This document shows positions 1 through 64,000 of a DNA stretch of 64,000 bases, piece after piece. Source of the stretch: Aureimonas populi. GTDB taxonomy: Bacteria > Pseudomonadota > Alphaproteobacteria > Rhizobiales > Rhizobiaceae. The position numbers were made by a program, and so were the translations under genes. The DNA lies in the NCBI RefSeq assembly GCF_017815515.1, contig NZ_CP072611.1, forward strand, positions 2,728,001-2,792,000, given 5' to 3'. The notes beneath the pieces were generated by a model. It was given only the letters and a program-made list of their open reading frames with translations, was not told the origin of the DNA and made no database searches. Every line of letters starts with the position of its first letter. Position 1 is the first letter of the stretch.

Positions 1-610
1 CGACCCGACGCTGCGGCGCGTGACGCTCGCCAGGGGCACCGAGGTCATCTTCTCCGATACGGTGGGTTTCGTTTCCGATCTGCCGACCCACCTTGTCGCC
101 GCCTTCCGTGCCACCCTGGAAGAGGTGATCGAAGCCGATCTGGTGCTTCACGTGCGCGACATGGCCAATCCCGATGCGCCGGGGCAGGCGGCCGATGTTC
201 GCAAGATTCTGAGCGACCTCGGGATCGACGCATCGGACGCCGATCACGTGATCGAGGTTTGGAACAAGGTCGATCTTCTGGATGACGCCGGGCGGGAACG
301 CTTGCTGCCAGCCTCCGAGGCGCGGGCCGGCGGCCAGAGCGTCCATGTCGTTTCAGCCCTGACCGGACAGGGGATCGGGCCCTTGCTGGCCGAGATCGAG
401 GAGCGGATCGCCGGGCATGCGAGCGAAGCACGGCTTGAGGTGCCCGCGCACAATCTGACGCTGCTTCCCTGGCTTTACGAGAACGCGGCGGTGCGCGAGC
501 GAACGGACATGGAGGACGGCGCCGTCCAGCTCGTGGTCGACCTCACCCGGCAGGCGCGCAACGACCTGCGCCGGCTGGGTAAGCGCTACCCGGACGTCTC
601 GATCCTTTAA
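1..610 (+). CDS. hflX: GTPase HflX, C-terminal part (5' end outside window)
   Basis: Translated from base 2, the open frame reads through the left edge, so this is the 3' part of a larger gene; the first GTG at 20 is an internal valine. HflX is a ribosome-associated GTPase that splits or rescues stalled 70S ribosomes. The G3 motif DTVGF is followed by DLPTHLVAAFRATLEEV, typical of HflX, and then by a NKVD G4 motif. The last roughly 50 residues form the HflX C-terminal domain. The stop overlaps the stop of the convergent mazG gene by four bases. The assignment is firm; only the N-terminal half is missing. Confidence 0.95.
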   Translation, partial: DPTLRRVTLARGTEVIFSDTVGFVSDLPTHLVAAFRATLEEVIEADLVLHVRDMANPDAPGQAADVRKILSDLGIDASDADHVIEVWNKVDLLDDAGRERLLPASEARAGGQSVHVVSALTGQGIGPLLAEIEERIAGHASEARLEVPAHNLTLLPWLYENAAVRERTDMEDGAVQLVVDLTRQARNDLRRLGKRYPDVSIL

Positions 611-1506
611 GCCGAGCCGGGCGCGACGGTCTGCGTCGTGCCCTCGTCGCGCTTCGCCGCCTGCCAGAGTGCTTCCATTTCGGGAAGGCTGGCCTCGGAA
701 AGGCTTCTGCCCTGGGTGATAAGGGCGCGCTCGACCTTGCCGAAGCGCTCGCGGAACTTCATCACGGTGCGCCGAAGTGCCTTTTCCGGTTCGATATCCA
801 GCCGGCGGCCGAGATTGACCGCGCAAAACAGGATGTCGCCGAGTTCGTCCTCCTGGGCATCGCGATCCTCCTGCACGAGCGCGACGGCCAGTTCGTCGGC
901 CTCCTCCCGCAATTTGTCGAGGATGGGCGCCGGCTCCGTCCAGTCGAAGCCGACACTGGCCGCCTTCGCCTGGATTTTCTGCGCCAGCATGAGGGCTGGA
1001 AATGAACCGGCCACGGCATCGAGGAGCGCGAGCTTGCCATCCGGCTCCGGGCTGCCGGGCCATTCCGGGTTCCCCATCCCGGATGCGTTTCTCGTGGCGC
1101 GCTCGGCGTGCAACGAAGCACGCGCCGCCTTTTCCTCGGCCTTGATCCGTGCCCAGTGGATTTGCGCGGCATCCGCATTGCGTGCCTGCGCATCTCCGAA
1201 GACGTGCGGATGGCGTCGGATCATCTTCGTCGTGACGGTTTCCACCACGTCCGAGAAATCGAACAGCTCCGCTTCGGCCGCAAGCTGCGCGAAGTAGACG
1301 ACCTGCAACAGCAGGTCTCCCAGTTCCTCCCGCAGATCGTCCGGATCGCGCCGCTCGATCGCATCGACGACCTCATAGGTCTCCTCGATGGTGAAGGGCA
1401 CGATCGAATCGAAATCCTGCTCGACATCCCAAGGACAGCCGGCCTGCGGATCGCGCAGCGCGCGCATGATCTCGACAAGCCGTGTGACATCTCGCGAAGG
1501 CTGCAT
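607..1506 (-). CDS. mazG: Nucleoside triphosphate pyrophosphohydrolase MazG
   Basis: MazG hydrolyses (d)NTPs to (d)NMPs and pyrophosphate, cleaning the nucleotide pool. The 299-residue protein has two MazG-type helical repeats. The first (about residues 10 to 90) carries EETYEVVDAI and EELGDLLLQVVYF, the metal-binding glutamate pattern. The second (about 190 to 270) carries a matching EEADELA and EDELGDILF. The start at 1506 (MQPSRDV) is chosen because homologues begin close to this point; an in-frame start 45 bases upstream adds an unconserved tail. It is convergent with hflX and lies downstream of the nrdJ terminator, so it should have its own promoter in the 100 bp between. Confidence 0.93.
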   Translation of the reverse strand: MQPSRDVTRLVEIMRALRDPQAGCPWDVEQDFDSIVPFTIEETYEVVDAIERRDPDDLREELGDLLLQVVYFAQLAAEAELFDFSDVVETVTTKMIRRHPHVFGDAQARNADAAQIHWARIKAEEKAARASLHAERATRNASGMGNPEWPGSPEPDGKLALLDAVAGSFPALMLAQKIQAKAASVGFDWTEPAPILDKLREEADELAVALVQEDRDAQEDELGDILFCAVNLGRRLDIEPEKALRRTVMKFRERFGKVERALITQGRSLSEASLPEMEALWQAAKRDEGTTQTVAPGSA

Positions 1507-1606
1507 CGGAACACCTCGACCGTTCGGAACGGCCGCTTGTGGCGTGCTCAACCGACGCCGTCAACGTCCCATCGCGGCGAGTGGGAGCGAGGACAAGCCT
1601 GATTGG

Positions 1607-1637
1607 AAAAGCCCGGGCAGGTGAAGCCTGCCCGGGC
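1607..1637 (-). terminator. Rho-independent terminator after nrdJ
   Basis: A perfect 11-bp GC-rich stem (1611-1621 with 1627-1637) encloses a 5-nt loop. On the minus strand the stem is followed directly by four T residues (complement of 1607-1610). It lies 60 bases past the nrdJ stop and separates nrdJ from mazG. The plus-strand side has a weaker T-rich tail, so it may act in both directions. Confidence 0.8.
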
Positions 1638-1696
1638 CTTCGTTTTCGGATCATGCTGCTCTCAGACCCGTAGCAACAAGGCGTGGCCGAGCAGGC

Positions 1697-4600
1697 TCAG
1701 CTACAGCCGCTGGTCGAGCCGCATGTGTCGCATTTCAGGCATGTTCCGTTGCGGACCATGGTGAAGTTTGAGCACTCCGAGCAGCTGTCGCCGGTGTAGC
1801 CCTTCATCATCGCCTCGGCGCGGCGCTCGGCGGCCGTGGCGCGTGCAACGTTGGCGATATCCTTCTCCGTCGCAGAATAGGCGAGCGGGCTGTCGAAGAG
1901 GCCCTGCGCCGGCGAGGTGTCGGCCGAGGGGGCGGGTTCGGCCAGCGGGGCGCTTTCATAGTCGCGCTTGAAGGCCGTTACCGTGTTTCCCGAAGCAACC
2001 GCGACCGCCCCTCTGGGCGAAGCGACGGCGACAGCCGCGCCGCCCGTCGCCGACACGCGGGCGCCGCCGGGCGAGCCGGCCGCGGCCGTCGCTGGCTTGG
2101 AGCCATTGGCCGCCGCGCCGGAAGGCTGGGTTCCGGTAGCCGAGCCTTGCGGCTCGGCGGACGAGACGAGGCGGAACTTCGCCGTCTGCCCGCGCACCAT
2201 TCCCGACGAGATCGGCAGCGGAGCCGGCTTGTCGCCCTCCACGCCGCGCCCGATCGAGGAGGAGCCGAACTCCTCGGGCTGGACATGGGCGAGATCGTGC
2301 CGGCCGAGATAGGAGACGGCCAGCTCGCGGAACACGTAGTCGAGGATCGACGTGGCGTTCTTGATGGCCTCGTTGCCCTGCACCATTCCGGCCGGCTCGA
2401 AGCGGGTGAAGGTGAAGGCCTCCACATACTCGTCCAGCGGCACGCCGAACTGGAGGCCGAGCGAGATGGCGATGGCGAAATTGTTCATCATCGCCCGGAA
2501 GGCCGCACCTTCCTTGTGCATGTCGATGAAGATTTCGCCCAGCCGGCCGTCATCGAACTCGCCGGTGCGCAGATACACCTTGTGCCCGCCGACGATGGCC
2601 TTCTGCGTGTAGCCCTTGCGCCGGTTCGGCAGCTTCTCGCGGTCGCGGATCACCTTCTCCACGATCCGCTCCACCACCCGCTCTGCGACTTCCGCCGCGC
2701 GCGCCGGGGCAGGAGCGGCGATCAGCGCCTCCGTCACCTCGGAGACGATGTCGTCCTCTTCCTCCTCCTCCGAGATCAGCGACGCGTTGAGCGGCTGGGA
2801 GAGCTTGGAGCCGTCGCGGTAGAGTGCGTTGGCCTTCAGCGCCAGCTTCCAGGACAGCATGTAGGCCGCGCCGCAATCCTCCACCGTGGCGTTGTTCGGC
2901 ATGTTGATGGTCTTGGAGATCGCGCCCGAGATGAAGGGCTGCGCTGCCGCCATCATGCGGATGTGGCTCTCGACCGAGAGAGCCCGCTTGCCGATGCGCC
3001 CGCACGGGTTAGCGCAATCGAAGACGGGAAGATGCGCGTCCTTGAGGAAGGGGGCGCCCTCCAGCGTCATCGCGCCGCAGACATGGATATTGGCCTCCTC
3101 GATCTCGGCGCGCGAGAAGCCGAGGAAGGGCAGGAGCTCGAAGGAGAAGTCATTGAGCTGCTCTTCGGTGAGGCCCAGCGTTTCCTTGCAGAAATCCTCG
3201 CCCAGCGTCCATTTGTTGAAGACGAACTTGATGTCGAACGCCTGGCCGAGCGCGGCGTTCAGCGCGTCGATCTGCGCATCGCCGAAACCCTTCGCCCTCA
3301 GGGAGCCGGGGTTGATGGCGGGCGCCTGGTTCAGATTGCCGTGGCCGACCGCATAGGCCTCGATCTCGGCGATCTGGCTTTCGGAATAGCCGAGCGTGCG
3401 CAGCGCCTCAGGCACGGCGCGGTTGATGATCTTGAAATAGCCGCCGCCGGCGAGCTTCTTGAACTTCACGAGGGCGAAGTCCGGCTCGATGCCAGTGGTG
3501 TCGCAATCCATCACGAGGCCGATCGTGCCCGTGGGCGCGATGACGGAGACCTGCGCGTTGCGGTAGCCGTGCTTGTTTCCAAGCTCCACCGCCTCCGCCC
3601 AGACGCTCTTGGCGCGGGCCGAAAGGCGCTTGTCCTTCAGGCTGGAATGGTCGAGCGGCACGGGATCGACTGCCAGCCCCTCATAGCCGTTGGCCAGCCC
3701 CTGCGCGGCGCGGGCATGGTTGCGCATCACGCGCAGCATGCCCTCCGCGTTGCGCTCGTAGTCCGGGAAGGCACCCAGCTGCGAGGCCATCTCGGCGGAG
3801 GTCTTGTACGACGCGCCGGTCATGATGGCCGAGATCGCACCGCAGATCGCGCGCCCCTCGGACGAGTCGTAGGGGATGCCGGCCGTCATCAGGAGGCCGC
3901 CGATATTGGCGAAGCCGAGCCCCAGCGTGCGGTAGTCGTAGGAGCGCTGGGCGATCTCGCGCGAGGGGAACTGCGCCATCAGGACGGAGATCTCGAGGAC
4001 GATGGTCCACAGGCGCGTGGCGTGCTCGAAGCTCTCTATATCGATGCTGTTCTTCGCGTCGCGGAACTGGAGAAGGTTCAGCGAGGCGAGATTGCACGCC
4101 GTGTCGTCAAGGAACATGTACTCCGAGCAGGGGTTCGACGCGTTGATGGCGCCGGCCGCTGCGCAGGTGTGCCAGTCGTTGATCGTGGTGTGGAACTGGA
4201 TGCCTGGATCGGCGGACGCCCAGGCGGCATAACCGATCTTGTCCCACAGCTCGCGGGCCTTGACCGTCTTCACCACCTTGCCGGTGATGCGCGCGGTCAG
4301 CTCGTGCTCGCCGTCTTCCTCCACGGCCTGCAGGAACGCGTCGGTGACGCGCACCGAATTGTTCGAGTTCTGCCCGGAGACCGTAAGGTAGGCCTCCGAA
4401 TCCCAGTCGGTATCGTAGACCGGGAAGTCGATGTCCGTGTAGCCCTGCCGCGCGAACTGGATGATGCGCTTGACGTAGTTCTCCGGCACCTGCGCCTTCT
4501 TGGCGTCCTTCACGGCACGCTTGAGGGCGGGATTCTTCATGGGGTCGAAGCAGTCTCCCTCCGGCCCCTCGCAGTTCACGCAGGCCGAGAGAATTGCCTT

Positions 4601-5560
4601 CAGGTGCCGAGACACGGTCTTGGAGCCGGTGACGAGCGCGGCGACCTTTTCCTCCTCGCGCACCTTCCACATGATGTAGTTTTCGATGTCGGGATGGTCG
4701 ATGTCCACCACCACCATCTTGGCGGCGCGCCGGGTGGTGCCGCCCGACTTGATGGCGCCGGCCGCACGGTCGCCGATCTTCAGGAAGCTCATGAGGCCGG
4801 AGGACTTGCCGCCGCCCGACAGCTTCTCGCCCTCGCCGCGAAGCGCGGAGAAGTTGGAGCCCGTGCCGGACCCGTATTTGAACAGGCGCGCCTCACGCAC
4901 CCACAGGTCCATGATGCCGCCCTCGTTGACGAGATCGTCGGCTACGGACTGGATGAAGCAGGCGTGCGGCTGCGGATGCTCGTAGGACGAGGCCGAGCGG
5001 GTCAGTTCGCCCGTGCGGTAGTCGACATAGAAATGGCCCTGGCCGGGGCCGTCGATTCCATAGGCCCAGTGCAGGCCGGTGTTGAACCATTGCGGGGAGT
5101 TGGGCGCCACCTTCTGCGTCGCCAGCATGTGGGCCAGCTCGTCGCGGAAGGCGCGCGCGTCGTCCTCGCTGGCGAAATAGCCGCCCTTCCAGCCCCAGTA
5201 GGTCCAGGTGCCGGCCAGCCGGTCGAAAACCTGCCGCGCATCCGTCTCCGGGCCGGTGCGCTCATCCTCGGGGAGGGCGGCCAGCTTGTCCTCGTCCGCG
5301 ACGGAACGCCAGAGGAAGGAAGGAACGTCGTTCTCCTCCACCCGCTTGAGGTGCTTGGGGACACCGGCCTTGCGGAAATACTTCTGCGCCAGGATATCGG
5401 ACGCGACCTGGCTGAACTGCGCAGGCACGTCGATGTCGGCAAGGCGGAAGACGACCGAGCCGTCTGGGTTGCGGATCTCGCTCGTCGCCTTGCGGAATTC
5501 CACGGACGCGTAGGCGCCGCCGTCCGCAGTCGTGTATCTGCGCTCGACCTTCATGCCCAT
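1697..5560 (-). CDS. nrdJ: Vitamin B12-dependent (class II) ribonucleotide reductase
   Basis: This enzyme reduces ribonucleotides to deoxyribonucleotides using adenosylcobalamin and needs no oxygen. The 1287-residue protein has the alphaproteobacterial NrdJ layout: an N-terminal extension, the large ten-stranded barrel with NPCSEY and [13 protein letters not shown] near residues 470-490, GTIG and DTTGIEPDF, and a C-terminal zinc-ribbon-like tail (CSECSNF, CLKC, CDTCGS). Between about residues 1130 and 1215 there is a low-complexity Gly/Ala/Ser/Pro linker joining the core to the cysteine tail. Two starts are possible (MGMKVE or MKVE two codons later). No cobalamin riboswitch was recognised upstream. 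A strong terminator follows the stop. Confidence 0.96.
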
Positions 5561-5951
5561 GAACTTACCCTTATGATCTTGCGCCCCTGATTCTCGCGAC
5601 CGTCGGGCCGGCGGGGCAGGGGCAATAGCTGGAACAACCGAGTCAGTCGACGCTAGGCGTTGTGGCTGTCCTCAATCTTGCGCCCAATATATGGGATTCC
5701 GTGCGTAAGCGAAGTTAAAATCGGCTCGCAATCGGAGTTTGTATCGGACCTCTGTGGATAACGAGCAAAGGCGATGCGCAGGACGATTTCGCCTTGCGTT
5801 GTGGCCAAACGGCTCGCACGGGCGTATGCCGCTTGGAAACGCCTTGAAAACCAAGATCATCGAACGCACGGCAGATTCGCCAAGTCGCTTTGCGTTCGCT
5901 CCCTGTTTGAACTTATCCTGAAACACAACCTTCGGTAGAGGCGTGTAGGCG
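5561..5951. other. Intergenic region between divergent nrdJ and histidine kinase
   Basis: This 391-bp stretch must carry the promoters of two divergent genes. Open frames inside it have no coding character. The only notable element is a short near-palindrome, CCCAATATATGGG, at 5683-5695. No B12 box and no clear GGAAC/CGTT ECF promoter was found. Confidence 0.6.
5683..5695. promoter_or_regulatory. Possible NrdR-type box upstream of nrdJ
   Basis: CCCAATATATGGG resembles the AT-centred near-palindrome of NrdR boxes, which control ribonucleotide reductase genes. It lies 123 bp upstream of the nrdJ start. NrdR sites usually occur as a pair about 31 bp apart, and no convincing partner was seen, so this is weak. 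Confidence 0.25.
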
Positions 5952-7082
5952 ATGACTGGAGAAGGCTGGGCGCAGGTTTATCGCGACGGCAGCGTTTTGG
6001 ACGCGGAGTCGACTGCGGGGTGCCGCTCGCTTATCGATTCCGCGCCCGAGCAAGCCTTCGATCGAATCTCCCATCTGGCGGCCATCGTCCTGCAGGCTCC
6101 CGTCTCTCTCGTTTCGGTGATCGACGAGCGTCGCAATTACTTCAAGAGTGCCTACGGCCTTCCGCCCGCGCTGGTCGGGCTGCGGGAAATTCCGGTCAGC
6201 CATTCCTACTGCCGCCATGTACAGGCCACCGGCGAGGCGGTGGCGGTGGGGGAAACGGATGGTCACGCGCTCGTCGGCGATAATCCGGCGAACGTCGAGT
6301 TCGGCGTCCATGCCTATCTGGGAGAGCCCGTGCTGCGCGGCGACGGCGCGGTCGCCTGCACCCTGTGCGTCCTGGACTTCAAGCCCCGCGACTGGTCGAT
6401 GGAGGAAAAGCGCACCCTGCGCGATCTCGCCGACATCCTGCAGACCGAATTATTGCTGCGCGAGGAGGTCCGCGTCCGCCAGGCGGCGGAAAGCCGGGGC
6501 GTAATGCTGCTGCGCGAGATGGAGCATCGCGTGAAGAACAGCCTCTCCACCGTGCAGGCGATCATCAGCCTCTCGCTGCGCACCGAGACGGATATCGAAA
6601 AGCTGCGCAAGTCCCTGTCGGACCGGATCTCCTCACTGGCCAAGACCCATGACCTGCTGCTGGACGGAGATCGCCATGGCGCCACGCTGAAGGCGATCAT
6701 GGTGTCGGAGTTGCGGCATTACGATTCCGATGGCCGCGTGCGCATAGACGTCGGCGATATCGCGCTTTCCTCGCCCGATGCCGTGGTCTTCGGCCTCGTC
6801 ATTCACGAACTGACCACCAACGCCGCCAAGTACGGCGCCCTCAGGGACGGTGGCCGCGTCGATGTCCATTGCCGGGTCGAATCGGACGATGGCGAGCGAA
6901 GGCTCCTGCTGCGGTGGCGGGAGACCGGAGTCCGGCTGGTTGACGCTCCGCGGAACGCCGGCTTCGGAACCAGCCTGCTGGAGAACCTGGTAATCCGCCA
7001 GTATGACGGCCGCATCGAACGGGAATGGCGGCCCGAAGGGCTCGACCTGACGGCGAGGATGACGATCGCGCGCGTGCGCTGA
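5952..7082 (+). CDS. GAF-domain HWE/HisKA_2 sensor histidine kinase
   Basis: The 376-residue protein is soluble, with no signal peptide or membrane segment. An N-terminal GAF domain (about residues 30-165, including SLVSVIDERRNYFKS and HSYCRHV) precedes the kinase core. The phospho-acceptor region EMEHRVKNSLSTVQAI lies near residue 190, and the ATP-binding N box is HELTTNAAKYGAL. LRWRETG matches the W-x-E motif that names the HWE family. HWE kinases in alphaproteobacteria often feed light, redox or general-stress signalling. No response regulator lies next to it, so its partner is encoded elsewhere. It converges on gpt with 20 bp between the stops. Confidence 0.9.
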   Translation: MTGEGWAQVYRDGSVLDAESTAGCRSLIDSAPEQAFDRISHLAAIVLQAPVSLVSVIDERRNYFKSAYGLPPALVGLREIPVSHSYCRHVQATGEAVAVGETDGHALVGDNPANVEFGVHAYLGEPVLRGDGAVACTLCVLDFKPRDWSMEEKRTLRDLADILQTELLLREEVRVRQAAESRGVMLLREMEHRVKNSLSTVQAIISLSLRTETDIEKLRKSLSDRISSLAKTHDLLLDGDRHGATLKAIMVSELRHYDSDGRVRIDVGDIALSSPDAVVFGLVIHELTTNAAKYGALRDGGRVDVHCRVESDDGERRLLLRWRETGVRLVDAPRNAGFGTSLLENLVIRQYDGRIEREWRPEGLDLTARMTIARVR

Positions 7083-7102
7083 TGCCGGGTATGCGCCTCT
7101 CC

Positions 7103-7600
7103 CTATCCCGGAACACCCTTGCCTATGGGGGCCTGGAAGGTAAGGCCCAGATCCCAGGGGAAGAAGATCCACGTGTCCTGGCTTACCTCGGTGATGAACG
7201 TATCGACCAGCGGGCGCCCCTTGGGCTTGGCATAGACCGTTGCGAAATGGGCCTTCGGCAGCATCGCGCGCACCAGCGCGGCGGTCTTGCCCGTATCGGT
7301 GAGGTCATCGACGATGAGGATGCCCTCGCCATCGTCCACACGAAGCTCCGGGGCGATATCCTTGAGGACCTGAAGCTCCCCCTGCTTGTCGTACTCGTGA
7401 TACGAGGCAATGCAGACCGTTTCGATCAGGCGGGTGCCCAGTTCGCGCGCGATGATCGCCGCCGGGACGAGCCCGCCGCGGGTGATGCAGACGATCGCCT
7501 TCCAGTCCGAGCGTTGCCCGGCCAGGCGCCATGCCAGCGCGCGGGCGTCCCGGTGGAACTGTTCCCATGAAACGGGGAAGGATTTCTCGGTCGTCGACAT
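7103..7600 (-). CDS. gpt: Xanthine/guanine phosphoribosyltransferase
   Basis: Purine salvage enzyme that converts xanthine, guanine or hypoxanthine plus PRPP to the nucleotide. The 165-residue protein carries the PRPP-binding motif [14 protein letters not shown] near the middle, the early [10 protein letters not shown] loop, and a C-terminal TWIFFPWD segment typical of bacterial Gpt. The start at 7600 (MSTTEK) is preceded by GGAGAG at a 5-base spacing. An ATG one codon upstream is also possible, and a longer frame to 7654 is unlikely. Confidence 0.93.
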
Positions 7601-7697
7601 CATATCTCTCCATGAAGCGTCGGCTGCGATAGCTTGCCCGCTCTTGAGGAGCAAGGCTTGCCGGTCCGCCGCCGCCGCAAAGGCAAGGAACGCACAG

Positions 7698-8378
7698 ATG
7701 ATCGCACGGCGCCGGCGCGCGCTTCTGCTCGTGGCTCTTCTTCCGGTACTCTACGCGCTCTTGTCCTATCTGCTGCTTCCAGACCTCTGGTACGAGCGCG
7801 ACGAGTCCCGTCCGCTGGCCGAGATGCTGACGCGAACGGCGGACGATCTGGCGGGCGATCCCATCAATGTCGAGATCGTCGGTGCGCGCTCCGCGCTCGT
7901 GGCGGCGATGAATGCCGCCGGCTGGGCGCCGGCCGATCCGATTACGGCGCGAACGAGCGCCGACATCATCGGCAGCGTGCTGCTGGATCGGCCGTATAGG
8001 GACGCGCCCGTTAGCCCACTCTTCTACGATGGTCGCCGTGAGGATCTGGCGTTCGAGAAGGCGGCCGGCATCAGCGCGGACCGGCGCCAGCATGTGCGGC
8101 TCTGGGCGATGGGCGGGGATGGAGGGCAGGCGCGCTGGCTCGGCGCCGTCACCTTCGATGCGGGCGTTGGGCTCAGCCACTATACCGGCCAGGTCACGCA
8201 CGACATCTCGCCCCGCATCGACGACGCCCGCCAGGCGCTGGTCTCCGACCTCGAGGCCACGGGGCTTGTGGCGCAGACCTCGTCGATCGCGGGGCGCGGG
8301 GCCACGGATAAGGGCCGGAACGGGGAGGGCGACCTCTACGTGACCGACGGCCGCGCCGCGCTGCTCGTCCTACGCTGA
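7698..8378 (+). CDS. LssY C-terminal domain membrane-anchored protein
   Basis: The 226-residue protein has one N-terminal membrane segment (about residues 8-27, [19 protein letters not shown]) after a basic start, so the rest is probably periplasmic. The body has the LssY_C pattern: [15 protein letters not shown], then HVRLW and RWLGAVTFD. LssY_C domains occur in envelope proteins, some fused to PAP2 or DedA domains, and their function is not settled. The start at 7698 is chosen for the AAGGAA upstream and because the frame before it has no coding character. It is divergent from gpt. Its last nine bases overlap the convergent CinA-like gene. Confidence 0.75.
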
Positions 8379-9125
8379 AGGGCGGCTGGAAACGATCTGG
8401 GCCAGCATCTCCTCGACATCGGCCTTCGCCGCGCTCAACGCGGCGGCGTCGCGCGAGCGCAGGACGATCTCGGCATGGAAATACGTGCCCTCATATTTGG
8501 GATAGGAGCCAATGGCGACGCCGGGATGTCTTTTCTGGATATCCGCGAGCGGCCCGCCGATCTCGCCTTCGCCGAAGGGGCAGTGAAGGGTCTCGCTCGA
8601 GATCGCCCGGCCGTGCGGCAGGCCCGCCATGACATTGTCGAGCATGGCCTGGAAGATCGAGGGCACGCCTGCCATCACATGGACGTTCTCGACCCTGAAG
8701 CCGGGCGCCACGGAGACCGGGTTGTCGATTAGCTCCGCGCCCGTCGGCGTGCGCGCCATCCGCTTGCGAGCCTCGGTGAACTCCAGCTTCCTGGCCCGAT
8801 AGTTCTCTGCCAGCCGCTCATAGGCCTGCGGATGGTAGTCGACCGGCAGGCCGAAGGCCTGGCCGACGGCATCGGCGGTGATGTCGTCATGCGTAGGGCC
8901 GATGCCGCCGGAGGTGAAGACATAAGTGTAGGAGCGGCGCAGGGCATTGATCGCGGAAGCGATCGCATCGGCCTCGTCCGCCACGATGCGCACCTCCTTC
9001 AGGTCGATCCCCGCCAGTGTCAGCACGTCGGCGAGATGGCCGATGTTGCGATCCTTGGTGCGGCCCGACAGAAGCTCGTCGCCGATGGCGAGCATGGCGG
9101 CGGTTTGCGGCAGGATGTCAGGCAT
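8370..9125 (-). CDS. CinA-like molybdopterin-binding (MoCF-type) protein
   Basis: This 251-residue protein is a stand-alone MoCF/MoaB-fold domain of the competence/damage-inducible CinA family. It has AIGDELLSGRTKDRN at the N terminus and FTSGGIGPTHDDITADA, the nucleotide/molybdopterin-binding signature. The C-terminal amidohydrolase half of full-length CinA is absent, as is usual for the short form in alphaproteobacteria. The start at 9125 (MPDILPQ) is chosen over an upstream frame start at 9275 that adds unconserved residues. Related proteins act as nicotinamide-nucleotide or ADP-ribose pyrophosphatases, but activity cannot be inferred here. Confidence 0.85.
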   Translation of the reverse strand: MPDILPQTAAMLAIGDELLSGRTKDRNIGHLADVLTLAGIDLKEVRIVADEADAIASAINALRRSYTYVFTSGGIGPTHDDITADAVGQAFGLPVDYHPQAYERLAENYRARKLEFTEARKRMARTPTGAELIDNPVSVAPGFRVENVHVMAGVPSIFQAMLDNVMAGLPHGRAISSETLHCPFGEGEIGGPLADIQKRHPGVAIGSYPKYEGTYFHAEIVLRSRDAAALSAAKADVEEMLAQIVSSRPSA

Positions 9126-9289
9126 GAGGGCGATCCGATCGTTGCACCGATCAGGATCGGTTCCCCATGCCGGCGGCAATTGCAAGCCATGCCGAGCGGT
9201 AGACGGTGCGTTTCGGTTCTCCGGGCTCGCCAATTCCGCCCGCCGCGCCCTAAGTGCGGCAACAGTCAAACGCACAACGGAGTGACGAC

Positions 9290-9889
9290 ATGGCGAAAGT
9301 GCTGGTTCTCTACTATTCGAGCTACGGCCACATCGAGACGATGGCGAAGGCCGTCGCCGAAGGCGCGAAGGCAGGCGGGGCCGAGGTCGATATAAAGCGC
9401 GTACCGGAAACGGCCCCGGCCGACGTCGCGGCCGCCGCGGGCTTCAAGACGAACCACGACTTCCCCGAAGCCCAGCCGGACGAACTGGCTCATTACGATG
9501 CCATCATCGTCGGCGCGCCGACCCGCTTCGGCAACATGTCCTCCCAGATGGGCTCGTTCTGGGACCGCACCGGCGGATTGTGGGCGCAGGGTAAGCTGAT
9601 CGGCAAGGTCGGCGGCGCGTTCACCTCCTCGGCCAGCCAGCACGGCGGCAACGAAGCCACGCTCCTCTCGATCCACAAGACCCTTCTCCACCACGGCCTT
9701 CTCATCGTGGGCCTGCCGTATGCATACGCAGGCCAGATGGGCGTGGACGAAGTCGTGGGCGGCTCGCCCTACGGCGCGACCACGATCGCGGCCGGCGACG
9801 GATCGCGCCAGCCGAGCGAACGTGAATTGGAAGGGGCCCGTTTCCAGGGCCAGCACATCGCCCAGATCGCCGGCAAGCTCAGCGCCTGA
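9290..9889 (+). CDS. wrbA: NAD(P)H:quinone oxidoreductase, WrbA type
   Basis: Flavodoxin-like quinone reductase that performs two-electron reduction of quinones with FMN. The 199-residue protein starts [16 protein letters not shown], which holds the FMN phosphate-binding loop. It continues with GAPTRFGNM, the family signature SSASQHGG, and [10 protein letters not shown]. Length matches E. coli WrbA (198). A GGAG lies about 8 bases before the ATG. A terminator hairpin follows, so it is probably a single-gene unit. Confidence 0.96.
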
Positions 9890-9912
9890 CCGGCCTTAAA
9901 GACGCGAAGGAA

Positions 9913-9940
9913 GGAGGCCGATCCGCAAGGACCGGCCTCC
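9913..9940 (+). terminator. Terminator hairpin after wrbA
   Basis: An 8-bp perfect stem (9913-9920 with 9933-9940) extends inward by three more pairs to a GCAA tetraloop. A TCGGTTT tail follows on the plus strand. It sits 24 bases after the wrbA stop. Confidence 0.65.
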
Positions 9941-9996
9941 TCGGTTTCGCATCAAGCGATTACAAGGACCGGTCGGCATACCGCGGCCGGCGGTCA

Positions 9997-10215
9997 TCAG
10001 CGGCGATCGGCCGCCCTTCGGGGTGACAGCGCCTCTTCACGCGAGAAAGGCGAGACCGACGACTCGTCCGACTCCAGCGCGCGGCGCAGATTGTCGAGCG
10101 CGCGATTGCCGTCCACCAGCCGCTCCAGAAGAGCGGACTGGGTGCTGGCCGCCACCGACTCCCGGCCGGCATCGGCCTCCATCGGAAACAGGGAGCGCTG
10201 GATGTGAACTGCCAT
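9997..10215 (-). CDS. Small uncharacterised protein (72 aa)
   Basis: A 72-residue frame (MAVHIQRSLFPMEADAG...) is preceded by GGAGGGCGAGGG directly upstream of the ATG. The protein is acidic and soluble, with a predicted helical middle (ALLERLVDGNRALDNLRRALES). No family is recognised. It lies between wrbA and tRNA-Leu and converges on wrbA. The longer frame running up to 10554 crosses the tRNA and is not credible. Moderate to low confidence. Confidence 0.4.
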   Translation of the reverse strand: MAVHIQRSLFPMEADAGRESVAASTQSALLERLVDGNRALDNLRRALESDESSVSPFSREEALSPRRAADRR

Positions 10216-10443
10216 TCCCTCGCCCTCCGCTTCGTGGCCCGGCGCATGAATGAATTTCACAATAGAACACGATCCGTGATGCACCTCAATGCTCGCGCCC
10301 GGCTTGTTTCTCCACCCGGCTATCGAAGAGGAAATCCAGTCGTCCTCAGTCGCCAGGGGAGTGTTTTGGGAGAATGCACCTGCTCTGAAACCGTCTCGGG
10401 ACGTCGTGAACGGCATCGAGAAAGATGCTAGGGAGGGCGCGAT

Positions 10444-10527
10444 GCGGGCTTGGCGAAATGGTAAACGCAGCAGACTTAAAATCTGCCGGCCTCGGTCTTG
10501 CGGGTTCGAGTCCCGCAGCCCGCACCA
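10444..10527 (+). tRNA. tRNA-Leu (anticodon UAA)
   Basis: The 84-nt cloverleaf has acceptor GCGGGCT pairing with AGCCCGC, discriminator A and encoded CCA. The anticodon stem GCAGA/TCTGC flanks CTTAAAA with anticodon TAA. It has a class II variable arm and a T-loop GGTTCGAGTCC. A small gene lies to its left and ilvA to its right. Confidence 0.95.
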
Positions 10528-10865
10528 CTCTTCGGGGTAGGGACTGTGCCGCATGATCGGAACGGGCCGGTGGCGGCGGCTTTACAAATCCGTGTCGATA
10601 GGGAATAGCCGTACCGGAAAGTTCGGCTTGGCAAGAAAGGGGCGTCAGATGGTGGTTCAGACCTCGATCCGCGGAGTCGCGTCCCTGATTATCGGTGCCG
10701 GCGCCCTCTAGCCGTCGACGCTGCCCGGCAGCCTCCGGCGCGAAGAGCGCGTCCGGCCGCGAGCCGCCCCGTGACCGGGCCGCCGCGTCTGATACCGCCG
10801 AATCCTCGGCAGACAGCCTTCCGGGACGCGCATCCAGAATGCGGCCCGCACGAAAAGCCAGAACA
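10528..10865. other. Intergenic region between tRNA-Leu and ilvA
   Basis: This 338-bp stretch has no confident gene. A 20-codon frame (10649-10711) with AAAGGGG upstream encodes a hydrophobic peptide (MVVQTSIRGV, then ASLIIGAGAL) that looks like a cut-off signal peptide. The ilvA promoter should lie here; no clear leader-peptide attenuator with Thr or Ile codons was seen. Confidence 0.5.
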
Positions 10866-12119
10866 ATGACCCCCTTGGAATTCCGCGATCATGTCGCGCA
10901 GGCGCAGGACGCGCTGCGCATGCTCTTTCCCGAAACGCCGCTGCAACTCAACGAGCATCTCTCGAAGCGCTACGGGGCCAGGATCTTCCTGAAGCGCGAG
11001 GACCTGACGCCTGTGCGCTCCTACAAGATCCGCGGCGCGTTCAATTTCATGCGCAAGCGGATCGAGGCGGGGCAGGCGGCCGCGAGCTTCACCTGCGCCT
11101 CGGCCGGCAACCACGCACAGGGCTTCGCCTTCGCCTGCCGCCATTTCGGCCTCAGGGGCCGCATCTTCATGCCGGTCACGACGCCCCAGCAGAAGATCGA
11201 CAAGACCCGGGTCTTCGGGGGCGAGGCGGTCGAGATCGAGCTGGTCGGCGATTTCTTCGACGATTGCTATGCCGCCGCGAAGGCTTACGCCGCCGAGACG
11301 GGCGCGGCCATGGTGCCGCCGTTCGACCACGAGGACATCGTGGAGGGGCAGGCTAGCGTGGCCGCCGAGATCGTCCGCCAGCTCGGCGGCGAGACGCCGG
11401 ACATGCTCGTTCTGCCCGTTGGCGGCGGCGGGCTTGCCTCGGGACTGGTGCGCTATTTTGAAGGCGAAGACGAGCCCGAGTTCCGTTTCGTGGAGCCGCT
11501 GGGCGCGCCCAGCCTGCGCACCTCCATCGAAGAGGGCCGGCTGGTCAAGCTGCCGCAGCTCGACGGGTTCGTGGATGGCGCGGCGGTGGCCGAGATCGGC
11601 CGCCTGCCGTTCGAGACGCTGGGACGGTTCCCCGCGCAGAACGTTATCCTTTCCCCCGAGGGCAGCATCTGCCAGACCATGCTGGAGATGCTGAACGTTG
11701 AGGGCATCGTGGTCGAGCCGGCCGGCTCGCTCGCCATCGACGCGCTACGGCAGCTTCAGGGCGAAATCTCGGGAAAGACGCTCGTCCTTGTGGTCTCTGG
11801 CGGCAATTTCGACTTCGAGCGCCTTCCGGACGTGAAGGAACGCGCTTTGCGCTTTGAGGGCCGCAAGAAGTACTTCATCCTGCGCCTGGCGCAGCGGCCG
11901 GGCGCGCTGAAGGATTTCCTCCAGCTTCTCGGCCCGGACGACGATATCGCCCGCTTCGAATATCTAAAGAAGTCGGCACGCGACTTCGGTTCCATCCTCC
12001 TCGGCATCGAGACCAGGGACGCCGGCAATTTCGACGGCCTTTTGAAGCGATTCGACGCGGAAGGCATCCGCTACGAGGATATCAGCGACAATCAGGTGAT
12101 CGCCGATCTTCTGATCTGA
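10866..12119 (+). CDS. ilvA: Threonine ammonia-lyase (threonine dehydratase)
   Basis: PLP enzyme that converts L-threonine to 2-oxobutanoate and ammonia, the first step of isoleucine synthesis. The 417-residue protein has the PLP lysine motif RSYKIRGAFN near residue 57, SAGNHAQGFA, and the glycine loop VGGGGLASG. A C-terminal regulatory ACT-like domain (about 330-417, starting KYFILRLAQRPGALKDFL) suggests feedback control by isoleucine, as in single-ACT forms. The start at 10866 is chosen because residues upstream in the same frame are low-complexity Arg/Ser and not conserved. Confidence 0.93.
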   Translation: MTPLEFRDHVAQAQDALRMLFPETPLQLNEHLSKRYGARIFLKREDLTPVRSYKIRGAFNFMRKRIEAGQAAASFTCASAGNHAQGFAFACRHFGLRGRIFMPVTTPQQKIDKTRVFGGEAVEIELVGDFFDDCYAAAKAYAAETGAAMVPPFDHEDIVEGQASVAAEIVRQLGGETPDMLVLPVGGGGLASGLVRYFEGEDEPEFRFVEPLGAPSLRTSIEEGRLVKLPQLDGFVDGAAVAEIGRLPFETLGRFPAQNVILSPEGSICQTMLEMLNVEGIVVEPAGSLAIDALRQLQGEISGKTLVLVVSGGNFDFERLPDVKERALRFEGRKKYFILRLAQRPGALKDFLQLLGPDDDIARFEYLKKSARDFGSILLGIETRDAGNFDGLLKRFDAEGIRYEDISDNQVIADLLI

Positions 12120-12143
12120 GGCCGGGCGGCCGCGCGCCCGCTC

Positions 12144-13142
12144 TCAGCGCACCTCCAGCCGCTCGATCCAGCCGGCGATGGCGTCCACCACGATGCCCGT
12201 CGTCGCGGGCGAGAACATGTCTCCGGCCAGCATGTGGCCCGTCGGGTCGCTCGTCTGCGGAACGAGCAGCACCTCGCTGGGCCCGCCCCAGCGCTGGATG
12301 ACCCTCTCGGTCTCCAGCGGGTCGACGATCTGGTCGTTCGGAGAATAGAGAAAGAGCGCCGGCAAGCCGATCGCGGAAAAGTCCAGCCCGCGCACGTGGC
12401 TCGTCAGGGCGGCCATCGGCAGGAGCGCGTCGGAGGGCAGGCTCACCGTCTGGGGCGCGCCGCCCGGCATGGCGGGAAGCGAAAGGTCGAGAGTGCCGCC
12501 GGTGAGGAAGCCAACCACGTCACGCCCATAGGGGGCTGTCAGAAGCGGGGCCCGCCAGTCGTTGATGCGATAGTTCGGCGAGATCAGGACGAGGCCGTCC
12601 ACGCCTTCCATGAAGCCGGGCAGGGCGGCGCCCCAGCTTGCCAGCGCACCGCCGTTGGAGGTGCCGATGACCACGACCCGTTCGCCCAGATGACGCGCGA
12701 TCCCCACCGCCTCGGCGAGATCGTTGAGCCAATCGTTCGCCGTCGGCTCGGCCAGGTCGGCAAGATCGCCTCCGTGGCCGGAAAGGCGGGTCAGGTAGAG
12801 GTTCGCGCCCAGCCGGCGCGAGACCTCTTGCGGCACCGGGGCCATCTCGCGCTTGTCGCCCGAGAAGCCGTGCACATAGACCAGCGCCAGCGGCGTCTTG
12901 GCGCGGGATGCGGGGTAGGCCCAGACGATCTCCTTGGCCGTTTGCGGGCCGATGCCGGGCACGCAGGTTTCCTGCCGGGAGAGATAGAGGTCCGGATCGC
13001 GGCCTATGCTGGCGGGATCGAAGCGGATCGTGACGTCCACGGGCTCACGCGGCCCGAAAAGCCACAGCGCGGCGGCGCCAAGAACGACAATCAATAGAAA
13101 AAGCAGGCCGAGACGCAGCTTCAGGCGGCGGGACATGGGCAA
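12144..13142 (-). CDS. Membrane-anchored alpha/beta hydrolase
   Basis: The 332-residue protein has a basic N terminus and one membrane segment (about residues 10-29), so the catalytic part is probably outside the cytoplasmic membrane. The hydrolase fold shows the oxyanion region YVHGFSGDKREM, the nucleophile elbow GTSNGG (serine nucleophile), an acidic residue in SPNDQIVDP, and a likely catalytic histidine in PTGHMLAG. The substrate cannot be told; lipase or esterase is plausible. It lies downstream of the cyclic phosphodiesterase gene but behind that gene's terminator, so it is probably a separate unit. Confidence 0.8.
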   Translation of the reverse strand: MPMSRRLKLRLGLLFLLIVVLGAAALWLFGPREPVDVTIRFDPASIGRDPDLYLSRQETCVPGIGPQTAKEIVWAYPASRAKTPLALVYVHGFSGDKREMAPVPQEVSRRLGANLYLTRLSGHGGDLADLAEPTANDWLNDLAEAVGIARHLGERVVVIGTSNGGALASWGAALPGFMEGVDGLVLISPNYRINDWRAPLLTAPYGRDVVGFLTGGTLDLSLPAMPGGAPQTVSLPSDALLPMAALTSHVRGLDFSAIGLPALFLYSPNDQIVDPLETERVIQRWGGPSEVLLVPQTSDPTGHMLAGDMFSPATTGIVVDAIAGWIERLEVR

Positions 13143-13154
13143 CCTACGGCATGA

Positions 13155-13191
13155 AAAGGGGAAGCGCGCCCTGGAGGAGGGCGCGCTTCCC
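13155..13191 (-). terminator. Rho-independent terminator after the cyclic phosphodiesterase gene
   Basis: A 13-bp perfect stem (13159-13171 with 13179-13191) has a 7-nt loop. On the minus strand it is followed by CTTTTC. It sits 17 bases past the stop of the upstream gene. Confidence 0.8.
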
Positions 13192-13207
13192 GCTGGGTGT
13201 CATGAGA

Positions 13208-15193
13208 TCAAAGCGACAGTCGATAGCGCAGATAGCCGTCGTCGGTGTCGCCCGCCGGCTCCAGGGAGACGCCCGTGAGCGCCTCCGCATAGGCCCGGCT
13301 CCCCGGCCCAGTCATGAACTCGACCACGGTCCCCTCCGCCGACGCGAAGCTCCAATTGTCGTCGGCGGAAGGGTTCACCGTGCCTTCCTGCACGATATAG
13401 CGCACGAGAACGTCGCGGTTGGCATCAGGCGCGACGAAGATCACCTTCGACGCATCGATGCCGGGGAAGTTGCCACCGCCGCCCGCCCGGTAATTGTTGG
13501 TCGCGACAATGAACTCCTGCGTCTCGTCGATGGGCTGGCCCTCATAAGCGAGATCGACGATGCGGTGCGCACTCTCGTCCACGAGGTTTCCGTCCGAATC
13601 GTAACGGGCCGGCTGTGTCACGTCGATGCGGTAGGTCACACCGTCGATAACGTCGAAATTATAGGACGGGAAACCCTCGGCGATGAGCGCCTGATCCGTG
13701 GAGCCGGGTTCGATCCGGTTGAAGATGCCCGCCGACATTTCCAGCCATTCGCGCACCTCGGCCCCCGTGATCTTCACCGCCTGCAGCGTGTTGGGGTAGA
13801 GATAGAGGTCGGCGACATTGCGGATCGCGATGGGGCCGGCCTCGATATCGGTATAGTAGTCCGGCCCGCTGCGGCCGCCGGACTTGAAGGGCGCGGCCGC
13901 CGAAAGCAGCGGCAGGGCCGCGTGCTCCGTGGTGGACAGGATGTCGCGCAGATACCAGAGTTGCGCCTGGTTGACGATTTGCACCGAGGGATCGTCCGCC
14001 ACCAGCGCAAAATAGGAATGGAGCGGCGCGGACGCCTCGCCGACGGGCGTGCGAACATATTCGAGCGTCGCCTCGTGCTCGGCGCGCACGGACTCCTCCA
14101 CCGCCGCGTCGCTTTCCACCAGCGCCACGGTCTCGCGCTCGACGCGCTCGAAAATCGGACGAAGCTCCTGGGAAGACGAGACGATGCGCCAGCCATCGCC
14201 GTCATGCTCGAGAAGCAGATCGACGAGACCCAGATGCGAGCCCCAGAAGCCCGCCATGACAGCCGGTTTGCCATGCAGCGTGCCGGCGGAAACGTCGACA
14301 CCCTCGATGCCGTCAAAATCCTCGCTGGGAAACCGCCGATGCTGGTGGCCCGTCATGATGACGTCAATGCCTTCGACACGGGCCAGTTGCAGCGACGCGT
14401 TCTCGGCCGTGTCGCCGTCGTCTCCCACGATCCCGGAATGCGAGAGCGCCACCACGATATCGGCCCCTTCCTCGCGCAGGCGCGGGACCAGCGCCTCGGC
14501 CGCCTCCAGGATGGGGCGCGCCGAGACGTTGCCCGTGAGGTGCTGGGCGTCCCATACCATGATCTGCGGGGGCACGAATCCGATGACGCCGATGCGGATC
14601 GGACGGCGGGAGCCGTCGCCGAGCTCGATCTCGCGGTCGAGGATCGTGTAGGGTGGCACGAGGTGCTCGTCTTCCAGGGGGCTGGCGCCCAACTCGCCCC
14701 GCGCGACATTGGCCGAGACGATCGGGAAGTCCGCACCGTCGAGCGCGTTGGCCAGGAACTCCAGCCCATAGTTGAATTCGTGGTTGCCCAGCGTGCCGGC
14801 ATCGTAGCCGAGCGTGTTCATCGCGGTGACGATGGGGTGCTCGTTTCCGGCATCCATGCCGCGCTCATAGGCGATGTAGTCTCCCATCGGGTTGCCCTGC
14901 AGGAAGTCGCCATTGTCGAACAGCATCGCATTGGTCGCCTCGCCGCGAATCTCGCTCACGATGGAGGCTGTGCGCGCCAGGCCCACCGACGCGCTCTCGC
15001 GGTCGGCGTAATAGTCGTAAGGATAGACATGCACGTGAAGGTCGGTGGTTTCCATCAGCCGCAGATGCGCCTGGTTCTCCTGCGCGCGCGCCGAGAACGG
15101 GTGCAATGCGGCGGCACCGGCCATAGCGGCTGACCCCGCGAGGAAGCCACGACGCGAGATCGCGGTGGAGGAAAGGGCGTCGGCTCGCTTCAT
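13208..15193 (-). CDS. cpdB: 2',3'-cyclic-nucleotide 2'-phosphodiesterase/3'-nucleotidase (5'-nucleotidase family), Tat-exported
   Basis: Periplasmic bifunctional phosphoesterase that scavenges 2',3'-cyclic nucleotides and 3'-nucleotides. The 661-residue protein begins with a twin-arginine signal peptide (SRRGFLAGS, cleavage after ARA near residue 37). The metallophosphatase domain follows, with TTDLHVHVYPYDYY, NGDFLQG, GNHEFNYG, ALSHSG and GHQHRRF, a complete set of metal ligands. The C-terminal nucleotidase domain covers about residues 390-620. AAGGAG lies 7 bases before the ATG at 15193. Longer frames run back to 15541 but overlap the next gene. The assignment to CpdB rather than a general 5'-nucleotidase is by overall layout. 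Confidence 0.9.
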   Translation of the reverse strand: MKRADALSSTAISRRGFLAGSAAMAGAAALHPFSARAQENQAHLRLMETTDLHVHVYPYDYYADRESASVGLARTASIVSEIRGEATNAMLFDNGDFLQGNPMGDYIAYERGMDAGNEHPIVTAMNTLGYDAGTLGNHEFNYGLEFLANALDGADFPIVSANVARGELGASPLEDEHLVPPYTILDREIELGDGSRRPIRIGVIGFVPPQIMVWDAQHLTGNVSARPILEAAEALVPRLREEGADIVVALSHSGIVGDDGDTAENASLQLARVEGIDVIMTGHQHRRFPSEDFDGIEGVDVSAGTLHGKPAVMAGFWGSHLGLVDLLLEHDGDGWRIVSSSQELRPIFERVERETVALVESDAAVEESVRAEHEATLEYVRTPVGEASAPLHSYFALVADDPSVQIVNQAQLWYLRDILSTTEHAALPLLSAAAPFKSGGRSGPDYYTDIEAGPIAIRNVADLYLYPNTLQAVKITGAEVREWLEMSAGIFNRIEPGSTDQALIAEGFPSYNFDVIDGVTYRIDVTQPARYDSDGNLVDESAHRIVDLAYEGQPIDETQEFIVATNNYRAGGGGNFPGIDASKVIFVAPDANRDVLVRYIVQEGTVNPSADDNWSFASAEGTVVEFMTGPGSRAYAEALTGVSLEPAGDTDDGYLRYRLSL

Positions 15194-15261
15194 TCGTATG
15201 CTCCTTGCGACAGGATGGGAGGGCTCCGCCATATCGTGGCCGTGCGACGATCCGGCGACGA

Positions 15262-15780
15262 TCATTCCTCGTAGGCGGGTGTCGAGACAAGGCGCCGCGA
15301 AACGGGTCGGAAGCCCATCTTGCGGTAGAGTGGCAGCGCGGCCGGGTGGTCGAGCGTATTGGTCTCCACCGTCAGGGCACTCGGCTGCTCTTCGAACCCG
15401 GCGATGATGGCATGGGCGAGAAGGTGCCGCGCAAGGCCGAGGCCGCGATATTCGGGCATGATCGCGAAGTGGACGAGCCTCGTCTCCTTGGGAGCGCGCC
15501 CGGCGTCCAGCTCGAACCAGCCGGCCGGCCCGCCGTCGCAATAGAGAACCTGAAGCCTCGTATTGGGGCCGTGGATCTCCCGCGCCAGAGCATCGTCCGG
15601 CAGGTTGCGCGAGGTCCAGTGGTGGGCGCGCCCGACGGTATAGAGGTAGCGATAATAGCCCAGAGGAATCTGGCGGACCTTGAGAACGTCGAGGCTGCGC
15701 GGGATGTCGGGCCGCGGGGGCGGGTCCTTCGGCAGCGAGTGGAGGACGAGCTGCGTGACCTCGGTCTGAAGAAGCTTCAT
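15262..15780 (-). CDS. GNAT-family N-acetyltransferase
   Basis: The 172-residue protein has a GNAT domain in its C-terminal half, with the acetyl-CoA-binding segment EYRGLGLARHLLAHA (Q/R-x-x-G-x-G/A pattern) and LYRKMGFRP near the end. The start at 15780 lies 4 bases past the stop of sseA, so the two are co-transcribed and probably translationally linked. Substrate unknown; proteins of this length next to sulfurtransferases are seen in rhizobial genomes, but that does not fix a role. Confidence 0.82.
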   Translation of the reverse strand: MKLLQTEVTQLVLHSLPKDPPPRPDIPRSLDVLKVRQIPLGYYRYLYTVGRAHHWTSRNLPDDALAREIHGPNTRLQVLYCDGGPAGWFELDAGRAPKETRLVHFAIMPEYRGLGLARHLLAHAIIAGFEEQPSALTVETNTLDHPAALPLYRKMGFRPVSRRLVSTPAYEE

Positions 15781-15784
15781 GGTG

Positions 15785-16720
15785 TCAATGCCGCCCCGGC
15801 CCGGTTTCGACCGGAGTGTCGGACGCCGAGCCCCATTCGGTCCAGGAGCCATCGTAGAGACGCGTGTCCGTGCGCCCGGTGGAAGCCAGAGCGAAGGTCA
15901 GGACAGCGGCCGTGACGCCGGACCCGCAACTCGTGACCACGGGCTTGTCGGGGTCGACCCCGGCCTTTGCGAACGCGGCCTCGATCTCATGAGGCGATTT
16001 CAGTCGCCCCTCGCTTTGAAGCTCCGCGATGGGCAGCGAGAAGGCGCCCGGCATATGGCCGGCACGCACGCCCTCGCGCGGCTCCGGCGCCTCGCCACGG
16101 AAACGCTCAGCCGAGCGGGCGTCCACCACCTGCGTGTCCGTTCCGCCCACGAGCGAGCGCATCTGCTCGAACGTCGCCACCGCGCTTTCGTTCAGGCGGG
16201 CCTCGAAATGCGCCGGCCTGGGGGAGGGGATGTCCGTTTCCAGCGTAAGGCCGGCGGCGTTCCACGCCGGCAGGCCGCCATCGAGCACCCGGACGTCCTT
16301 GGCCCCGAAGGTGCGGAAGAGCCACCAGACCCGCGGCGCGGAGAAGAGGCCCATTCCATCGTAGACGACGATCGTGTCGGTATCGCTCACACCGAGCGCG
16401 CCTACCGCGCGCCCGAATTCCTTTGCCGACGGCAAGGTGTGGGGCAGGGGGGAGGCTCGATCCACGATCTCGTCCTGATCGAAGAAGACGGCCCCGGGAA
16501 TATGCCCGGCCTCGTACTCCGCGCGCGCGAAACGCTTCTGCGCGGGCAGGTACCAGGAGGCGTCTACCACCGAAAGACCGGGCCGGCCGAGATGGCCTTC
16601 GAGATCCCGCGCGGTGATGAGAAAGGGATTTGCGCTCAACGCTTTGAAGACCTCGTGCGATTCTGGTTCCAGCGAGACTAGAGGCCCGCCACGGCGAACG
16701 AAAGGCAAGGAGGAGCGCAT
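15785..16720 (-). CDS. sseA: 3-mercaptopyruvate sulfurtransferase
   Basis: Two rhodanese domains in tandem (about residues 35-150 and 185-305) transfer sulfur from 3-mercaptopyruvate to a thiophilic acceptor. The active-site loop of the second domain is CGSGVTA, the six-residue CGSGVT form that separates mercaptopyruvate sulfurtransferases from thiosulfate rhodaneses. DASWYLP and VYDGMGLFSAPRVWW are also typical. The protein is 311 residues. It sits 39 bp downstream of cysK and just ahead of the GNAT gene, forming a cysteine/sulfur cluster. The exact start is uncertain within the first 20 codons. Confidence 0.92.
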   Translation of the reverse strand: MRSSLPFVRRGGPLVSLEPESHEVFKALSANPFLITARDLEGHLGRPGLSVVDASWYLPAQKRFARAEYEAGHIPGAVFFDQDEIVDRASPLPHTLPSAKEFGRAVGALGVSDTDTIVVYDGMGLFSAPRVWWLFRTFGAKDVRVLDGGLPAWNAAGLTLETDIPSPRPAHFEARLNESAVATFEQMRSLVGGTDTQVVDARSAERFRGEAPEPREGVRAGHMPGAFSLPIAELQSEGRLKSPHEIEAAFAKAGVDPDKPVVTSCGSGVTAAVLTFALASTGRTDTRLYDGSWTEWGSASDTPVETGPGRH

Positions 16721-16759
16721 GGCCGCTCCATCGCCAGATGCACGGCCGGCGCCATCATC

Positions 16760-17797
16760 TCAAGCTGCCTCGTAGGGAATGTCGATCTGCGTCGGCCGCC
16801 CGATCCAGTCGGGTGCGGGCAGGCCTTTCTCCTTCAGGAAGGCCGGGTTGAAGAGCTTGGACTGGTAGCGGTTGCCGTAGTCGCACAGCACCGTCACGAT
16901 GGTATGCCCCGGGCCCATTTCCTTCGCCATGCGGATCGCGCCGGCGATGTTGATGCCCGATGATCCGCCGAGGCACAGGCCTTCCTCGCGCACAAGGTTG
17001 AAGATGACGGGCAGGGCCTCCTCGTCGCCGATCTGATAGGCGAAGTCGGGCGTGAAGCCCTCCAGATTCGCGGTGATGCGGCCCTGGCCGATGCCCTCGG
17101 TGATCGAGTCGCCCGAGGAGGACAGCTCCCCGCTTGTATAGTAGCTGAAAAGCGCCGCGCCCCTCGGGTCGGCGAGGCCGATCTTGATGCGGCCCGAGCG
17201 GCGCTTCAGGCCCGTTGCGGTGCCGGCCAGCGTGCCGCCGGTGCCCACCGCGCAGATGAACCCGTCCACGTCGCCGCCGGTCTGGTGCCAGATTTCCTCG
17301 GCCGTGGTCACGACATGCCCTTCGCGGTTGGCGACATTGTCGAACTGGTTGGCCCAGATCGCGCCGTGCGGATGCGTCAGGGCGATCTGTCTGGCGAGGC
17401 GGCCGGAGAGCTTCACGTAGTTGTTCGGGTTGCGGTAGGGCACCGCAGGAACCTCGACGAGATCGGCGCCCATCAGCCGCAGCGCATCCTTCTTCTCCTC
17501 GGACTGCGTTTCGGGGATGACGATGACGGTCTTGTACCCCAGCGCATTGGCAACCAGCGCCAGGCCGATGCCCGTGTTGCCGGCCGTTCCCTCAACGATG
17601 ATTCCGCCGGGCTCCAGAAGCCCCTTCTCCTGCGCGTCGCGAATGATGAACAGCCCGGCGCGGTCCTTGACCGACTGGCCGGGATTCATGAACTCGGCCT
17701 TGCCGTAGATCTCGCACCCCGTTTCCTCCGAAGCGCGGTTGAGACGGATGAGTGGCGTGTTGCCGATCGCGTCGATGACGGAGTTGTATCTGGCCAT
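16760..17797 (-). CDS. cysK: Cysteine synthase (O-acetylserine sulfhydrylase)
   Basis: PLP enzyme that makes cysteine from O-acetylserine and sulfide. The 345-residue protein has NPGQSVKDRAGLF with the PLP lysine near residue 45, TAGNTGIGLA, and the phosphate-binding loop GTGGTLAGT. The family's SGxNxxA motif appears as SSGINIAGAI. It heads the minus-strand cluster cysK-sseA-GNAT and is divergent from the FUSC gene. It is slightly longer than classic CysK (about 320), with the extra residues in the middle and C terminus. Confidence 0.92.
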   Translation of the reverse strand: MARYNSVIDAIGNTPLIRLNRASEETGCEIYGKAEFMNPGQSVKDRAGLFIIRDAQEKGLLEPGGIIVEGTAGNTGIGLALVANALGYKTVIVIPETQSEEKKDALRLMGADLVEVPAVPYRNPNNYVKLSGRLARQIALTHPHGAIWANQFDNVANREGHVVTTAEEIWHQTGGDVDGFICAVGTGGTLAGTATGLKRRSGRIKIGLADPRGAALFSYYTSGELSSSGDSITEGIGQGRITANLEGFTPDFAYQIGDEEALPVIFNLVREEGLCLGGSSGINIAGAIRMAKEMGPGHTIVTVLCDYGNRYQSKLFNPAFLKEKGLPAPDWIGRPTQIDIPYEAA

Positions 17798-18039
17798 GGG
17801 TCTTTCGAGCTCGTCGCGTCACGTGTCGGGCGACCCTATGGCCGCGTACCGGCCAAACGCAAGGACGAGCAGCAGGCAAACGCGACAGCGGCGCCAGCGC
17901 CAGCCCCGAGGGGCCGCCCAGAAGTGCGACAGCGCTATTTACTCCACAGGTGGGTTCTGAACATAAACGGCCGGTCCCTTTTCGCAATCGACCCCGCCCG
18001 CCCCGCATGGGACGGACGCTGGCTTTCGGGATACGCCCC

Positions 18040-19977
18040 ATGGAATACCTGACCGGTGCGCTTCGCGACCCGCATGTGCGAGGCACGGCCTATCGATTGA
18101 CCCTCGCCGCGATGATCGCGATGGCGATCGCGACGGCGCTGGAGCTGCAGAACCCTTGGTGGGCCGCCATGGCCACGTGGATGATCGGGCAGCCACCGCG
18201 CGGATTGCTGCTGGAAAGAAGCGCGGCGCAACTGGCTGGAACGCTTCTGGGCGCCGTGGCCGGGCTTGCGATCGCACAGGCGGGAAGCCTTCATTTCGAA
18301 CTGGCGGGGCTCGCCCTGTGGCTGGCGTTCTGCTGCGGCCTGTCAAGCGCCATGCGGCATCAGCGCGCCTACGGCGCGGCCTTGGCGGGCTTGACCGCCA
18401 GCGTGATCGTGACCTTGACGGCCGGGACCGGGATCGACCCTTCGGCCTTCGCGCTTGCCCGGCTGGGAGACACGGTGATCGGCATCGGCGCGTCTCTCTC
18501 GGTCGGCTTCCTGCTGCAGCCGCGTATGCGGGCCGAGCGCCTTCGGGCGCGCTCGGATCGTGTCCTTGCCGACGGTCTGCGCCTGATCGCGCTGGCACTG
18601 AGGCAGCGGCAGGCGGAACTGGTGGCGCGGGAGGCCGGTTTCCTCTCGGCGCTCGCCGCGATCTCGGCTGGGGCGGAGGATGCCGCCGCCGGATCGCTAA
18701 CGGCCCGCCGAGGGCTGCGGCCGCTCAACGCCCTGTTCGCGGGGCTGCTCGATCTGGTCGTGGTGGCCCGGATGATCCGCAAGGCATCGGAAGGCGATGC
18801 GGAGCACGCGCGAGCAGATCTCGCCGGGTTACAGGACGAACTGGAACGGGCAGCGAAGCGGCTGGAAGAAGCCGAGGCCTTCGACCCGCTGCCCATCGTG
18901 GCCACGGCGGAGCGGATCGCGGCCGCCCATGCGCGCCTTGCCCCGATGCTCGGCGCCTTCGCAGCCGAGCTTCATGAGGTTTCGCAAAGCCGGCAGGCGC
19001 TTTCAGAATCGTCCACCCGCGGCTCCACTGCGCGCCTTCATCCACGCCCGGACATGGCCGGGCTGGGCCGGGCCATGTTGCGCGGCTTCCTCATCATCGC
19101 TTTGTCGGGCGGCGTCTGGATCGCGACCGGTTGGGAGGCCGGGCGCTTCATAGTGCTCGGCGCCTCGATCTTCACCGTGCTCTTCGCCACGTTGGATGAG
19201 CCTCTGCCCCTCGTGCGCCAGGGCTTGATCGGAGGGGCGCTGGCCGCGATGGCGGCGGTTGCCTGGCGCCTGGGTGTCGTGCCGGTCGTTGAGGTTCCCT
19301 GGGTTTCGCTCTTGCTGGCCCTGCCGCTCTTCTTCGTTGCATCCGCCCTGCAGGCGAGCCGGACGACGATCTTTGCTGGACTGACCTTCAACATGTTTTT
19401 CGCGGTGTTGAGCCGGCCGGTGGACATGTTGCTATCCTCGCCGCAGGCCGTGGTCTTCGGCGCTGCCATGCTGATCGCCGGCGTCGCCATCAGCGATGCT
19501 TTCTACCGCTGGCTGGTGCCTATGGACGCCGGCCGTCGTCGCCGTCATCTCGAGGCCGCGATCAGACGGGAGATCGCCTTCATCAGCCGGCGCGCCGGAA
19601 CGCCCTGGGCCGAGCGCCATCTGGCGCGGCTGCGCCATATCGTGCTGGAAATGGTGCTGCGCGCGCGGGCGGACACTGGAACGGTCGGCGATGCGGTCGC
19701 CGCCCTGTCGCTCGGCCATATCTCCCTGCGCCTGGGACAGATCATCCGGGAAGAAGGGGCCTCGGCCACCAGCAGGGCGCTGGCCGAGAATTGCCTTCGC
19801 ACACTGGCTGGCCCGATCGAGGACCCGGTTGCGCGCGGCCGCAACATCATGGCAGCAAGCACCGAACCGGCAACCGAAAGGGTGGACCGCGTCGCGAACC
19901 TCGCTCATCTCATGGCTGGCGAGTTGATCGACCATGCGAGGATCTTCAGCTCGCACGGCCCCGCGCGACCGGCATAG
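18040..19977 (+). CDS. FUSC-family inner-membrane protein
   Basis: This 645-residue integral membrane protein has two clusters of membrane segments (about residues 25-165 and 350-500) separated by a long soluble part with helical heptads. This is the layout of FUSC/aromatic-acid-exporter (AaeB-like) proteins, which help export aromatic acids and other compounds. Key pieces are PWWAAMATWMIGQPPRG in the first cluster and ASIFTVLFATLDEP in the second. A later start (18040, MEYLTG) is preferred to 17950 or 18007, but no strong ribosome site marks any of them. No membrane-fusion partner lies alongside. Confidence 0.8.
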   Translation: MEYLTGALRDPHVRGTAYRLTLAAMIAMAIATALELQNPWWAAMATWMIGQPPRGLLLERSAAQLAGTLLGAVAGLAIAQAGSLHFELAGLALWLAFCCGLSSAMRHQRAYGAALAGLTASVIVTLTAGTGIDPSAFALARLGDTVIGIGASLSVGFLLQPRMRAERLRARSDRVLADGLRLIALALRQRQAELVAREAGFLSALAAISAGAEDAAAGSLTARRGLRPLNALFAGLLDLVVVARMIRKASEGDAEHARADLAGLQDELERAAKRLEEAEAFDPLPIVATAERIAAAHARLAPMLGAFAAELHEVSQSRQALSESSTRGSTARLHPRPDMAGLGRAMLRGFLIIALSGGVWIATGWEAGRFIVLGASIFTVLFATLDEPLPLVRQGLIGGALAAMAAVAWRLGVVPVVEVPWVSLLLALPLFFVASALQASRTTIFAGLTFNMFFAVLSRPVDMLLSSPQAVVFGAAMLIAGVAISDAFYRWLVPMDAGRRRRHLEAAIRREIAFISRRAGTPWAERHLARLRHIVLEMVLRARADTGTVGDAVAALSLGHISLRLGQIIREEGASATSRALAENCLRTLAGPIEDPVARGRNIMAASTEPATERVDRVANLAHLMAGELIDHARIFSSHGPARPA

Positions 19978-20129
19978 GTCCGCCGCACGCGATTCAGCCC
20001 GAAGTCTGCTCGGCGGCCGACTGGCGAATTGATCCGGCTCGACTGTGACCAAAAATGCGACCGATTCGGCCGCAGTCGCCAAGAAAACACGTGCGACCAC
20101 AGGCCGCCGGTAATGGGCAGGAAGAAGAA

Positions 20130-20204
20130 TGGCTCCCCGGGCCGGATTCGAACCAGCGACCGATCGATTAACAGTCGAGTGCTCTACCACTGAGCTACCG
20201 GGGA
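20130..20204 (-). tRNA. tRNA-Asn (anticodon GUU)
   Basis: On the minus strand the 75-nt tRNA has acceptor TCCCCGG pairing with CCGGGGA, discriminator G and encoded CCA. The anticodon loop is CTGTTAA with anticodon GTT, and the T-loop is GGTTCGAATCC. It lies just after the FUSC gene, on the opposite strand. Confidence 0.95.
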
Positions 20205-20403
20205 ACGCCTTGGCCACCATCAGCGACCAGCGACGGTGCCTATAGCAAGACGCCTCTGCATTGCCAAGCGGGGGCCGGTCGAAAATGAAACTTTCCGCTC
20301 CGACGCATTTCCGCGCGTTTATTCGCTTTCCCTATCCCATATGAGGAACTCATCTCCATGAAACGCGCTGCCCGTCTCGAAGAGGCTGCGACTTGAGGAA
20401 GCG

Positions 20404-20760
20404 ATGCAGGACAATACGCGCGACCGGAAGAGCTTCATGCGCTTGAAAGGCAACGCGATCGAGGTGTTCGGGCGCAGGGTGAAGCTACCTGCCTCCCGGC
20501 TTGCGCGAGTCGGGCTCGGCATCGCGTTCGTCCTGGGCGGGATCTTCAGCTTCCTGCCGGTGCTTGGTGTCTGGATGCTCCCGCTCGGGCTCCTGATCCT
20601 GTCGATCGATTTCGTCCTCGTGCGTCGCTGGCGCCGTCGGTTCTCCGTCAAATGGGGGCGGCGAGGGCGCGTGAAGGAGGGGCTGCGGGAGGCGGCCTCG
20701 CAGCAGGCTCAGAATGTGCCGGAGCCCGAGCGAGAACGCGTTCGCGCGCCGCACTCCTGA
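20404..20760 (+). CDS. Small membrane protein (PGPGW-like)
   Basis: The 118-residue protein has one or two membrane segments (about residues 34-72: GLGIAFVLGGIFSFLPVLG, then WMLPLGLLILSIDFVLV), followed by RRWRRR and a charged, probably cytoplasmic tail. This pattern resembles the small PGPGW-type transmembrane family, although the name motif is changed to PVLGVWMLP. Function unknown. It starts downstream of tRNA-Asn and converges on the next gene with 7 bp between the stops. Confidence 0.7.
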   Translation: MQDNTRDRKSFMRLKGNAIEVFGRRVKLPASRLARVGLGIAFVLGGIFSFLPVLGVWMLPLGLLILSIDFVLVRRWRRRFSVKWGRRGRVKEGLREAASQQAQNVPEPERERVRAPHS

Positions 20761-20767
20761 GGCGGGC

Positions 20768-21280
20768 TCAGTCTCCCTGCGGGGAGCGAGAGCCTAAAGG
20801 TGGACCGTCGGAAAGCCCGGACTTCGCGCGCAACGCCCTTGCAATCCGCACCAGCGGTTCGGTGCCGGAGCGATCATGCCCGGCAAGCTCCCGGTCTATG
20901 TCGATGTCCTGTGCCAGGGCGAAGGGATGCGAGTCGTCGGTCAGGCTCGCGCTGTCGATCCGACGCGGAACGCGGCCACCATTGCGCACGATCATGCTGA
21001 TGGCGATCTGCTCCGACATCGGCTTGCTCACGGTCGACAAGATACGCGCATACCAGATTTCCCTCTGCGCGAAGGTGAGCCCTGTCAGCCCATGGCGTGC
21101 AACGATCCTGATGATCCTCGCTTCCTCGGATCGCCTCTCGAAGACGCCGGAATCGGCATATTCCAGAAGGAACGACCTGAAATCACTGTCGACATGCGTA
21201 TTTCGGCTCGTCACGAGCGGTATCCCGAATTCCAATTGCGGGGGTGAGATAGCCATCGAAGATGGCAATGCAATGCGCAT
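20768..21280 (-). CDS. Uncharacterised 170-aa protein
   Basis: A soluble protein of 170 residues with no recognised domain. The central part (LTGLTFAQREIWYARILST, then SKPMSEQIAISMIV) looks helical, and the C terminus is low complexity. ACGGAAG lies 6 bases before the ATG at 21280. It converges on the small membrane-protein gene. Codon pattern fits the surrounding genes, which supports it being real, but no function can be given. Confidence 0.6.
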   Translation of the reverse strand: MRIALPSSMAISPPQLEFGIPLVTSRNTHVDSDFRSFLLEYADSGVFERRSEEARIIRIVARHGLTGLTFAQREIWYARILSTVSKPMSEQIAISMIVRNGGRVPRRIDSASLTDDSHPFALAQDIDIDRELAGHDRSGTEPLVRIARALRAKSGLSDGPPLGSRSPQGD

Positions 21281-21496
21281 TTTTGCTTCCGTCTGACGGC
21301 TGGCTCTACGAGGCCGCCAGCTTGCGAACGGGTAGGTGGTCGGTCACGGGATCACCCCAGGTCCGCCATGCTGGATGTCGTCCCGCGCCATATCCAGGCA
21401 CCGCGAACTCGACATCGCTTTACAACCCCTCCGGCGGATGGTGATGATCCCGCGATATTGCGGAGATCGGTCCGCCACGCTTCGGATCGTGAAGCC

Positions 21497-23143
21497 ATGC
21501 ATGAGTTCTACCGCAAGGTTCGAGGGGCCTTCTCGACGCCGGGCCTGCTCCTCGGAACGCTGTTTTTCGCCGCATCCCTTACACCCAGCCTTCTGCCACG
21601 CACCTATCTGATGCAGGGCGTCCTCGGCGGCGCTTCGTTCGCCACTGGTTATGGAATCGGGGTCGCGGCGCGCTGGCTCTGGGCCTATCTGGAGATCCCG
21701 CTCCCTTCAGCGCGGGCCGATCGCATCATGAAGCTGACGGCAGGCGTCATCTGTGTCGTGACCGTCGCCGTTTTCGCATGGAGGGCGGCCGAATGGCAGA
21801 ATTCGGTTCGCTCGCTGATGGGACTGGATGCGGTGGAAACCGCCTATCCTTTGATGGTGACAACGATCGCCGCCGCCGTCTTCGCCTTGCTGACAGCGCT
21901 CGTCAGCCTGTTCCGTCGCGTGCACCGTTTCTTGTCCTGGCGGCTGAATCGGCATGTACCAAGGCGGATTTCGAAGGTGGTGGGGCTGGCGCTGACGGCG
22001 ATCCTGTTCTGGTCGGTCATCAACGGCGTCTTCTTCGAGACGCTGCTGCGGGTGGCGGACAGCTCCTTCCAGGAACTGGACCAGCGCATCGACCCGCAGA
22101 TGCAGCAGCCGGCGGATGCGATGAAGACCGGCAGCGCTTCGTCTCTGATTGACTGGGAGCTATTGGGCCTGAGGGGCCGCGAATTCGTGACCTCCGGTCC
22201 GACGGCCGAGGAGATTGGGCGCTTCTTCGGCAGTCCGGCCCTCGAGCCCCTGCGGGTCTATGTAGGCTTGAACTCGCGTGAAAATGCCGAGGAGCGGGCA
22301 GCCCTCGCGCTGGAGGAGATGCTGCGCGTCGGCGCCTTCGATCGCTCGATCCTGGTGGTTGTGGTTCCCACGGGGACCGGCTGGATAGATCCGGCCGCCC
22401 TCGATACGCTGGAATATCTGCACCGAGGCGATGTCGCCTCCGTAGCCCTGCAATATTCCTACCTGACGAGCTGGCTCTCGCTTCTTGTAGAACCGGGTTA
22501 TGGGGGCGAGGCGGGGAGGGCGCTTTTCAGCAAGGTCTACGCCCATTGGACCACGCTGCCGGCTGAAACGAGGCCACGGCTCTATCTCCACGGCCTGAGT
22601 CTCGGCGCGATGAACTCGGAGCTTTCCTCGGACCTTTACGACGTGATCGCCGATCCATTCCACGGCGCCCTGTGGAGCGGTCCGCCTTTCTCCAGCCAGC
22701 GCTGGCGACAGTTCACGGCCGAGCGGCAGCCGGACTCTCCAGCCTGGCTGCCAAGGTTCAGGGATGGCTCGATCGTTCGTTTCGCCAACCAGACGAGCGG
22801 CTTGAGCGACGACGGCACCGTCTGGGGGCCGATGCGGATCGGCTATCTGCAATATGCCAGCGATCCAGTCACCTTTTTCGATCCCCATTCGCTCTATCGC
22901 GAACCGGCCTGGATGCGCGCGCCGCGCGGCCCGGATGTCTCCGCCTCACTGACCTGGTTTCCCGTTGTCACGATGCTGCAGCTTGCGCTCGACATGGCCG
23001 TGGCCACGACGACCCCCATCGGATACGGGCACGTCTATGCGCCGGAGCACTATATCGACGCATGGGTCGCCATCACCCAACCGCCTACGCTGGACACCTC
23101 GACCCTGGCCCGTCTCAAGGAGTTTCTTGCGGATCGCTTCTGA
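21497..23143 (+). CDS. Membrane-anchored alpha/beta-hydrolase-family protein
   Basis: The 548-residue protein matches the two-part family with an N-terminal multi-pass membrane domain (about residues 10-185, four or five segments) and a C-terminal hydrolase-like domain. FVTSGPTAEEIGRFFG, RVYVGLNS, VVVPTGTGWIDPAALD and LYLHGLSLGAMNSE are signature stretches; the last carries the GLSLG nucleophile elbow. The extracytoplasmic domain probably hydrolyses an ester substrate that is not known. The start at 21497 (MHEFYRK) is preferred; the frame is open back to 21368. This is the last intact host gene before the island. Confidence 0.82.
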   Translation: MHEFYRKVRGAFSTPGLLLGTLFFAASLTPSLLPRTYLMQGVLGGASFATGYGIGVAARWLWAYLEIPLPSARADRIMKLTAGVICVVTVAVFAWRAAEWQNSVRSLMGLDAVETAYPLMVTTIAAAVFALLTALVSLFRRVHRFLSWRLNRHVPRRISKVVGLALTAILFWSVINGVFFETLLRVADSSFQELDQRIDPQMQQPADAMKTGSASSLIDWELLGLRGREFVTSGPTAEEIGRFFGSPALEPLRVYVGLNSRENAEERAALALEEMLRVGAFDRSILVVVVPTGTGWIDPAALDTLEYLHRGDVASVALQYSYLTSWLSLLVEPGYGGEAGRALFSKVYAHWTTLPAETRPRLYLHGLSLGAMNSELSSDLYDVIADPFHGALWSGPPFSSQRWRQFTAERQPDSPAWLPRFRDGSIVRFANQTSGLSDDGTVWGPMRIGYLQYASDPVTFFDPHSLYREPAWMRAPRGPDVSASLTWFPVVTMLQLALDMAVATTTPIGYGHVYAPEHYIDAWVAITQPPTLDTSTLARLKEFLADRF

Positions 23144-23403
23144 GAGGGGCATGTCTCCGTGGGGGGCGACAGGCCCGATCATCCTCGAGAGCGGGCAGGT
23201 ACTTGACTGAGCCGCCCCATCATCGGCTTCGACAGGAGGGAGGAGTCTGGCAACGCAGCCGAGGCGCTTTCCGGCCCGTGCGATTCTCATGGAAACGCAT
23301 CCCGTTCGGCCTCTTGGGAATCAAATGGCGTGTGCTGCGTGCGTCTCGCGCTTTTACACCGCAACTGAGAACGAACGAAACCCGTTTCGAGGTGCGCAGG
23401 CGC

Positions 23404-23613
23404 ATGTCGCCCAATCACCCCACGGCTTCGCCTTACAGGGGGCGGATCGATTCCAACCTTCGACATTTTCTGGATAGCGAATCGTCAAGCGGCATTCTTC
23501 TGGTGGCCATCGCATTGTTGGCGATCGTCACCGCGACCCGCCTTCGCCGACGAGTACCTTTTGGCTCCTCATGCCGAGACCGATCCGCCAACGGGGTCGC
23601 CGAGACCATCGCA
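23404..23613 (+). pseudogene. Remnant of nhaA (Na+/H+ antiporter), 5' end only, frameshifted
   Basis: The first 45 codons read MSPNHPTAS and then IDSNLRHFLDSESSSGILL and an alanine/leucine-rich membrane start, which matches the N terminus of NhaA. The frame then breaks: a shift of one base lets it continue as PAFADEYLLAPHAETDPP, like the NhaA stretch after the first membrane segment. After about 70 codons all similarity ends, and the remaining 300 or so residues are missing. It appears to be a decayed gene cut at the island edge. No stop-to-start alternative makes sense of it. Similarity was judged from memory of the family. Confidence 0.5.
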
Positions 23614-23794
23614 GATACGTGCGTTAAGGCAGCGAAGGTACCCTCTTGAGGACGCTTGTGGCGGCTGAAGGATCGAAATCGGCGGGAATCGGCGTTCCCG
23701 GTTTTATACCGAAGTGGCGGAGCGGCTGACTCAGGCACCCAACTCTCTCCCGTGCCAAGTCGAATGACACGGGAGCGTCGCGAAATCCTGCGCG
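23614..23794. other. Left boundary of the island, with a tRNA-like fragment and hairpin
   Basis: No gene is visible. Bases 23709-23745 resemble the 5' half of a class II tRNA (GAAGTGGCGGAGCGG, then a D-loop-like segment and GGCACC). An 8-bp inverted repeat follows, CTCCCGTG with CACGGGAG (about 23747-23774). The 3' half of a tRNA is not recognisable. It may mark an old attachment site. Confidence 0.3.
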
Positions 23795-24229
23795 TCACTG
23801 GCGGACGGTAAAATCCGCCGCATCAGGCGGTGCTTCGCTGTCGTCGGTTTCATCATCGACCGTCAGCCGACGGACCGCCGCCAGTAGCTCCTCGATCGCC
23901 TGCTCTGCGGCCACGAGCTTCACAGCCACCATCAGTTCCTCGCGCCCGGCCATTGCGAGGAACACCCCCAGCACCTCGTCGGAGTGTCGCGCCAGAGCGA
24001 CCAGATGCTCTCCGCTCGGTCCGTATCTGCCGGCGAACCAGTTCTTCACCGTCTTCTCGTTGGCGCCGGTCCATGAGGCAACGATCTTCGCCCCCGCCCG
24101 GCTGTCTCCGAGTGATCGCTTCAGGGTCGATGCGATCTCAGCGGCGAACCAGTTGTTCGGCTCGTGCCGACCATTCCCAGTATACCCATTATCTTTCGGA
24201 AAGAACTTGCCCTTTTTCGGAAACGACAT
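23795..24229 (-). CDS. Small regulator-like protein, divergent from the recombinase
   Basis: The 144-residue protein has a basic N terminus (MSFPKKGKFF), then a helical region containing ANEKTVKNWFAGRYGPSGEHL, which looks like a helix-turn-helix recognition helix followed by a loop. The C-terminal part is a coiled, acidic tail. GAGGGAG lies 6 bases before the ATG. It is transcribed away from the recombinase with 144 bp between the two starts, the usual place for a regulator that controls the divergent operon. No family name is assigned with certainty. Confidence 0.65.
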   Translation of the reverse strand: MSFPKKGKFFPKDNGYTGNGRHEPNNWFAAEIASTLKRSLGDSRAGAKIVASWTGANEKTVKNWFAGRYGPSGEHLVALARHSDEVLGVFLAMAGREELMVAVKLVAAEQAIEELLAAVRRLTVDDETDDSEAPPDAADFTVRQ

Positions 24230-24373
24230 TCCAGACTCCCTCGCGTTACATGGACACGGGGATTCAGCCGCAGCTCCGCGCGGACTGGACGAATTTGCTT
24301 GGAATGACGAGGAGATGCGTGCTTGGGCGGTCGTTGGACGACCAATTCGGATAGGAGCGACGGGCCGCCCGAG

Positions 24374-25897
24374 ATGGATGTGCCTGCGGTCGCCTATGTC
24401 CGGATGTCGACCGACCATCAGAAATACTCGACCGAGAACCAGCTCGACGTCATCCGCAAGTATGCCTCGGCCCGCGGTCTTCAGATCCTGCGCGTCTTCG
24501 AGGATTCCGGTCGGAGCGGGCTACGCCTCGACGGTCGCGAGGCGATCCAGAACTTGATGGCAGAGGTCGAATCCGGGCAAGCCGACTTCAAGGCGATCCT
24601 CGTCTATGACGTCAGCCGCTGGGGCCGGTTTCAGGATGCCGACGAAGGCGCCTACCATGAGCATGTCTGCTCGCGCGCCGGCATTCGCGTCCATTACTGC
24701 GGCGAGCAATTCGAGAATGATGGCAGCATCGGCTCGAACCTGCTGAAGACCGTCAAGCGGGTCATGGCGGGCGAATACAGCCGCGAACTCTCGGTGAAGG
24801 TCTTCGCTGGCCAGTGCCGCCTCGTCGAACTCGGTTTTCGCCAGGGCGGAGCGCCCGGATACGGATTGCGCCGGGTGCTGATCGACGAGCACGGCAATCC
24901 CAAGGGCGAACTGTTGCGCGGCGAGCAGAAGAGCCTTCAGACCGACAGGGTCATTCTCGTCCCCGGTCCCGAGGACGAACAGGACGTCGTCCGGCGCATT
25001 TATCGCATGTTCGTCGAAGAGGGCCGATCCGAGCGGGAGATCGCGGACGTCCTGAACGCCGAAGGACTGCGTACCGATCTCGAACGGCCGTGGACGCGGG
25101 CGACGGTCCATCAGGTGCTGACCAACGAGAAATACATCGGCAACAACGTCTTCAACAAGATTTCCTTCAAGCTGAAGCAGCGCCGGGTGGTGAACCCGCG
25201 CGAGATGTGGATCCGCGCCGAGGGCGCCTATCCGGCCATCGTCGATGAGGCACTGTTCCTGCGCGCTCGGGAAATCGTCGATGCGCGCAGCCGCCATCTT
25301 TCCGACCAGGACCTGCTGGACGCACTCCGGGCGCTGCTTGCCAGCAAGGGCTTCCTTTCCGGGCTGGTCATCGACGAGCACGAGGACACGCCGTCATCGA
25401 GCGCGTTTCGGTCCCGGTTCGGCAGCCTGCTCCGCGCCTATGAGATGGTCGGCTATCAGCCCGACCGGGACTACCGATACATCGAGATCAACCGCAAGCT
25501 CCGCGAGGCATATCCGCAGATCGTCGCGGGTGTCATCGCCGGGATCGAGAACGCCGGTGGCAGCGCCGTTCAGGACCCCCGGACCGAGCTTCTGACCGTC
25601 AATGGCGAATTCACGGTATCGGTCGTGCTGTCGCGATGCTTCGAGACCGCGGCAGGCTCGTTGCGCTGGCGCATCCGCCTCGACACGGGACTCTTGCCGG
25701 ACATCACCATCGCCATACGCATGGACGAGCTGAACGCGGCGCCACGCGACTATTACGTCCTCCCGAGCATCGACATGACCGCGGATCGGCTTCGGCTCGC
25801 CGAGCAGAACGGCCTGTCTCTCGATGCCTATCGCTTCGACACGCTCGATTTCTTCTTCTCAATGGCCGGCAGGGCCAGATTCTCGGAGGTGGCCTGA
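24374..25897 (+). CDS. Large serine recombinase (resolvase/invertase family)
   Basis: The 507-residue protein opens with a serine-recombinase catalytic domain: YVRMSTDHQKYSTENQ with the active serine at about residue 12, and YDVSRWGRFQDADE. The recombinase DNA-binding domain follows (about residues 190-310, ending TRATVHQVLTNEKYIGN). Large serine integrases usually then have a cysteine zinc ribbon and a long coiled coil. Here neither is seen; instead about 190 residues of other sequence follow (FRSRFGSLLRAYEMVGY...). It overlaps the next gene by one base. Its role could be island integration, or DNA inversion or resolution. The start could also be a TTG at 24323. Confidence 0.88.
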   Translation: MDVPAVAYVRMSTDHQKYSTENQLDVIRKYASARGLQILRVFEDSGRSGLRLDGREAIQNLMAEVESGQADFKAILVYDVSRWGRFQDADEGAYHEHVCSRAGIRVHYCGEQFENDGSIGSNLLKTVKRVMAGEYSRELSVKVFAGQCRLVELGFRQGGAPGYGLRRVLIDEHGNPKGELLRGEQKSLQTDRVILVPGPEDEQDVVRRIYRMFVEEGRSEREIADVLNAEGLRTDLERPWTRATVHQVLTNEKYIGNNVFNKISFKLKQRRVVNPREMWIRAEGAYPAIVDEALFLRAREIVDARSRHLSDQDLLDALRALLASKGFLSGLVIDEHEDTPSSSAFRSRFGSLLRAYEMVGYQPDRDYRYIEINRKLREAYPQIVAGVIAGIENAGGSAVQDPRTELLTVNGEFTVSVVLSRCFETAAGSLRWRIRLDTGLLPDITIAIRMDELNAAPRDYYVLPSIDMTADRLRLAEQNGLSLDAYRFDTLDFFFSMAGRARFSEVA

Positions 25898-26805
25898 TGC
25901 CCGAAGACATCCCGACCGACGACCACAAGCATGTGACCCTCATCCCGACCGACAGGATCCGTATCCTCAATCCGCGTGTGCGCAACCGGCGAACGTTCGA
26001 GGAAATGGTCGAGAGCATCGCGCGGATCGGCCTCAAGCGCCCGATCACCGTGACCCGGCGCTCGGACACGGAGCCTGCGGAATACGACCTCGTCTGCGGC
26101 CAGGGGCGGCTCGAAGCCTTCATCGAACTGAAGCAGGACGCCATCCCCGCCATCGTGATCGATGCCGACGAGAGCGATTGCCTCGTCATGAGCCTCGTCG
26201 AGAATTGCGCCAGGCGCCAGCATCGCGCGATCGATCTGATGCAGGAAATCGGCACCCTCCGTAAGCGCGGCTACAACGACCGCGAAATCGCCGACAAGAT
26301 CGGGGTCAGCCCCGAATACGTCAACATGATCGCCGGCCTGCTGGAGCGAGGCGAGCAGCGGCTCGTCTCTGCGGTCGAGACCGGCCTCATGCCGCTGAAC
26401 CTCGCGATCGAAATCTCCAGAGCGGACGACGAAGGTGCCCAGCGCGCGCTCATGGATGCCTATACGGAGAAGAAGCTGCGCGGGAAGAAGTTCGCGGCCG
26501 TGCGGCGCCTGCTCGAACGACGCCAGCGCCATGGGCGGCGCGTCGATGAAACGCCCTTCGGCCGCAAGGTGAACCGCTCCGGGCGTCCCCTGACCAGCGA
26601 TGCGCTCGTGCGGGCCTATCGTCAGGAAGCTGATCGCCAGAAGCTGATGATCAAGAAGGCGGAGCTGACCCAAGGCCGGCTTCTGTTTGTCACGGAGGCG
26701 TTCCGCTCGCTGCGGAGCGACGAGAACTTCCTGACGCTGCTGCGTGCCGAAAGCCTCGAGGTGATGCCCACCTATCTGGAGGAACACGCGAGGACGGATC
26801 CATGA
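25897..26805 (+). CDS. ParB/RepB-like partition-type protein A
   Basis: The 302-residue protein has a ParB N-terminal domain (about residues 10-95) with FEEMVESIARIGLKRPI and CGQGRLEAFIEL. The latter is a changed form of the GxRRxxA CTP-binding box. A helix-turn-helix (GYNDREIADKIGVSPEYVN) follows, and the C-terminal part is RepB-like. Its ATG overlaps the recombinase stop (TGATG), so the two are translationally coupled. No ParA/RepA ATPase is nearby, so this is unlikely to be an ordinary partition cassette. Confidence 0.82.
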   Translation: MPEDIPTDDHKHVTLIPTDRIRILNPRVRNRRTFEEMVESIARIGLKRPITVTRRSDTEPAEYDLVCGQGRLEAFIELKQDAIPAIVIDADESDCLVMSLVENCARRQHRAIDLMQEIGTLRKRGYNDREIADKIGVSPEYVNMIAGLLERGEQRLVSAVETGLMPLNLAIEISRADDEGAQRALMDAYTEKKLRGKKFAAVRRLLERRQRHGRRVDETPFGRKVNRSGRPLTSDALVRAYRQEADRQKLMIKKAELTQGRLLFVTEAFRSLRSDENFLTLLRAESLEVMPTYLEEHARTDP

Positions 26806-27719
26806 CACGGAAAGATCGCCGCCTTTCCGATGTCGTCGCCCATGCCTTTGAAGACGACTGCGTGACCTTGGCCGTAGATGCCCTTCTCCCCGTGAGGGTG
26901 CTCCGGACGGCTACGAAATCCAGCAAGAAATACCAGCAGATCACCGCCTCGATCCGAGAGGTCGGCCTCGTAGAGCCGCCCGTGGTGGCCCGCGATCCTG
27001 CCAATCCGGGCACCTTCTTGCTGCTGGATGGCCATGTTCGCATCGAGGTGCTGAAGGATCTCGGCATCGAACGGGTCGAGTGCCTGGTCTCCACCGACGA
27101 TGAAGCCTTCACCTACAACAAGCGGATCAGCCGCTTGTCGCCGGTTCAGGAGCACAAGATGATCCGGCGCGCCATCGAGCGCGGCGTTCCGGAAGAAAAG
27201 ATCGCCAAGGCGCTGGACATCAATCCTCAGAGCGTACGTCGCAAGGTTCGCATGCTGAACGGGATCTGCGACGAGACGGTCGCCATCCTCAAGGACAAGC
27301 CCTGTCCGATGGCCGTGTTCGAGATCCTCCGGAAATTGAAGCCGCTGCGCCAGCTCGAGGCCGCCGAACTGCTGGTCAACGCCAACAATTACTCGGTCGC
27401 CTATGCCTCGGCGATCCTGGCCGGCACCCCGCAGACGCAGCTCGCGGAAGGCTCAAAACCCAAGCGCATCAAGGGCATCACGCCCGAAGCCATGGCCCGG
27501 ATGGAGAGCGAGCTGGCCCGTCTACAGGAGTCGATCACCTCCATTCAGGAGACCTACGGTCAAGACCACCTGCATCTGACCGTCGTCAAGGGCTACCTGG
27601 CGAAGTTGCTCGGGAACGCCCGCGTGGTTCGCTACCTCATGCAGCATCGTCCCGAATTCCTGCCCGAGTTCCAGGCGATCGCCGAGATGACATCCACGCT
27701 GCCGCCGGAGGCAGCCTGA
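26802..27719 (+). CDS. ParB/RepB-like partition-type protein B (RepB C-terminal domain)
   Basis: The 305-residue protein has a ParB-type N-terminal domain with ASIREVGLVEPPVV and LLDGHVRIEVLKDLG, then a helix-turn-helix (PEEKIAKALDINPQSVRRKV) and a RepB C-terminal domain (about residues 150-290). Its start overlaps the preceding gene by 4 bases (ATGA), so recombinase, protein A and protein B form one coupled operon. The two ParB-like proteins are different in sequence and could act as a heteromer. They probably bind DNA sites used by the recombinase, which is inference. Confidence 0.82.
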   Translation: MTRKDRRLSDVVAHAFEDDCVTLAVDALLPVRVLRTATKSSKKYQQITASIREVGLVEPPVVARDPANPGTFLLLDGHVRIEVLKDLGIERVECLVSTDDEAFTYNKRISRLSPVQEHKMIRRAIERGVPEEKIAKALDINPQSVRRKVRMLNGICDETVAILKDKPCPMAVFEILRKLKPLRQLEAAELLVNANNYSVAYASAILAGTPQTQLAEGSKPKRIKGITPEAMARMESELARLQESITSIQETYGQDHLHLTVVKGYLAKLLGNARVVRYLMQHRPEFLPEFQAIAEMTSTLPPEAA

Positions 27720-27842
27720 CAGGATCGCGACGACCGATGGGGACCCGGACCCGATAAGCGCGGGGACCGCGGGAGACGCCGCACTGTGGGGCGGATCGAG
27801 CGTGGTGGTGGGGATGGCGGCGAACCCGCTCGGAGCCCACCA

Positions 27843-27866
27843 GGCCGGCTCGAGTTTTCGCCGGCC
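27843..27866. repeat. Inverted repeat, 7-bp arms
   Basis: GGCCGGC (27843-27849) and GCCGGCC (27860-27866) flank a 10-base loop. It lies just downstream of the ParB-like operon. It could be a hairpin or a protein-binding site. Confidence 0.5.
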
Positions 27867-27901
27867 GCGTGGCTGGCGTGGTGCCGGTCATGACGCGGGA
27901 T

Positions 27902-27942
27902 GGGCGTGCCGGTCGAGCGTCGATGGACTTCCCGGCACGCCC
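27902..27942. repeat. Inverted repeat, perfect 11-bp arms
   Basis: GGGCGTGCCGG (27902-27912) and CCGGCACGCCC (27932-27942) are perfect complements separated by 19 bases. No T-run follows, so it is a poor intrinsic terminator. A binding site for one of the ParB-like proteins or a recombination site is possible. Confidence 0.6.
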
Positions 27943-28100
27943 AAGCGCCTGCTCATGAATGGTGCCATCGCGATCATCTCCGCCCAGGCGCGGTCAAATA
28001 CCACCAAATCGGACGAAACCCGCCTTGAACCCGTTTACTCCTGCTGAGTCGGATGAGATAGTGAGAACTTGGAGAAGGCTGACCTCTCGAGGGCCGTATC

Positions 28101-28352
28101 ATGTCCGACCGCTGGGTTTCTGTAGAAGAAATTGCTGAACATCTCGGCGTCAGCAAAGACACGATCTACGGATGGATAAGTAAGAGAGAGATGCCTGCTC
28201 ATAAGGTCGGGCGACTTTGGAAGTTCAAAACTGGCGAAGTCGATGACTGGGTAAGGAACGGAAAAGCATCGGACGATTACAGAGAAGCAGAAACATCGGG
28301 GCCTGCTTCACAGAGGGAGAAGCATGCGGAAAGAGGGAAAGCGGATGGCTGA
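28101..28352 (+). CDS. Excisionase-type helix-turn-helix protein, first gene of the DISARM operon
   Basis: The 83-residue protein is a MerR/excisionase-like DNA-binding domain: WVSVEEIAEHLGVSKDTIYG followed by WISKREMPAHKVGRLWKFK and a short charged tail. Such small proteins act as excisionases or as transcription factors. Here it sits at the head of the operon, and its 3' end overlaps the methyltransferase start, which suggests it controls the operon much as a C protein controls a restriction system. The site it binds is not known. GAGGG lies 7 bases before the ATG. Confidence 0.85.
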   Translation: MSDRWVSVEEIAEHLGVSKDTIYGWISKREMPAHKVGRLWKFKTGEVDDWVRNGKASDDYREAETSGPASQREKHAERGKADG

Positions 28353-29442
28353 TATTGCGTGCGTCGACCTTTTCTGCGGGGCCGGCGGCCTTACGCATGG
28401 GTTGATTTCTGAAGGCATCAAGGTCGTTGCGGGCATAGACGTCGATGAGGCATGCCGTCACCCCTTTGAAGCCAATAACGCGGCGAAATTCATCAATGAG
28501 GATGTGGGGCGTCTGACTCCCAAGCGTCTCGACGAGTTGTTCGGTGATGCTGAATTCCGCGTGCTCGCCGGGTGCGCGCCCTGCCAGCCATTCTCGACCT
28601 ATGCCCAGCGTTACGATGTCGTTGGTAGCCCCCGTTGGGGTTTGCTCTACCAGTTCGGCCGCCTGATCAAAGCGACGCACCCCGACTTGGTCACGATGGA
28701 GAATGTCCCGTCCGTGGCCAAGCATGCGGTCTTCGACGACTTCGTCGAAACGCTGCAGAAGATGGGGTACCACGTCAAGCAAGGGGTGGTCGATTGCTCT
28801 CTGTACGGGCTACCGCAAAGCCGGAGACGCATGGTGCTCTTGGCCTCCCGGCTCGGTCCCATTGAATTGGTCGCGCCGACACATGATCGCCCAGTCACCG
28901 TTCGCTCGGCGATCGGACGACTTGCGATAATCGATCAGGGTGGTGCCCATCCAAAGGACCGGCTGCATGCGGCATCCAAGCTCTCCGATCTGAACCTCGA
29001 AAGAATCCGTGCCTCTCGTCCAGGTGGCACTTGGCGAGACTGGCCGGACCATCTCGTCGCCGCCTGCCATCGCCGTGAAACGGGCCATACCTATCCGGGG
29101 GTCTACGGACGAATGGTATGGGACGAACCGGCGCCAACCCTGACCACACAATTCTACGGCTTCGGGAACGGCCGGTTCGGACACCCCGAACAAGATCGAG
29201 CCATCTCGTTGCGTGAAGGGGCGATCCTTCAGGGATTTCCCAAGTCCTATTCCTTCATTCCGAAAGGGGCTCCCGTTCATTTCAAGGCGTTGGGTCGCAT
29301 GATCGGGAACGCGGTACCGGTCACTCTCGGCGAAGTGATAGGCAAGAGTATCGCGACCCATCTCGGGATCGAAGCCGAGAGGACGAAAAGAAAAAAGAAG
29401 GGAGCCGTCGCGGATGTCGCGCGTAAGTCCCTCGTCGCATGA
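28345..29442 (+). CDS. DNA (cytosine-5) methyltransferase
   Basis: The enzyme transfers a methyl group from SAM to C5 of cytosine in DNA. The protein of about 365 residues has the motifs in order: I DLFCGAGGLTHG, IV GCAPCQPFS with the catalytic cysteine near residue 75, VI ENVPSVAKH, VIII QSRRRMVLLA, and X MIGNAVPV near the C terminus. The variable target-recognition part covers about residues 190-280. Two starts are possible, 28345 (AGAGGG 8 bases upstream) or 28324. It overlaps both neighbours, a Vsr endonuclease following. A 5mC methylase is a hallmark of class 2 DISARM (drmMII), so its place beside a class 1 core is unusual. The target sequence cannot be read. Confidence 0.92.
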   Translation: MADIACVDLFCGAGGLTHGLISEGIKVVAGIDVDEACRHPFEANNAAKFINEDVGRLTPKRLDELFGDAEFRVLAGCAPCQPFSTYAQRYDVVGSPRWGLLYQFGRLIKATHPDLVTMENVPSVAKHAVFDDFVETLQKMGYHVKQGVVDCSLYGLPQSRRRMVLLASRLGPIELVAPTHDRPVTVRSAIGRLAIIDQGGAHPKDRLHAASKLSDLNLERIRASRPGGTWRDWPDHLVAACHRRETGHTYPGVYGRMVWDEPAPTLTTQFYGFGNGRFGHPEQDRAISLREGAILQGFPKSYSFIPKGAPVHFKALGRMIGNAVPVTLGEVIGKSIATHLGIEAERTKRKKKGAVADVARKSLVA

Positions 29443-29854
29443 AGCCAGCCGTCGGATGGCTCGCGTCCGGCAAAAGGGCACGCAGGCAGAGATCGACCTG
29501 CGCAGGGTGCTGCATTCCAAGGGTCTGAGATATCGCCTGCACGTGCCGTTGCTGACGAAGCCCAGACGCGTCGCCGATATCGTCTTCCCCAGTGTTCGGA
29601 TCGCCGTCTTCGTCGACGGTTGCTTCTGGCATGGTTGTCCCGAGCATGCCTCTTGGCCGAAGAGCAACGCCGAGTTCTGGCGTGAAAAGATTGAAACCAA
29701 TCGCGCCAGGGATGCCGATACCGATCTGCGGCTGAACGCACTTGGTTGGACGATCGTGCGGATTTGGGAACACGAAGATGCCAGCGATGCCGCGGCTCGC
29801 ATCGCTGAGCTCGTCGGCGCACGCAGGAAGGATGGGGGCGGCCCATGTCGATGA
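29414..29854 (+). CDS. vsr: Vsr (very short patch repair) mismatch endonuclease
   Basis: Vsr nicks next to T in T:G mismatches that arise when 5-methylcytosine deaminates. The 146-residue protein carries RVADIVF with the metal-binding aspartate, the core FVDGCFWHGCPEHASWP, SNAEFWREKIETN and LGWTIVRIWEHE, all typical of Vsr. In the core the position before GCFWH is D rather than the H of the E. coli enzyme, a variant common in the family. It overlaps the methyltransferase by 29 bases and drmD by 10. It should protect against mutation at the sites of the companion 5mC methylase. Confidence 0.92.
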   Translation: MSRVSPSSHEASRRMARVRQKGTQAEIDLRRVLHSKGLRYRLHVPLLTKPRRVADIVFPSVRIAVFVDGCFWHGCPEHASWPKSNAEFWREKIETNRARDADTDLRLNALGWTIVRIWEHEDASDAAARIAELVGARRKDGGGPCR

Positions 29855-32800
29855 ATGTAGATGAGATCGCAGCCAAAATCGCTCACAATACCGCCCCTGA
29901 GCCGGGCCAGTTGGTCGAGGCTCGCCGCCGCCAATGGATCGTTTCCGAGGTCGACGGCGGCACGGTCGCGCCCGGGTTCCCCCAGCGACATCTGGTTCGA
30001 CTTGCTTCCATTGATGAGGATGCGCTCGGCGAGGAGATCGAGGTGCTTTGGGAACTCGAACCCGGCGCGCATGTAATCGAGCGGGCCGGATTGCCCCGAA
30101 TGACTGGCCTGGACGACCCCTCGACACTTCAGGCGTTCCTCGATGCAGTCCTTTGGGGTGCCGCTACGAATGCAGATCGGGGCTATCTGCAGGCGCCATT
30201 CCGCAGTGGCGTCAGCATCGAAGACTTCCAATTGGACCCGTTGGTGCGCGCCATCGACATGGCGCGCACCAATTTGCTGATCGCCGATGACGTCGGCCTC
30301 GGAAAGACCATCGAGGCCGGGCTCGTCGTCCAAGAGATGCTCTTGCGTCATCGAGCCCGCACCGTTCTCGTGCTTTGCCCGGCCTCTCTGCAGGAAAAGT
30401 GGCGCATCGAAATGCAGGAGAAGTTCGGGCTCGAGTTCCGGATCGTCGATACAGAATACGTCAAGCGTTTGCGCCGGGAGCGGGGCCTGCATGCCAATCC
30501 GTGGACGTCCTTTCCCAGACTCATAACATCGATGGACTGGGCCAAGCAGGGTGAAGGCCTGCGTCTCCTGCGCGATGCTCTGCCGCCGCACGTAAGTCAT
30601 CCTCGAAAATTCGACCTGCTGATCATCGACGAGGCCCACAACGTCGCCCCGACCGTCGGCCGGTATGCAGTCGAGAGTCTTCGGACACGGTTGGTGCGTC
30701 TCGCTGCACCACACTTCCAGCACAAGCTGTTCCTCACGGCTACGCCGCACGACGGCTATACGGAGTCCTTCACCGCGTTGCTCGAACTCCTCGACGACCA
30801 ACGGTTTGCAAGAAACGTTCTACCCAGCGACCCGCAGCTCGCCCGGGTGATGGTTCGCCGCCTCAAGAGCGATCTCGTCGATGCGAACGGCAAGCGCATC
30901 TATCCCGAGAGGCGGCTCGAAGCACTGCCGATCGAGTATTCGGAGGAAGAGAGGGACGTTCGGCGGCAACTCGAAGCATACATCAAAAGCCGCGAGAGCG
31001 GAGATGATGGCAGGCGTGCGGTCGATCATTTCGTGCACCAATTGCTACGCAAGCGCCTCTCTTCGTCTCCCGCGGCATTCGCAGCCACGCTGGAGCGGCA
31101 TATCTCAACGACCGAAGGTCGGGCGTCGAGTGAGCGCGGCCAGAAGAAATTCGATGATCGTATCCTCCGGCGGGCTATAGCGAAGACAGAAGAGGACTAC
31201 GCGGACGACGCCCAGCGAGACGACGCCGAGGCAGAAGCGATCGAGGAAGCCGGAAAGCACATCCGGCCGCCGACCGACGAAGAACGTCGGATGCTCGATC
31301 GGTTACGCTCATGGGCTCAGCAGGCGGCCCGTCGAACGGACGCCAAGGCTAGTGCCTTGCTGGGCTGGCTGGCCAAGCATCTGAAGGACGGGGAACGGTG
31401 GACGAACGAGCGGGTGATCCTGTTCACCGAATACCGCGCTACACAGCAATGGATGCACGAGATCCTTGCAGCCCAAGGCTTCGGGGCTGAGCGGCTGGCT
31501 CTAATCTACGGCGGCATGGATCCGAAGGAACGCGAGGCCGTGAAGGCGGCGTTTCAGGCCGATCCCTCGGAATCGCCTGTGAGAATCCTGTTGGCAACCG
31601 ACGCTGCCTCGGAGGGGATCGATCTCCAGAACCATTGCCACCTGATGATCCACCTCGAGATTCCTTACAATCCCAACGTCATGGAGCAGCGGAACGGCCG
31701 TATCGACCGCCACGGTCAACGTGCCAGCGAGGTCGTGATCTGGCACCCAGTGGATGCTGAGGGTGGCCACGGAGACGACATTCTACGCGCGCTCCGAAAG
31801 CTGGATGCGATGCGCGCGGACATGGGCAGCGTCAACCCGGTCATTGCGCCCCAGCTACCGGACCTCCTCGAGGGACGGCGTCGCGATCTCGACACGCGAC
31901 AAGCCGAGGCTCGGATGGAGAAGTCGCGCCGTTTCGTGAAGGCTGAGCGCGATCTGCGTGAACGTGTCGCCAAACTCCACGAGCGACTGAACGAGACCCG
32001 GCGCGAGCAGAGCCTCGTGCCCAATCACATCGAACGGGCCGTGCGTACGGCTCTGCGTCTTGCAGACAAGCCCGACCTCGAACCAGTCTCACTGTCTGGA
32101 GCGCCGGACGGCACCGTCTTTCGCATGCCGTCTTTGTCGGGATCATGGTCGCGGTGCCTCGAGGGGCTCGAACACCCCTATAACCAGAAAATTCGTCCCA
32201 TCACCTTCGACCACGATGTCGCCAAGGGACGAGACGATATGGTTCTCGTCCACCTGAACCACCGCCTGGTTCAAATGAGCCTTCGTCTCCTGCGTGCGGA
32301 GATATGGGCACGCGACGATGTGAAGAAGCTGCATCGTGTCACCGTCCGCTCGCTCCCGGATGGTCGTATCGAGGGACCGGCCGTGGTCGTGATGTCCCGC
32401 CTCGTCGTGACCGGCGGGAACCATCACCGCCTGCACGAGGAGCTCACCGAAGCAGGGGGATATCTGCGCGACTCCGGTTTCCGGCGGGAGGAGCGGGTTA
32501 CCGAGGTTCGGCGCTGGCTGGAGGAATCTCGCCCGGCGGCACTGGCGGATTCGACCTTCGATGCTTTGCGGACCCGCTTCGACAAACAGCGCGATGCCAT
32601 TCTGGCCGCCGTCGAAGCTCGCTCGAAGGACCGGCTGCGCTTTCTCGTGAACACCATAGAGAACCGGAAGCGGAAGGAAGCCGATGATATTCGTCAAGTT
32701 CTGGACGACCTCGAGCATGCGCTGAAGAATGAAATCGCCGCAGAACAGCAGCCCGTGCAGCTTTCCCTGTTCTCCGAGGACGAGCGCACTCAGTTAAAGC

Positions 32801-32964
32801 GCGACCGGGCGGCTCTCGAGGCACGTCTGGCCCGAATCCCGAAGGAACGAGAACAGGAACTGCTGGCGATCGAAGAACGGCACTCCAACGCCATCGAGCA
32901 CACCTTCCCGGTGGCCGTCATCCTGTTGGTGCCGGACGCCCTCGTGACGGAGAAGCGCGGATGA
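29845..32964 (+). CDS. drmD: DISARM protein DrmD, SNF2-type helicase
   Basis: This is the class 1-specific DISARM helicase, a SNF2/SWI2-type ATPase. The 1039-residue protein has Walker A DDVGLGKTIEAGL near residue 149, DEAH in LLIIDEAHNV near 262, and TATPHDGYTES near 298. The C-terminal helicase lobe has ATDAASEGIDLQ near 585 and QRNGRIDRHGQ near 615. The rest, about 700-1039, is helical with predicted coiled coil. It begins inside the vsr gene and ends in a 4-base ATGA overlap with drmMI, so these genes are co-translated. Function in defence follows from the family. Confidence 0.9.
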   Translation: MSMNVDEIAAKIAHNTAPEPGQLVEARRRQWIVSEVDGGTVAPGFPQRHLVRLASIDEDALGEEIEVLWELEPGAHVIERAGLPRMTGLDDPSTLQAFLDAVLWGAATNADRGYLQAPFRSGVSIEDFQLDPLVRAIDMARTNLLIADDVGLGKTIEAGLVVQEMLLRHRARTVLVLCPASLQEKWRIEMQEKFGLEFRIVDTEYVKRLRRERGLHANPWTSFPRLITSMDWAKQGEGLRLLRDALPPHVSHPRKFDLLIIDEAHNVAPTVGRYAVESLRTRLVRLAAPHFQHKLFLTATPHDGYTESFTALLELLDDQRFARNVLPSDPQLARVMVRRLKSDLVDANGKRIYPERRLEALPIEYSEEERDVRRQLEAYIKSRESGDDGRRAVDHFVHQLLRKRLSSSPAAFAATLERHISTTEGRASSERGQKKFDDRILRRAIAKTEEDYADDAQRDDAEAEAIEEAGKHIRPPTDEERRMLDRLRSWAQQAARRTDAKASALLGWLAKHLKDGERWTNERVILFTEYRATQQWMHEILAAQGFGAERLALIYGGMDPKEREAVKAAFQADPSESPVRILLATDAASEGIDLQNHCHLMIHLEIPYNPNVMEQRNGRIDRHGQRASEVVIWHPVDAEGGHGDDILRALRKLDAMRADMGSVNPVIAPQLPDLLEGRRRDLDTRQAEARMEKSRRFVKAERDLRERVAKLHERLNETRREQSLVPNHIERAVRTALRLADKPDLEPVSLSGAPDGTVFRMPSLSGSWSRCLEGLEHPYNQKIRPITFDHDVAKGRDDMVLVHLNHRLVQMSLRLLRAEIWARDDVKKLHRVTVRSLPDGRIEGPAVVVMSRLVVTGGNHHRLHEELTEAGGYLRDSGFRREERVTEVRRWLEESRPAALADSTFDALRTRFDKQRDAILAAVEARSKDRLRFLVNTIENRKRKEADDIRQVLDDLEHALKNEIAAEQQPVQLSLFSEDERTQLKRDRAALEARLARIPKEREQELLAIEERHSNAIEHTFPVAVILLVPDALVTEKRG

Positions 32965-35900
32965 GCACCGATCACGAATGGCTGAATCTCATCGAAGTAT
33001 CGGGCCCCTTCCTGGCGGTACCCGTACTGAAGGAAGTCTTTCCCCAAGGTCTCGAAGCTCTTCCTTCCGGCCGCCCCCAGCGATTGCGTCGAACATATGA
33101 GGAATGGCGCGATGCCGTCGACATGGACGACCTCGACTTGCCATCCCTGCACGCGGCATGGATCGACGACGTACTGACCACGGCGCTGGAGATGGATGAC
33201 GCGGTGTTGCGTCGCATCGGGGCTCTGCCCGAGCGCCTGACGGTCTCACTGCCAGAGCATGGGGTCACGGTCGCGCCCGATCTGGCGGTGGTGAATCCGA
33301 CGAACGGCGACGAACCGCTCCTGCTCATTCACATCTACGATCCCGATACCGATCTCGATGCGACTCACCGTTTCGACGGTCTTGCCGTCACGCCGGCCGA
33401 TCGGATGGTTGCTCTGCTCCGTGCGACGGGATGCGCCATCGGCATCGTCACCAATGGTGAGCGCTGGATGCTCGTCCATGCGCCCGTCGGGGCCGTGGCG
33501 GGTTTCGCCAGCTGGTATGCACGTCTCTGGGGACAAGAACCGGAGACATTGCGTGCCTTCGTCAGCCTTCTGGGCGTCCGTCGCTTCTTCGGACCCGACG
33601 AGGGAAAGCTGCCCGCACTCTATGAACGGTCACTCAAGCATCAGAACGATGTGACCGAGGCGCTGGGCGAACAGGTCCGGCGGGCCGTCGAAGTGCTCAT
33701 TCAGGCTCTGGATCGCGCAGATCAGGATCGCAATCGCGAGCTGTTGCGCGACGTCGATCCGCGTGAACTCTACGAGGCCGGTCTGACGGTCATGATGCGG
33801 CTCGTCTTCCTGCTGGCTGCCGAAGAGCGCGCATTGCTGCTGCTCGGCGATCCTCGCTACGATTCTTTCTACGCCATCTCCAGCCTGCGGATGCAGTTGC
33901 GCGCGGATTCCGAAGAGATCCTCGAGCGTCGCCGGTCGGCATGGTCTCGTCTGCTCGCATTATTTCGTGGGGTCTATGGCGGCATCGATCATCCGACGCT
34001 CCGCCTTCCGGCCCTCGGCGGCTCGCTGTTCGATCCCGACCGCTATCCCTTCCTCGAAGGCCGCAAGAAGGGAACGACCTGGCGCAGCGACCCTGCGGAA
34101 CCGTTGCCGATCGACGACCGAACCGTTCTGCTCCTGCTGGAGGCGATCCAGACCTTCGAAGGCCGCACGCTGTCCTATCGTGCGCTGGACGTCGAACAGA
34201 TCGGTCACGTCTACGAGGGTCTCCTCGAACGCACGGTGAAGCGTGTCGAGGATGTGACGCTGGAATTGGACAGCAGCGCGAAGGCCAAGAACCCCCGCGT
34301 AACACTGGGCGAGTTGGAGTCTGCGCGGCTTGACGGAATGGCGAGGGTTGCCGACCTGCTGAAGGAACGGAGTGAGCGCTCGGAGTCCGCCATCCGAAAC
34401 GCCCTCGGGCGAGCGGCTGACGATCGCCTTGCTGCGCGATTGCTCACCGTTTGCCGCGGCAACCCTGACTTGCGTGACCGCCTTCTGCCCTTCGCATCCC
34501 TCCTGCGGACCGACCCATGGGGTTATCCGCTCGTCCATCATTCCGGAGCCTTCGTCGTCGTCCTCGGCGCCGACCGGCGTGAGAGCGGGACGCATTACAC
34601 GCCGAAGAGCCTCACCGAGAAGATCGTCGAGGAGACGCTCACGCCGGTCGCCTATCGTGGTCCGGCAGAGGGCAAGGCGCCCGAGGAATGGGAGCTGAAG
34701 AGTGCGGAGGAACTGCTCGATCTGAAGATCTGCGACCCCGCCATGGGATCGGGCGCGTTCCTCGTTCAGGCGTGCCGCTGGCTTTCCGGCCGGCTGGTCG
34801 AGGCTTGGTCGATCATCGAAGCGAACGGGGGGAAGATCGATAGCGAAGGTCGCATCCTTGGCGAAGGTGATGCCGAAGGGTTCGAGCCCTTGTCGCAGGA
34901 CGCCGAAGAACGCGCGATCCTCGCGCGGCGTCTCGTCGCCGAGCGCTGCCTCTATGGGGTGGACAAGAATCCGCTGGCCGTCGAACTCGCCAAGCTCTCG
35001 CTGTGGCTGACCACGATGTCGAAGGGGCGGCCTTTCGGCTTTCTCGACCACAACCTGCGCAGCGGTGACAGTCTTTTCGGGATTCACGATCTGGGTCAGC
35101 TCGTCGAGCTCGATATGAATCCGAAGGGCAAGGCTCAGCTTCGGCTGTTCGGCCGAACCATTCGGTCGGCAGTCGACAAGGCACTCGAGTTGCGCGCCCG
35201 GCTGCGGGACATTCCCATTCGCGACATCCACGATGTCGAGGCAATGGCAGCGCTTGATGCCCAGTCGCGCGGCGAACTCGCACTGCCGACGATCATCGCC
35301 AATGCATTTGTCGGAATCAATTTCGTTGAAGAGCGAGTGGGAGAACGTGCCGCACGAATCGAGACGTTGGCTGCATTTGCCGATGCTGCCGCGAGCGGCG
35401 ATGCCACGGTGAAACATCGTCTTTTGCGCGAGGCCACGGCTGATCTGTCGAAAGATGCGCCTGAAGGTGCGACACGAACGCCGTTCAATTGGCCACTGGA
35501 GTTTCCGGAGGTGTTTCTTCGTGAGAAACGTGGCTTCGACGCCTTCGTTGGAAATCCACCGTTCTTGGGGGGTAAGCGAATAAGTACAGTGATGGGTCCA
35601 ATTTTCAATGTATGGCTGGTCAATTTACATGATGGCGCTAGCAAGAACGCTGATCTGGTATCGCACTTTTTCCGTCGTGCATGGACTCTGATCCGCGAAG
35701 ATGGTGGCTTTGGCTTGTTGGCCACAAATACAATTGCCGAGGGCGATACTCGGCAGAGTGGGTTAGAGTGGATGCTACAAAAAGGTGCGGTCATCCATGC
35801 GGCGTACCCGAACGAAGCTTGGCCGGGGCAAGCGGCCGTAGTGACAAGTCGAGTGCATATCCATAAGGGCAATTGGCTTGGTTCGCGGACACTACTTGGA

Positions 35901-37070
35901 CGCCCAAAGGCACATATATCAGCGTTTCTTACCGAAGGTGAGGAATGGAGCCCAAAACGGCTTAAGTCCAACGAAAGGATGGCTTTCATCGGGTCTCTGT
36001 TGAATGGGATCGGATTTGTACTTTCGCCTGCAGAGGCAGCTGAAATGATTTCCGCAGATGCAAAGAATGAAGAAGTTATTTTCCCGTATTTGGGGGGAGA
36101 GGATCTCAATCAAAGCCCCGAGCAAAAGCCCTCGCGCTATGTAATAAACTTCTTCGATTGGAGCGAAGAGAAGGCTAGAGAATATCAGTTGCCGTATGCA
36201 AGGCTCCTTGAGCGCGTCAAGCCGCATCGAGACAAGGTGAGCGACGCGAAGAAGCGCGTGAAGGAATGCTGGTGGAACTACGAGGCCCTTGGGTATGAAT
36301 TATACTGCGAACTCGGATTAGGTCGTCGGTTTGCACGCCCTGCGACCAGTGGAAGAGATAAACCACCGCGACGTATCATCGGACTCTCACGCGTCAGCAA
36401 GACCCTCGCATTCTCATTCGTTGATCCAACCTGCGTCTTTTCAGAGCAGGTAGTAGTGTTTCCCACTGAGTCAGCGGCAGTTTTTTCCGTTCTTCAATCA
36501 AATATTCACGCTGTATTTGCGTGGCAGAATTCGTCTCGAATGAAGAATGACCTAAGATATTCACCGACCGACGCTTTGGCTACCTTCCCTTTCCCGGCGC
36601 TTACCAATTCTTTGGAATCCTTGGGCGCCGATCTAGATGGAGCTCGCCGCGAATTTATGACCCGCGAGGGCATCGGCCTTACTAAGCTCTATGGCAAATA
36701 CCACTCCCGAGCCGACAGTTCCAACGAGACCATCCGACTGCGCGATATACAGCACGAGGTTGACCATGCACTTGCGGCTGCTTTTGGATGGGACGATTTG
36801 GATCTTGGGCATGGGTTTCACGAGGTGCCCTACCTACCTGAGAATGATCGGGTCCGGTTCACGATCTCAGAGCCAGCACGTCTAGAGATTCTGCGTCGTT
36901 TGGCCGAGCTGAACCGGCAGCGTTACCAGGAAGAGGTCGATCGAGGTCTGCACGGCGTGACGTCTGGTTCAAGTAAAGGGCGTGGGCGTCGAACTCGCGC
37001 CGCTTTGGCGTCCGAACTCACTCTTGATCTCGAAGATATTCTTCCAACAACCACTGAGGGGGACGATTGA
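32961..37070 (+). CDS. drmMI: DISARM protein DrmMI, N6-adenine DNA methyltransferase
   Basis: This 1369-residue protein is the class 1 DISARM adenine methylase that marks host DNA. The methylase core carries ESGTHYTPKSLTEKIV near residue 541, motif I CDPAMGSGAF near 592, GVDKNPLAVELAKLSLWL near 669, and the catalytic motif IV NPPF near 864. The N-terminal 500 residues are an additional helical domain. The part after NPPF (about residues 860-1310, bases 35540-36900) is clearly richer in AT than the rest of the cluster, as expected if the target-recognition part was exchanged. It is the longest gene of the operon and is followed after 2 bases by drmA. Confidence 0.9.
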   Translation: MSTDHEWLNLIEVSGPFLAVPVLKEVFPQGLEALPSGRPQRLRRTYEEWRDAVDMDDLDLPSLHAAWIDDVLTTALEMDDAVLRRIGALPERLTVSLPEHGVTVAPDLAVVNPTNGDEPLLLIHIYDPDTDLDATHRFDGLAVTPADRMVALLRATGCAIGIVTNGERWMLVHAPVGAVAGFASWYARLWGQEPETLRAFVSLLGVRRFFGPDEGKLPALYERSLKHQNDVTEALGEQVRRAVEVLIQALDRADQDRNRELLRDVDPRELYEAGLTVMMRLVFLLAAEERALLLLGDPRYDSFYAISSLRMQLRADSEEILERRRSAWSRLLALFRGVYGGIDHPTLRLPALGGSLFDPDRYPFLEGRKKGTTWRSDPAEPLPIDDRTVLLLLEAIQTFEGRTLSYRALDVEQIGHVYEGLLERTVKRVEDVTLELDSSAKAKNPRVTLGELESARLDGMARVADLLKERSERSESAIRNALGRAADDRLAARLLTVCRGNPDLRDRLLPFASLLRTDPWGYPLVHHSGAFVVVLGADRRESGTHYTPKSLTEKIVEETLTPVAYRGPAEGKAPEEWELKSAEELLDLKICDPAMGSGAFLVQACRWLSGRLVEAWSIIEANGGKIDSEGRILGEGDAEGFEPLSQDAEERAILARRLVAERCLYGVDKNPLAVELAKLSLWLTTMSKGRPFGFLDHNLRSGDSLFGIHDLGQLVELDMNPKGKAQLRLFGRTIRSAVDKALELRARLRDIPIRDIHDVEAMAALDAQSRGELALPTIIANAFVGINFVEERVGERAARIETLAAFADAAASGDATVKHRLLREATADLSKDAPEGATRTPFNWPLEFPEVFLREKRGFDAFVGNPPFLGGKRISTVMGPIFNVWLVNLHDGASKNADLVSHFFRRAWTLIREDGGFGLLATNTIAEGDTRQSGLEWMLQKGAVIHAAYPNEAWPGQAAVVTSRVHIHKGNWLGSRTLLGRPKAHISAFLTEGEEWSPKRLKSNERMAFIGSLLNGIGFVLSPAEAAEMISADAKNEEVIFPYLGGEDLNQSPEQKPSRYVINFFDWSEEKAREYQLPYARLLERVKPHRDKVSDAKKRVKECWWNYEALGYELYCELGLGRRFARPATSGRDKPPRRIIGLSRVSKTLAFSFVDPTCVFSEQVVVFPTESAAVFSVLQSNIHAVFAWQNSSRMKNDLRYSPTDALATFPFPALTNSLESLGADLDGARREFMTREGIGLTKLYGKYHSRADSSNETIRLRDIQHEVDHALAAAFGWDDLDLGHGFHEVPYLPENDRVRFTISEPARLEILRRLAELNRQRYQEEVDRGLHGVTSGSSKGRGRRTRAALASELTLDLEDILPTTTEGDD

Positions 37071-37072
37071 TC

Positions 37073-40000
37073 ATGGCCGATTTGACCGCAACTACCGAGC
37101 CGTCAGTCAGCGCCTGGATCGTCAAGAGGGTATCCAACTCGCCACGATATTCCGTGTGTATTGATGTCGGATCGACCACCCATGGCGCGATTGATGAGGG
37201 CCACTGGGTCGTCATTCTGGACGATGACGGCGGTGTCTCCGGGATCGGCCGCATCCTCCGTATCCGCTCGGACCTTGATGGTTCCACGATTCACTTCGAC
37301 CATTGGCATCCCGTGGATCCGTCGATCCCGCTCGTCGACCTTGGGCTGACCGTGCCGACTGGACCTGCAGCGCGGCTGCCATGGGACGATTTCTTGCGTG
37401 TTCTGCCGCTCCTCGGCGTCGCCGATCCGGGCGCAGTGCCGCTGATCGACGATGTCGTCTATGTCCGCGAGCTTCTCGAACTGGCCGTGCGTGACGATCT
37501 GCTCGGCCCGGCCGCCGGCCCCCACGAACTGATCAAGGACATGAGCGTACGTGACCGCTATCTCGTCGGCAAGCTGGCGCCACGGCGGCCGGACGACGAC
37601 CATGCACCCCAGGTGGAACCGGCTTCGGCAGCCGACGAGAGCGGCGACCTCGAGGACGAGCGGACGGCGCCGCTCCACGAGCCCGGCGCGGAGTTCGCGA
37701 GCGTATCGGGCCGCGTAGAGCCGGAGGATGACGCGCTCGACGAGATCGACACGACGAACAATCAGTCGCTGGTGCCCTCGAGCATGGGCCTCACCTTTTG
37801 CGTGGCGCCCGATGTCGCGACGCTGGCCATCGATGCACGATGGGGGCGTTACGAACGTGTCCCCAACGACGAGCATGACATCGTGAAGACCCGCAGGAAT
37901 CGCGAAACCGGTCGTGAAGAAGAGGTGAAGGTCAGGGTCTGGAAGCGAATCCCCTGCGGTGGGGTGATCCGATTGCCGCTCGTCGACGGTCAGATCAAAC
38001 CATCGACACCCGATCCGGATCAACCGGATGTCCGTTTGCAAGGCACGGTGCGGACGAACAACAAGGGGGAGCGGCTCGTCACCCTGTTCCTGGTGAACGG
38101 CCAGCTGGAGCCCAACGACAACAAGGACCGCGCCTGGCTGTTCCAACCGGAGATCAGCGTGGAGGCCTCCGAGGGGCAGAGCGACAGGGCTGTGTTTCGG
38201 CGTCGACCGTCCAACGAAGTCGTGGTCGATGACGCGGAGCGCGATCGGCTCGCACTCATCTATCGCAATCGACTGGAATTTGCCGTCGGACATGGCGTAT
38301 CCGTGCACGCCGATACGACGCCCGAGGATCCGACGAAGGCCCACCGCGTCAGAACCGAGATCATCCCGCGCTACGAAGTCGCCGTCACCGAAACGCCCGG
38401 CCTCGATCCCAGGGACCGCCCAGCCATGCGGCGCATGGTCGACGAGGGCTGGCTGGATATGACGCGCCTGGCGGAGATGGCGCCGGACGCGTTGCGCGAT
38501 GCCCTCTCGTGCCTCGTCGACGACTACGCCGTTTGGATCGACGAGCAGAAAGCGCGGCTGGGGTCCGAGATCACCGGTTTCGATGATCCGGGAAAGGACG
38601 TCATAGAACGCTGCGAGGAGATCCTGCGTCGCCTTCGGGACGGCATGGCCACACTCTTTGCGGATCCGAAAGCGCTGGAGGCGTTTCGCTTCGCCAATCG
38701 GTCCATGGCGATGCAGCGTGTCCGAAGCATCTACGCTCTGAAGCGCAGGCGAAACGAGACCGTGGATGTGGCCACGTTGGACGTGCCGAAGAACAGGTCG
38801 TGGCGGCCGTTCCAGCTGGCATTCTTGCTGCTGTCGATCCCGTCGCTCGCTGATCCGGCTCATCCGGACAGGACGAAGCCGGTCGAGGCGTTCGCCGATT
38901 TGCTCTGGTTCCCGACCGGTGGCGGCAAGACTGAGGCCTATCTCGGTGTGGCAGCCTTCGCCATGGCCATGCGCCGCCTCAAGGATGATTTGGGCGGCCT
39001 CGACGCTTCCCGCGGTCTCGCCGTCATCATGCGCTACACGCTGCGACTGCTGACGCTGCAGCAGTTCCAGAGAGCAACGACGCTGCTTTGCGCAATGGAA
39101 GTCATCCGCCGTGCGGACGACAAGACGTGGGGTACGGAGCCGTTCACGCTCGGCCTCTGGGTCGGAAATCGCGTGACACCGGGGACCACCGAAGCGTCTC
39201 ACCAGGCTGTGGAGGCCATCCGCAACAATGACCGCAACAAAGCGGGCATCGCTTCGCCCGCACAGCTGACCAGCTGCCCTTGGTGCGGATCGGAGATCTC
39301 CGGTGGTCGTGACATAGAGGTCGACAGGATCGCCGGCAGGACACTGATCCATTGCGGTGACAGGCTGGGTAGCTGCGATTTCTCGAAGGCGAAATCCAGC
39401 GGACAGCCCCATCCGGGGCTTCCCGTGAAGGTGGTCGACGAGGAAATCTATCACCGTCCACCGACGATGATGATCGCAACCGTCGACAAGTTCGCGATGA
39501 TGGCCTGGCGCCCTCAGGTACGGACTCTGTTCGGCCGTATCGATCAGGAATGCGGACGCCATGGCCTGCTCTGGCCGAGCCATGACTGCGGCACTGGGCA
39601 CCGAGCGAGGGGCGCATATCCGGCCGCCAGCGTGAGGCCAGTTCGCGCCATCAGACCGCCGGACCTGATCATTCAGGACGAATTCCATCTCATCAGCGGC
39701 CCGTTGGGTACGATGGTCGGTCTTTACGAGACGGCCGTCGATGAACTGAGCAGCTGGGTTCTGGGCGATATGAAAGTTCGTCCCAAGGTGGTTGCCTCGA
39801 CCGCGACCGTCCGGCGAGCCGATGATCAAGTGCGCAACGTCTTCATGCGGCGAATATCGGTGTTCCCGCCCTCGGGACTGGACGTCGAGGACAACTTCTT
39901 CTCGGTCCAGAGACCAATCAGCGAGAAACCCGGGCGGCGCTACATGGGCGTCTGCGCACCGGGAAGTTCGCGCCCTGCGGTTCTGATTAGGACCTATACA

Positions 40001-41062
40001 GCGTTCTTGACAGCTGCACAGGCGCTGTTCGATCGGTTCGGCCCGGTGGCCGACCCTTACATGACGCTCGTCGGCTACTTCAACTCGCTGCGAGAACTCG
40101 GTGGCATGAAACGGCTGGCGGAAGACGACGTCCAGACACGTTCCTTCCGCGTCAATATGAGCTTGGTGGACAGACCGGGTCTCTCCCAGCGACGCGTCGA
40201 CGAGGTCAGCGAATTGACGTCGCGCGTCTCCAGTCAGGACATTCCCCGATACCTCGATCAGCTCGAGGTCCCGTTCGAAGGGGCTTTCGATCCGGCACAG
40301 GGGAAATGGGTGACCAACCGGAAACCAGGAGAGGCCCGACCGATCGATGCCGTCCTCGCGACCAACATGTTGTCCGTCGGGGTCGACGTGAATCGTCTCG
40401 GGGTGATGGTCGTCAATGGTCAGCCCAAGGGAACGGCCGAGTACATCCAGGCGACCAGCCGCGTAGGCCGGACGCCTCCGGGACTAGTAGCGACCGTTCT
40501 GACTTGGGCTCGGCCGCGCGACCTGTCGCATTACGAGACATTCGAGCATTACCACGCGACGTTCTACCAGCATGTCGAAGCTCAATCCGTCACTCCGTTC
40601 TCCCCACGTGCGTTGGACCGAGGGCTTACGGGCGCGATGCTTTCAATCATGCGTCATAGCTATGATCCCTTCGCGGCAAACGATGGGGCTGGCGCCATGA
40701 ACAGCCCGAGCCTCAACGAGATGCTGGAAACGATTGGGGCCATTGCTGCACGAACCTGGGAAGTCACCGAGGATTCTGGGAAAAAGGCTTTGACCGAAGC
40801 CGAAATGAAGAGCCGTGCCGACGAATGGGCGAATGAAGCAAGCGTTGGCGGTCGCACGCTCGTCTACCAAAAGCATGGCGCGGGTCCCACCGCTTACCCG
40901 CTCCTCTCAGCACCCGGAATCAAGCCTTGGACCGACTGGACCGTTCCGATGTCGATGCGCGAGGTCGAGCCCGGTGTGAGGCTCGTGATGGAGGACGACC
41001 GATCGACCAGCGATCCGACTTGGCGACCGAGGGTGATCAGAGCCGAGGAGGATCAGCAATGA
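37073..41062 (+). CDS. drmA: DISARM protein DrmA, helicase-domain ATPase
   Basis: DrmA is the core DISARM helicase and with DrmB forms the DNA-sensing complex. The 1329-residue protein has Walker A PTGGGKTEAYLG near residue 614 and the DExH box QDEFHLISGPLG near 869. It also has STATVRRADDQ, LATNMLSVGVDVNRLGVMV and motif VI QATSRVGRTPPG near 1126. A cysteine pair (CPWCGSEI near 734, with a C..C further on) suggests a small zinc finger between the lobes. The ATG at 37073 lies 2 bases after the drmMI stop; a TTG two codons earlier is possible but unlikely. Its end overlaps drmB by 4 bases (ATGA). Confidence 0.92.
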   Translation: MADLTATTEPSVSAWIVKRVSNSPRYSVCIDVGSTTHGAIDEGHWVVILDDDGGVSGIGRILRIRSDLDGSTIHFDHWHPVDPSIPLVDLGLTVPTGPAARLPWDDFLRVLPLLGVADPGAVPLIDDVVYVRELLELAVRDDLLGPAAGPHELIKDMSVRDRYLVGKLAPRRPDDDHAPQVEPASAADESGDLEDERTAPLHEPGAEFASVSGRVEPEDDALDEIDTTNNQSLVPSSMGLTFCVAPDVATLAIDARWGRYERVPNDEHDIVKTRRNRETGREEEVKVRVWKRIPCGGVIRLPLVDGQIKPSTPDPDQPDVRLQGTVRTNNKGERLVTLFLVNGQLEPNDNKDRAWLFQPEISVEASEGQSDRAVFRRRPSNEVVVDDAERDRLALIYRNRLEFAVGHGVSVHADTTPEDPTKAHRVRTEIIPRYEVAVTETPGLDPRDRPAMRRMVDEGWLDMTRLAEMAPDALRDALSCLVDDYAVWIDEQKARLGSEITGFDDPGKDVIERCEEILRRLRDGMATLFADPKALEAFRFANRSMAMQRVRSIYALKRRRNETVDVATLDVPKNRSWRPFQLAFLLLSIPSLADPAHPDRTKPVEAFADLLWFPTGGGKTEAYLGVAAFAMAMRRLKDDLGGLDASRGLAVIMRYTLRLLTLQQFQRATTLLCAMEVIRRADDKTWGTEPFTLGLWVGNRVTPGTTEASHQAVEAIRNNDRNKAGIASPAQLTSCPWCGSEISGGRDIEVDRIAGRTLIHCGDRLGSCDFSKAKSSGQPHPGLPVKVVDEEIYHRPPTMMIATVDKFAMMAWRPQVRTLFGRIDQECGRHGLLWPSHDCGTGHRARGAYPAASVRPVRAIRPPDLIIQDEFHLISGPLGTMVGLYETAVDELSSWVLGDMKVRPKVVASTATVRRADDQVRNVFMRRISVFPPSGLDVEDNFFSVQRPISEKPGRRYMGVCAPGSSRPAVLIRTYTAFLTAAQALFDRFGPVADPYMTLVGYFNSLRELGGMKRLAEDDVQTRSFRVNMSLVDRPGLSQRRVDEVSELTSRVSSQDIPRYLDQLEVPFEGAFDPAQGKWVTNRKPGEARPIDAVLATNMLSVGVDVNRLGVMVVNGQPKGTAEYIQATSRVGRTPPGLVATVLTWARPRDLSHYETFEHYHATFYQHVEAQSVTPFSPRALDRGLTGAMLSIMRHSYDPFAANDGAGAMNSPSLNEMLETIGAIAARTWEVTEDSGKKALTEAEMKSRADEWANEASVGGRTLVYQKHGAGPTAYPLLSAPGIKPWTDWTVPMSMREVEPGVRLVMEDDRSTSDPTWRPRVIRAEEDQQ

Positions 41063-42900
41063 GCAGGACACCCGTAGGAGAAATCCGACCGAGCCAACTG
41101 CTCTGGACCTATGGCCCGGGGGCCTTGATCGACTTGCCGAACATGTCGGTCGTCACGATGGGGATTGATCGTTGGGAGAAGGACAGATGTCAGCCGATTC
41201 AGGAGGCGAGATTGCTGGCCAATGTCCGGAGCGTACTCGGTCCCCAGGTCGATTCACTCCGCATGCCGCCCATCGGCGAGGGAGACATCGTGGATCCCTT
41301 TTCTGCAGCGGCGTTGATCGGTGTCCCCGTAAAACCCTTTCCGAGATGGCTCCGCTGCGTGAAATGCGGCTTGCTGTCACCCTATGATGCCGGATTGTTC
41401 AAGCTGAAAGAGAACAGGTACCGTCCAGAGTCGACGCGTTTCGTACATGAGGGTTGTCGAGGCTCAAACAACAATCAAAGGGCCAAGGATGCCGATGCGG
41501 TTCCAGCCCGCTTCCTCATGGCATGTCGCGCCGGCCATTTGGACGACTTTCCGTGGCACTGGTTCGTTCATGGCGGGCCGAGCACATGCCGAGCAACGTT
41601 GCGATTCTTCGAGAGCGGCGCATCGCTTCAGACCGAGAACCTTTGGGTCAAGTGCGATGGCTGTGGTGCATCGAAGAACATGGCGCAGGCTTTCGGTCAG
41701 GCGGGTCGAGACAATCTACCGGGTTGCCGCGGGCGTCACCCACATGTGGACCGGTTCGAGGACGACTGCGCCGAGGAGCCTCGCGCAATCCTTCTGGGCG
41801 CAACCAATAGCTGGTTCCCGGTGACGCTATCGGTTCTCGCAATACCGCAAACAGGGAATCCTTTGTCCCAACTGATAGCGGACGGCTGGACCTTCTTCGA
41901 AGACGTGAGTTCAGCGGCCGAGGTCGCATTCGTAGTAAAGACCCTCAAGAAGACCGCTCAGCTCCCCGGCATCGAGCAGTTCACCGACGAGCAAATCTGG
42001 GCCGCGATAGAAACTCATCGCAATGGCGGACCGAATGTCGAACAGAGTGATCTGAAGGGTCCCGAATGGGACGTGCTGACGGCTGACAGCCCACCCACCG
42101 ACTACCCGCACTTTATGAGCAAGAAAGTTGGCATTCCTCCGGGCTTCGATCCGGTGATCACGCGCGTTCTCTTGCTGGAACGCCTTCGTGAAGTGAATGC
42201 ACTTCTCGGATTCACGAGAGTCGAGTCGCCGGACGAAGGCACAGGAGACGATGCAGCTCCACGGGCTCCACTCGGACGTGCCGCGCCAAATTGGGTGCCA
42301 GCTACCCAAGTCCACGGGGAAGGCATTTTCATCCGCTTCAGTTCCGATGCTCTGAAGGCCTGGGCGGATAAGGACGCTGTGAAATCGCTCGATGGTCGGC
42401 TCAGACAGGGGCATCGTGGATGGCGTCACAAACGAAACCTCGACCCGAACGAAGGTTATCCGGGCGTCCGCTACGTCATGCTACATACTCTTGCACACAT
42501 GCTTATACGGGAACTGGCCTTGGAGTGCGGCTACAATGCTGCAAGTATTCGTGAGCGGATATATGCAGACGTCGAGGACGTCCGGGATCAGGCGGGATTT
42601 CTCATATATACGGCTGCCGCTGACTCCGATGGAACTCTGGGAGGACTGGTAGAGCTCGGGAAGCCCGAAAATCTTGGCCGACTGCTACGCCAGGCATTGG
42701 AACGCGCCCACATCTGTGCGTCCGATCCTCTCTGTGCAGAGCATGATCCGAGCAAGGATCAGTCTTTGCATGGTGCAGCATGTCACGCCTGTTCGTTCGT
42801 GTCGGAAACCTCCTGTGAGCGGGGAAATCGCCACCTGGACCGCTCCTTGGTCGTGCCCACGCTGGAAAATCCTGATGCTGCGTTCTTCGAGACCGTCTAA
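41059..42900 (+). CDS. drmB: DISARM protein DrmB (DUF1998 / MZB domain)
   Basis: DrmB carries the DUF1998 domain and partners DrmA in every DISARM class. The 613-residue protein begins VGEIRPSQLLWTYGPGALIDLP, a very conserved DrmB N terminus. It has cysteine pairs near residues 100 and 200 (CVKCGLL and CDGCGA), and the DUF1998 region from about 475 (LHTLAHMLIRELALECGY). The C terminus has further cysteines (CASDPLC, then ACHACSFV and SCERGN), which probably bind zinc. It overlaps drmA by 4 bases and drmC by one, so it is coupled on both sides. Confidence 0.93.
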   Translation: MSRTPVGEIRPSQLLWTYGPGALIDLPNMSVVTMGIDRWEKDRCQPIQEARLLANVRSVLGPQVDSLRMPPIGEGDIVDPFSAAALIGVPVKPFPRWLRCVKCGLLSPYDAGLFKLKENRYRPESTRFVHEGCRGSNNNQRAKDADAVPARFLMACRAGHLDDFPWHWFVHGGPSTCRATLRFFESGASLQTENLWVKCDGCGASKNMAQAFGQAGRDNLPGCRGRHPHVDRFEDDCAEEPRAILLGATNSWFPVTLSVLAIPQTGNPLSQLIADGWTFFEDVSSAAEVAFVVKTLKKTAQLPGIEQFTDEQIWAAIETHRNGGPNVEQSDLKGPEWDVLTADSPPTDYPHFMSKKVGIPPGFDPVITRVLLLERLREVNALLGFTRVESPDEGTGDDAAPRAPLGRAAPNWVPATQVHGEGIFIRFSSDALKAWADKDAVKSLDGRLRQGHRGWRHKRNLDPNEGYPGVRYVMLHTLAHMLIRELALECGYNAASIRERIYADVEDVRDQAGFLIYTAAADSDGTLGGLVELGKPENLGRLLRQALERAHICASDPLCAEHDPSKDQSLHGAACHACSFVSETSCERGNRHLDRSLVVPTLENPDAAFFETV

Positions 42901-43661
42901 TGGAAGCGTTGTTGATCGCCGCCTTGGATCTCGTAGCCCTATTGTCTCCGCCGAGGATCGAGGCGCTTGCTGATCGCGTCCGTGGCTCGACGGCGGCCGA
43001 TAGAGATAGAAGTTTGCACCTACTGGTAACCACACCACCCGCTCGCGTTGCACTTGATCGTTTGCTTACCGCCTGGGAACAGGCGACGATCTCAGGAGAT
43101 GTGTTGGCTGGGATTCTGGTTGGCGCGGCATATGCGCGCCAACAGGCTCAGCGCGAGAGTAATGTCGAACTCGTCTGGACGGGTCCGACGACACCTTTCG
43201 TGGCAACCCGTCGCACAGAGCAGGTGCTGTTGGATCTCATCCGTCACGCTGAGACTGACCTCTTCCTCGTCAGTTTCGTCGCGTATGATGTCTCCTCGGT
43301 CGTTGGCGCATTGAACGCTGCGGCTGCTCGCGGCATCGAAATCCGCATTCTGCTGGAAACCTCCACGAGCCATGGTGGGAGCCTGTCTGTCGATCCTATC
43401 GCCACGATGCGGAGCTGTGTGCCTTCGGCAACACTGTATGTCTGGACAGATCGACCGGCACCATTCACCGAAGGAAGAGTTCACGCTAAGGTAGCTGTCG
43501 CTGATGGAATTTCAGCTTTTCTCACCAGTGCAAACCTGACCGGGCACGCGCTCGAGAAGAACATGGAGGCAGGCGTCGTTATCAATGGTGGGCACGTTCC
43601 TGCGGGCCTGCGCGCGCATTTGCATGCTCTCGTCGAAACAAGGGTCATTCGCAAGATTTAG
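42900..43661 (+). CDS. drmC: DISARM protein DrmC, phospholipase D-like
   Basis: The 253-residue protein is a PLD-superfamily member with one HxK motif, VHAKVAVADG near residue 194, followed by SANLTGHALEKNMEAGV. The N-terminal half has a related fold but no second HKD, so a dimer would be needed for activity, as in small PLD nucleases. DrmC was reported as dispensable in some DISARM systems. Its start shares one base with the drmB stop. It ends the operon, and its stop is only 12 bp from the convergent stop of the prophage o-spanin. Confidence 0.9.
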   Translation: MEALLIAALDLVALLSPPRIEALADRVRGSTAADRDRSLHLLVTTPPARVALDRLLTAWEQATISGDVLAGILVGAAYARQQAQRESNVELVWTGPTTPFVATRRTEQVLLDLIRHAETDLFLVSFVAYDVSSVVGALNAAAARGIEIRILLETSTSHGGSLSVDPIATMRSCVPSATLYVWTDRPAPFTEGRVHAKVAVADGISAFLTSANLTGHALEKNMEAGVVINGGHVPAGLRAHLHALVETRVIRKI

Positions 43662-43673
43662 CTGGAGTGTGCA

Positions 43674-43904
43674 TTACACTTGGCACGCCCTCGCCTGATC
43701 CCGCATGACGGCGTAGTCGCTCAGCATTTCTGCGATAGCCGATCCATCTGGCAGCAATAGAAGTTCACCCGCCGCGCGCCTCTGGAACTCGTGACTGTAT
43801 CCGACCACCGGTGGGCAGATAGTGGCGATACGCGGCTCAGAACCGACCGTCGCGCAGCCGGTCAGTAAGCTCGTCGCGAGACCGAGGACGGCGAGTTGCC
43901 GCAT
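43674..43904 (-). CDS. Putative o-spanin (Rz1-like outer-membrane lipoprotein)
   Basis: The 76-residue protein has a lipoprotein signal with lipobox LLTGC (cysteine near residue 16) and a short mature part (ATVGSEPRIATICPPVVGY). This fits an o-spanin anchored to the outer membrane. Its first part lies inside the end of the i-spanin gene in another frame, a classic Rz/Rz1 arrangement. A start at 43904 is preferred; 43928 is possible. Spanins fuse inner and outer membrane in the last step of lysis. It is the leftmost prophage gene. Confidence 0.7.
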   Translation of the reverse strand: MRQLAVLGLATSLLTGCATVGSEPRIATICPPVVGYSHEFQRRAAGELLLLPDGSAIAEMLSDYAVMRDQARACQV

Positions 43905-44094
43905 CCAGCATCTGGCGTTGGACGTCATTGGCGTTCTCCGATGTTTCGAGGCGCTCGGCGAGCCGCCCGGCGCGCTCACCGGACCGCCGGAGCGAAAGCA
44001 GGAACAGGACAATGGCGAGTGCGATGGCGCCGTAGCGCAGGGCCGCCCGTATCCAGGGGTTGGCGGCGATCCCGGTGAAAAGAGTGGTTATCAT
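43837..44094 (-). CDS. Putative i-spanin (Rz-like)
   Basis: The 85-residue protein has an N-terminal membrane segment (about residues 18-36, LRYGAIALAIVLFLLSL), then a charged helical periplasmic part with coiled-coil character (SGERAGRLAERLETSENAND). This is the build of an i-spanin. The start overlaps the endolysin stop by 4 bases (ATGA), and the o-spanin begins inside it. Sequence similarity to known Rz proteins is low, as is normal, so the call rests on topology and position. Confidence 0.68.
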   Translation of the reverse strand: MITTLFTGIAANPWIRAALRYGAIALAIVLFLLSLRRSGERAGRLAERLETSENANDVQRQMLDAATRRPRSRDELTDRLRDGRF

Positions 44095-44765
44095 CGCTGC
44101 CCCCGCTTCCAGTCGTCGATGCGGGCGTAGATCGTGACGGCGACTCCGACGAGTGCCACGGCAATCAACACCCAGCGCAAGGTGTCGAGGTAGGGCGCAA
44201 GCGGCAGGATTGCGGACTGGGTCTCCGCCAGGACGTCTCGAGCGACCTCGACGCCTGCGGCGCCCAGCGTCGCCACACCGGCCGCACCGCTGGCCTTCAT
44301 CGTCCGGCTTTCGGCCAGCGCTTCCCTTGCGGGCGGCGTTTCCGTGGCGAACGCCGTCGTCCGCACTGGGAAGCGCTCGCCCCACTGGCGGGCAGGTCCG
44401 AGGTCGATGTGCATGAATCCCGACCGCGGATAATAGCCGAAGCCGAGAAAACCGACCGTTCGCGCCGCCGTCTCGAAAGCAGCAGGGTCGTGGTTCGACA
44501 TCGCGATGTCGAAGGCGGCGCCGTCCAGGTGCTTCGAGCGGGTTGCGCCGCCGACCGCACGGTTGTGCTCGGGGCTGCGATAGGCCGAGCGGACGATGAG
44601 CGGCTTGCCGAGGCGGTCGCGCAGCGCCTGGAGCTTGTCGAGCGCGGGCTCGTTGATCAGCAGCTTGCCGGTGCCCCGGCAGGCGATCTCGGCCGGGCTG
44701 AAGTTCGGCCAGCGCCAGGTGGCGGCCGGCACGTCGTGCCAGTGACGGTAGAAGGTCGTGGTCAT
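44091..44765 (-). CDS. Endolysin, peptidase M15A-type, with C-terminal membrane segment
   Basis: The 224-residue protein has a D,D-carboxypeptidase-like M15A domain (about residues 18-135). Motifs are SAYRSPEHNRAVGG, then SKHLDGAAFDIAM with the metal-binding H and D, and GFMHIDLGP with the last H. This should cleave peptidoglycan cross-links. The C-terminal third ends with a membrane segment (about residues 194-213, WVLIAVALVGVAVTIYARI) and a basic tail, so the enzyme may be membrane-tethered or act partly as a holin. No separate holin gene was recognised. It overlaps the i-spanin by 4 bases. Confidence 0.85.
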   Translation of the reverse strand: MTTTFYRHWHDVPAATWRWPNFSPAEIACRGTGKLLINEPALDKLQALRDRLGKPLIVRSAYRSPEHNRAVGGATRSKHLDGAAFDIAMSNHDPAAFETAARTVGFLGFGYYPRSGFMHIDLGPARQWGERFPVRTTAFATETPPAREALAESRTMKASGAAGVATLGAAGVEVARDVLAETQSAILPLAPYLDTLRWVLIAVALVGVAVTIYARIDDWKRGQR

Positions 44766-44781
44766 GGGGTCCTCCGAAACG

Positions 44782-44804
44782 AAAAACCCGCCTCAAGGGC
44801 GGGT
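44782..44804 (-). terminator. Rho-independent terminator upstream of the lysis genes
   Basis: Stem ACCCGCC (44786-44792) with GGCGGGT (44798-44804) and a 5-nt loop. On the minus strand it is followed by five T residues. It lies between the DUF6127-type gene and the endolysin gene, so lysis genes may depend on read-through or on their own promoter. Confidence 0.7.
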
Positions 44805-44836
44805 CTGGTGGGCTTGATGGATTGGGCGGCGCCGAG

Positions 44837-45127
44837 CTACGGCCCGCCGCCGAAGATCTTCAGCTTGATGGCGATACCTGCCAGCAGCGCCAGCATCACA
44901 CCGGTGGTGATCATGCGGACGGCGGTCTGCATCGCAGTGCGACGCACCAGCCGGATGCAATCGAGCAAGGACCGTAGATCCCGGATGTCCAGCGCGGCCT
45001 CTTCACCATCGAGGCCGACATCCGCCAGCGCGCGTTTGGCGCCTTCCTCCGCCGCGCGCGTCAGGATCGCCTCGAACTCGGCGTCGGGCATGCGCACAAA
45101 ACCCTGATCGGATCGGGGTGGTGTCAT
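44837..45127 (-). CDS. DUF6127-family phage protein, membrane
   Basis: The 96-residue protein has an acidic N-terminal half (EFEAILTRAAEEGAKRALADVG, an amphipathic helix) and a C-terminal membrane segment (about residues 72-90, MITTGVMLALLAGIAIKL). It matches the DUF6127 proteins that sit between the tail-tip and lysis genes in rhodobacteral/rhizobial prophages. A holin-like role is possible from size and topology, but there is no direct evidence. The start at 45127 is chosen because the residues upstream come from the end of the neighbouring gene. Confidence 0.75.
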   Translation of the reverse strand: MTPPRSDQGFVRMPDAEFEAILTRAAEEGAKRALADVGLDGEEAALDIRDLRSLLDCIRLVRRTAMQTAVRMITTGVMLALLAGIAIKLKIFGGGP

Positions 45128-45146
45128 CACTTTTCCCTCCCGCTGC

Positions 45147-46223
45147 TCAGCCGATCTTGCAGCCCCAGAAGGACGTGTGATCGGCAGCGAAATACCCGTC
45201 GGCCACACGAAAGGTGCCCTGAAGTTCCACCGTGTCGCCCGGGGCGAGCGGCACCATGGTCTGCAGCCAGAGCGCCGTCGCCTCGGAGGCGTGCGCGCCG
45301 GATATCTCGCCGAACGATCCTCGGATTTCGGTCGAGCCGTTCAGCACCAGCCGCCCGCGCATGCGCGCCGTGGTGCTGGAATTGACCTTGTAGAGCAGCG
45401 TGGCGCCGAAGAGGTAGGTGCCGGCAACGGGAGCGACGAAGCGGTTGTTGCCCGCGTCAAAACCAGCCTGGTCGTTGTAGTCGGTGTTGTTGATACCGAT
45501 CTTCGTCCAGGTGTCGACGGCGACATAGTTGTCGTAGTTGGTATAGCCCTTGAAGCGCGGCAGCCGGGGCTGATCGACGATGCCGGTGGCGTTGTCGACG
45601 ATGAGTCCGTCGAAGAAGCTGCTGCCGTCGGCCGAGACTGCGAGCCGGAACCTGTCCGAACCGAACAGGCCCATCAGCGCCTTGGTGACATAGGCGGTCT
45701 GGAGGGTGAGCCCGAGGTCGCGACCGGCGGCCTCCTTGTTCATCGTGTAGAAGAGATCGCCGGTGCCACCTTCGCCGACGGTCTTGGCAGTCCAGAGCGC
45801 GGCATTGAGCTTGGCCGAGAACGGATTGGCCGCATCGGCGGTCGTTCCGAGACCGAGCAGTGCCGTGTTCTGCAGCTCGGTGGGCGTCGTGCCGATCCAG
45901 ACGGAGCCGTCGTAGACCTGCAGCAATCCCTCGTCTTCCACCCATGCCCGCCAGCCGGTCCGCGGCGGAAGGCGAAGCCAGGCGCCATCGGTCCAGAGCG
46001 CGACATTCAGATCCCAGCCCGTCCACGCCCCGGTTGCGCCCGACGCCACGATGTAGCGGTCACCGTCGGTGGGGCTGCCGGGCGGCGCGGTCAGATCCTG
46101 GTCGAGGACGGAGAGCTGCACGAGACCGTCGAGCAGCCGCAGCGCCTCGTTGTGGGTGACATGCTTCTGGGCCTGCGCCGCCAGGATGTAGGGCAGCAGC
46201 AGTTGGGGCGTGGCTTCGGACAT
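45147..46223 (-). CDS. DUF2793 tail-tip protein with C-terminal C1q-like domain
   Basis: The 358-residue protein starts with the DUF2793 module (about residues 5-95: PYILAAQAQKHVTHNEALRLLD and GDRYIVASGATGAW). The C-terminal 130 residues (from about 230) have the pattern of a C1q/TNF-like jelly roll: GNNRFVAPVAGTYLFGATLL, LVLNGSTEIRG and PLAPGDTVELQ. Such domains at phage tips bind receptors, so this is a likely host-recognition protein. It lies directly downstream of the large tail-hub gene. Confidence 0.8.
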   Translation of the reverse strand: MSEATPQLLLPYILAAQAQKHVTHNEALRLLDGLVQLSVLDQDLTAPPGSPTDGDRYIVASGATGAWTGWDLNVALWTDGAWLRLPPRTGWRAWVEDEGLLQVYDGSVWIGTTPTELQNTALLGLGTTADAANPFSAKLNAALWTAKTVGEGGTGDLFYTMNKEAAGRDLGLTLQTAYVTKALMGLFGSDRFRLAVSADGSSFFDGLIVDNATGIVDQPRLPRFKGYTNYDNYVAVDTWTKIGINNTDYNDQAGFDAGNNRFVAPVAGTYLFGATLLYKVNSSTTARMRGRLVLNGSTEIRGSFGEISGAHASEATALWLQTMVPLAPGDTVELQGTFRVADGYFAADHTSFWGCKIG

Positions 46224-46231
46224 GGGCGTTC

Positions 46232-49200
46232 TCAGAATGTCAGCGTGACGGGCTTGGGCGCACCCCGCCCAAACAGGGCGGAGAGCTGGAAGATACGGAT
46301 GGTCAGCGTGTCGCCGGAGCCGAGCGGCGCGCCCCGGTCGGCGGTCTGCTGGGTGGCGGTGTAGACCACGCTGGTGCTGGCCGCGGCCAAGGTTCGCTTG
46401 ACGGCCGGGCCGTCGAGGATCTCGACCTCATAGGCTTCGACCTCCTCGGCGAGCGGCACCTCGCCGGTGCCCCAGTTGTCGGCCGAGAGGGATCGCGAAC
46501 GGCGGATCCAGCGGATCGTGAGATCGCCGGACGCTCTGGGCTTTCGCCATGGCTGCTCGACATGAGCGACCGAGAACGGCCGGAGCCCCACGCCCTCGGG
46601 CGTGAAGGTCGTGGCAACATAGGTCTCGTCGCTGACCGGACGGCTCGCCGGGCCGATGCGCCAGTTCCAGGGAAGCTCGAGATCGGCTTCGGCGATTGGC
46701 AACGACGCGAGGCTCTCGTCCAGCACCACAACCCGCGCGCCAGCGGGTGCCGGATTGCCCATGGCGCCTTCCGTTCCGCGCTGCCCGCGCAAGAGCCGGG
46801 TCAGACGATACCGGCCGGGCGCCAGCAACTCGGCCGCACCCGCCTGCGCGATTTCCCAGATGCCTGGTGCGCTCTCGATGGCAAGCGCATTGGCGCCGCC
46901 GAACAGCGCCAGATCCGTGACGCTCTCAAGCGTGCCTGAAAGCAGGTCTACCACCAGCATGTTGCCGAGATCGAAGCGTGCGGTCGGCCCCGGCCAGAAA
47001 TCCGAAACCAGGACGCCGATCCGCGCCCGACCGCCGAAGGTGGTCAGCAGTTCGAAGCCATCGGACGAACCGCTGCGGAACACCGCCATCTCGCCGGGCC
47101 ATGGAACGGCATGGGCTGCGGCGAAGGGGCGATGCGCCGGCTGATCCTCGGTCAGTTGCGGCAGGTCCATCAATATCGCGTCAGGGGCTCCGAACACGAC
47201 CGGGCGCGTCAGCGAGGCCGCACGCGGATCGCCGGGCGGCAGATCGTAGGTCGCACGGTCCTGGCGGATCGCTTCCACTCCGCGCGCCTCGGCATCTGCG
47301 ACGGAGACGAGACGGAACTCGATCTGCCGCCCGCCATGGGCGAGCCGGATCACGTCGGCGGGATCGAGAGCCAGCCGAGAGGGTGGGAGGCGGAGAGCTG
47401 CGCTCTCGCGCCCGGTCCAGGCTTCGAGCAGAGCGCGGCGGCAGCGGCGTTCCGCCTCTTCCGGCGGAACCGCCATCGGGAAACTCTCCGAGGTGATCCG
47501 CGCCGTGTCGACGGTGATGCGCCGCGCCTCGACGAGCGCAGCGTCGTAATCCTCGTCGGCGCGGGCCAGCTGCCACTTCAGCGCCTGCGGCAGTTCGGTC
47601 TCCTGGCCTCGCGTCAGCTCCAGTACGTCACCCTCGCGGGTAGAGACCAGATCGTCGGGCGCGATGGTGGCGACCGACGCCCGGCCACGCATCACGAAAC
47701 GAATGATCCCTTCGGTCTCCACGGCGTCGAAACCGAAATGCCGCGACAACGTGGTGATGGACGCGCGCGGGCTTTCGAGAGCCGTGATGGCGTAGCCTTC
47801 GACCGCGCCCCAGAGGCCTGTGACGTCGATCCGGTCCTCGGGCAGCCCTGCGCGCAGGCAGAGATGCCGGACGAGCGCCGCCAGCGAGACCGCGCCGAGG
47901 CGTCCGGTCAGCCAGTGGCCGAGCCGCCAGTTCGCGCCGTCGGTCCAGACGTCGGTCAGCGCCGGGAAGAACGGATAGGGCCGTGCATCCCAGGTCCAGG
48001 CGGCGCATTCCGGGACATGGACCATCCGGCCGCCATAGACGGCGGAGACCGGGTTGTTCGCAGCCTTGCCCCACCAGAGATAGCTTGCCTCGAGATAGGC
48101 GCGCTGGATCGCATCGTCGCGCCAGCCCCGCGAGAAATACGGCGTGAAGCTCTCGGACGACTTCGGATCGAAGAAGACGTTCGGCTGGTTGGTGCCGCGG
48201 TCGATGGCCGGACAGCCGAGTTCGGTGAACCGGATCGGCTTCGACTGCGGCGCCCATGCCGTCGGCGTCGCGCTCTCCACCCCGCCGGGGCGATTGAAAT
48301 GCTGGTTCGACCACCAGGCGCGCAGATCCTTGTAGCGGAAGACCCACGGCTTTTCCGCTGCACCATCGGTGATCGGCGTTCGCACCTGTGCCGACCGATC
48401 GGCGGCGCTGGCGTAGAACCAGTCGAAGCCTTCGCCACCCGCGATGTTCGCCTGCAGATACGCCCGATCGTAGATCGCGGGCCAGGCATCGGCGGCGTCG
48501 AGATGGTCGAAACCGTCCCGCCAGTCCGACAGCGGCATGTAGTTGTCGATGCCGACGAAATCGATCTCCGGATCGGCCCAGAGCGGATCGAGGTGGAAGA
48601 ACACGTCGCCGCTGCCATCGCCCGGCTGGTGCCCGAAATACTCCGACCAGTCCGCGGCGTAGCCGATCTTCGTGCCAGCCCCGAGGATGGCCCGGACATC
48701 GGCTGCCAGACCCCGATAGGCCTGCACGGCCGGATAGGTGGACGCGCCCGAGCGGATGGTGGTGAGCCCCGGCATCTCGGTTCCGATCAGGAAGGCGTCC
48801 ACCCCGCCTGCGGCCGCGCAGAGATGGGCGTAATGCAGCACCATCCGCCGCAGACCCCAGTCGCCCGGTGCGCCGGTCCAGATGATCGACTGGCCCGAGA
48901 CGCTGAAATTCGCAGGCGTGGCCGCGCCGAACAGCGCCGAAACCTGCGCACTGGCTGTCGCTGTCTTGTCGACCGATCCCGCATATCCCGCCGCGGGGGA
49001 ACAGGTGATCCGTCCCCGCCAGGGGAATGCGGGCTGGCCGGTCCCGACGGCGTTGTCGGAATACGGGTTCGGCAGCGAGTTGCCGGGCGGCACATCCATC
49101 AGGATGAAGGGATAGAAGGTGATGCGCAGCCCGCGCGCCTTCATCTCCTGGATCGCCTGCACGACGGCGAAGTCGGACGGCGTGCCGCCATAGACCGGAC

Positions 49201-50197
49201 GATCCTGATCGTCGCGGCTGACAAGGAAGGCATTGGCGCGGCTGACGCCGTTGACCGACCAGGACAGAGGCGTGGTCGACTTGGAGGCCACCTCGACGCC
49301 CGGCCGCACCTTGCAGGATCCGGCGCGCAGATCGTCGCCGAACCAGGCGACGACGAGGCTGACGCTCTCGACCGCAGGGGCCATGGCCTGAAGCCGGTCG
49401 AGTGCAACCACCATGTCGGTGGCGTCCGGTAGGGCGTTCAGGTTCTCAGACACCGTCGCGCCGCCATCGGTCTTGCGGATGGCCTGCGTCGCGTAGGTGA
49501 ACTCGCCCGAGGCCGGGATCATGGTGACCGCGCGGGTCAGTCCCTCGGCGGTGTCGGGATCGGCAAGCGGCCGGAACACCTCGAAGGAGAGCTGCGGCAG
49601 GCGGTTGCCATAGCTGGAGAGCGGCAGCTCCTCGAAGACGACATAGGCCGTGCCGCGATAGGCGGGCGTGTTCGGCGCCCCCATCTTCGCCGCGATGAAC
49701 GGGTCAGCCCCCTGCGCCTCGTCGCCGGGATACCAGCGCCAGGTGACCCTGGAGAGGTCCATCGGCTTGCCGTCGGCCCAGATGCGGCCGATGCCGGTGA
49801 TCGGCCCCTCGCAGAGCGCGACCGCGAAGCTCGCATAGTAGAGATATTCCGTGGTCCTGACCTTGCCACCTCCGCCACCCTTGCCGCCGCCCTGTGTGGT
49901 GGTCTTGATCTCCTCCCGGAAATCGGTCGCCCAGATGATGTTGCCGCCCATCCGCATACGGCCATAGAGGCGCGGGATGACGGCGCCCTCCGTCGAGGAG
50001 GTGATGCGCAGCGTGTCGAGACGCGCGCCCTCGATACGCTGGGTGGGCGCGAGCGAGGAGATGATCCAGCTGTCGACGACCGAACCGATGCTGGAGCCGA
50101 TGAAACCGCCGATGGTCGCGGCGCTGACACCGAGGATCGCGCCGCCGATGCTGCCGCCAATGGCGGCGCCGGCGACGCCGAGAACGAGGGTGGCCAT
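46232..50197 (-). CDS. GTA-type tail hub/host-specificity protein (TIM-barrel-like)
   Basis: The 1321-residue protein matches the large tail-tip protein of gene transfer agents and related siphophages. It starts with a glycine-rich hydrophobic stretch (GVAGAAIGGSIGGAILG). A TIM-barrel-like domain covers about residues 340-790 with FIGTEMPGLTTIRSG, YAADWSEYFGH and DNYMPLSDWRDG. A phage-tail domain follows to about 1040, then a C-terminal domain. In R. capsulatus GTA this protein forms the megatron at the tail tip and may penetrate the envelope. It stands last in the tail-gene order before the DUF2793 gene. Confidence 0.92.
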   Translation of the reverse strand: MATLVLGVAGAAIGGSIGGAILGVSAATIGGFIGSSIGSVVDSWIISSLAPTQRIEGARLDTLRITSSTEGAVIPRLYGRMRMGGNIIWATDFREEIKTTTQGGGKGGGGGKVRTTEYLYYASFAVALCEGPITGIGRIWADGKPMDLSRVTWRWYPGDEAQGADPFIAAKMGAPNTPAYRGTAYVVFEELPLSSYGNRLPQLSFEVFRPLADPDTAEGLTRAVTMIPASGEFTYATQAIRKTDGGATVSENLNALPDATDMVVALDRLQAMAPAVESVSLVVAWFGDDLRAGSCKVRPGVEVASKSTTPLSWSVNGVSRANAFLVSRDDQDRPVYGGTPSDFAVVQAIQEMKARGLRITFYPFILMDVPPGNSLPNPYSDNAVGTGQPAFPWRGRITCSPAAGYAGSVDKTATASAQVSALFGAATPANFSVSGQSIIWTGAPGDWGLRRMVLHYAHLCAAAGGVDAFLIGTEMPGLTTIRSGASTYPAVQAYRGLAADVRAILGAGTKIGYAADWSEYFGHQPGDGSGDVFFHLDPLWADPEIDFVGIDNYMPLSDWRDGFDHLDAADAWPAIYDRAYLQANIAGGEGFDWFYASAADRSAQVRTPITDGAAEKPWVFRYKDLRAWWSNQHFNRPGGVESATPTAWAPQSKPIRFTELGCPAIDRGTNQPNVFFDPKSSESFTPYFSRGWRDDAIQRAYLEASYLWWGKAANNPVSAVYGGRMVHVPECAAWTWDARPYPFFPALTDVWTDGANWRLGHWLTGRLGAVSLAALVRHLCLRAGLPEDRIDVTGLWGAVEGYAITALESPRASITTLSRHFGFDAVETEGIIRFVMRGRASVATIAPDDLVSTREGDVLELTRGQETELPQALKWQLARADEDYDAALVEARRITVDTARITSESFPMAVPPEEAERRCRRALLEAWTGRESAALRLPPSRLALDPADVIRLAHGGRQIEFRLVSVADAEARGVEAIRQDRATYDLPPGDPRAASLTRPVVFGAPDAILMDLPQLTEDQPAHRPFAAAHAVPWPGEMAVFRSGSSDGFELLTTFGGRARIGVLVSDFWPGPTARFDLGNMLVVDLLSGTLESVTDLALFGGANALAIESAPGIWEIAQAGAAELLAPGRYRLTRLLRGQRGTEGAMGNPAPAGARVVVLDESLASLPIAEADLELPWNWRIGPASRPVSDETYVATTFTPEGVGLRPFSVAHVEQPWRKPRASGDLTIRWIRRSRSLSADNWGTGEVPLAEEVEAYEVEILDGPAVKRTLAAASTSVVYTATQQTADRGAPLGSGDTLTIRIFQLSALFGRGAPKPVTLTF

Positions 50198-50206
50198 CAG
50201 GAAATC

Positions 50207-50641
50207 TCAGCGTTGCGGGAACAGGAAGGCGAAGGCGATGCGCCGTCGCCAGACGGAGGTGAGAGGCTCCTCGATCACGCCGAGCCGCTCGTAGGCGTGG
50301 AGGAAGGTGCCGGGCCCGGTGAGGATCCCGACATGCTTGGCAATGGCGCGGGGCTTCATCCGGAAGAGGACCAGCGCGCCGGGGTCGGCTGCCGCAGGTT
50401 CCACTTCGATCATCATGCGCCGCGCGCCCTCGGCCAGAACCTCGCGCGGGCCGGTCTCGCCCCAGTCGCGGCTGTAGGGCGGGATCGGGAACGGCTCGGG
50501 GCCGACGATCTCGCGCCAGACACCACGGGCGAGACCAAGGCAGTCGCAGCCCACGCCGCGCAGGCTGGCTTGATCGTGGTAGGGCGTGCCGAGCCAGGAT
50601 CGCGCCGCCGCGATCACCGCGTTCGGATCGGCGGCCTTCAC
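50207..50641 (-). CDS. NlpC/P60-family phage peptidase
   Basis: The 144-residue protein is a tail-associated cell-wall peptidase of the GTA type. It has WLGTPYHDQASLRGVGCDCLGL with the catalytic cysteine near residue 34 and KHVGILTGPG with the catalytic histidine near 101. It overlaps the DUF2163 gene by 4 bases and lies just ahead of the tail hub gene, as in GTA clusters. It should open the peptidoglycan locally during DNA entry. Confidence 0.92.
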   Translation of the reverse strand: MKAADPNAVIAAARSWLGTPYHDQASLRGVGCDCLGLARGVWREIVGPEPFPIPPYSRDWGETGPREVLAEGARRMMIEVEPAAADPGALVLFRMKPRAIAKHVGILTGPGTFLHAYERLGVIEEPLTSVWRRRIAFAFLFPQR

Positions 50642-51522
50642 AGCACGCTCCCGTCGTGCCCGCCGTCCTTCGTCGCGTAGCGGAGAACGGCATCCTGGCC
50701 GGGGATATGCGGAAAGCCCCGGAAGTTGGCGACATTGGCGAACTTCGCGCCACAGGTCTCCATGCGCTTGTCACAGCCCGCGCGGATGGTGAAACCGTCA
50801 CCCTCAGCGATAGCTCGCACCGGTGCTTCGAGCAGCGTCAGCACGGCGATACCGTCGGTCAGGTCATGCGCGACGATCTCTGCCCGCCGCCCGGCATTGG
50901 CGCCGCTGGTCCATTCGACCGTGCCGAAGGTGAACCAGCCCGCGGCAAAGCCGTTGAGGCCGGACGCCGTGAACGTCCGGTCACGCAGCAGGTCGATGAC
51001 CGCGCCCGTTCCCCTGAAGGTCGATGCGTCCAGATCGACACCGCAACGTCCGTCACCGAGCGCCGCGTCGCAGGTCGCCTGGAAGGTCCGGCCGACCGTC
51101 TGTCCGAGGACATGCGCGAGCGATCGGACCTCTGCGACGAAGGCGAGCCGTCCCCGCCGGATCTGGCCGATCGCCCCGCGACGCATCAGCACGCGCTGCG
51201 CCGGATCGCTCCAGTTCACCCGCCAGACCTCGACCTGGGCATTGTCCCAGCGACCGTCGAGGATGTCGGTCTCGGTTATCCGGTCGGAGGTCAGCACGCC
51301 CTCGGCGTCCTGTGCATCGACGGATAGGTCCGAGCCGGAGCGAACCTCCGATGCCGTCAGCCCGCTCTCGGGCTCGAAGTCGGTGCCGTCGAAGGTGAGC
51401 GTCCGGTCATGGTCGGTGAAGCCGAAAGTTGCGCCGTCCGCACGCACGATCCGCCAGCACCAGGCGAGCGTCGTCGTGCCTTCGTCGAGATGGGCCTGAA
51501 ATGCGGGCGAGAGGGATTTCAT
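50638..51522 (-). CDS. DUF2163 / BR0599-type tail protein
   Basis: The 294-residue protein matches the DUF2163 family of GTA-like tails (distal hub component, gp14 position). Motifs include TLAWCWRIVRADGATFGFTD in the N-terminal half and GCDKRMETCGAKFANVANF with FRGFPHIPG at the C terminus, where paired cysteines may bind a metal or an iron-sulfur cluster as reported for the GTA hub. It overlaps both neighbours by 4 bases. Confidence 0.9.
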   Translation of the reverse strand: MKSLSPAFQAHLDEGTTTLAWCWRIVRADGATFGFTDHDRTLTFDGTDFEPESGLTASEVRSGSDLSVDAQDAEGVLTSDRITETDILDGRWDNAQVEVWRVNWSDPAQRVLMRRGAIGQIRRGRLAFVAEVRSLAHVLGQTVGRTFQATCDAALGDGRCGVDLDASTFRGTGAVIDLLRDRTFTASGLNGFAAGWFTFGTVEWTSGANAGRRAEIVAHDLTDGIAVLTLLEAPVRAIAEGDGFTIRAGCDKRMETCGAKFANVANFRGFPHIPGQDAVLRYATKDGGHDGSVL

Positions 51523-52145
51523 CGACGCAGTTCCACGAGAGGAATGGAGGTGATCGAACCGAGGCGTTCGAGGTCGAGGGTGACGTCGAGCGCGTCGGTG
51601 TCGAAGCGGACGGGCACATCGAACGCGAAGCCCGCCGTGATGGCGATGCCTGCACCGGGTGCGGAACCGAAGGTGACGAAGCCGGTCGTGGTATCGACCA
51701 ACCAGCCCGACACCTGCTCGACGCCCGCCAGTGCGACACGCACGCTGCCCGTGACCGGCTTGGCGATGCTGCGTGTCCAGGACTGCGCGCCGGAGGTGTA
51801 GCGCTTCGCGAGCCGGAACTGCGTCGTCGTGCCGTCGCCGATGCCCACCTGCTGGTCGGTTGCGCCCGGCGTCTGCGACGGCAGGCAGGACTTGAAGTCG
51901 GCCCAGTCCTTGAAGCGGAAGCCGTGAAGGCGGCCGTTCCTCGCCTCGAAGAAGGCGACCACTGCCGCGAGATCGTCGGCACGACGGATACCGTAGGCGA
52001 CATCATACCGCCGCCGACTGTTCGCCCAGCTGGCGTTGCGTTCCTCGTCGCCCGAGGCCAGTTCCACGATCTGGGTGCGCCGCTCCGGTCCGCCACGCGC
52101 ACCACGGCTGATGTCGTCCGGGAACCGGACTTCGTGGAAAGCCAT
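51519..52145 (-). CDS. DUF2460 (TIGR02217-type) tail protein
   Basis: The 208-residue protein begins FHEVRFPDDISRGARGGPERRT, a very conserved DUF2460 start, and has ARNGRLHGFRFKDWADF and RLAKRYTSG. In GTA particles this is the distal tail protein linking tube to hub. It is coupled to the DUF2163 gene by a 4-base overlap and starts 9 bases after the tape-measure stop. Confidence 0.92.
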   Translation of the reverse strand: MAFHEVRFPDDISRGARGGPERRTQIVELASGDEERNASWANSRRRYDVAYGIRRADDLAAVVAFFEARNGRLHGFRFKDWADFKSCLPSQTPGATDQQVGIGDGTTTQFRLAKRYTSGAQSWTRSIAKPVTGSVRVALAGVEQVSGWLVDTTTGFVTFGSAPGAGIAITAGFAFDVPVRFDTDALDVTLDLERLGSITSIPLVELRR

Positions 52146-52154
52146 GGCGATACC

Positions 52155-54305
52155 TCACATACCCCTTCGCCCGAGCGAGACCGCGCGGGCGATATCGGCC
52201 GCGATCTGCGTGCGGGACTGCCGGAAGCTCTCGGCATCGCGGGCATTGATCGTGACATTGACGGTCTGCGCGGCGGCGGTGCCGTAACCCGCTGCCTCTC
52301 GCCGCGAGAGCACCCGCTCACCGCGTTGCAGGATCGCGGGCACTTCGTCGGGCCTGAGCCCCGCCCAGCCCCCGGAATGCATGCGCGGGGCATTGGCGAA
52401 GGCGAGCGCGGGCACCATACGGCCCGGTGCCGGAGAACCGACCATGCCGCCCGCATGCAGGATGTTGGCGAAGATCCCGCCGCCGAGACTGCCCAGAACA
52501 CCGGAAAGCACGCCTGCCAGCGGGCCGAGGATGAAACGCCGGGCTGCGAGCTTTGCCAGATCGGCGATCAGCGAGGTGACCAGGTCGCCGAACTTCAGCT
52601 TGCCGGTCTTCACGAACTCGCCGATCGCGTTCTCGGCGCTGCGGAACGCTCCCACCAGTGCGTTGCCGATGTCGCCGCCGATCTCGCGCGCCTTCGTGGC
52701 ATAGTCAGCCAGAGTCTGGCTCACCGCCGCCCATCCGGTCGCGGCAGCCTCGGCCCCAGCCTTCGTCTGCTCGCCGGCACTGCGCCCGGCGGCTCCGGCA
52801 CGACCGGCAGCGGTCGTGGCATCGTTCAGAGCCGCCGTCACCCGGCCCGCCGATGCGGCAGCCTCGTCCAGCGGGTTCTCGGCGTCCCCGCCGCTCAGTG
52901 CATCGCGCAGCGCCTGCATAGCCGCGCCCACACCATCGAAGGCTCCGGCCCTGGTCTCGGCCGCGCGCTGGCGGTAGCGGTCGGCCATCGCGCCGGCATT
53001 GCTGGCGGCGTGATCGAGCATCGAGGCATAAGACTGCGCCCCGAACCAGTCGATCCGTGCATCCGCACCGATCGTCTCGGCGACCGCGTTGAAGGTCGGT
53101 CCGATGGTGCCGAGGAAATCGGCCCATCTGTTCGACAGGAAGGCCATCAGCCGCAGCCAGATCGCCTCGATCTCGGCGCGCAGGGCGCGGAAGTCGTCCA
53201 CGAAGGAGCCGAGGGTGGCCTTGATCCCGTCCCAGACCGCGCGCGCCACGTTGCCCATTAGCTCGAGTGCCGAACCGAAGCCGCCCGCGCCCTTCACGAG
53301 TTGGCCGAACCAGTAGATCAGCTCGCCCGCGCCGACGATCAGCGCGCCGATCCCCGTGCGGATGATCGCGCCGCGCAGGAGCGCGAGCGCGCCCGACAAG
53401 CTGAAGGTCGCGACACGGGCGGCGACGAACGCCGCGACCCAACGCCCGGCCATGAAGGTTGCGAAGGCGATGCCGATGGCCGCGAGCCTCTCCAGATTGT
53501 CGGCCAGCAGGATCAGCCCCTCGGCCACCGTCGAGGAGGCGCCCGCCATCTGGTCCCAGGTTCCGACCAGCTGCAGGGCGGCGTTACCGATCAGCGTGAA
53601 GGCATCGCCGATGGTCGCCGGCATGCTGTCGGCTTCCTCGCGCAGCAGTTCGAGATTGCCGATCAGCGCCGTGCGGATGACATCGCCGGTGATGGCGCCC
53701 TGCTGCCCGAGGGCGCGCAGGCCCGAGACGGTGGTGCCGAGTTCCTCGGCCAGCAGTTCGGCGACCCGACCGCCATTCTGGATCACGCTGTTGAGGTTCT
53801 GGCCGCTGAGGGTGCCCAGCGCCATGGCGCGCGATAGCGCGTTCTGGACCGAGGCCGCGCGCTCCGCCCGCGCGCCCGAGACGACCATCGCGTTGTTCAG
53901 CGCCTCGGTGAAATCGAGGCTTTCCGCCGTCGTCAGCCCCAGCTCGCGCAGCGCCGTGGCATTGGCGAGCCAGGATTCCGTGGTCTGCCCCAAGCTTGAG
54001 TAGGTCCGGCGCGCCATGGCGGCGAGCCGATCCATCACGGCCGCGCCGGCTTCCTGCGAGCCGGTGGCGAGATCGACACGCGATCGCAGGTCGGTCCACT
54101 GGTCGGCATAGGCGACGAGCTGGCGCGTGCTGATCGCCGCGCCGAGGACGCCCATGACCCGGCGCACCACCGCTCCGGTGATGTCCGCCTGCCGCTCGAT
54201 ACGCTTGAAACTGTTCTCGCCCGCGTCGCCGATCCCCTGAAACTCGGCCTTCACCTGCCGGCCGCCTTCGGCGACGAGGCGGACGGAGACTTGTTTCTGG
54301 GCCAT
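52155..54305 (-). CDS. Phage tail tape-measure protein
   Basis: The 716-residue protein has a helical N-terminal region with the tape-measure domain (about residues 60-250, ending SALVIGN-like sequence AALIGNLELLREEADSM), hydrophobic segments near 270-330, and a C-terminal lambda-type tail domain (about 500-640). It sets tail length. It is short for the family, so the tail should be short for a siphophage. The plus-strand AbrB gene begins just upstream of it, so the minus-strand tail operon passes through that gene. Confidence 0.88.
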   Translation of the reverse strand: MAQKQVSVRLVAEGGRQVKAEFQGIGDAGENSFKRIERQADITGAVVRRVMGVLGAAISTRQLVAYADQWTDLRSRVDLATGSQEAGAAVMDRLAAMARRTYSSLGQTTESWLANATALRELGLTTAESLDFTEALNNAMVVSGARAERAASVQNALSRAMALGTLSGQNLNSVIQNGGRVAELLAEELGTTVSGLRALGQQGAITGDVIRTALIGNLELLREEADSMPATIGDAFTLIGNAALQLVGTWDQMAGASSTVAEGLILLADNLERLAAIGIAFATFMAGRWVAAFVAARVATFSLSGALALLRGAIIRTGIGALIVGAGELIYWFGQLVKGAGGFGSALELMGNVARAVWDGIKATLGSFVDDFRALRAEIEAIWLRLMAFLSNRWADFLGTIGPTFNAVAETIGADARIDWFGAQSYASMLDHAASNAGAMADRYRQRAAETRAGAFDGVGAAMQALRDALSGGDAENPLDEAAASAGRVTAALNDATTAAGRAGAAGRSAGEQTKAGAEAAATGWAAVSQTLADYATKAREIGGDIGNALVGAFRSAENAIGEFVKTGKLKFGDLVTSLIADLAKLAARRFILGPLAGVLSGVLGSLGGGIFANILHAGGMVGSPAPGRMVPALAFANAPRMHSGGWAGLRPDEVPAILQRGERVLSRREAAGYGTAAAQTVNVTINARDAESFRQSRTQIAADIARAVSLGRRGM

Positions 54306-54375
54306 GGGTCATCGTTCCCGAAAGGGTGGCGGCGTTCGCCTTGCGCTGAGGCATCGAACGAGGGAGACTCGGGCC

Positions 54376-54588
54376 ATGTCCGAGACCGCCATCCTGTCCT
54401 CGAAATTCCAGATCACGATCCCCGCAACGGTCCGGGCGGCCCGGGGATGGAAGGCCGGTCAGGTCTTTGCTCTCATCCCGAAGGGGACCGGCATCCTGCT
54501 GATGCCGGTGCCGGAACGGGGCGATCTGGCCGGCATTGCGAAGACCGCGTCGGCGGGCGGTTACCGGGACCGGACGGATCGCATCTGA
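54376..54588 (+). CDS. AbrB/MazE-type DNA-binding protein (orphan moron)
   Basis: The 70-residue protein has the swapped-hairpin AbrB/MazE fold pattern: LSSKFQITIPATVRAARGWK followed by GQVFALIPKGTGILLMPV. These proteins are transcription regulators or antitoxins. It is on the strand opposite to the tail genes, sits between tape measure and chaperone genes, and its last bases overlap the next gene. No PIN or MazF toxin lies beside it, so it may be an orphan antitoxin or a regulator expressed from the prophage. The start at 54376 (MSETAIL) is preferred over 54304. Confidence 0.8.
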   Translation: MSETAILSSKFQITIPATVRAARGWKAGQVFALIPKGTGILLMPVPERGDLAGIAKTASAGGYRDRTDRI

Positions 54589-54842
54589 TCTTCAGGCCCT
54601 GATCGGTCACCAGACGCCATCTGCTCGTTGAGCTTGCGCACCATCACCGCCTCGATCTCGGGCAGGCATTCGGCGGCGACCAGCAGATCAAGCCCGAGCG
54701 CCCGCGCCATGGCGAGCGCGGCCGTCATGTCCCAGCCGAGCACCATGGTCCCGCCCATGCCGGTCGCGACGCGAAGCTGCCCGGTCAGGCGCTGTGCCAG
54801 ATCCCAGACCTGCCAACCTTCCGGAGTTTCCGGATGGTTCAC
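54561..54842 (-). CDS. Small phage protein in the tail-chaperone position
   Basis: The 93-residue protein (WQVWDLAQRLTGQLRVATGM and TAALAMARALGLDLLVAAECL) resembles the small DUF7697-type proteins found between tail assembly chaperone and tape measure in rhodobacteral phages. In that place it may act with the chaperone during tail assembly, but this is by position. It overlaps the upstream chaperone gene by 4 bases and the opposite-strand AbrB gene by 28. Confidence 0.7.
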   Translation of the reverse strand: MNHPETPEGWQVWDLAQRLTGQLRVATGMGGTMVLGWDMTAALAMARALGLDLLVAAECLPEIEAVMVRKLNEQMASGDRSGPEDQMRSVRSR

Positions 54843-55276
54843 CCGCGCCGGGCAGTCCGGGCACGAGCCTTCGCAGGCCGCGCAGTAGCTTTCGCCCCCG
54901 CCGAAGTGCCAGTCTGCGAGGGCGCGGAGGCGTTTTTTTCCGCGTCCAGCATCAGATGCGGCGCGAGGCAGCGGGTCTGGAAGGCCTCGAACACCGGCCA
55001 GATGTCCAGAAGCGCGTCGATCCCTTCCGGGGTTACGGGAACGGGATTGCCCTCGGCATCGCCTACGCCCTCCCAGCCGGCGACCACGCGGCGGGCGACC
55101 GCCTTGGCCATGACCAGCGCCTGTTCCTCCTTGCTCGCCTCCTCAGGCAGCGCCTCGACCGCCGGATCGTTGCGCGCGGCGACCATGATCGCGGTGGTGA
55201 CGGGCAGGACGTGCAGGCGCAGGCCAGCCCCGAGATCGAGCCATTTCGGCGCGCTGGAAAGGTCGAGACGGATCAT
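54839..55276 (-). CDS. Putative tail assembly chaperone
   Basis: The 145-residue protein lies between the tail tube and tape-measure genes, where chaperones are expected. It has WLDLGAGLRLHVLPVTTA and ARRVVAGWEGVGDAEGNPV, followed by a variable, Ala/Thr/Lys-rich tail. The GVGD-x-x-G-NPVPVTPE stretch resembles chaperones of related phages. The start at 55276 (MIRLDLSS) follows the tube gene's stop by two bases. No slippery frameshift site was recognised with certainty. Confidence 0.7.
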   Translation of the reverse strand: MIRLDLSSAPKWLDLGAGLRLHVLPVTTAIMVAARNDPAVEALPEEASKEEQALVMAKAVARRVVAGWEGVGDAEGNPVPVTPEGIDALLDIWPVFEAFQTRCLAPHLMLDAEKNASAPSQTGTSAGAKATARPAKARARTARRG

Positions 55277-55278
55277 GG

Positions 55279-56223
55279 TCAGTAGCTTTCGATGTCGTTG
55301 ACGAGAACGGCAGTGCACATCCGCCCCAGCGCGGCGTCGCGCGCGGCCTGCCAGTCGAAGCTGGCCTGCACGCCCTGCGGGCCGGAAATCTCGATGCGCG
55401 GGCGGGGCAGATAGACGGCGTGGACGGTGAAGGTGAAGCTCTGGCCCCAGGTCAGGCTGTAGGCGAATTCCAGCTCGCAGGGCGTGCCGCCGATCGCCTG
55501 GCTGACGAGCGTGCTGTCGGCGAAGCGGACCTCCGTACGGCCGGTGAGCGCGGCGATCGAGGGTTCGGCGCCGTCGATCATGCCGTCGGCGCGGATGGTC
55601 TCGATCCGGTCGAGATTGTTGGCATAGGTGATCTCGGTCGAGATCACGTTGCCCAAGGCGGTGCCGTTGCGTTTGATCGCGCCGTTGAAATGCCCGAAGC
55701 GGATCAGGTCCAGTTCCGCTGGCGTTCCGGCGCCGCTGGTCGTGGCCACCGTCTCGCCCTGCGCCACCAGCCGCGCGGTGGCGGTGAGCAGGCCCGAACG
55801 CTGCATCTGCCAGCTGAGCTGGTCCAGCACCACGCCGGAATACATGGCGTAGCGCGGCACCTCGGGCATGGCAGTCTCGATCGCCATGCTGGGCAGCGTC
55901 CAGCTGCCGGACTGGAACGTATGGGTATATGGACCGGGCGAGCTTCCGGTGGTGGTCGGCGCGCCGAAGGCCGCCTTCAGCCAGAAGCCGAAGGCCTCGG
56001 CATCGATCGGTACCACCACATCGCCATCGGCGGTCACCGCGTCCTTGATGGGCGCAAGAGGATCGCGGCCGTAACCCAGAAGCTCCGAGTTCAGGAGCGG
56101 CTGTTCCGCCCCGAGCGTGGCGCTGGCAAAGGGCATCCGGGTGTAACCGCTGCCGGGCGGCGTGCCATAGGTCGTCTCGAACGCGAGCGCCATCCGCGCC
56201 CGCGCGCCTTGGGCGCGTGCCAT
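55279..56223 (-). CDS. Phage tail tube (major tail) protein
   Basis: The 314-residue protein starts RMALAFETTYGTPPGSGYTR and has SELLGYGRDPLAPIKDAV, which fits the phage tail tube family of siphophages. The C-terminal part is beta-rich (ELEFAYSLTWGQSFTFTVHAVYL). It is in the right place, between the tail terminator and the chaperone genes. It would form the tail tube through which DNA passes. Confidence 0.85.
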   Translation of the reverse strand: MARAQGARARMALAFETTYGTPPGSGYTRMPFASATLGAEQPLLNSELLGYGRDPLAPIKDAVTADGDVVVPIDAEAFGFWLKAAFGAPTTTGSSPGPYTHTFQSGSWTLPSMAIETAMPEVPRYAMYSGVVLDQLSWQMQRSGLLTATARLVAQGETVATTSGAGTPAELDLIRFGHFNGAIKRNGTALGNVISTEITYANNLDRIETIRADGMIDGAEPSIAALTGRTEVRFADSTLVSQAIGGTPCELEFAYSLTWGQSFTFTVHAVYLPRPRIEISGPQGVQASFDWQAARDAALGRMCTAVLVNDIESY

Positions 56224-56246
56224 GTCGGTCTCCTTGTCGAAGGGGT

Positions 56247-56666
56247 TCAGCCGAGAGGGTCGGCCGTGGAATAATGCAGCACCACCGGAATGACGGCCGC
56301 CTTCAGGCTGGCCGCGCCGTCCACCGGCAGATCGACGGGCTGCGGGGCCTCTGCCTCGACCCAGTCGCAGAGACCGCCGAGCGTGCGGTCGGCGGCGAGC
56401 GCCGCGCCGATACTGGCGCAGAGCGTGTCGAAACCCGTGTCCCGGCTCGCACCCTGCACCACGGCTTCGATCTCTGCGCGGTGCTGGTAGTGATAGCGCA
56501 AGGGTGAAAGCGTCACTTCGGGCTCGCCAGGTTCGCCGTCGCGCAGGATCAGCAGCCCGGCTGCCGGCACACGTTCCGGCAGGACCTCGCCGCGCAGGGC
56601 GGTGGCGGCCAGCGCCGAAAGCCGCGTGTGCAGCGCGGCGAGGATGGTTTCACGAGGGGTGGGCAT
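56247..56666 (-). CDS. Tail terminator/neck protein
   Basis: The 139-residue protein has the pattern of small phage tail-completion proteins: RETILAALHTRLSALAAT at the start, LILRDGEPGEPEVTLSPL, and FDTLCASIGAALAADRTLGG. In tail operons this protein caps the tail tube and joins it to the head. It lies upstream of the tube gene and is separated from the next phage gene by a plus-strand insertion. Confidence 0.78.
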   Translation of the reverse strand: MPTPRETILAALHTRLSALAATALRGEVLPERVPAAGLLILRDGEPGEPEVTLSPLRYHYQHRAEIEAVVQGASRDTGFDTLCASIGAALAADRTLGGLCDWVEAEAPQPVDLPVDGAASLKAAVIPVVLHYSTADPLG

Positions 56667-56759
56667 TGATCCTATCCAAGAGCAGAGTCACTTGGGAGCT
56701 GCTTTACCTCAGCGCTATGCTGCGCTTAATGCCTGTGGACGCATTGAGATTTCAGGGGG

Positions 56760-57422
56760 ATGTCCAGGAAAATGACAAATACGACCTTTCGACGCTACAC
56801 GAATTTGGCCGCAGCCATTCATCTCCTACAGAAACGCAAGATTACGCTCCTTGATCCCTCAACTTGGGATGACAGGAATGATGCGTTCTTCATGTCAGAA
56901 TACAAGCGACGCACCAATTCATCTTCTGTGCTGGCTCTCTGCTTTGCTGAAAGCCATGAGACCTATCACCATTGGCGGGTCTTTTCACACGGCTCAGACG
57001 GCGTTTGCATCGAATTCGACAAGGAAGGACTATTGGGGCTCTTCAACCGGGATGTGAGTATTCGGCACGGCACCATGAATTACACTCTTCTAAAGCAGGC
57101 GAAGAAAATGGCCGACATTGATGTCGAGCAGCTTCCTTTCCTAAAAAGGTGGCCATATGGCGATGAAGCCGAGTACCGCGTCGTCCACGTAGACCGCAAC
57201 GTTTCAAAGCCATTTCATGACGTGCCGATCAGCTTGAGTCACGTAAAGCGCATAACTTTGAGCCCTTGGTTGGCTTCCGCACTTTCAGACTCTGTAAAGG
57301 CGGCCCTAAAGTCGATCGATGGCTGCTCGAAGATAAAGATCTATCGATCGACCCTGATCGACAACCAGGACTGGAAGAAATTAGCTGGTCGCGCTGCGCC
57401 GGTTTTGCCTGACAATCCCTAA
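56760..57422 (+). CDS. DUF2971-type protein (moron between tail genes)
   Basis: The 220-residue protein has RRYTNLAAAIHLLQKRKITLL, DPSTWDDRNDAFF, LCFAESHETYHHWRVFSHGSDG and FLKRWPYGDEAEYRVVH, a pattern of DUF2971 proteins. It is on the strand opposite to the phage structural genes and is visibly richer in AT than they are, so it was acquired separately. AGGGGG touches the ATG at 56760; a second ATG at 56772 has AGGAAA before it. Members of the family are seen near defence genes and in prophages, but their activity is not known. It may protect the lysogen; this is inference. Confidence 0.75.
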   Translation: MSRKMTNTTFRRYTNLAAAIHLLQKRKITLLDPSTWDDRNDAFFMSEYKRRTNSSSVLALCFAESHETYHHWRVFSHGSDGVCIEFDKEGLLGLFNRDVSIRHGTMNYTLLKQAKKMADIDVEQLPFLKRWPYGDEAEYRVVHVDRNVSKPFHDVPISLSHVKRITLSPWLASALSDSVKAALKSIDGCSKIKIYRSTLIDNQDWKKLAGRAAPVLPDNP

Positions 57423-57434
57423 TCGCTCGCAGAT

Positions 57435-58070
57435 CTAACGATTTGCCAAGTCCTCAACCCAATTCGCCACGATCCGCCCTGGCACAGCGTCCATCGCCCG
57501 CCCTGCATCCCGCGCCAGATTCAACCGCTTGCGCAACCTCACCTGCGGAACCAGCAGGAAGATCGGCACGGTGGTCAGCCCTCGGCCAGTCTTCGAGCGC
57601 GACGCCACGGCGCGGCCCTTGGTGTTCAGCCGCCCTTCGGCCACCAGCAGGCTCGGACCTGTTCGCCGATAGACGAAGCGCAGACGCAGCCCAGTGCGCC
57701 GCTCCCACTCAAGGGGGGTGATCCGGCCGCCACGGGTGGATTTCCCAGCCGCCTGCGTCGGGATTGTCAGCCAGAACCCGTTCCGCGAGCGGATTAGCGG
57801 GCCGGAGTCATGCGCGCCAATGATCACCGGCGCCTTCGACCAGACCAGTGCCGCCGCATTGAGGCTGGTCCTGCCTTTCGGGAACTGCTCCGACCGGATA
57901 GTGCGGGCAAGCCGTGCCCCGAGACCTGCGCCGGTGATCTGCGCGCGCCAGGCGGATTTCAGGCCGGTCCCGGCATCGCGCATCGCCGTGGTGACGGCCT
58001 TCTCGCCGGCCTTCACCTCCTCGTCCATCAGGCGGACGATATCGCCGACGATGCTGATGCCGAGTTTCAT
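57435..58070 (-). CDS. DUF6441-family phage protein
   Basis: The 211-residue protein (GDIVRLMDEEVKAGEKAVTT, SLNAAALVWSKAPVIIGAHD, GKSTRGGRITPLEWERRTGL) matches DUF6441 proteins in the neck region of GTA-like siphophages. It is in the place of an HK97 gp10-type head-tail connector and probably has that role. It overlaps the next upstream gene by 4 bases. Confidence 0.82.
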   Translation of the reverse strand: MKLGISIVGDIVRLMDEEVKAGEKAVTTAMRDAGTGLKSAWRAQITGAGLGARLARTIRSEQFPKGRTSLNAAALVWSKAPVIIGAHDSGPLIRSRNGFWLTIPTQAAGKSTRGGRITPLEWERRTGLRLRFVYRRTGPSLLVAEGRLNTKGRAVASRSKTGRGLTTVPIFLLVPQVRLRKRLNLARDAGRAMDAVPGRIVANWVEDLANR

Positions 58071-58378
58071 GCGGGCCTCAGGTCCACGGTCCAGACGAGC
58101 CGCTCACGGTCGCGGACGGGTTCACCCTGAATGAGGAAGGCGTCGCCGCCGATCTCAATGCGATCACCGGGACGCGGGTTCGGAACCTCGGTCACGCGCA
58201 GGTCGATCCGCGTTGTTTCCGACCAGAGCCGCGCATCGCCGAAGTCGGTGATCGCATCGGCCCGTCGGGCGACGACACGCACCGGAACGGGCGTGCCGCC
58301 ATCTGCGACGTAGACAGCGTCCCGCCCGATGTTCGGATCGGCGAAGAGCGCGCCGACGGCGGTGGCGAAAGCACCCAT
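58067..58378 (-). CDS. Head-tail joining neck protein
   Basis: The 103-residue protein (AVGALFADPNIGRDAVYVADG, RVVARRADAITDFGDARLW, RPGDRIEIGGDAFLIQGEP) has the beta-rich pattern of small FII-like or Gifsy-2-type neck proteins. Its ends overlap both neighbours: 4 bases with DUF6441 and one base with DUF2190. Its place agrees with a head-completion role. Confidence 0.75.
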   Translation of the reverse strand: MGAFATAVGALFADPNIGRDAVYVADGGTPVPVRVVARRADAITDFGDARLWSETTRIDLRVTEVPNPRPGDRIEIGGDAFLIQGEPVRDRERLVWTVDLRPA

Positions 58379-58713
58379 CAGAAGCTTGCGTTCAGGCGGA
58401 CCCTGCCGATGGTGTCGCTGGCGCCGCTCGCCACGGCCTCGACGGCTGCGCCGATGAGCGTGTTATCGGTCGAGACGGTCGTGGTGCGCTTGTTGGTATC
58501 GTCCCAATAGACCTTTGCGCCGACGGTCCAGGCTTGGCTGCCGACCTTCGTCAGGTCGAAGACGCCGACGAGCACGGTCTCGACGGGTTCGCCACTGGCG
58601 GCAGTGCCTGCGGCAACGCCGAAGATCGAGCCGACGAGCAGTCCCTCGCCGGAGACGACGGCATAGGGCGCGGTCAGGGTGATGGTGTTGCCGGGCTGGA
58701 CGTAGTTTTTCAT
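58378..58713 (-). CDS. DUF2190-family capsid decoration-like protein
   Basis: The 111-residue protein starts MKNYVQPGNTITLTAPYAV and has VLVGVFDLTKVGSQAW with VGAKVYWDDTNKRTT, a clear DUF2190 pattern. Such proteins lie next to the capsid gene and may decorate or stabilise the head. It starts 27 bases after a hairpin that follows the capsid gene. Confidence 0.88.
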   Translation of the reverse strand: MKNYVQPGNTITLTAPYAVVSGEGLLVGSIFGVAAGTAASGEPVETVLVGVFDLTKVGSQAWTVGAKVYWDDTNKRTTTVSTDNTLIGAAVEAVASGASDTIGRVRLNASF

Positions 58714-58739
58714 CGCGAGAGTCCTTTCGGGAAAGCGAA

Positions 58740-58761
58740 GGGCGGCCCGTCAGGACCGCCC
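58740..58761 (-). terminator. Terminator-like hairpin after the capsid gene
   Basis: GGGCGG (58740-58745) pairs with CCGCCC (58756-58761), with further inner pairing. On the minus strand the tail is TTCGCTTT. It lies between the capsid gene and DUF2190 and could attenuate transcription so that capsid message exceeds neck and tail message. Confidence 0.5.
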
Positions 58762-58790
58762 GGATGTCAGGGTTCGGGATGGGGTGCGCG

Positions 58791-60845
58791 CTACGCGCCC
58801 GGGTTCTTGTAGAGGCCGCGCCAGTCGATGGCCTTGGCGCCGAAGTCGAGGCGGCACTTGATCTCGACGCCGTCGACGTCGAAGCCGTTGCGGGTCTCGA
58901 TGTAGGCGCCCTGCTGGCCTTCGAGATAGGCATATTCGATGGTGTCGATCTGGTTCGGGTTCGCCGCCAGATACCAGGCAGTTTCGCTGGCGGCATCGAG
59001 CCGGGGCTCGCTGATCGGCGCCAGTGTGCGGATCGACTGGGGCACCACGTTCCCGCTCTGCGCCGGCACGAGGTTCTGGGCGACCAGCTGCTCGGCCTTC
59101 AGTTCCAGCGAGGCAGGGACGATCAGGAAGGCGGGGCGGATGTTCAGCACCGTCTTCTTGTCGAGTCCGGTCTGTTTCGCCATCGCGGCGCGGGCCGCAC
59201 CGACGCTGGTGACGTCCAGCGCCGCGCCGGTGCCCGCGAGATTCCTGTGATTGGCATGGAACAGCGCCGTGCCGTCGGCCATCGCCGGGTTGGAGGTGAC
59301 GATTCCCCAGACCACGTCGGATTCCAGCTGCGCGATGGAGTTGCCGTACATCGCCGGGATCCGGGTGAAGGCGTCGAGATCGTCGTTGATCAGCACCTGA
59401 CGAGTGATCGCGACCACCCGGCCATAGGTCTTGACCTTGTAGCTCTCCTTCGACTCGCCGAGCGTGCCGCGCTTGAACTCGCCGCTCTCGCCCACCTCCA
59501 GCAGCTGAGGCGCCTCGCCGAGCTGGACCCGGTGCATCGCCTTGAAGTCGGTGGCGAGCACCTGACGGCAGAACAGCATGAAGGTGCGGGGATAGGCCTC
59601 GTAGGCCTGGCGCAGGGTCTTGTTGGTGACCGCGGAGAGGATCTCGGGAAAGTCCGAGGTCGAGTGCAGGGCGCGCGTCGCCACTTCGTCGCGCGACAGG
59701 CCCCGCGTGTTCACCCCGGCATTGCCGAGACTTTCGCGGGCGAGCTCCAGGAGCGTCATGCCGCGATACTGACGCGCGGCATCTTCCAGCTGGAACAGCG
59801 TCGGGCTGTAGCGGTGCAGCAGCGCGTTCGCCACCGCGTCGCGGCGGGTGATGCGCTCGTCGCGGCCGCCGAGCGGGACCGACACCTGGCCGAAGGTCCG
59901 GGTCTCGTCCGACTTCGCGGCGACCTGATCGAGGATCAGGCTGCGGGACTCGTCGACGCTGACGCCGCGCTTGACCAGGTCCTCGGCGAAGCCGCGCTCA
60001 AGGTTCAGACGGCCGGCCAGATCGTAGATGGTCGAGACGCGGTCACGCTCGGCCTCGCGGGCCCGGGTGGCGATGGCCTCGGTGTCGGGCGCTTCCGGTT
60101 TCGCCGATGCGGACCTTTGGTTCGAGGGTCCGGGCTGGCTGCGCGTGTCGGCGGCGTGGGTCTGCGCCTCGGCCGCGCCGGTCTTGTCGTCGGTCATGGT
60201 GGTCTCCTCGGTCGCTGCCGTCTCGTTGGTCTGGTCGGCCGGAGCGGCCGGGGTCTTGTCGGTCATCGGGGATGCTCCTTGCTCTGTCGGGGCGTCCTGG
60301 CGGTGGAGGACGCAATCGTGATGTTCGCCCTTGGCACGGAAGCCCGCGGCGGGATCGGCGCCGACCGGCACGGCCGAGATCTCGAAGGGCGTCCAGTCCA
60401 CGGCCCGCCAGAGCTCACGCTCGCCGTCGGGTTTCGAGATGTCGAAGCGATGGACCTGGTAGCCGATCGACACCGCGCGGATGTGCCCGGCCTGGATGTC
60501 GCGCCAGATCGGCTCGACGTCGGCCCGCTCGCTGATCCGCACCTGCGCGATGCCGCGGCCGTTCTCGATCCGCGCCGATCCCGGCACCACCGAGCCGATG
60601 ACGGCGTCGAGCGTGTCGATCTCGTGCACCTTCAGGAAGGGCGCCCCCGCGTTCAGCCGTTCGAGCCGCACATGGGCGGGGTCGAGGCTCAGCTCCTCGT
60701 CATAGAACTCGCCGAAGAAGCTGGCGCGGCGGACGCGGGCGCCCGCCGACCAGATCACCTCGATGGTGCGGGCGTCGGTATCGACGCTGTTCGGCGCAAG
60801 CTCCGCCATCCGGCGCATGGCCGGCAGTTCGATCATCGTGTCCAT
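58791..60845 (-). CDS. Fused prohead protease / major capsid protein
   Basis: The 684-residue protein joins two functions. Residues about 15-185 form an HK97-type prohead protease (FLKVHEIDTLDAVIGSV and IRAVSIGYQVHRF). A linker rich in Thr, Ala, Asp and Gln follows (about 190-260). Residues about 330-684 form the major capsid domain (GYSTVEF-like start, ITRQVLINDDLDAFTRIP, LKAEQLVAQNLVPAQ). Two in-frame ATGs in the linker, at 60266 and 60197, each have a strong ribosome site (AAGGAG at 8 bases, GAGGAG at 6), so capsid or scaffold chains may also be made separately. Protease cleavage of the fusion would give the same result. Confidence 0.88.
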   Translation of the reverse strand: MDTMIELPAMRRMAELAPNSVDTDARTIEVIWSAGARVRRASFFGEFYDEELSLDPAHVRLERLNAGAPFLKVHEIDTLDAVIGSVVPGSARIENGRGIAQVRISERADVEPIWRDIQAGHIRAVSIGYQVHRFDISKPDGERELWRAVDWTPFEISAVPVGADPAAGFRAKGEHHDCVLHRQDAPTEQGASPMTDKTPAAPADQTNETAATEETTMTDDKTGAAEAQTHAADTRSQPGPSNQRSASAKPEAPDTEAIATRAREAERDRVSTIYDLAGRLNLERGFAEDLVKRGVSVDESRSLILDQVAAKSDETRTFGQVSVPLGGRDERITRRDAVANALLHRYSPTLFQLEDAARQYRGMTLLELARESLGNAGVNTRGLSRDEVATRALHSTSDFPEILSAVTNKTLRQAYEAYPRTFMLFCRQVLATDFKAMHRVQLGEAPQLLEVGESGEFKRGTLGESKESYKVKTYGRVVAITRQVLINDDLDAFTRIPAMYGNSIAQLESDVVWGIVTSNPAMADGTALFHANHRNLAGTGAALDVTSVGAARAAMAKQTGLDKKTVLNIRPAFLIVPASLELKAEQLVAQNLVPAQSGNVVPQSIRTLAPISEPRLDAASETAWYLAANPNQIDTIEYAYLEGQQGAYIETRNGFDVDGVEIKCRLDFGAKAIDWRGLYKNPGA
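60197..60280 (-). promoter_or_regulatory. Two internal ribosome binding sites inside the protease/capsid gene
   Basis: On the minus strand AAGGAG (60275-60280) precedes an in-frame ATG (60264-60266, codon 194) by 8 bases. GAGGAG (60204-60209) precedes a second in-frame ATG (60195-60197, codon 217) by 6 bases. Both lie in the linker between protease and capsid. Confidence 0.5.
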
Positions 60846-60849
60846 GGGG

Positions 60850-62343
60850 TCAGTCCTGTTGGTCGACCTGTGCAGGATCGGCTGCCTGCGCGCTGCCAGT
60901 CTTGGTCACCCGACGTGGATCGCTGTCGAGCACCAGCCCGAGCGCGTCGAGCTTGGCGTTGGTCGCGGCGATCTCGGCCAGCACGGCGTCGGGATTGCGG
61001 CCCTGCTGTGCGATCACCTCGGCCAGAGTCATGGTGCCCGAACGGATCGCCAGCAGGTTCGCCATCGCATCTTTCTGCGGATCGACCGCCTCGAACTTCG
61101 GCGGCGACCATTCGGCCGGCACATCCGGCACCGGGATCTGGCCTGCCGCCCATGCGGCCTCGATGAACCAGCGCCAGACGGGGGCGCAGAGCATCGGAAT
61201 GAAGAGCTGCCACTGCACCGCATCGATCATCCGGCGGAACTCGACCAGCCCCGCGCGGATCGAGGAATAGTTCACCTGGCTCAGATCCCCGGTCAGCAGC
61301 TCGTAGGGCACCCGGAACCCGGCCGAGATCGTGTGCAGGCTGGCGCGTTTGTATTCGCCATAGCCGCCGGTGGCTGCGGGCTGGTTGAAGCGAATGTCCT
61401 TGCCGCCACGGGCATAGGCGATCAGCCCCGGCTCGAACTGCTCGACCCGGTTACCATCGGCATCGACCACGGCGGGCGCAATGCCCTGCTGCGCCTCGTC
61501 ATCGCCGAAGACGATGGCGGTGACGCAGGCCTCGGTCTTCTTGCGGACGATTTCGGCGACCTCGTAATCGTCGAGATCACGCAGCGCCCGGATTACCGGC
61601 GCGCCCCATGGAACGCCGCGCGCTTGCGTGCGCTGCTTCTCATAGACATGAGCGATCTCGGCCGCCGGCACAGGCCGCGCCCCGCGCCCGCCCTGAAGCG
61701 CACCCCAGGCATCGCCGGGGTGTTCGCTGTGCAGCCAGTAGGCCCGGCGTTTGCCGACCGGGTCGAACTCGATCCCCTGCACGAGACGACCAGCGCCGAT
61801 GGCGCCAGATTTCGTGGCATCGAGGAAATCGGCCTCCAGCACCTGAAGCTGCAAGGGAACCGGCAGACCGTCCGAGGATCGCCGCAGGCGACGGCGCACC
61901 AGCACCTCACCCGCTTCGATCATCTCCCGGCAGATCAGGGTCTGCAGCCCGTAGAAATCGAGCTGGCCGTCCGCATCGCACTCCGTCGTCCAGCGTTCGA
62001 ACAGGGCATCGACCTTGCGGTCTAGCGATTCGTCGCCGCTGGCGGCGCGTGGCATGATGCCCGCGCCTATGATGTTGTTCACCAGCACCGCCACGGCCTT
62101 GGCCGCATGCGGGTTGTTGCGCACCAGATCGCGCATGCGGTCGCGCAAGAGCGCCCCGGCCACGCCAATCTCGGTGTCGGCCGAGGATCCCGGCGCGCGC
62201 CAGCCGTCCGTCCGCCGCCCGCGCGCGGCACCGTCATAGCCCCGCGCGAGCGTCTCGAAGGCCTGACGCGCCATCACGCGGCGGGCGGCCATGCGCGGCG
62301 CCACCGTGGCGATGGCGTGGTCGAACCAGTTCACCGCCATCAC
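60850..62343 (-). CDS. Phage portal protein, lambda family
   Basis: The 497-residue protein is the dodecameric portal through which DNA enters the head. It has RDLVRNNPHAAKAVAVLVNN, GLQTLICREMIEAGEVLVRR, GIEFDPVGKRRAYWL and VPYELLTGDLSQVNYSS, a lambda gpB-type pattern. The C terminus is basic and variable. It lies 4 bases upstream of the protease/capsid gene and downstream of a REP-like palindrome. Confidence 0.93.
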   Translation of the reverse strand: MMAVNWFDHAIATVAPRMAARRVMARQAFETLARGYDGAARGRRTDGWRAPGSSADTEIGVAGALLRDRMRDLVRNNPHAAKAVAVLVNNIIGAGIMPRAASGDESLDRKVDALFERWTTECDADGQLDFYGLQTLICREMIEAGEVLVRRRLRRSSDGLPVPLQLQVLEADFLDATKSGAIGAGRLVQGIEFDPVGKRRAYWLHSEHPGDAWGALQGGRGARPVPAAEIAHVYEKQRTQARGVPWGAPVIRALRDLDDYEVAEIVRKKTEACVTAIVFGDDEAQQGIAPAVVDADGNRVEQFEPGLIAYARGGKDIRFNQPAATGGYGEYKRASLHTISAGFRVPYELLTGDLSQVNYSSIRAGLVEFRRMIDAVQWQLFIPMLCAPVWRWFIEAAWAAGQIPVPDVPAEWSPPKFEAVDPQKDAMANLLAIRSGTMTLAEVIAQQGRNPDAVLAEIAATNAKLDALGLVLDSDPRRVTKTGSAQAADPAQVDQQD

Positions 62344-62344
62344 A

Positions 62345-62389
62345 GCATGACCCCAAAAAGTGGGAACCGGTTTTTGGACAAGGTCATGC
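62345..62389. repeat. REP-like imperfect palindrome
   Basis: Arms GCATGACC (62345-62352) and GGTCATGC (62382-62389), with inner arms CCAAAAA and TTTTTGG, surround GTGGGAACCGG. The sequence looks like the abundant intergenic palindromes of rhizobial chromosomes (PuGTGGGAACCGG core), as far as I remember them. It lies between the portal and the gpW-like genes, inside the prophage. Confidence 0.65.
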
Positions 62390-62395
62390 TTCCCA

Positions 62396-62614
62396 TCACC
62401 TGTCCCCGCGCGAGAAGCCAGCGAGCCCGGCCACCGGCAGCGGTCGGGTTGTTCCCGCTATGGCGCGCTCGATGGTGCGGATGCGGGCGAGCAGATCCTC
62501 GGCCGAACCATAGTCCACCGACTTGCCGTCATAGCTGACGCGGGTCGTGCCGCTGGCATAGGCCCGGCGCAGCGCCGAGAGCTCGGTTTCCGTCCAGTCG
62601 ATCATCAGAACCAT
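62396..62614 (-). CDS. gpW-like head-tail joining protein
   Basis: The 72-residue protein (WTETELSALRRAYASGTTRVS, YDGKSVDYGSAEDLLARIRTI) is a clear gpW-family pattern: two helices and a beta hairpin. GpW closes the portal and joins head and tail in lambda. It overlaps the terminase gene by 10 bases. It is in lambda order: terminase, gpW, portal, protease/capsid. Confidence 0.9.
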   Translation of the reverse strand: MVLMIDWTETELSALRRAYASGTTRVSYDGKSVDYGSAEDLLARIRTIERAIAGTTRPLPVAGLAGFSRGDR

Positions 62615-64000
62615 CCCTCCCGCCGCCCGAGCCAGTCGGAGCGGCGCTTGCTCTGCGGGGCATGCCCAAGCCGGTTGATCTGCCCGGCAGGATCGCTATC
62701 GGTGGGCGCCGCCCCGAGCTGATCCTCGAGGTCGCGCCATTTCTCGTCTGGCCAGCGATCGGCGCCCGCGATCCAGGCGGCGGCGCGGGCATAGACCCGG
62801 CAATCCAGCGCCTCGTTGCGCTCGCGCAGCTTCTGCCATTCCAGCCGGGCGAAGCCGCGCTTGGTGCGCACCGTCACCAGCTGCTCGGCGACGAACTGCT
62901 TCAGCCATTCGTTCTCGACCCAATGCGGCAGATGCACCGAACCGGGCGGGAACGCCGCCCCCTCGGCCATCTCCTCCTCGGTCGGCCGCGCCAGCCGCAG
63001 GAAGCGATAGGTCTCGGCCTTGAAGGTCGAGACCGCAACAGTCCAGAGCCGCGCACCGCGCCGCAGCCGCTTCCCGCCCTCGGTCGCGTCGACGAAGGTC
63101 GGCCCCGAGACCGGGCTCGAGCGGTTGAACCCCTCGACGCCCTTGACCGGCGACACCTGCGCAGCGCCTTGGGCCCGCGACCAGGAATAAACCGCCGGGG
63201 CCTCGTATCCGGTGTCGATCGCGAGCCGCGCGATCCTGAGATGCGCGCCACGTTCGTGCGGCCAGGACCGATCCAGCAGCTCGGTCAGCTCCGACCACGC
63301 GTCATGCCGATCCGGCCCGCCCTCGATCACGACGTGATCGACGAGCCAGCTTTCGAGCCCACGGCCCCAGGCCCAGACATCGACCTCGATCCGGTCCTTC
63401 TGCACATCGGCCCCGGCGGTCAGGAACAGCCCGCCCGCAGGCACGATGCCGGGGCGCCATGCCTCACGGCGGTCGTAGATCCGCTGCCAATCAGGCGCTT
63501 CACCGGTCTCGACCCAGGTCTCGCCGAGGATCGTGTTGCGGAACGCCTTGATCGCTTCGTCCGACCCCTGCGCCGCGTCCCATGCCCGCACGATCCGCTC
63601 CCAGCTCAACCAGCCGATCGGCGAGTAGAGCGCCGAGAGGTGATATCCGACCGTGGTCGGATCGGCGGCGGTGGCGGTCGCCCGCCATTCCCCGCCCTCC
63701 AGCATCGCCGTCTTGTGGTGTTCCGCGATGGGCGTGTCGCACCCCTCGCAGTGATACTCCGCCGTCTCCGGACGACCCTTCTGCCAGCGCAGCCGGTCGA
63801 ACTTCAGCCACTGCATCGCGCCGCAATGCGGGCACGGCACGAAGAACCGCCGCTGATCGCTCGCCTCGAACTCCCGCTCGATCCGGCTCAGCCCCCGGAT
63901 CGTGGGCGTCGAGACCAGCAGCACCTTGCGCCGGTGCGCGAAGGTCAGCGACCGTGCTTCGGCGAGCGTGACCGGATCGCCTTCCTCGTCGGCCGAGGCC
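62605..64000 (-). CDS. Phage terminase large subunit, GpA type (5' end outside window)
   Basis: The gene runs through the right edge; 465 residues are visible, continuing upstream of an internal methionine at 63924 with the same family pattern (EARSLTFAHRRKVLLVSTPT). It cuts and packages phage DNA. Visible parts are SRIEREFEASDQRRFFVPCPHCG with a CxxC pair and a second CEGC, the GpA zinc region, then the nuclease part with GADVQKDRIEVDVWAWGRG and LAIDTGYEA (two acidic metal ligands). The N-terminal ATPase is beyond the window. GpA type is found with lambda-like heads, not with the HK97-type terminase of true gene transfer agents. Confidence 0.93.
   Translation of the reverse strand, partial: ASADEEGDPVTLAEARSLTFAHRRKVLLVSTPTIRGLSRIEREFEASDQRRFFVPCPHCGAMQWLKFDRLRWQKGRPETAEYHCEGCDTPIAEHHKTAMLEGGEWRATATAADPTTVGYHLSALYSPIGWLSWERIVRAWDAAQGSDEAIKAFRNTILGETWVETGEAPDWQRIYDRREAWRPGIVPAGGLFLTAGADVQKDRIEVDVWAWGRGLESWLVDHVVIEGGPDRHDAWSELTELLDRSWPHERGAHLRIARLAIDTGYEAPAVYSWSRAQGAAQVSPVKGVEGFNRSSPVSGPTFVDATEGGKRLRRGARLWTVAVSTFKAETYRFLRLARPTEEEMAEGAAFPPGSVHLPHWVENEWLKQFVAEQLVTVRTKRGFARLEWQKLRERNEALDCRVYARAAAWIAGADRWPDEKWRDLEDQLGAAPTDSDPAGQINRLGHAPQSKRRSDWLGRREGWF

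Follow-up and report, generated by a model that had tools for sequence, protein, structure and literature searches.

Does a class 1 DISARM operon end with the five genes that define it? In the stretch of Aureimonas populi DNA analysed here (64,000 nucleotides, hereafter the window), drmD, drmMI, drmA, drmB and drmC follow directly upon genes for a small HTH protein, a C5-cytosine DNA methyltransferase (M5C) and a Vsr mismatch endonuclease. An earlier note on this DNA had taken the overlaps between the genes to indicate that the first three are parts of the system rather than chance neighbors. We consider it probable that the operon is a complete class 1 DISARM and that, in its mainly proteobacterial lineage, the HTH protein, M5C and Vsr are integral and work as proposed below. 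If one lineage regularly includes a 5mC methylase, Vsr, and an HTH protein with its operator, the five-gene description of DISARM is incomplete. Detection tools would then under-describe the system, and five-gene experiments may miss self-marking and control.

A complete class 1 operon of eight genes

Eight intact ORFs, all on the + strand, occupy positions 28101..43661. The HTH gene (28101..28352, 83 aa) encodes an HTH_17/excisionase-type, MAD1-like DNA-binding protein and is followed by M5C (28324..29442, 372 aa, second ATG at 28345) and vsr (29414..29854, 146 aa). Next come drmD, encoding an SNF2-like helicase (29845..32964, 1039 aa, second ATG at 29851), and drmMI, encoding an MmeI/Eco57I-like adenine methyltransferase (32961..37070, 1369 aa). 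The YprA-type helicase gene drmA spans 37073..41062 from its ATG (1329 aa), with a TTG at 37067 as a possible start; drmB, for a DUF1998/MZB protein, spans 41059..42900 from the ATG at 41059 (613 aa), before which a purine-rich gaggagg can be read in the sequence; and drmC, for a PLD-family nuclease, closes the operon (42900..43661, 253 aa).

Neighboring frames overlap by 29 (or 8) bases at HTH/M5C, 29 at M5C/vsr, 10 (or 4) at vsr/drmD and 4 at drmD/drmMI; a 2-base gap separates drmMI from drmA, and overlaps of 4 and 1 bases follow at drmA/drmB and drmB/drmC. These measurements match the overlaps of 1, 4, about 8, 10 and 29 bases and the 2-base gap before drmA that had been read earlier, and the three intact genes are indeed joined upstream of drmD as claimed. 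Between 27600 and 43900, a promoter scan returned 1 promoter-like site versus 3.7 in shuffles, and a terminator scan 14 terminator-like sites, 4 of them on the + strand, versus 11.2 (sd 3.8).

The earlier note had also seen all five drm genes with intact catalytic motifs, and here ORFs, profiles and motifs agree. NCBIfam profiles identify DrmD (NF038317, 1368.5 bits, cut-off 610), DrmA (NF038325, DrmAS, 1466.3 bits, cut-off 950), DrmB (NF038324, 764.3 bits, cut-off 240, matching from residue 50 of a longer TTG ORF) and DrmC (NF038319, DrmC_I, 256.6 bits, cut-off 133), each above its cut-off. DrmMI has no match over cut-off among the NCBIfam profiles; it is identified by the PADLOC DrmMI model (1822 bits) and carries domains PF07669, PF20466 and PF20473. 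Motifs are found in DrmD (GLGKT 151, DEAH 262), DrmMI (DPAMGSG 592, NPPF 865), M5C (PCQ 86, ENV 126) and DrmA (TGGGKT 615, DEFH 869, SRVGR 1129), and DrmC has a single HxKx4D motif from residue 195. Vsr matches TIGR00632 (114.9 bits, cut-off 97.85). M5C matches TIGR00675 (dcm; 128.1 bits, cut-off 100.65) and PF00145 (180.8 bits), and its best PADLOC model is DrmMII (297.4 bits). The HTH protein matches PF12728 (57.4 bits) and the excisionase-type TIGR01764 (61.8 bits, cut-off 28.8); against NF047737 MAD1 it scores 78.1 bits, just below the cut-off of 80, and we do not call it MAD1.

Class 2, which pairs drmE with drmMII, was considered and rejected: a DrmMII-like methylase is present, but DrmE is absent from the PADLOC matches listed for the eight operon proteins. 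With drmD, drmMI, drmA, drmB and drmC all present and no DrmE among those matches, the operon is by its sequence a complete class 1 DISARM, predicted to act against phage.

The upstream genes across related loci

Relatives were collected by DrmMI similarity and all belong to one lineage, so their counts are not independent events. Among the 68 testable in the 3.5 kb upstream of drmD, 63 have M5C just upstream of that gene. In four of the other five it lies beyond drmC: accompanied by vsr in L089 and L067, about 5 kb away in L074, and, in L078, beside a partial drmC at the edge of a separate contig, where we infer linkage across the contig end. The fifth, L055, is not counted as linked. Including the one case across a contig end, M5C is linked to DISARM in 67 of the 68, the side varying. 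The gene vsr is upstream of drmD in 53; of the 15 relatives without it there, 4 show a Vsr match past drmC, and the fetched locus of the other 11 contains none. Vsr is dispensable, because 6 of the 8 genomes searched from these 11 have no Vsr at all. An HTH match lies upstream of drmD in 41 relatives (4 of them weak) and is absent there in 27.

The overlaps fared less well than the membership they were meant to prove. Of the 53 relatives with an upstream vsr, 19 have its aligned start 29 bases within M5C and 6 have it 26 bases within; for 23 of the remaining 28 the vsr frame opens only past the M5C stop, so that an overlap is impossible there. Since M5C/vsr overlaps are thus lineage-bound (25/53), overlap alone would not define the unit, and we rejected it as evidence of linkage. 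M5C and Vsr do diverge in step with DrmD, judged by sequence: over 39 loci, distances correlate with those of DrmD at r=0.899 for Vsr and r=0.799 for M5C, and at r=0.103 for the C-terminal part of DrmMI.

Most of the divergent class 1 loci that were examined are without the HTH-M5C-vsr module, and on a Deinococcus plasmid vsr and M5C sit at the opposite end of its DISARM. In a phylum sample of 398 genomes, the window's own included, M5C occurs in 6 (E<=1e-100), of which 2 carry this DISARM, and an M5C-family gene with a nearby vsr occurs in 4 genomes having no DrmD match at E<=1e-150. Genome G484 has a more distant cytosine methylase and Vsr accompanying an Mza-like system. Such pairs are what one would expect if HTH, M5C and vsr were a separate, solitary methylase-repair unit merely lying beside DISARM in a defence island. 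We regard this as highly improbable, given that M5C switches side without leaving in the linked relatives (the one across a contig end included), that M5C and Vsr distances follow DrmD, and that their frames overlap in 25 of 53 loci.

The HTH gene carries a further signature. Upstream of it in the window, at 27990..28030 on the + strand, we propose an operator of four units of about 11 bases in a 10-bp register (starts 27990, 28000, 28010 and 28020; clade consensus CNGNCYAAATC). Across 41 regions upstream of HTH genes, the repeat matrix gives 116 hits and 42 pairs spaced by 10 bp; refits on 100 shuffles give 43.1 hits (maximum 67) and never more than 3 such pairs. When one group serves for training and the other for testing, it gives 47 hits versus 8.4 and 45 versus 7.1. 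The 27 loci without a confident HTH gene yield 2 hits and no pair 10 bp apart. Because the repeats stand upstream of HTH genes and are absent where no confident HTH gene is found, the array, which is new here, is likely the operator of the HTH protein. When the 200 bp upstream of the window's HTH start were scored with a matrix from 40 relatives, the window excluded, the six best positions (28010, 28050, 28000, 28020, 27990, 28040) shared a single 10-bp register; only 28010 and 28050 reached the 6-bit threshold, so the window's own array is weak. Beside the repeats a putative promoter, TTTACT-17-GATAGT (28034..28062, + strand), can be read. It is not among the hits of the standard scan of 27600-43900; similar sequence occurs in the 7 closest aligned upstream regions, and a loose promoter pattern in only 22 of the 41.

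Directly upstream of the HTH gene lie a serine recombinase gene and two RepB-like genes. Together with the TIGR01764 match, they suggest another role for the HTH protein, as excisionase of a neighboring recombinase cassette instead of regulator of DISARM. This is very unlikely in our judgment. RepB-like genes occur near 3 of 80 related loci (L034, L065, L098), whose flanks are often short, versus an upstream HTH match in 41 of 68 testable relatives; weak recombinase matches (25-38 bits) occur near just three more loci (L045, L068, L099), again with often short flanks; and the repeat array is located at promoter-like sequence of the HTH gene itself. Searches for the boundaries of a mobile element gave little. 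Stretches of five same-genus genomes can be aligned with the window and its flanks over one gene only, at 69-71%, and were rejected as an empty insertion site; shared repeats that might mark attachment sites are matches of only 9-10 bases. DISARM as cargo of the neighboring prophage was set aside: related phage sequence in G484 does begin at the corresponding point (57031; window 43694), but other genes precede it, so that the border is not clear-cut. Among 50,697 phage records, one has a DrmD match at E<=1e-20, 36% identical and unannotated.

Taken alone, the five-gene definition, which we keep for membership, is too narrow here, as the upstream genes recur too regularly for chance neighbors. 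Their recurrence, the side change of M5C, the divergence matched to DrmD and the repeat array specific to HTH loci support the view of HTH, M5C and vsr as members of the DISARM system in this lineage. The earlier conclusion on membership therefore stands, on comparative grounds and not on the overlaps, while the single transcript that the earlier note drew from them is best taken as a prediction.

Two methylases, a Vsr protein and an EVE-like domain

The two methylases differ in how their specificity evolves. The target-recognition region of M5C (28915..29202, + strand; residues 198-293, limits estimated from motif positions) has a mean pairwise identity of 0.735, versus 0.676 for the whole protein (39 loci, window included), and the PCQ and ENV motifs are present in all 68 sequences of at least 330 aa, window included. 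The C-terminal part of DrmMI (35568..37067, + strand; residues 870-1369), which holds its target-recognition domain, is hypervariable, with a mean identity of 0.386. Of the 84 locus pairs with DrmMI N-terminal parts of 85% identity or more, 68 fall below 50% identity from residue 950 onward. As far as sequence comparison tells, the DrmMI specificity half is freely swapped whereas the M5C recognition region is conserved, a contrast that is new here. So is the variable slot that we recognize between drmMI and drmA, which is empty in the window (37071..37072, + strand, 2 bases). Of 67 assessable relatives, 51 have more than 300 bp there and 16 have 300 bp or less, so the gapless form, as in the window, is the minimal one. 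The ORFs inserted in the slot were clustered, and one representative of each of ten clusters or variants was compared with Pfam.

The Vsr protein of the window was aligned to E. coli Vsr (1cw0). Residues E26, D55, F71, W72, H73, W89, N96 and D100 are the same in all 56 sequences compared, that of the window among them, and presumably include those catalytic and those intercalating at the T:G mismatch in the E. coli enzyme. By its profile match and conserved residues it is a mismatch endonuclease, predicted to nick at T:G. These invariant residues, the usual position of vsr next to M5C, outside DISARM too, and the existence of DISARM loci without vsr make it unlikely that Vsr is instead a DNA-cutting effector of the system. 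That alternative draws on passages of a preprint on ARMADA, where Vsr-type nuclease domains are fused to related YprA helicases (PMC12458937), and on a passage of the Serratia study reporting DrmC to be apparently non-essential for DISARM (PMC9142583).

DrmA is homologous to the solved DrmA 7s9v over residues 28-1327 (1786.1 bits). Its residues 1-130 (37073..37462, + strand) form an EVE-like domain by predicted structure and Foldseek. The model of residues 1-260 has a mean pLDDT of 63.7, with ten-residue blocks of 81-94 for residues 41-140. Foldseek ranks DrmA 7s9w and 7s9v first, then 1zce (Atu2648; E 5.9e-4), which we take to be an EVE protein, VcaM4I 6yex (2.2e-3), and ASCH and YTH domains. 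All 74 assessable relatives match the N-terminal profile, and a phylum-wide search with the N-terminal alignment matched 2 of 398 genomes. The EVE-like fold, as modelled, is new here, and the domain is a candidate reader of a modified base. A strict pairing of EVE and M5C was rejected, as regions of Nocardioides, Trichormus and Tsukamurella contain a cytosine methylase some 1-4 kb away from a drm gene but lack an EVE match.

We propose a model in which the small HTH protein binds the 10-bp array at the promoter cooperatively, as BldC/Xis proteins do, and would thereby set operon expression. M5C would place 5-methylcytosine at a fixed site in the host's chromosome, and DrmMI N6-methyladenine at a site differing between lineages, both labelling self DNA. 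Vsr, to go by its invariant residues, would nick T:G mismatches arising from deaminated 5mC, and this repair may ensure that the constant 5mC mark neither erodes its own sites nor mutates the host. DrmAB would load on unmodified DNA with a 5' overhang, as has been shown in Serratia (PMC9142583), the EVE-like domain of DrmA may read the modified base, and DrmD and DrmC may help to block or destroy phage DNA. It is tempting to go further and see a two-mark system of self and non-self: a constant 5mC mark that a dedicated M5C sets, a dedicated Vsr usually preserves and the EVE-like domain of DrmA reads; a 6mA mark diversified through exchange of DrmMI recognition domains; expression set by a BldC-like HTH filament on the array; and a drmMI-drmA slot taking alternative helper or effector genes. 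This fuller scheme is tentative, and we would not expect it to hold in every part. With 5mC recognition conserved, the 6mA domain exchanged and DrmA of a reader-type fold, the self/non-self question of DISARM becomes directly testable.

Relation to known systems

The DISARM of Serratia sp. SCBI, which we take to be of class 1, has a DrmA homologous to that of the window, and 5mC and 6mA methyltransferase genes are found in both. Passages of the Serratia study describe the two genes in its operon, give the methylation motifs ACAC(mA)G and YMT(mC)GAKR, propose both methylases as self labels, and report the loading of DrmAB on unmodified DNA with a 5' overhang (PMC9142583). The presence of two methylases together in DISARM is already known from Serratia and is not new here. 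The word 'vsr' has 0 occurrences in the text of that paper, its operon map aside (PMC9142583), and among the best 120 of 5,584 relatives of one Pseudomonas Vsr there is no Serratia protein. Searches found no publication joining DISARM, drmMI and vsr, or DISARM and 'Vsr endonuclease', which does not establish their absence in print; four, the ARMADA preprint PMC12458937 among them, combine DISARM with 'very short patch repair'.

PADLOC's type I, in the definition as quoted, requires DrmA, B, C, D and MI and no drmE (PMC9252829); all five required genes are in the window, and HTH, M5C and Vsr do not figure in that definition. ARMADA, as presented in parts of its preprint, fuses a Vsr-type nuclease domain to a YprA helicase related to that of DISARM (PMC12458937). 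An SNF2-like helicase, an adenine methylase, a YprA helicase and a Vsr-type nuclease are common to it and the window operon. In the window, however, Vsr is a separate small protein beside a 5mC methylase, with no Vsr match within DrmA among PADLOC, Pfam and NCBIfam profiles, and unlike ARMADA, drmB and drmC are present as separate genes.

The HTH protein is of the same small type as MAD1 of MADS, another methylation-associated defence system, of which no other protein appears in the lists of matches to the eight operon products. BldC/Xis-type filament regulators bind direct repeats about one DNA turn apart, and the HTH protein may act likewise; its candidate array of 10-bp repeats is specific to HTH loci in relatives but weak in the window. 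In E. coli, dcm is a 5mC methylase gene followed by an overlapping vsr. The window pair has the same order, and its Vsr keeps the catalytic and intercalating residues of the E. coli enzyme; it differs from the E. coli pair in sitting within a DISARM operon.

Gene order and surroundings of the operon

The eight-gene class 1 DISARM operon occupies 28101-43661 on the plus strand and runs HTH (a small HTH_17/excisionase-type protein), M5C (a C5-cytosine DNA methyltransferase), vsr, drmD, drmMI (an adenine methyltransferase), drmA, drmB and drmC. ORF reading bore out the earlier note's account of eight intact genes on a single strand at the positions it gave, and sequence reading and a motif check did the same for its gene junctions, with their overlaps and gap, and for the intact motifs of the proteins. 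The DISARM assignments likewise held in profile searches: DrmD, DrmA, DrmB and DrmC scored far above NCBIfam cut-offs, M5C and Vsr also scored above theirs, and DrmMI, with no over-cut-off match in the NCBIfam search, reached 1822 bits with the PADLOC DrmMI model. DrmA is homologous to the solved DrmA 7s9v across nearly its full length. A mechanical ORF list starts drmB at TTG 40927; the likely start is ATG 41059, overlapping drmA by 4 bases.

Directly upstream (24323-27719) lie a serine recombinase and two RepB-like genes, and about 4 kb to the left of this cassette the minus strand carries a tRNA-Asn gene (20130-20204). The recombinase is matched by 61 plasmid records at E≤1e-60; in three annotated records it is followed by two RepB-type genes, with restriction-like genes in the region that are sulfur-modification-like, type I, or a restriction endonuclease. 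In G484, a genome of another genus, the cassette recurs with 90% DNA identity, ahead of an Mza-like system that includes a cytosine methylase and a Vsr. On the other side, a siphovirus-like prophage lies on the minus strand from 43694 to 64000 and reaches into the 20 kb of genome that follow (L122), its edge about 30 bp past drmC being placed where homology to G484 begins. It encodes a terminase, portal, capsid-protease, tape measure, GTA-like tail protein and endolysin-like peptidase, with primase/helicase genes further on and a serine recombinase ORF at its far end (L123:7-1206). The cassette common to G484's Mza-like system, together with the adjoining prophage, suggests that the surroundings form a mobile defence island.

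Linkage of HTH, M5C and vsr to DISARM

As relatives we kept the best 80 of 270 reported stretches encoding a DrmMI relative (query, an alignment of 18 DrmMI proteins; best-segment identity of the fetched loci at least 47%), so the set represents one lineage. Twelve of the 80 lacked a drmD start or had less than 2.6 kb of sequence ahead of drmD, leaving 68 testable. The earlier note counted the three upstream genes as part of the system. Within 3.5 kb upstream of drmD this HTH-M5C-vsr module stood complete in 38/68 loci and was partial or missing in the remainder, with M5C-vsr without HTH in 15, HTH-M5C without vsr in three, M5C alone in seven (about 2 kb off in L081) and none of them in five. 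Four of the 41 HTH matches were weak (L071, L085, L099 and L105; 33-35 bits). The position of M5C was checked in four of the five loci without it upstream, L055 being left out: vsr and M5C lie downstream of drmC in L089 and L067, M5C lies about 5 kb past drmC in L074, and in L078 it adjoins a C-terminal drmC piece where a second contig of that genome ends, from which we infer linkage. A Microvirga plasmid has the full gene order, plus two extra genes between drmMI and drmA, and in a Deinococcus plasmid vsr and M5C sit at the other end of the DISARM. To give a base rate, 398 genomes sampled from the phylum were searched for M5C at E≤1e-100; six had it, one of them being the genome of the window, and two of these six also had a DrmD match in an equally large sample drawn likewise. 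The other four M5C genes (L201-L204), from genomes without that DrmD match, have vsr adjacent in three cases and 4.3 kb off in one.

Six divergent class 1 loci of the same phylum (L115-L120; the L116 stretch is incomplete) had no upstream HTH, M5C or vsr by profile; at the edge of the L117 stretch M5C matched weakly (52 bits). Cyanobacterial and actinobacterial plasmid regions hold class 1-type genes, all five not being present in every region; their gene tables, which are incomplete, list no vsr and no HTH-M5C pair adjoining drmD, and in three of them an annotated cytosine methylase and a drm gene lie about 1-4 kb apart. Since the divergent loci and plasmid regions are mostly without it, the module is a mark of mainly one class 1 lineage.

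Vsr was aligned to E. coli Vsr (1cw0) and compared across 56 family sequences; the residues that are catalytic or that intercalate at the mismatch are all invariant, which favours T:G nicking in repair, rather than general nuclease activity, as its predicted role. Upstream vsr is missing in 15/68 loci; four of the 15 have a match downstream of drmC (L067, L089, L096 and, as two weak pieces, L107), and 11 have none within the fetched locus. A genome-wide search for eight of these 11 found no Vsr in six genomes, and in a ninth genome, that of L067, the Vsr found was the copy downstream of drmC. These absences argue that Vsr is not essential.

Upstream of the HTH gene, in the window and the 40 loci with HTH above 75 bits, lies a putative operator with the motif CNGNCYAAATC in 10-bp repeats. 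All 41 regions have at least one match and 38 have two or more, giving 116 matches and 42 pairs at 10 bp; refitting to 100 dinucleotide shuffles gave a mean of 43.1 matches (maximum 67) and at most three such pairs. Training on one group and testing on the other yielded 47 versus 8.4, and 45 versus 7.1. The 27 loci without a confident HTH gave two matches and 39 coding controls seven, with no 10-bp pair in either. With the window left out of training, its top six positions share one 10-bp register, and as only two exceed the threshold its own array is degenerate. BldC, of an HTH group common with the HTH here, binds direct repeats of 9 bp and assembles into filaments in which each molecule takes up about one DNA turn, according to PMC11963761.

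Co-divergence and predicted exchange of specificity

Pairwise distances were compared across the 39 loci (741 pairs), the window among them, in which M5C, Vsr, DrmD, DrmMI, DrmA and DrmB could all be assessed. DrmD distance follows that of DrmA (r=0.975), the DrmMI N-terminal part (0.971), DrmB (0.961), Vsr (0.899), M5C (0.799) and the M5C recognition region (0.735), with 0/2000 permutations as high in each case, and is hardly correlated with that of the DrmMI C-terminal part (r=0.103; 151/2000 as high); common ancestry adds to every one of these correlations. The DrmMI N-terminal parts are at least 85% identical in 84/741 pairs. In 68 of these 84, identity of the C-terminal part (from residue 950) drops below 50%, as against three in which the M5C recognition region falls below 70%. 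This divergence beside a steady M5C recognition region points to a predicted exchange of adenine specificity, with cytosine specificity held.

The drmMI-drmA gap, or slot, also varies. Of the 67 loci in which it could be assessed (80 less 13), 51 have more than 300 bp there and 16 have 300 bp or less; the window has the bare form, with no slot gene. Counted in loci, and named by the Pfam matches of cluster representatives, the inserts are an O-methyltransferase (19) with a GHKL ATPase (18), another GHKL ATPase (17), AspBHI_N/Mrr-type endonucleases (7, one between drmD and drmMI), an SNF2 helicase (6) with an accompanying protein (6), a DUF7380/DUF4209 protein (5) and a KAP NTPase (4); an Mrr-type gene occupies the drmD-drmMI position in seven. 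A GHKL-type ATPase paired with a Methyltransf_35 O-methyltransferase recurs in the slot of L033, L036, L040, L045, L060, L062, L070, L098, L099, L148 and others. Compared with other loci, best-matching frames are much shorter, and so partial, for M5C and drmD in L034 and for drmMI in L090.

The DrmA N-terminus and a proposed model for the system

A model of DrmA residues 1-260 is confident at 41-140 and poor beyond about 150. Foldseek matched it, with modest TM-scores, to DrmA itself and then to an EVE protein, the restriction enzyme VcaM4I, and ASCH and YTH domains. The EVE-type matches agree with the EVE-like domain that PMC12458937 names in class 1 DISARM. The N-terminal profile matches 74/74 assessable relatives, plus Microvirga and Deinococcus. 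Among 14 divergent loci it matches none, though in three of these the N-terminal sequence is too short for the scan. The link between the EVE-like domain and M5C is imperfect, and it may derive from one ancestral event.

Beyond the observed gene content, linkage, co-divergence, repeat array and fold, we propose a model where M5C would provide a constant self-mark, Vsr could serve in the upkeep of that mark, HTH would act as regulator and the EVE-like domain of DrmA may be the reader. A literature search with two key papers outside its scope returned no description of Vsr or of this HTH array as part of DISARM. Two methylases within one DISARM are already known from Serratia, with motifs given in PMC9142583. 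The same paper reports that Serratia DrmAB binds single-stranded and 5'-overhang DNA, and that ATPase activity is raised by unmethylated DNA and lower on 5mC DNA.
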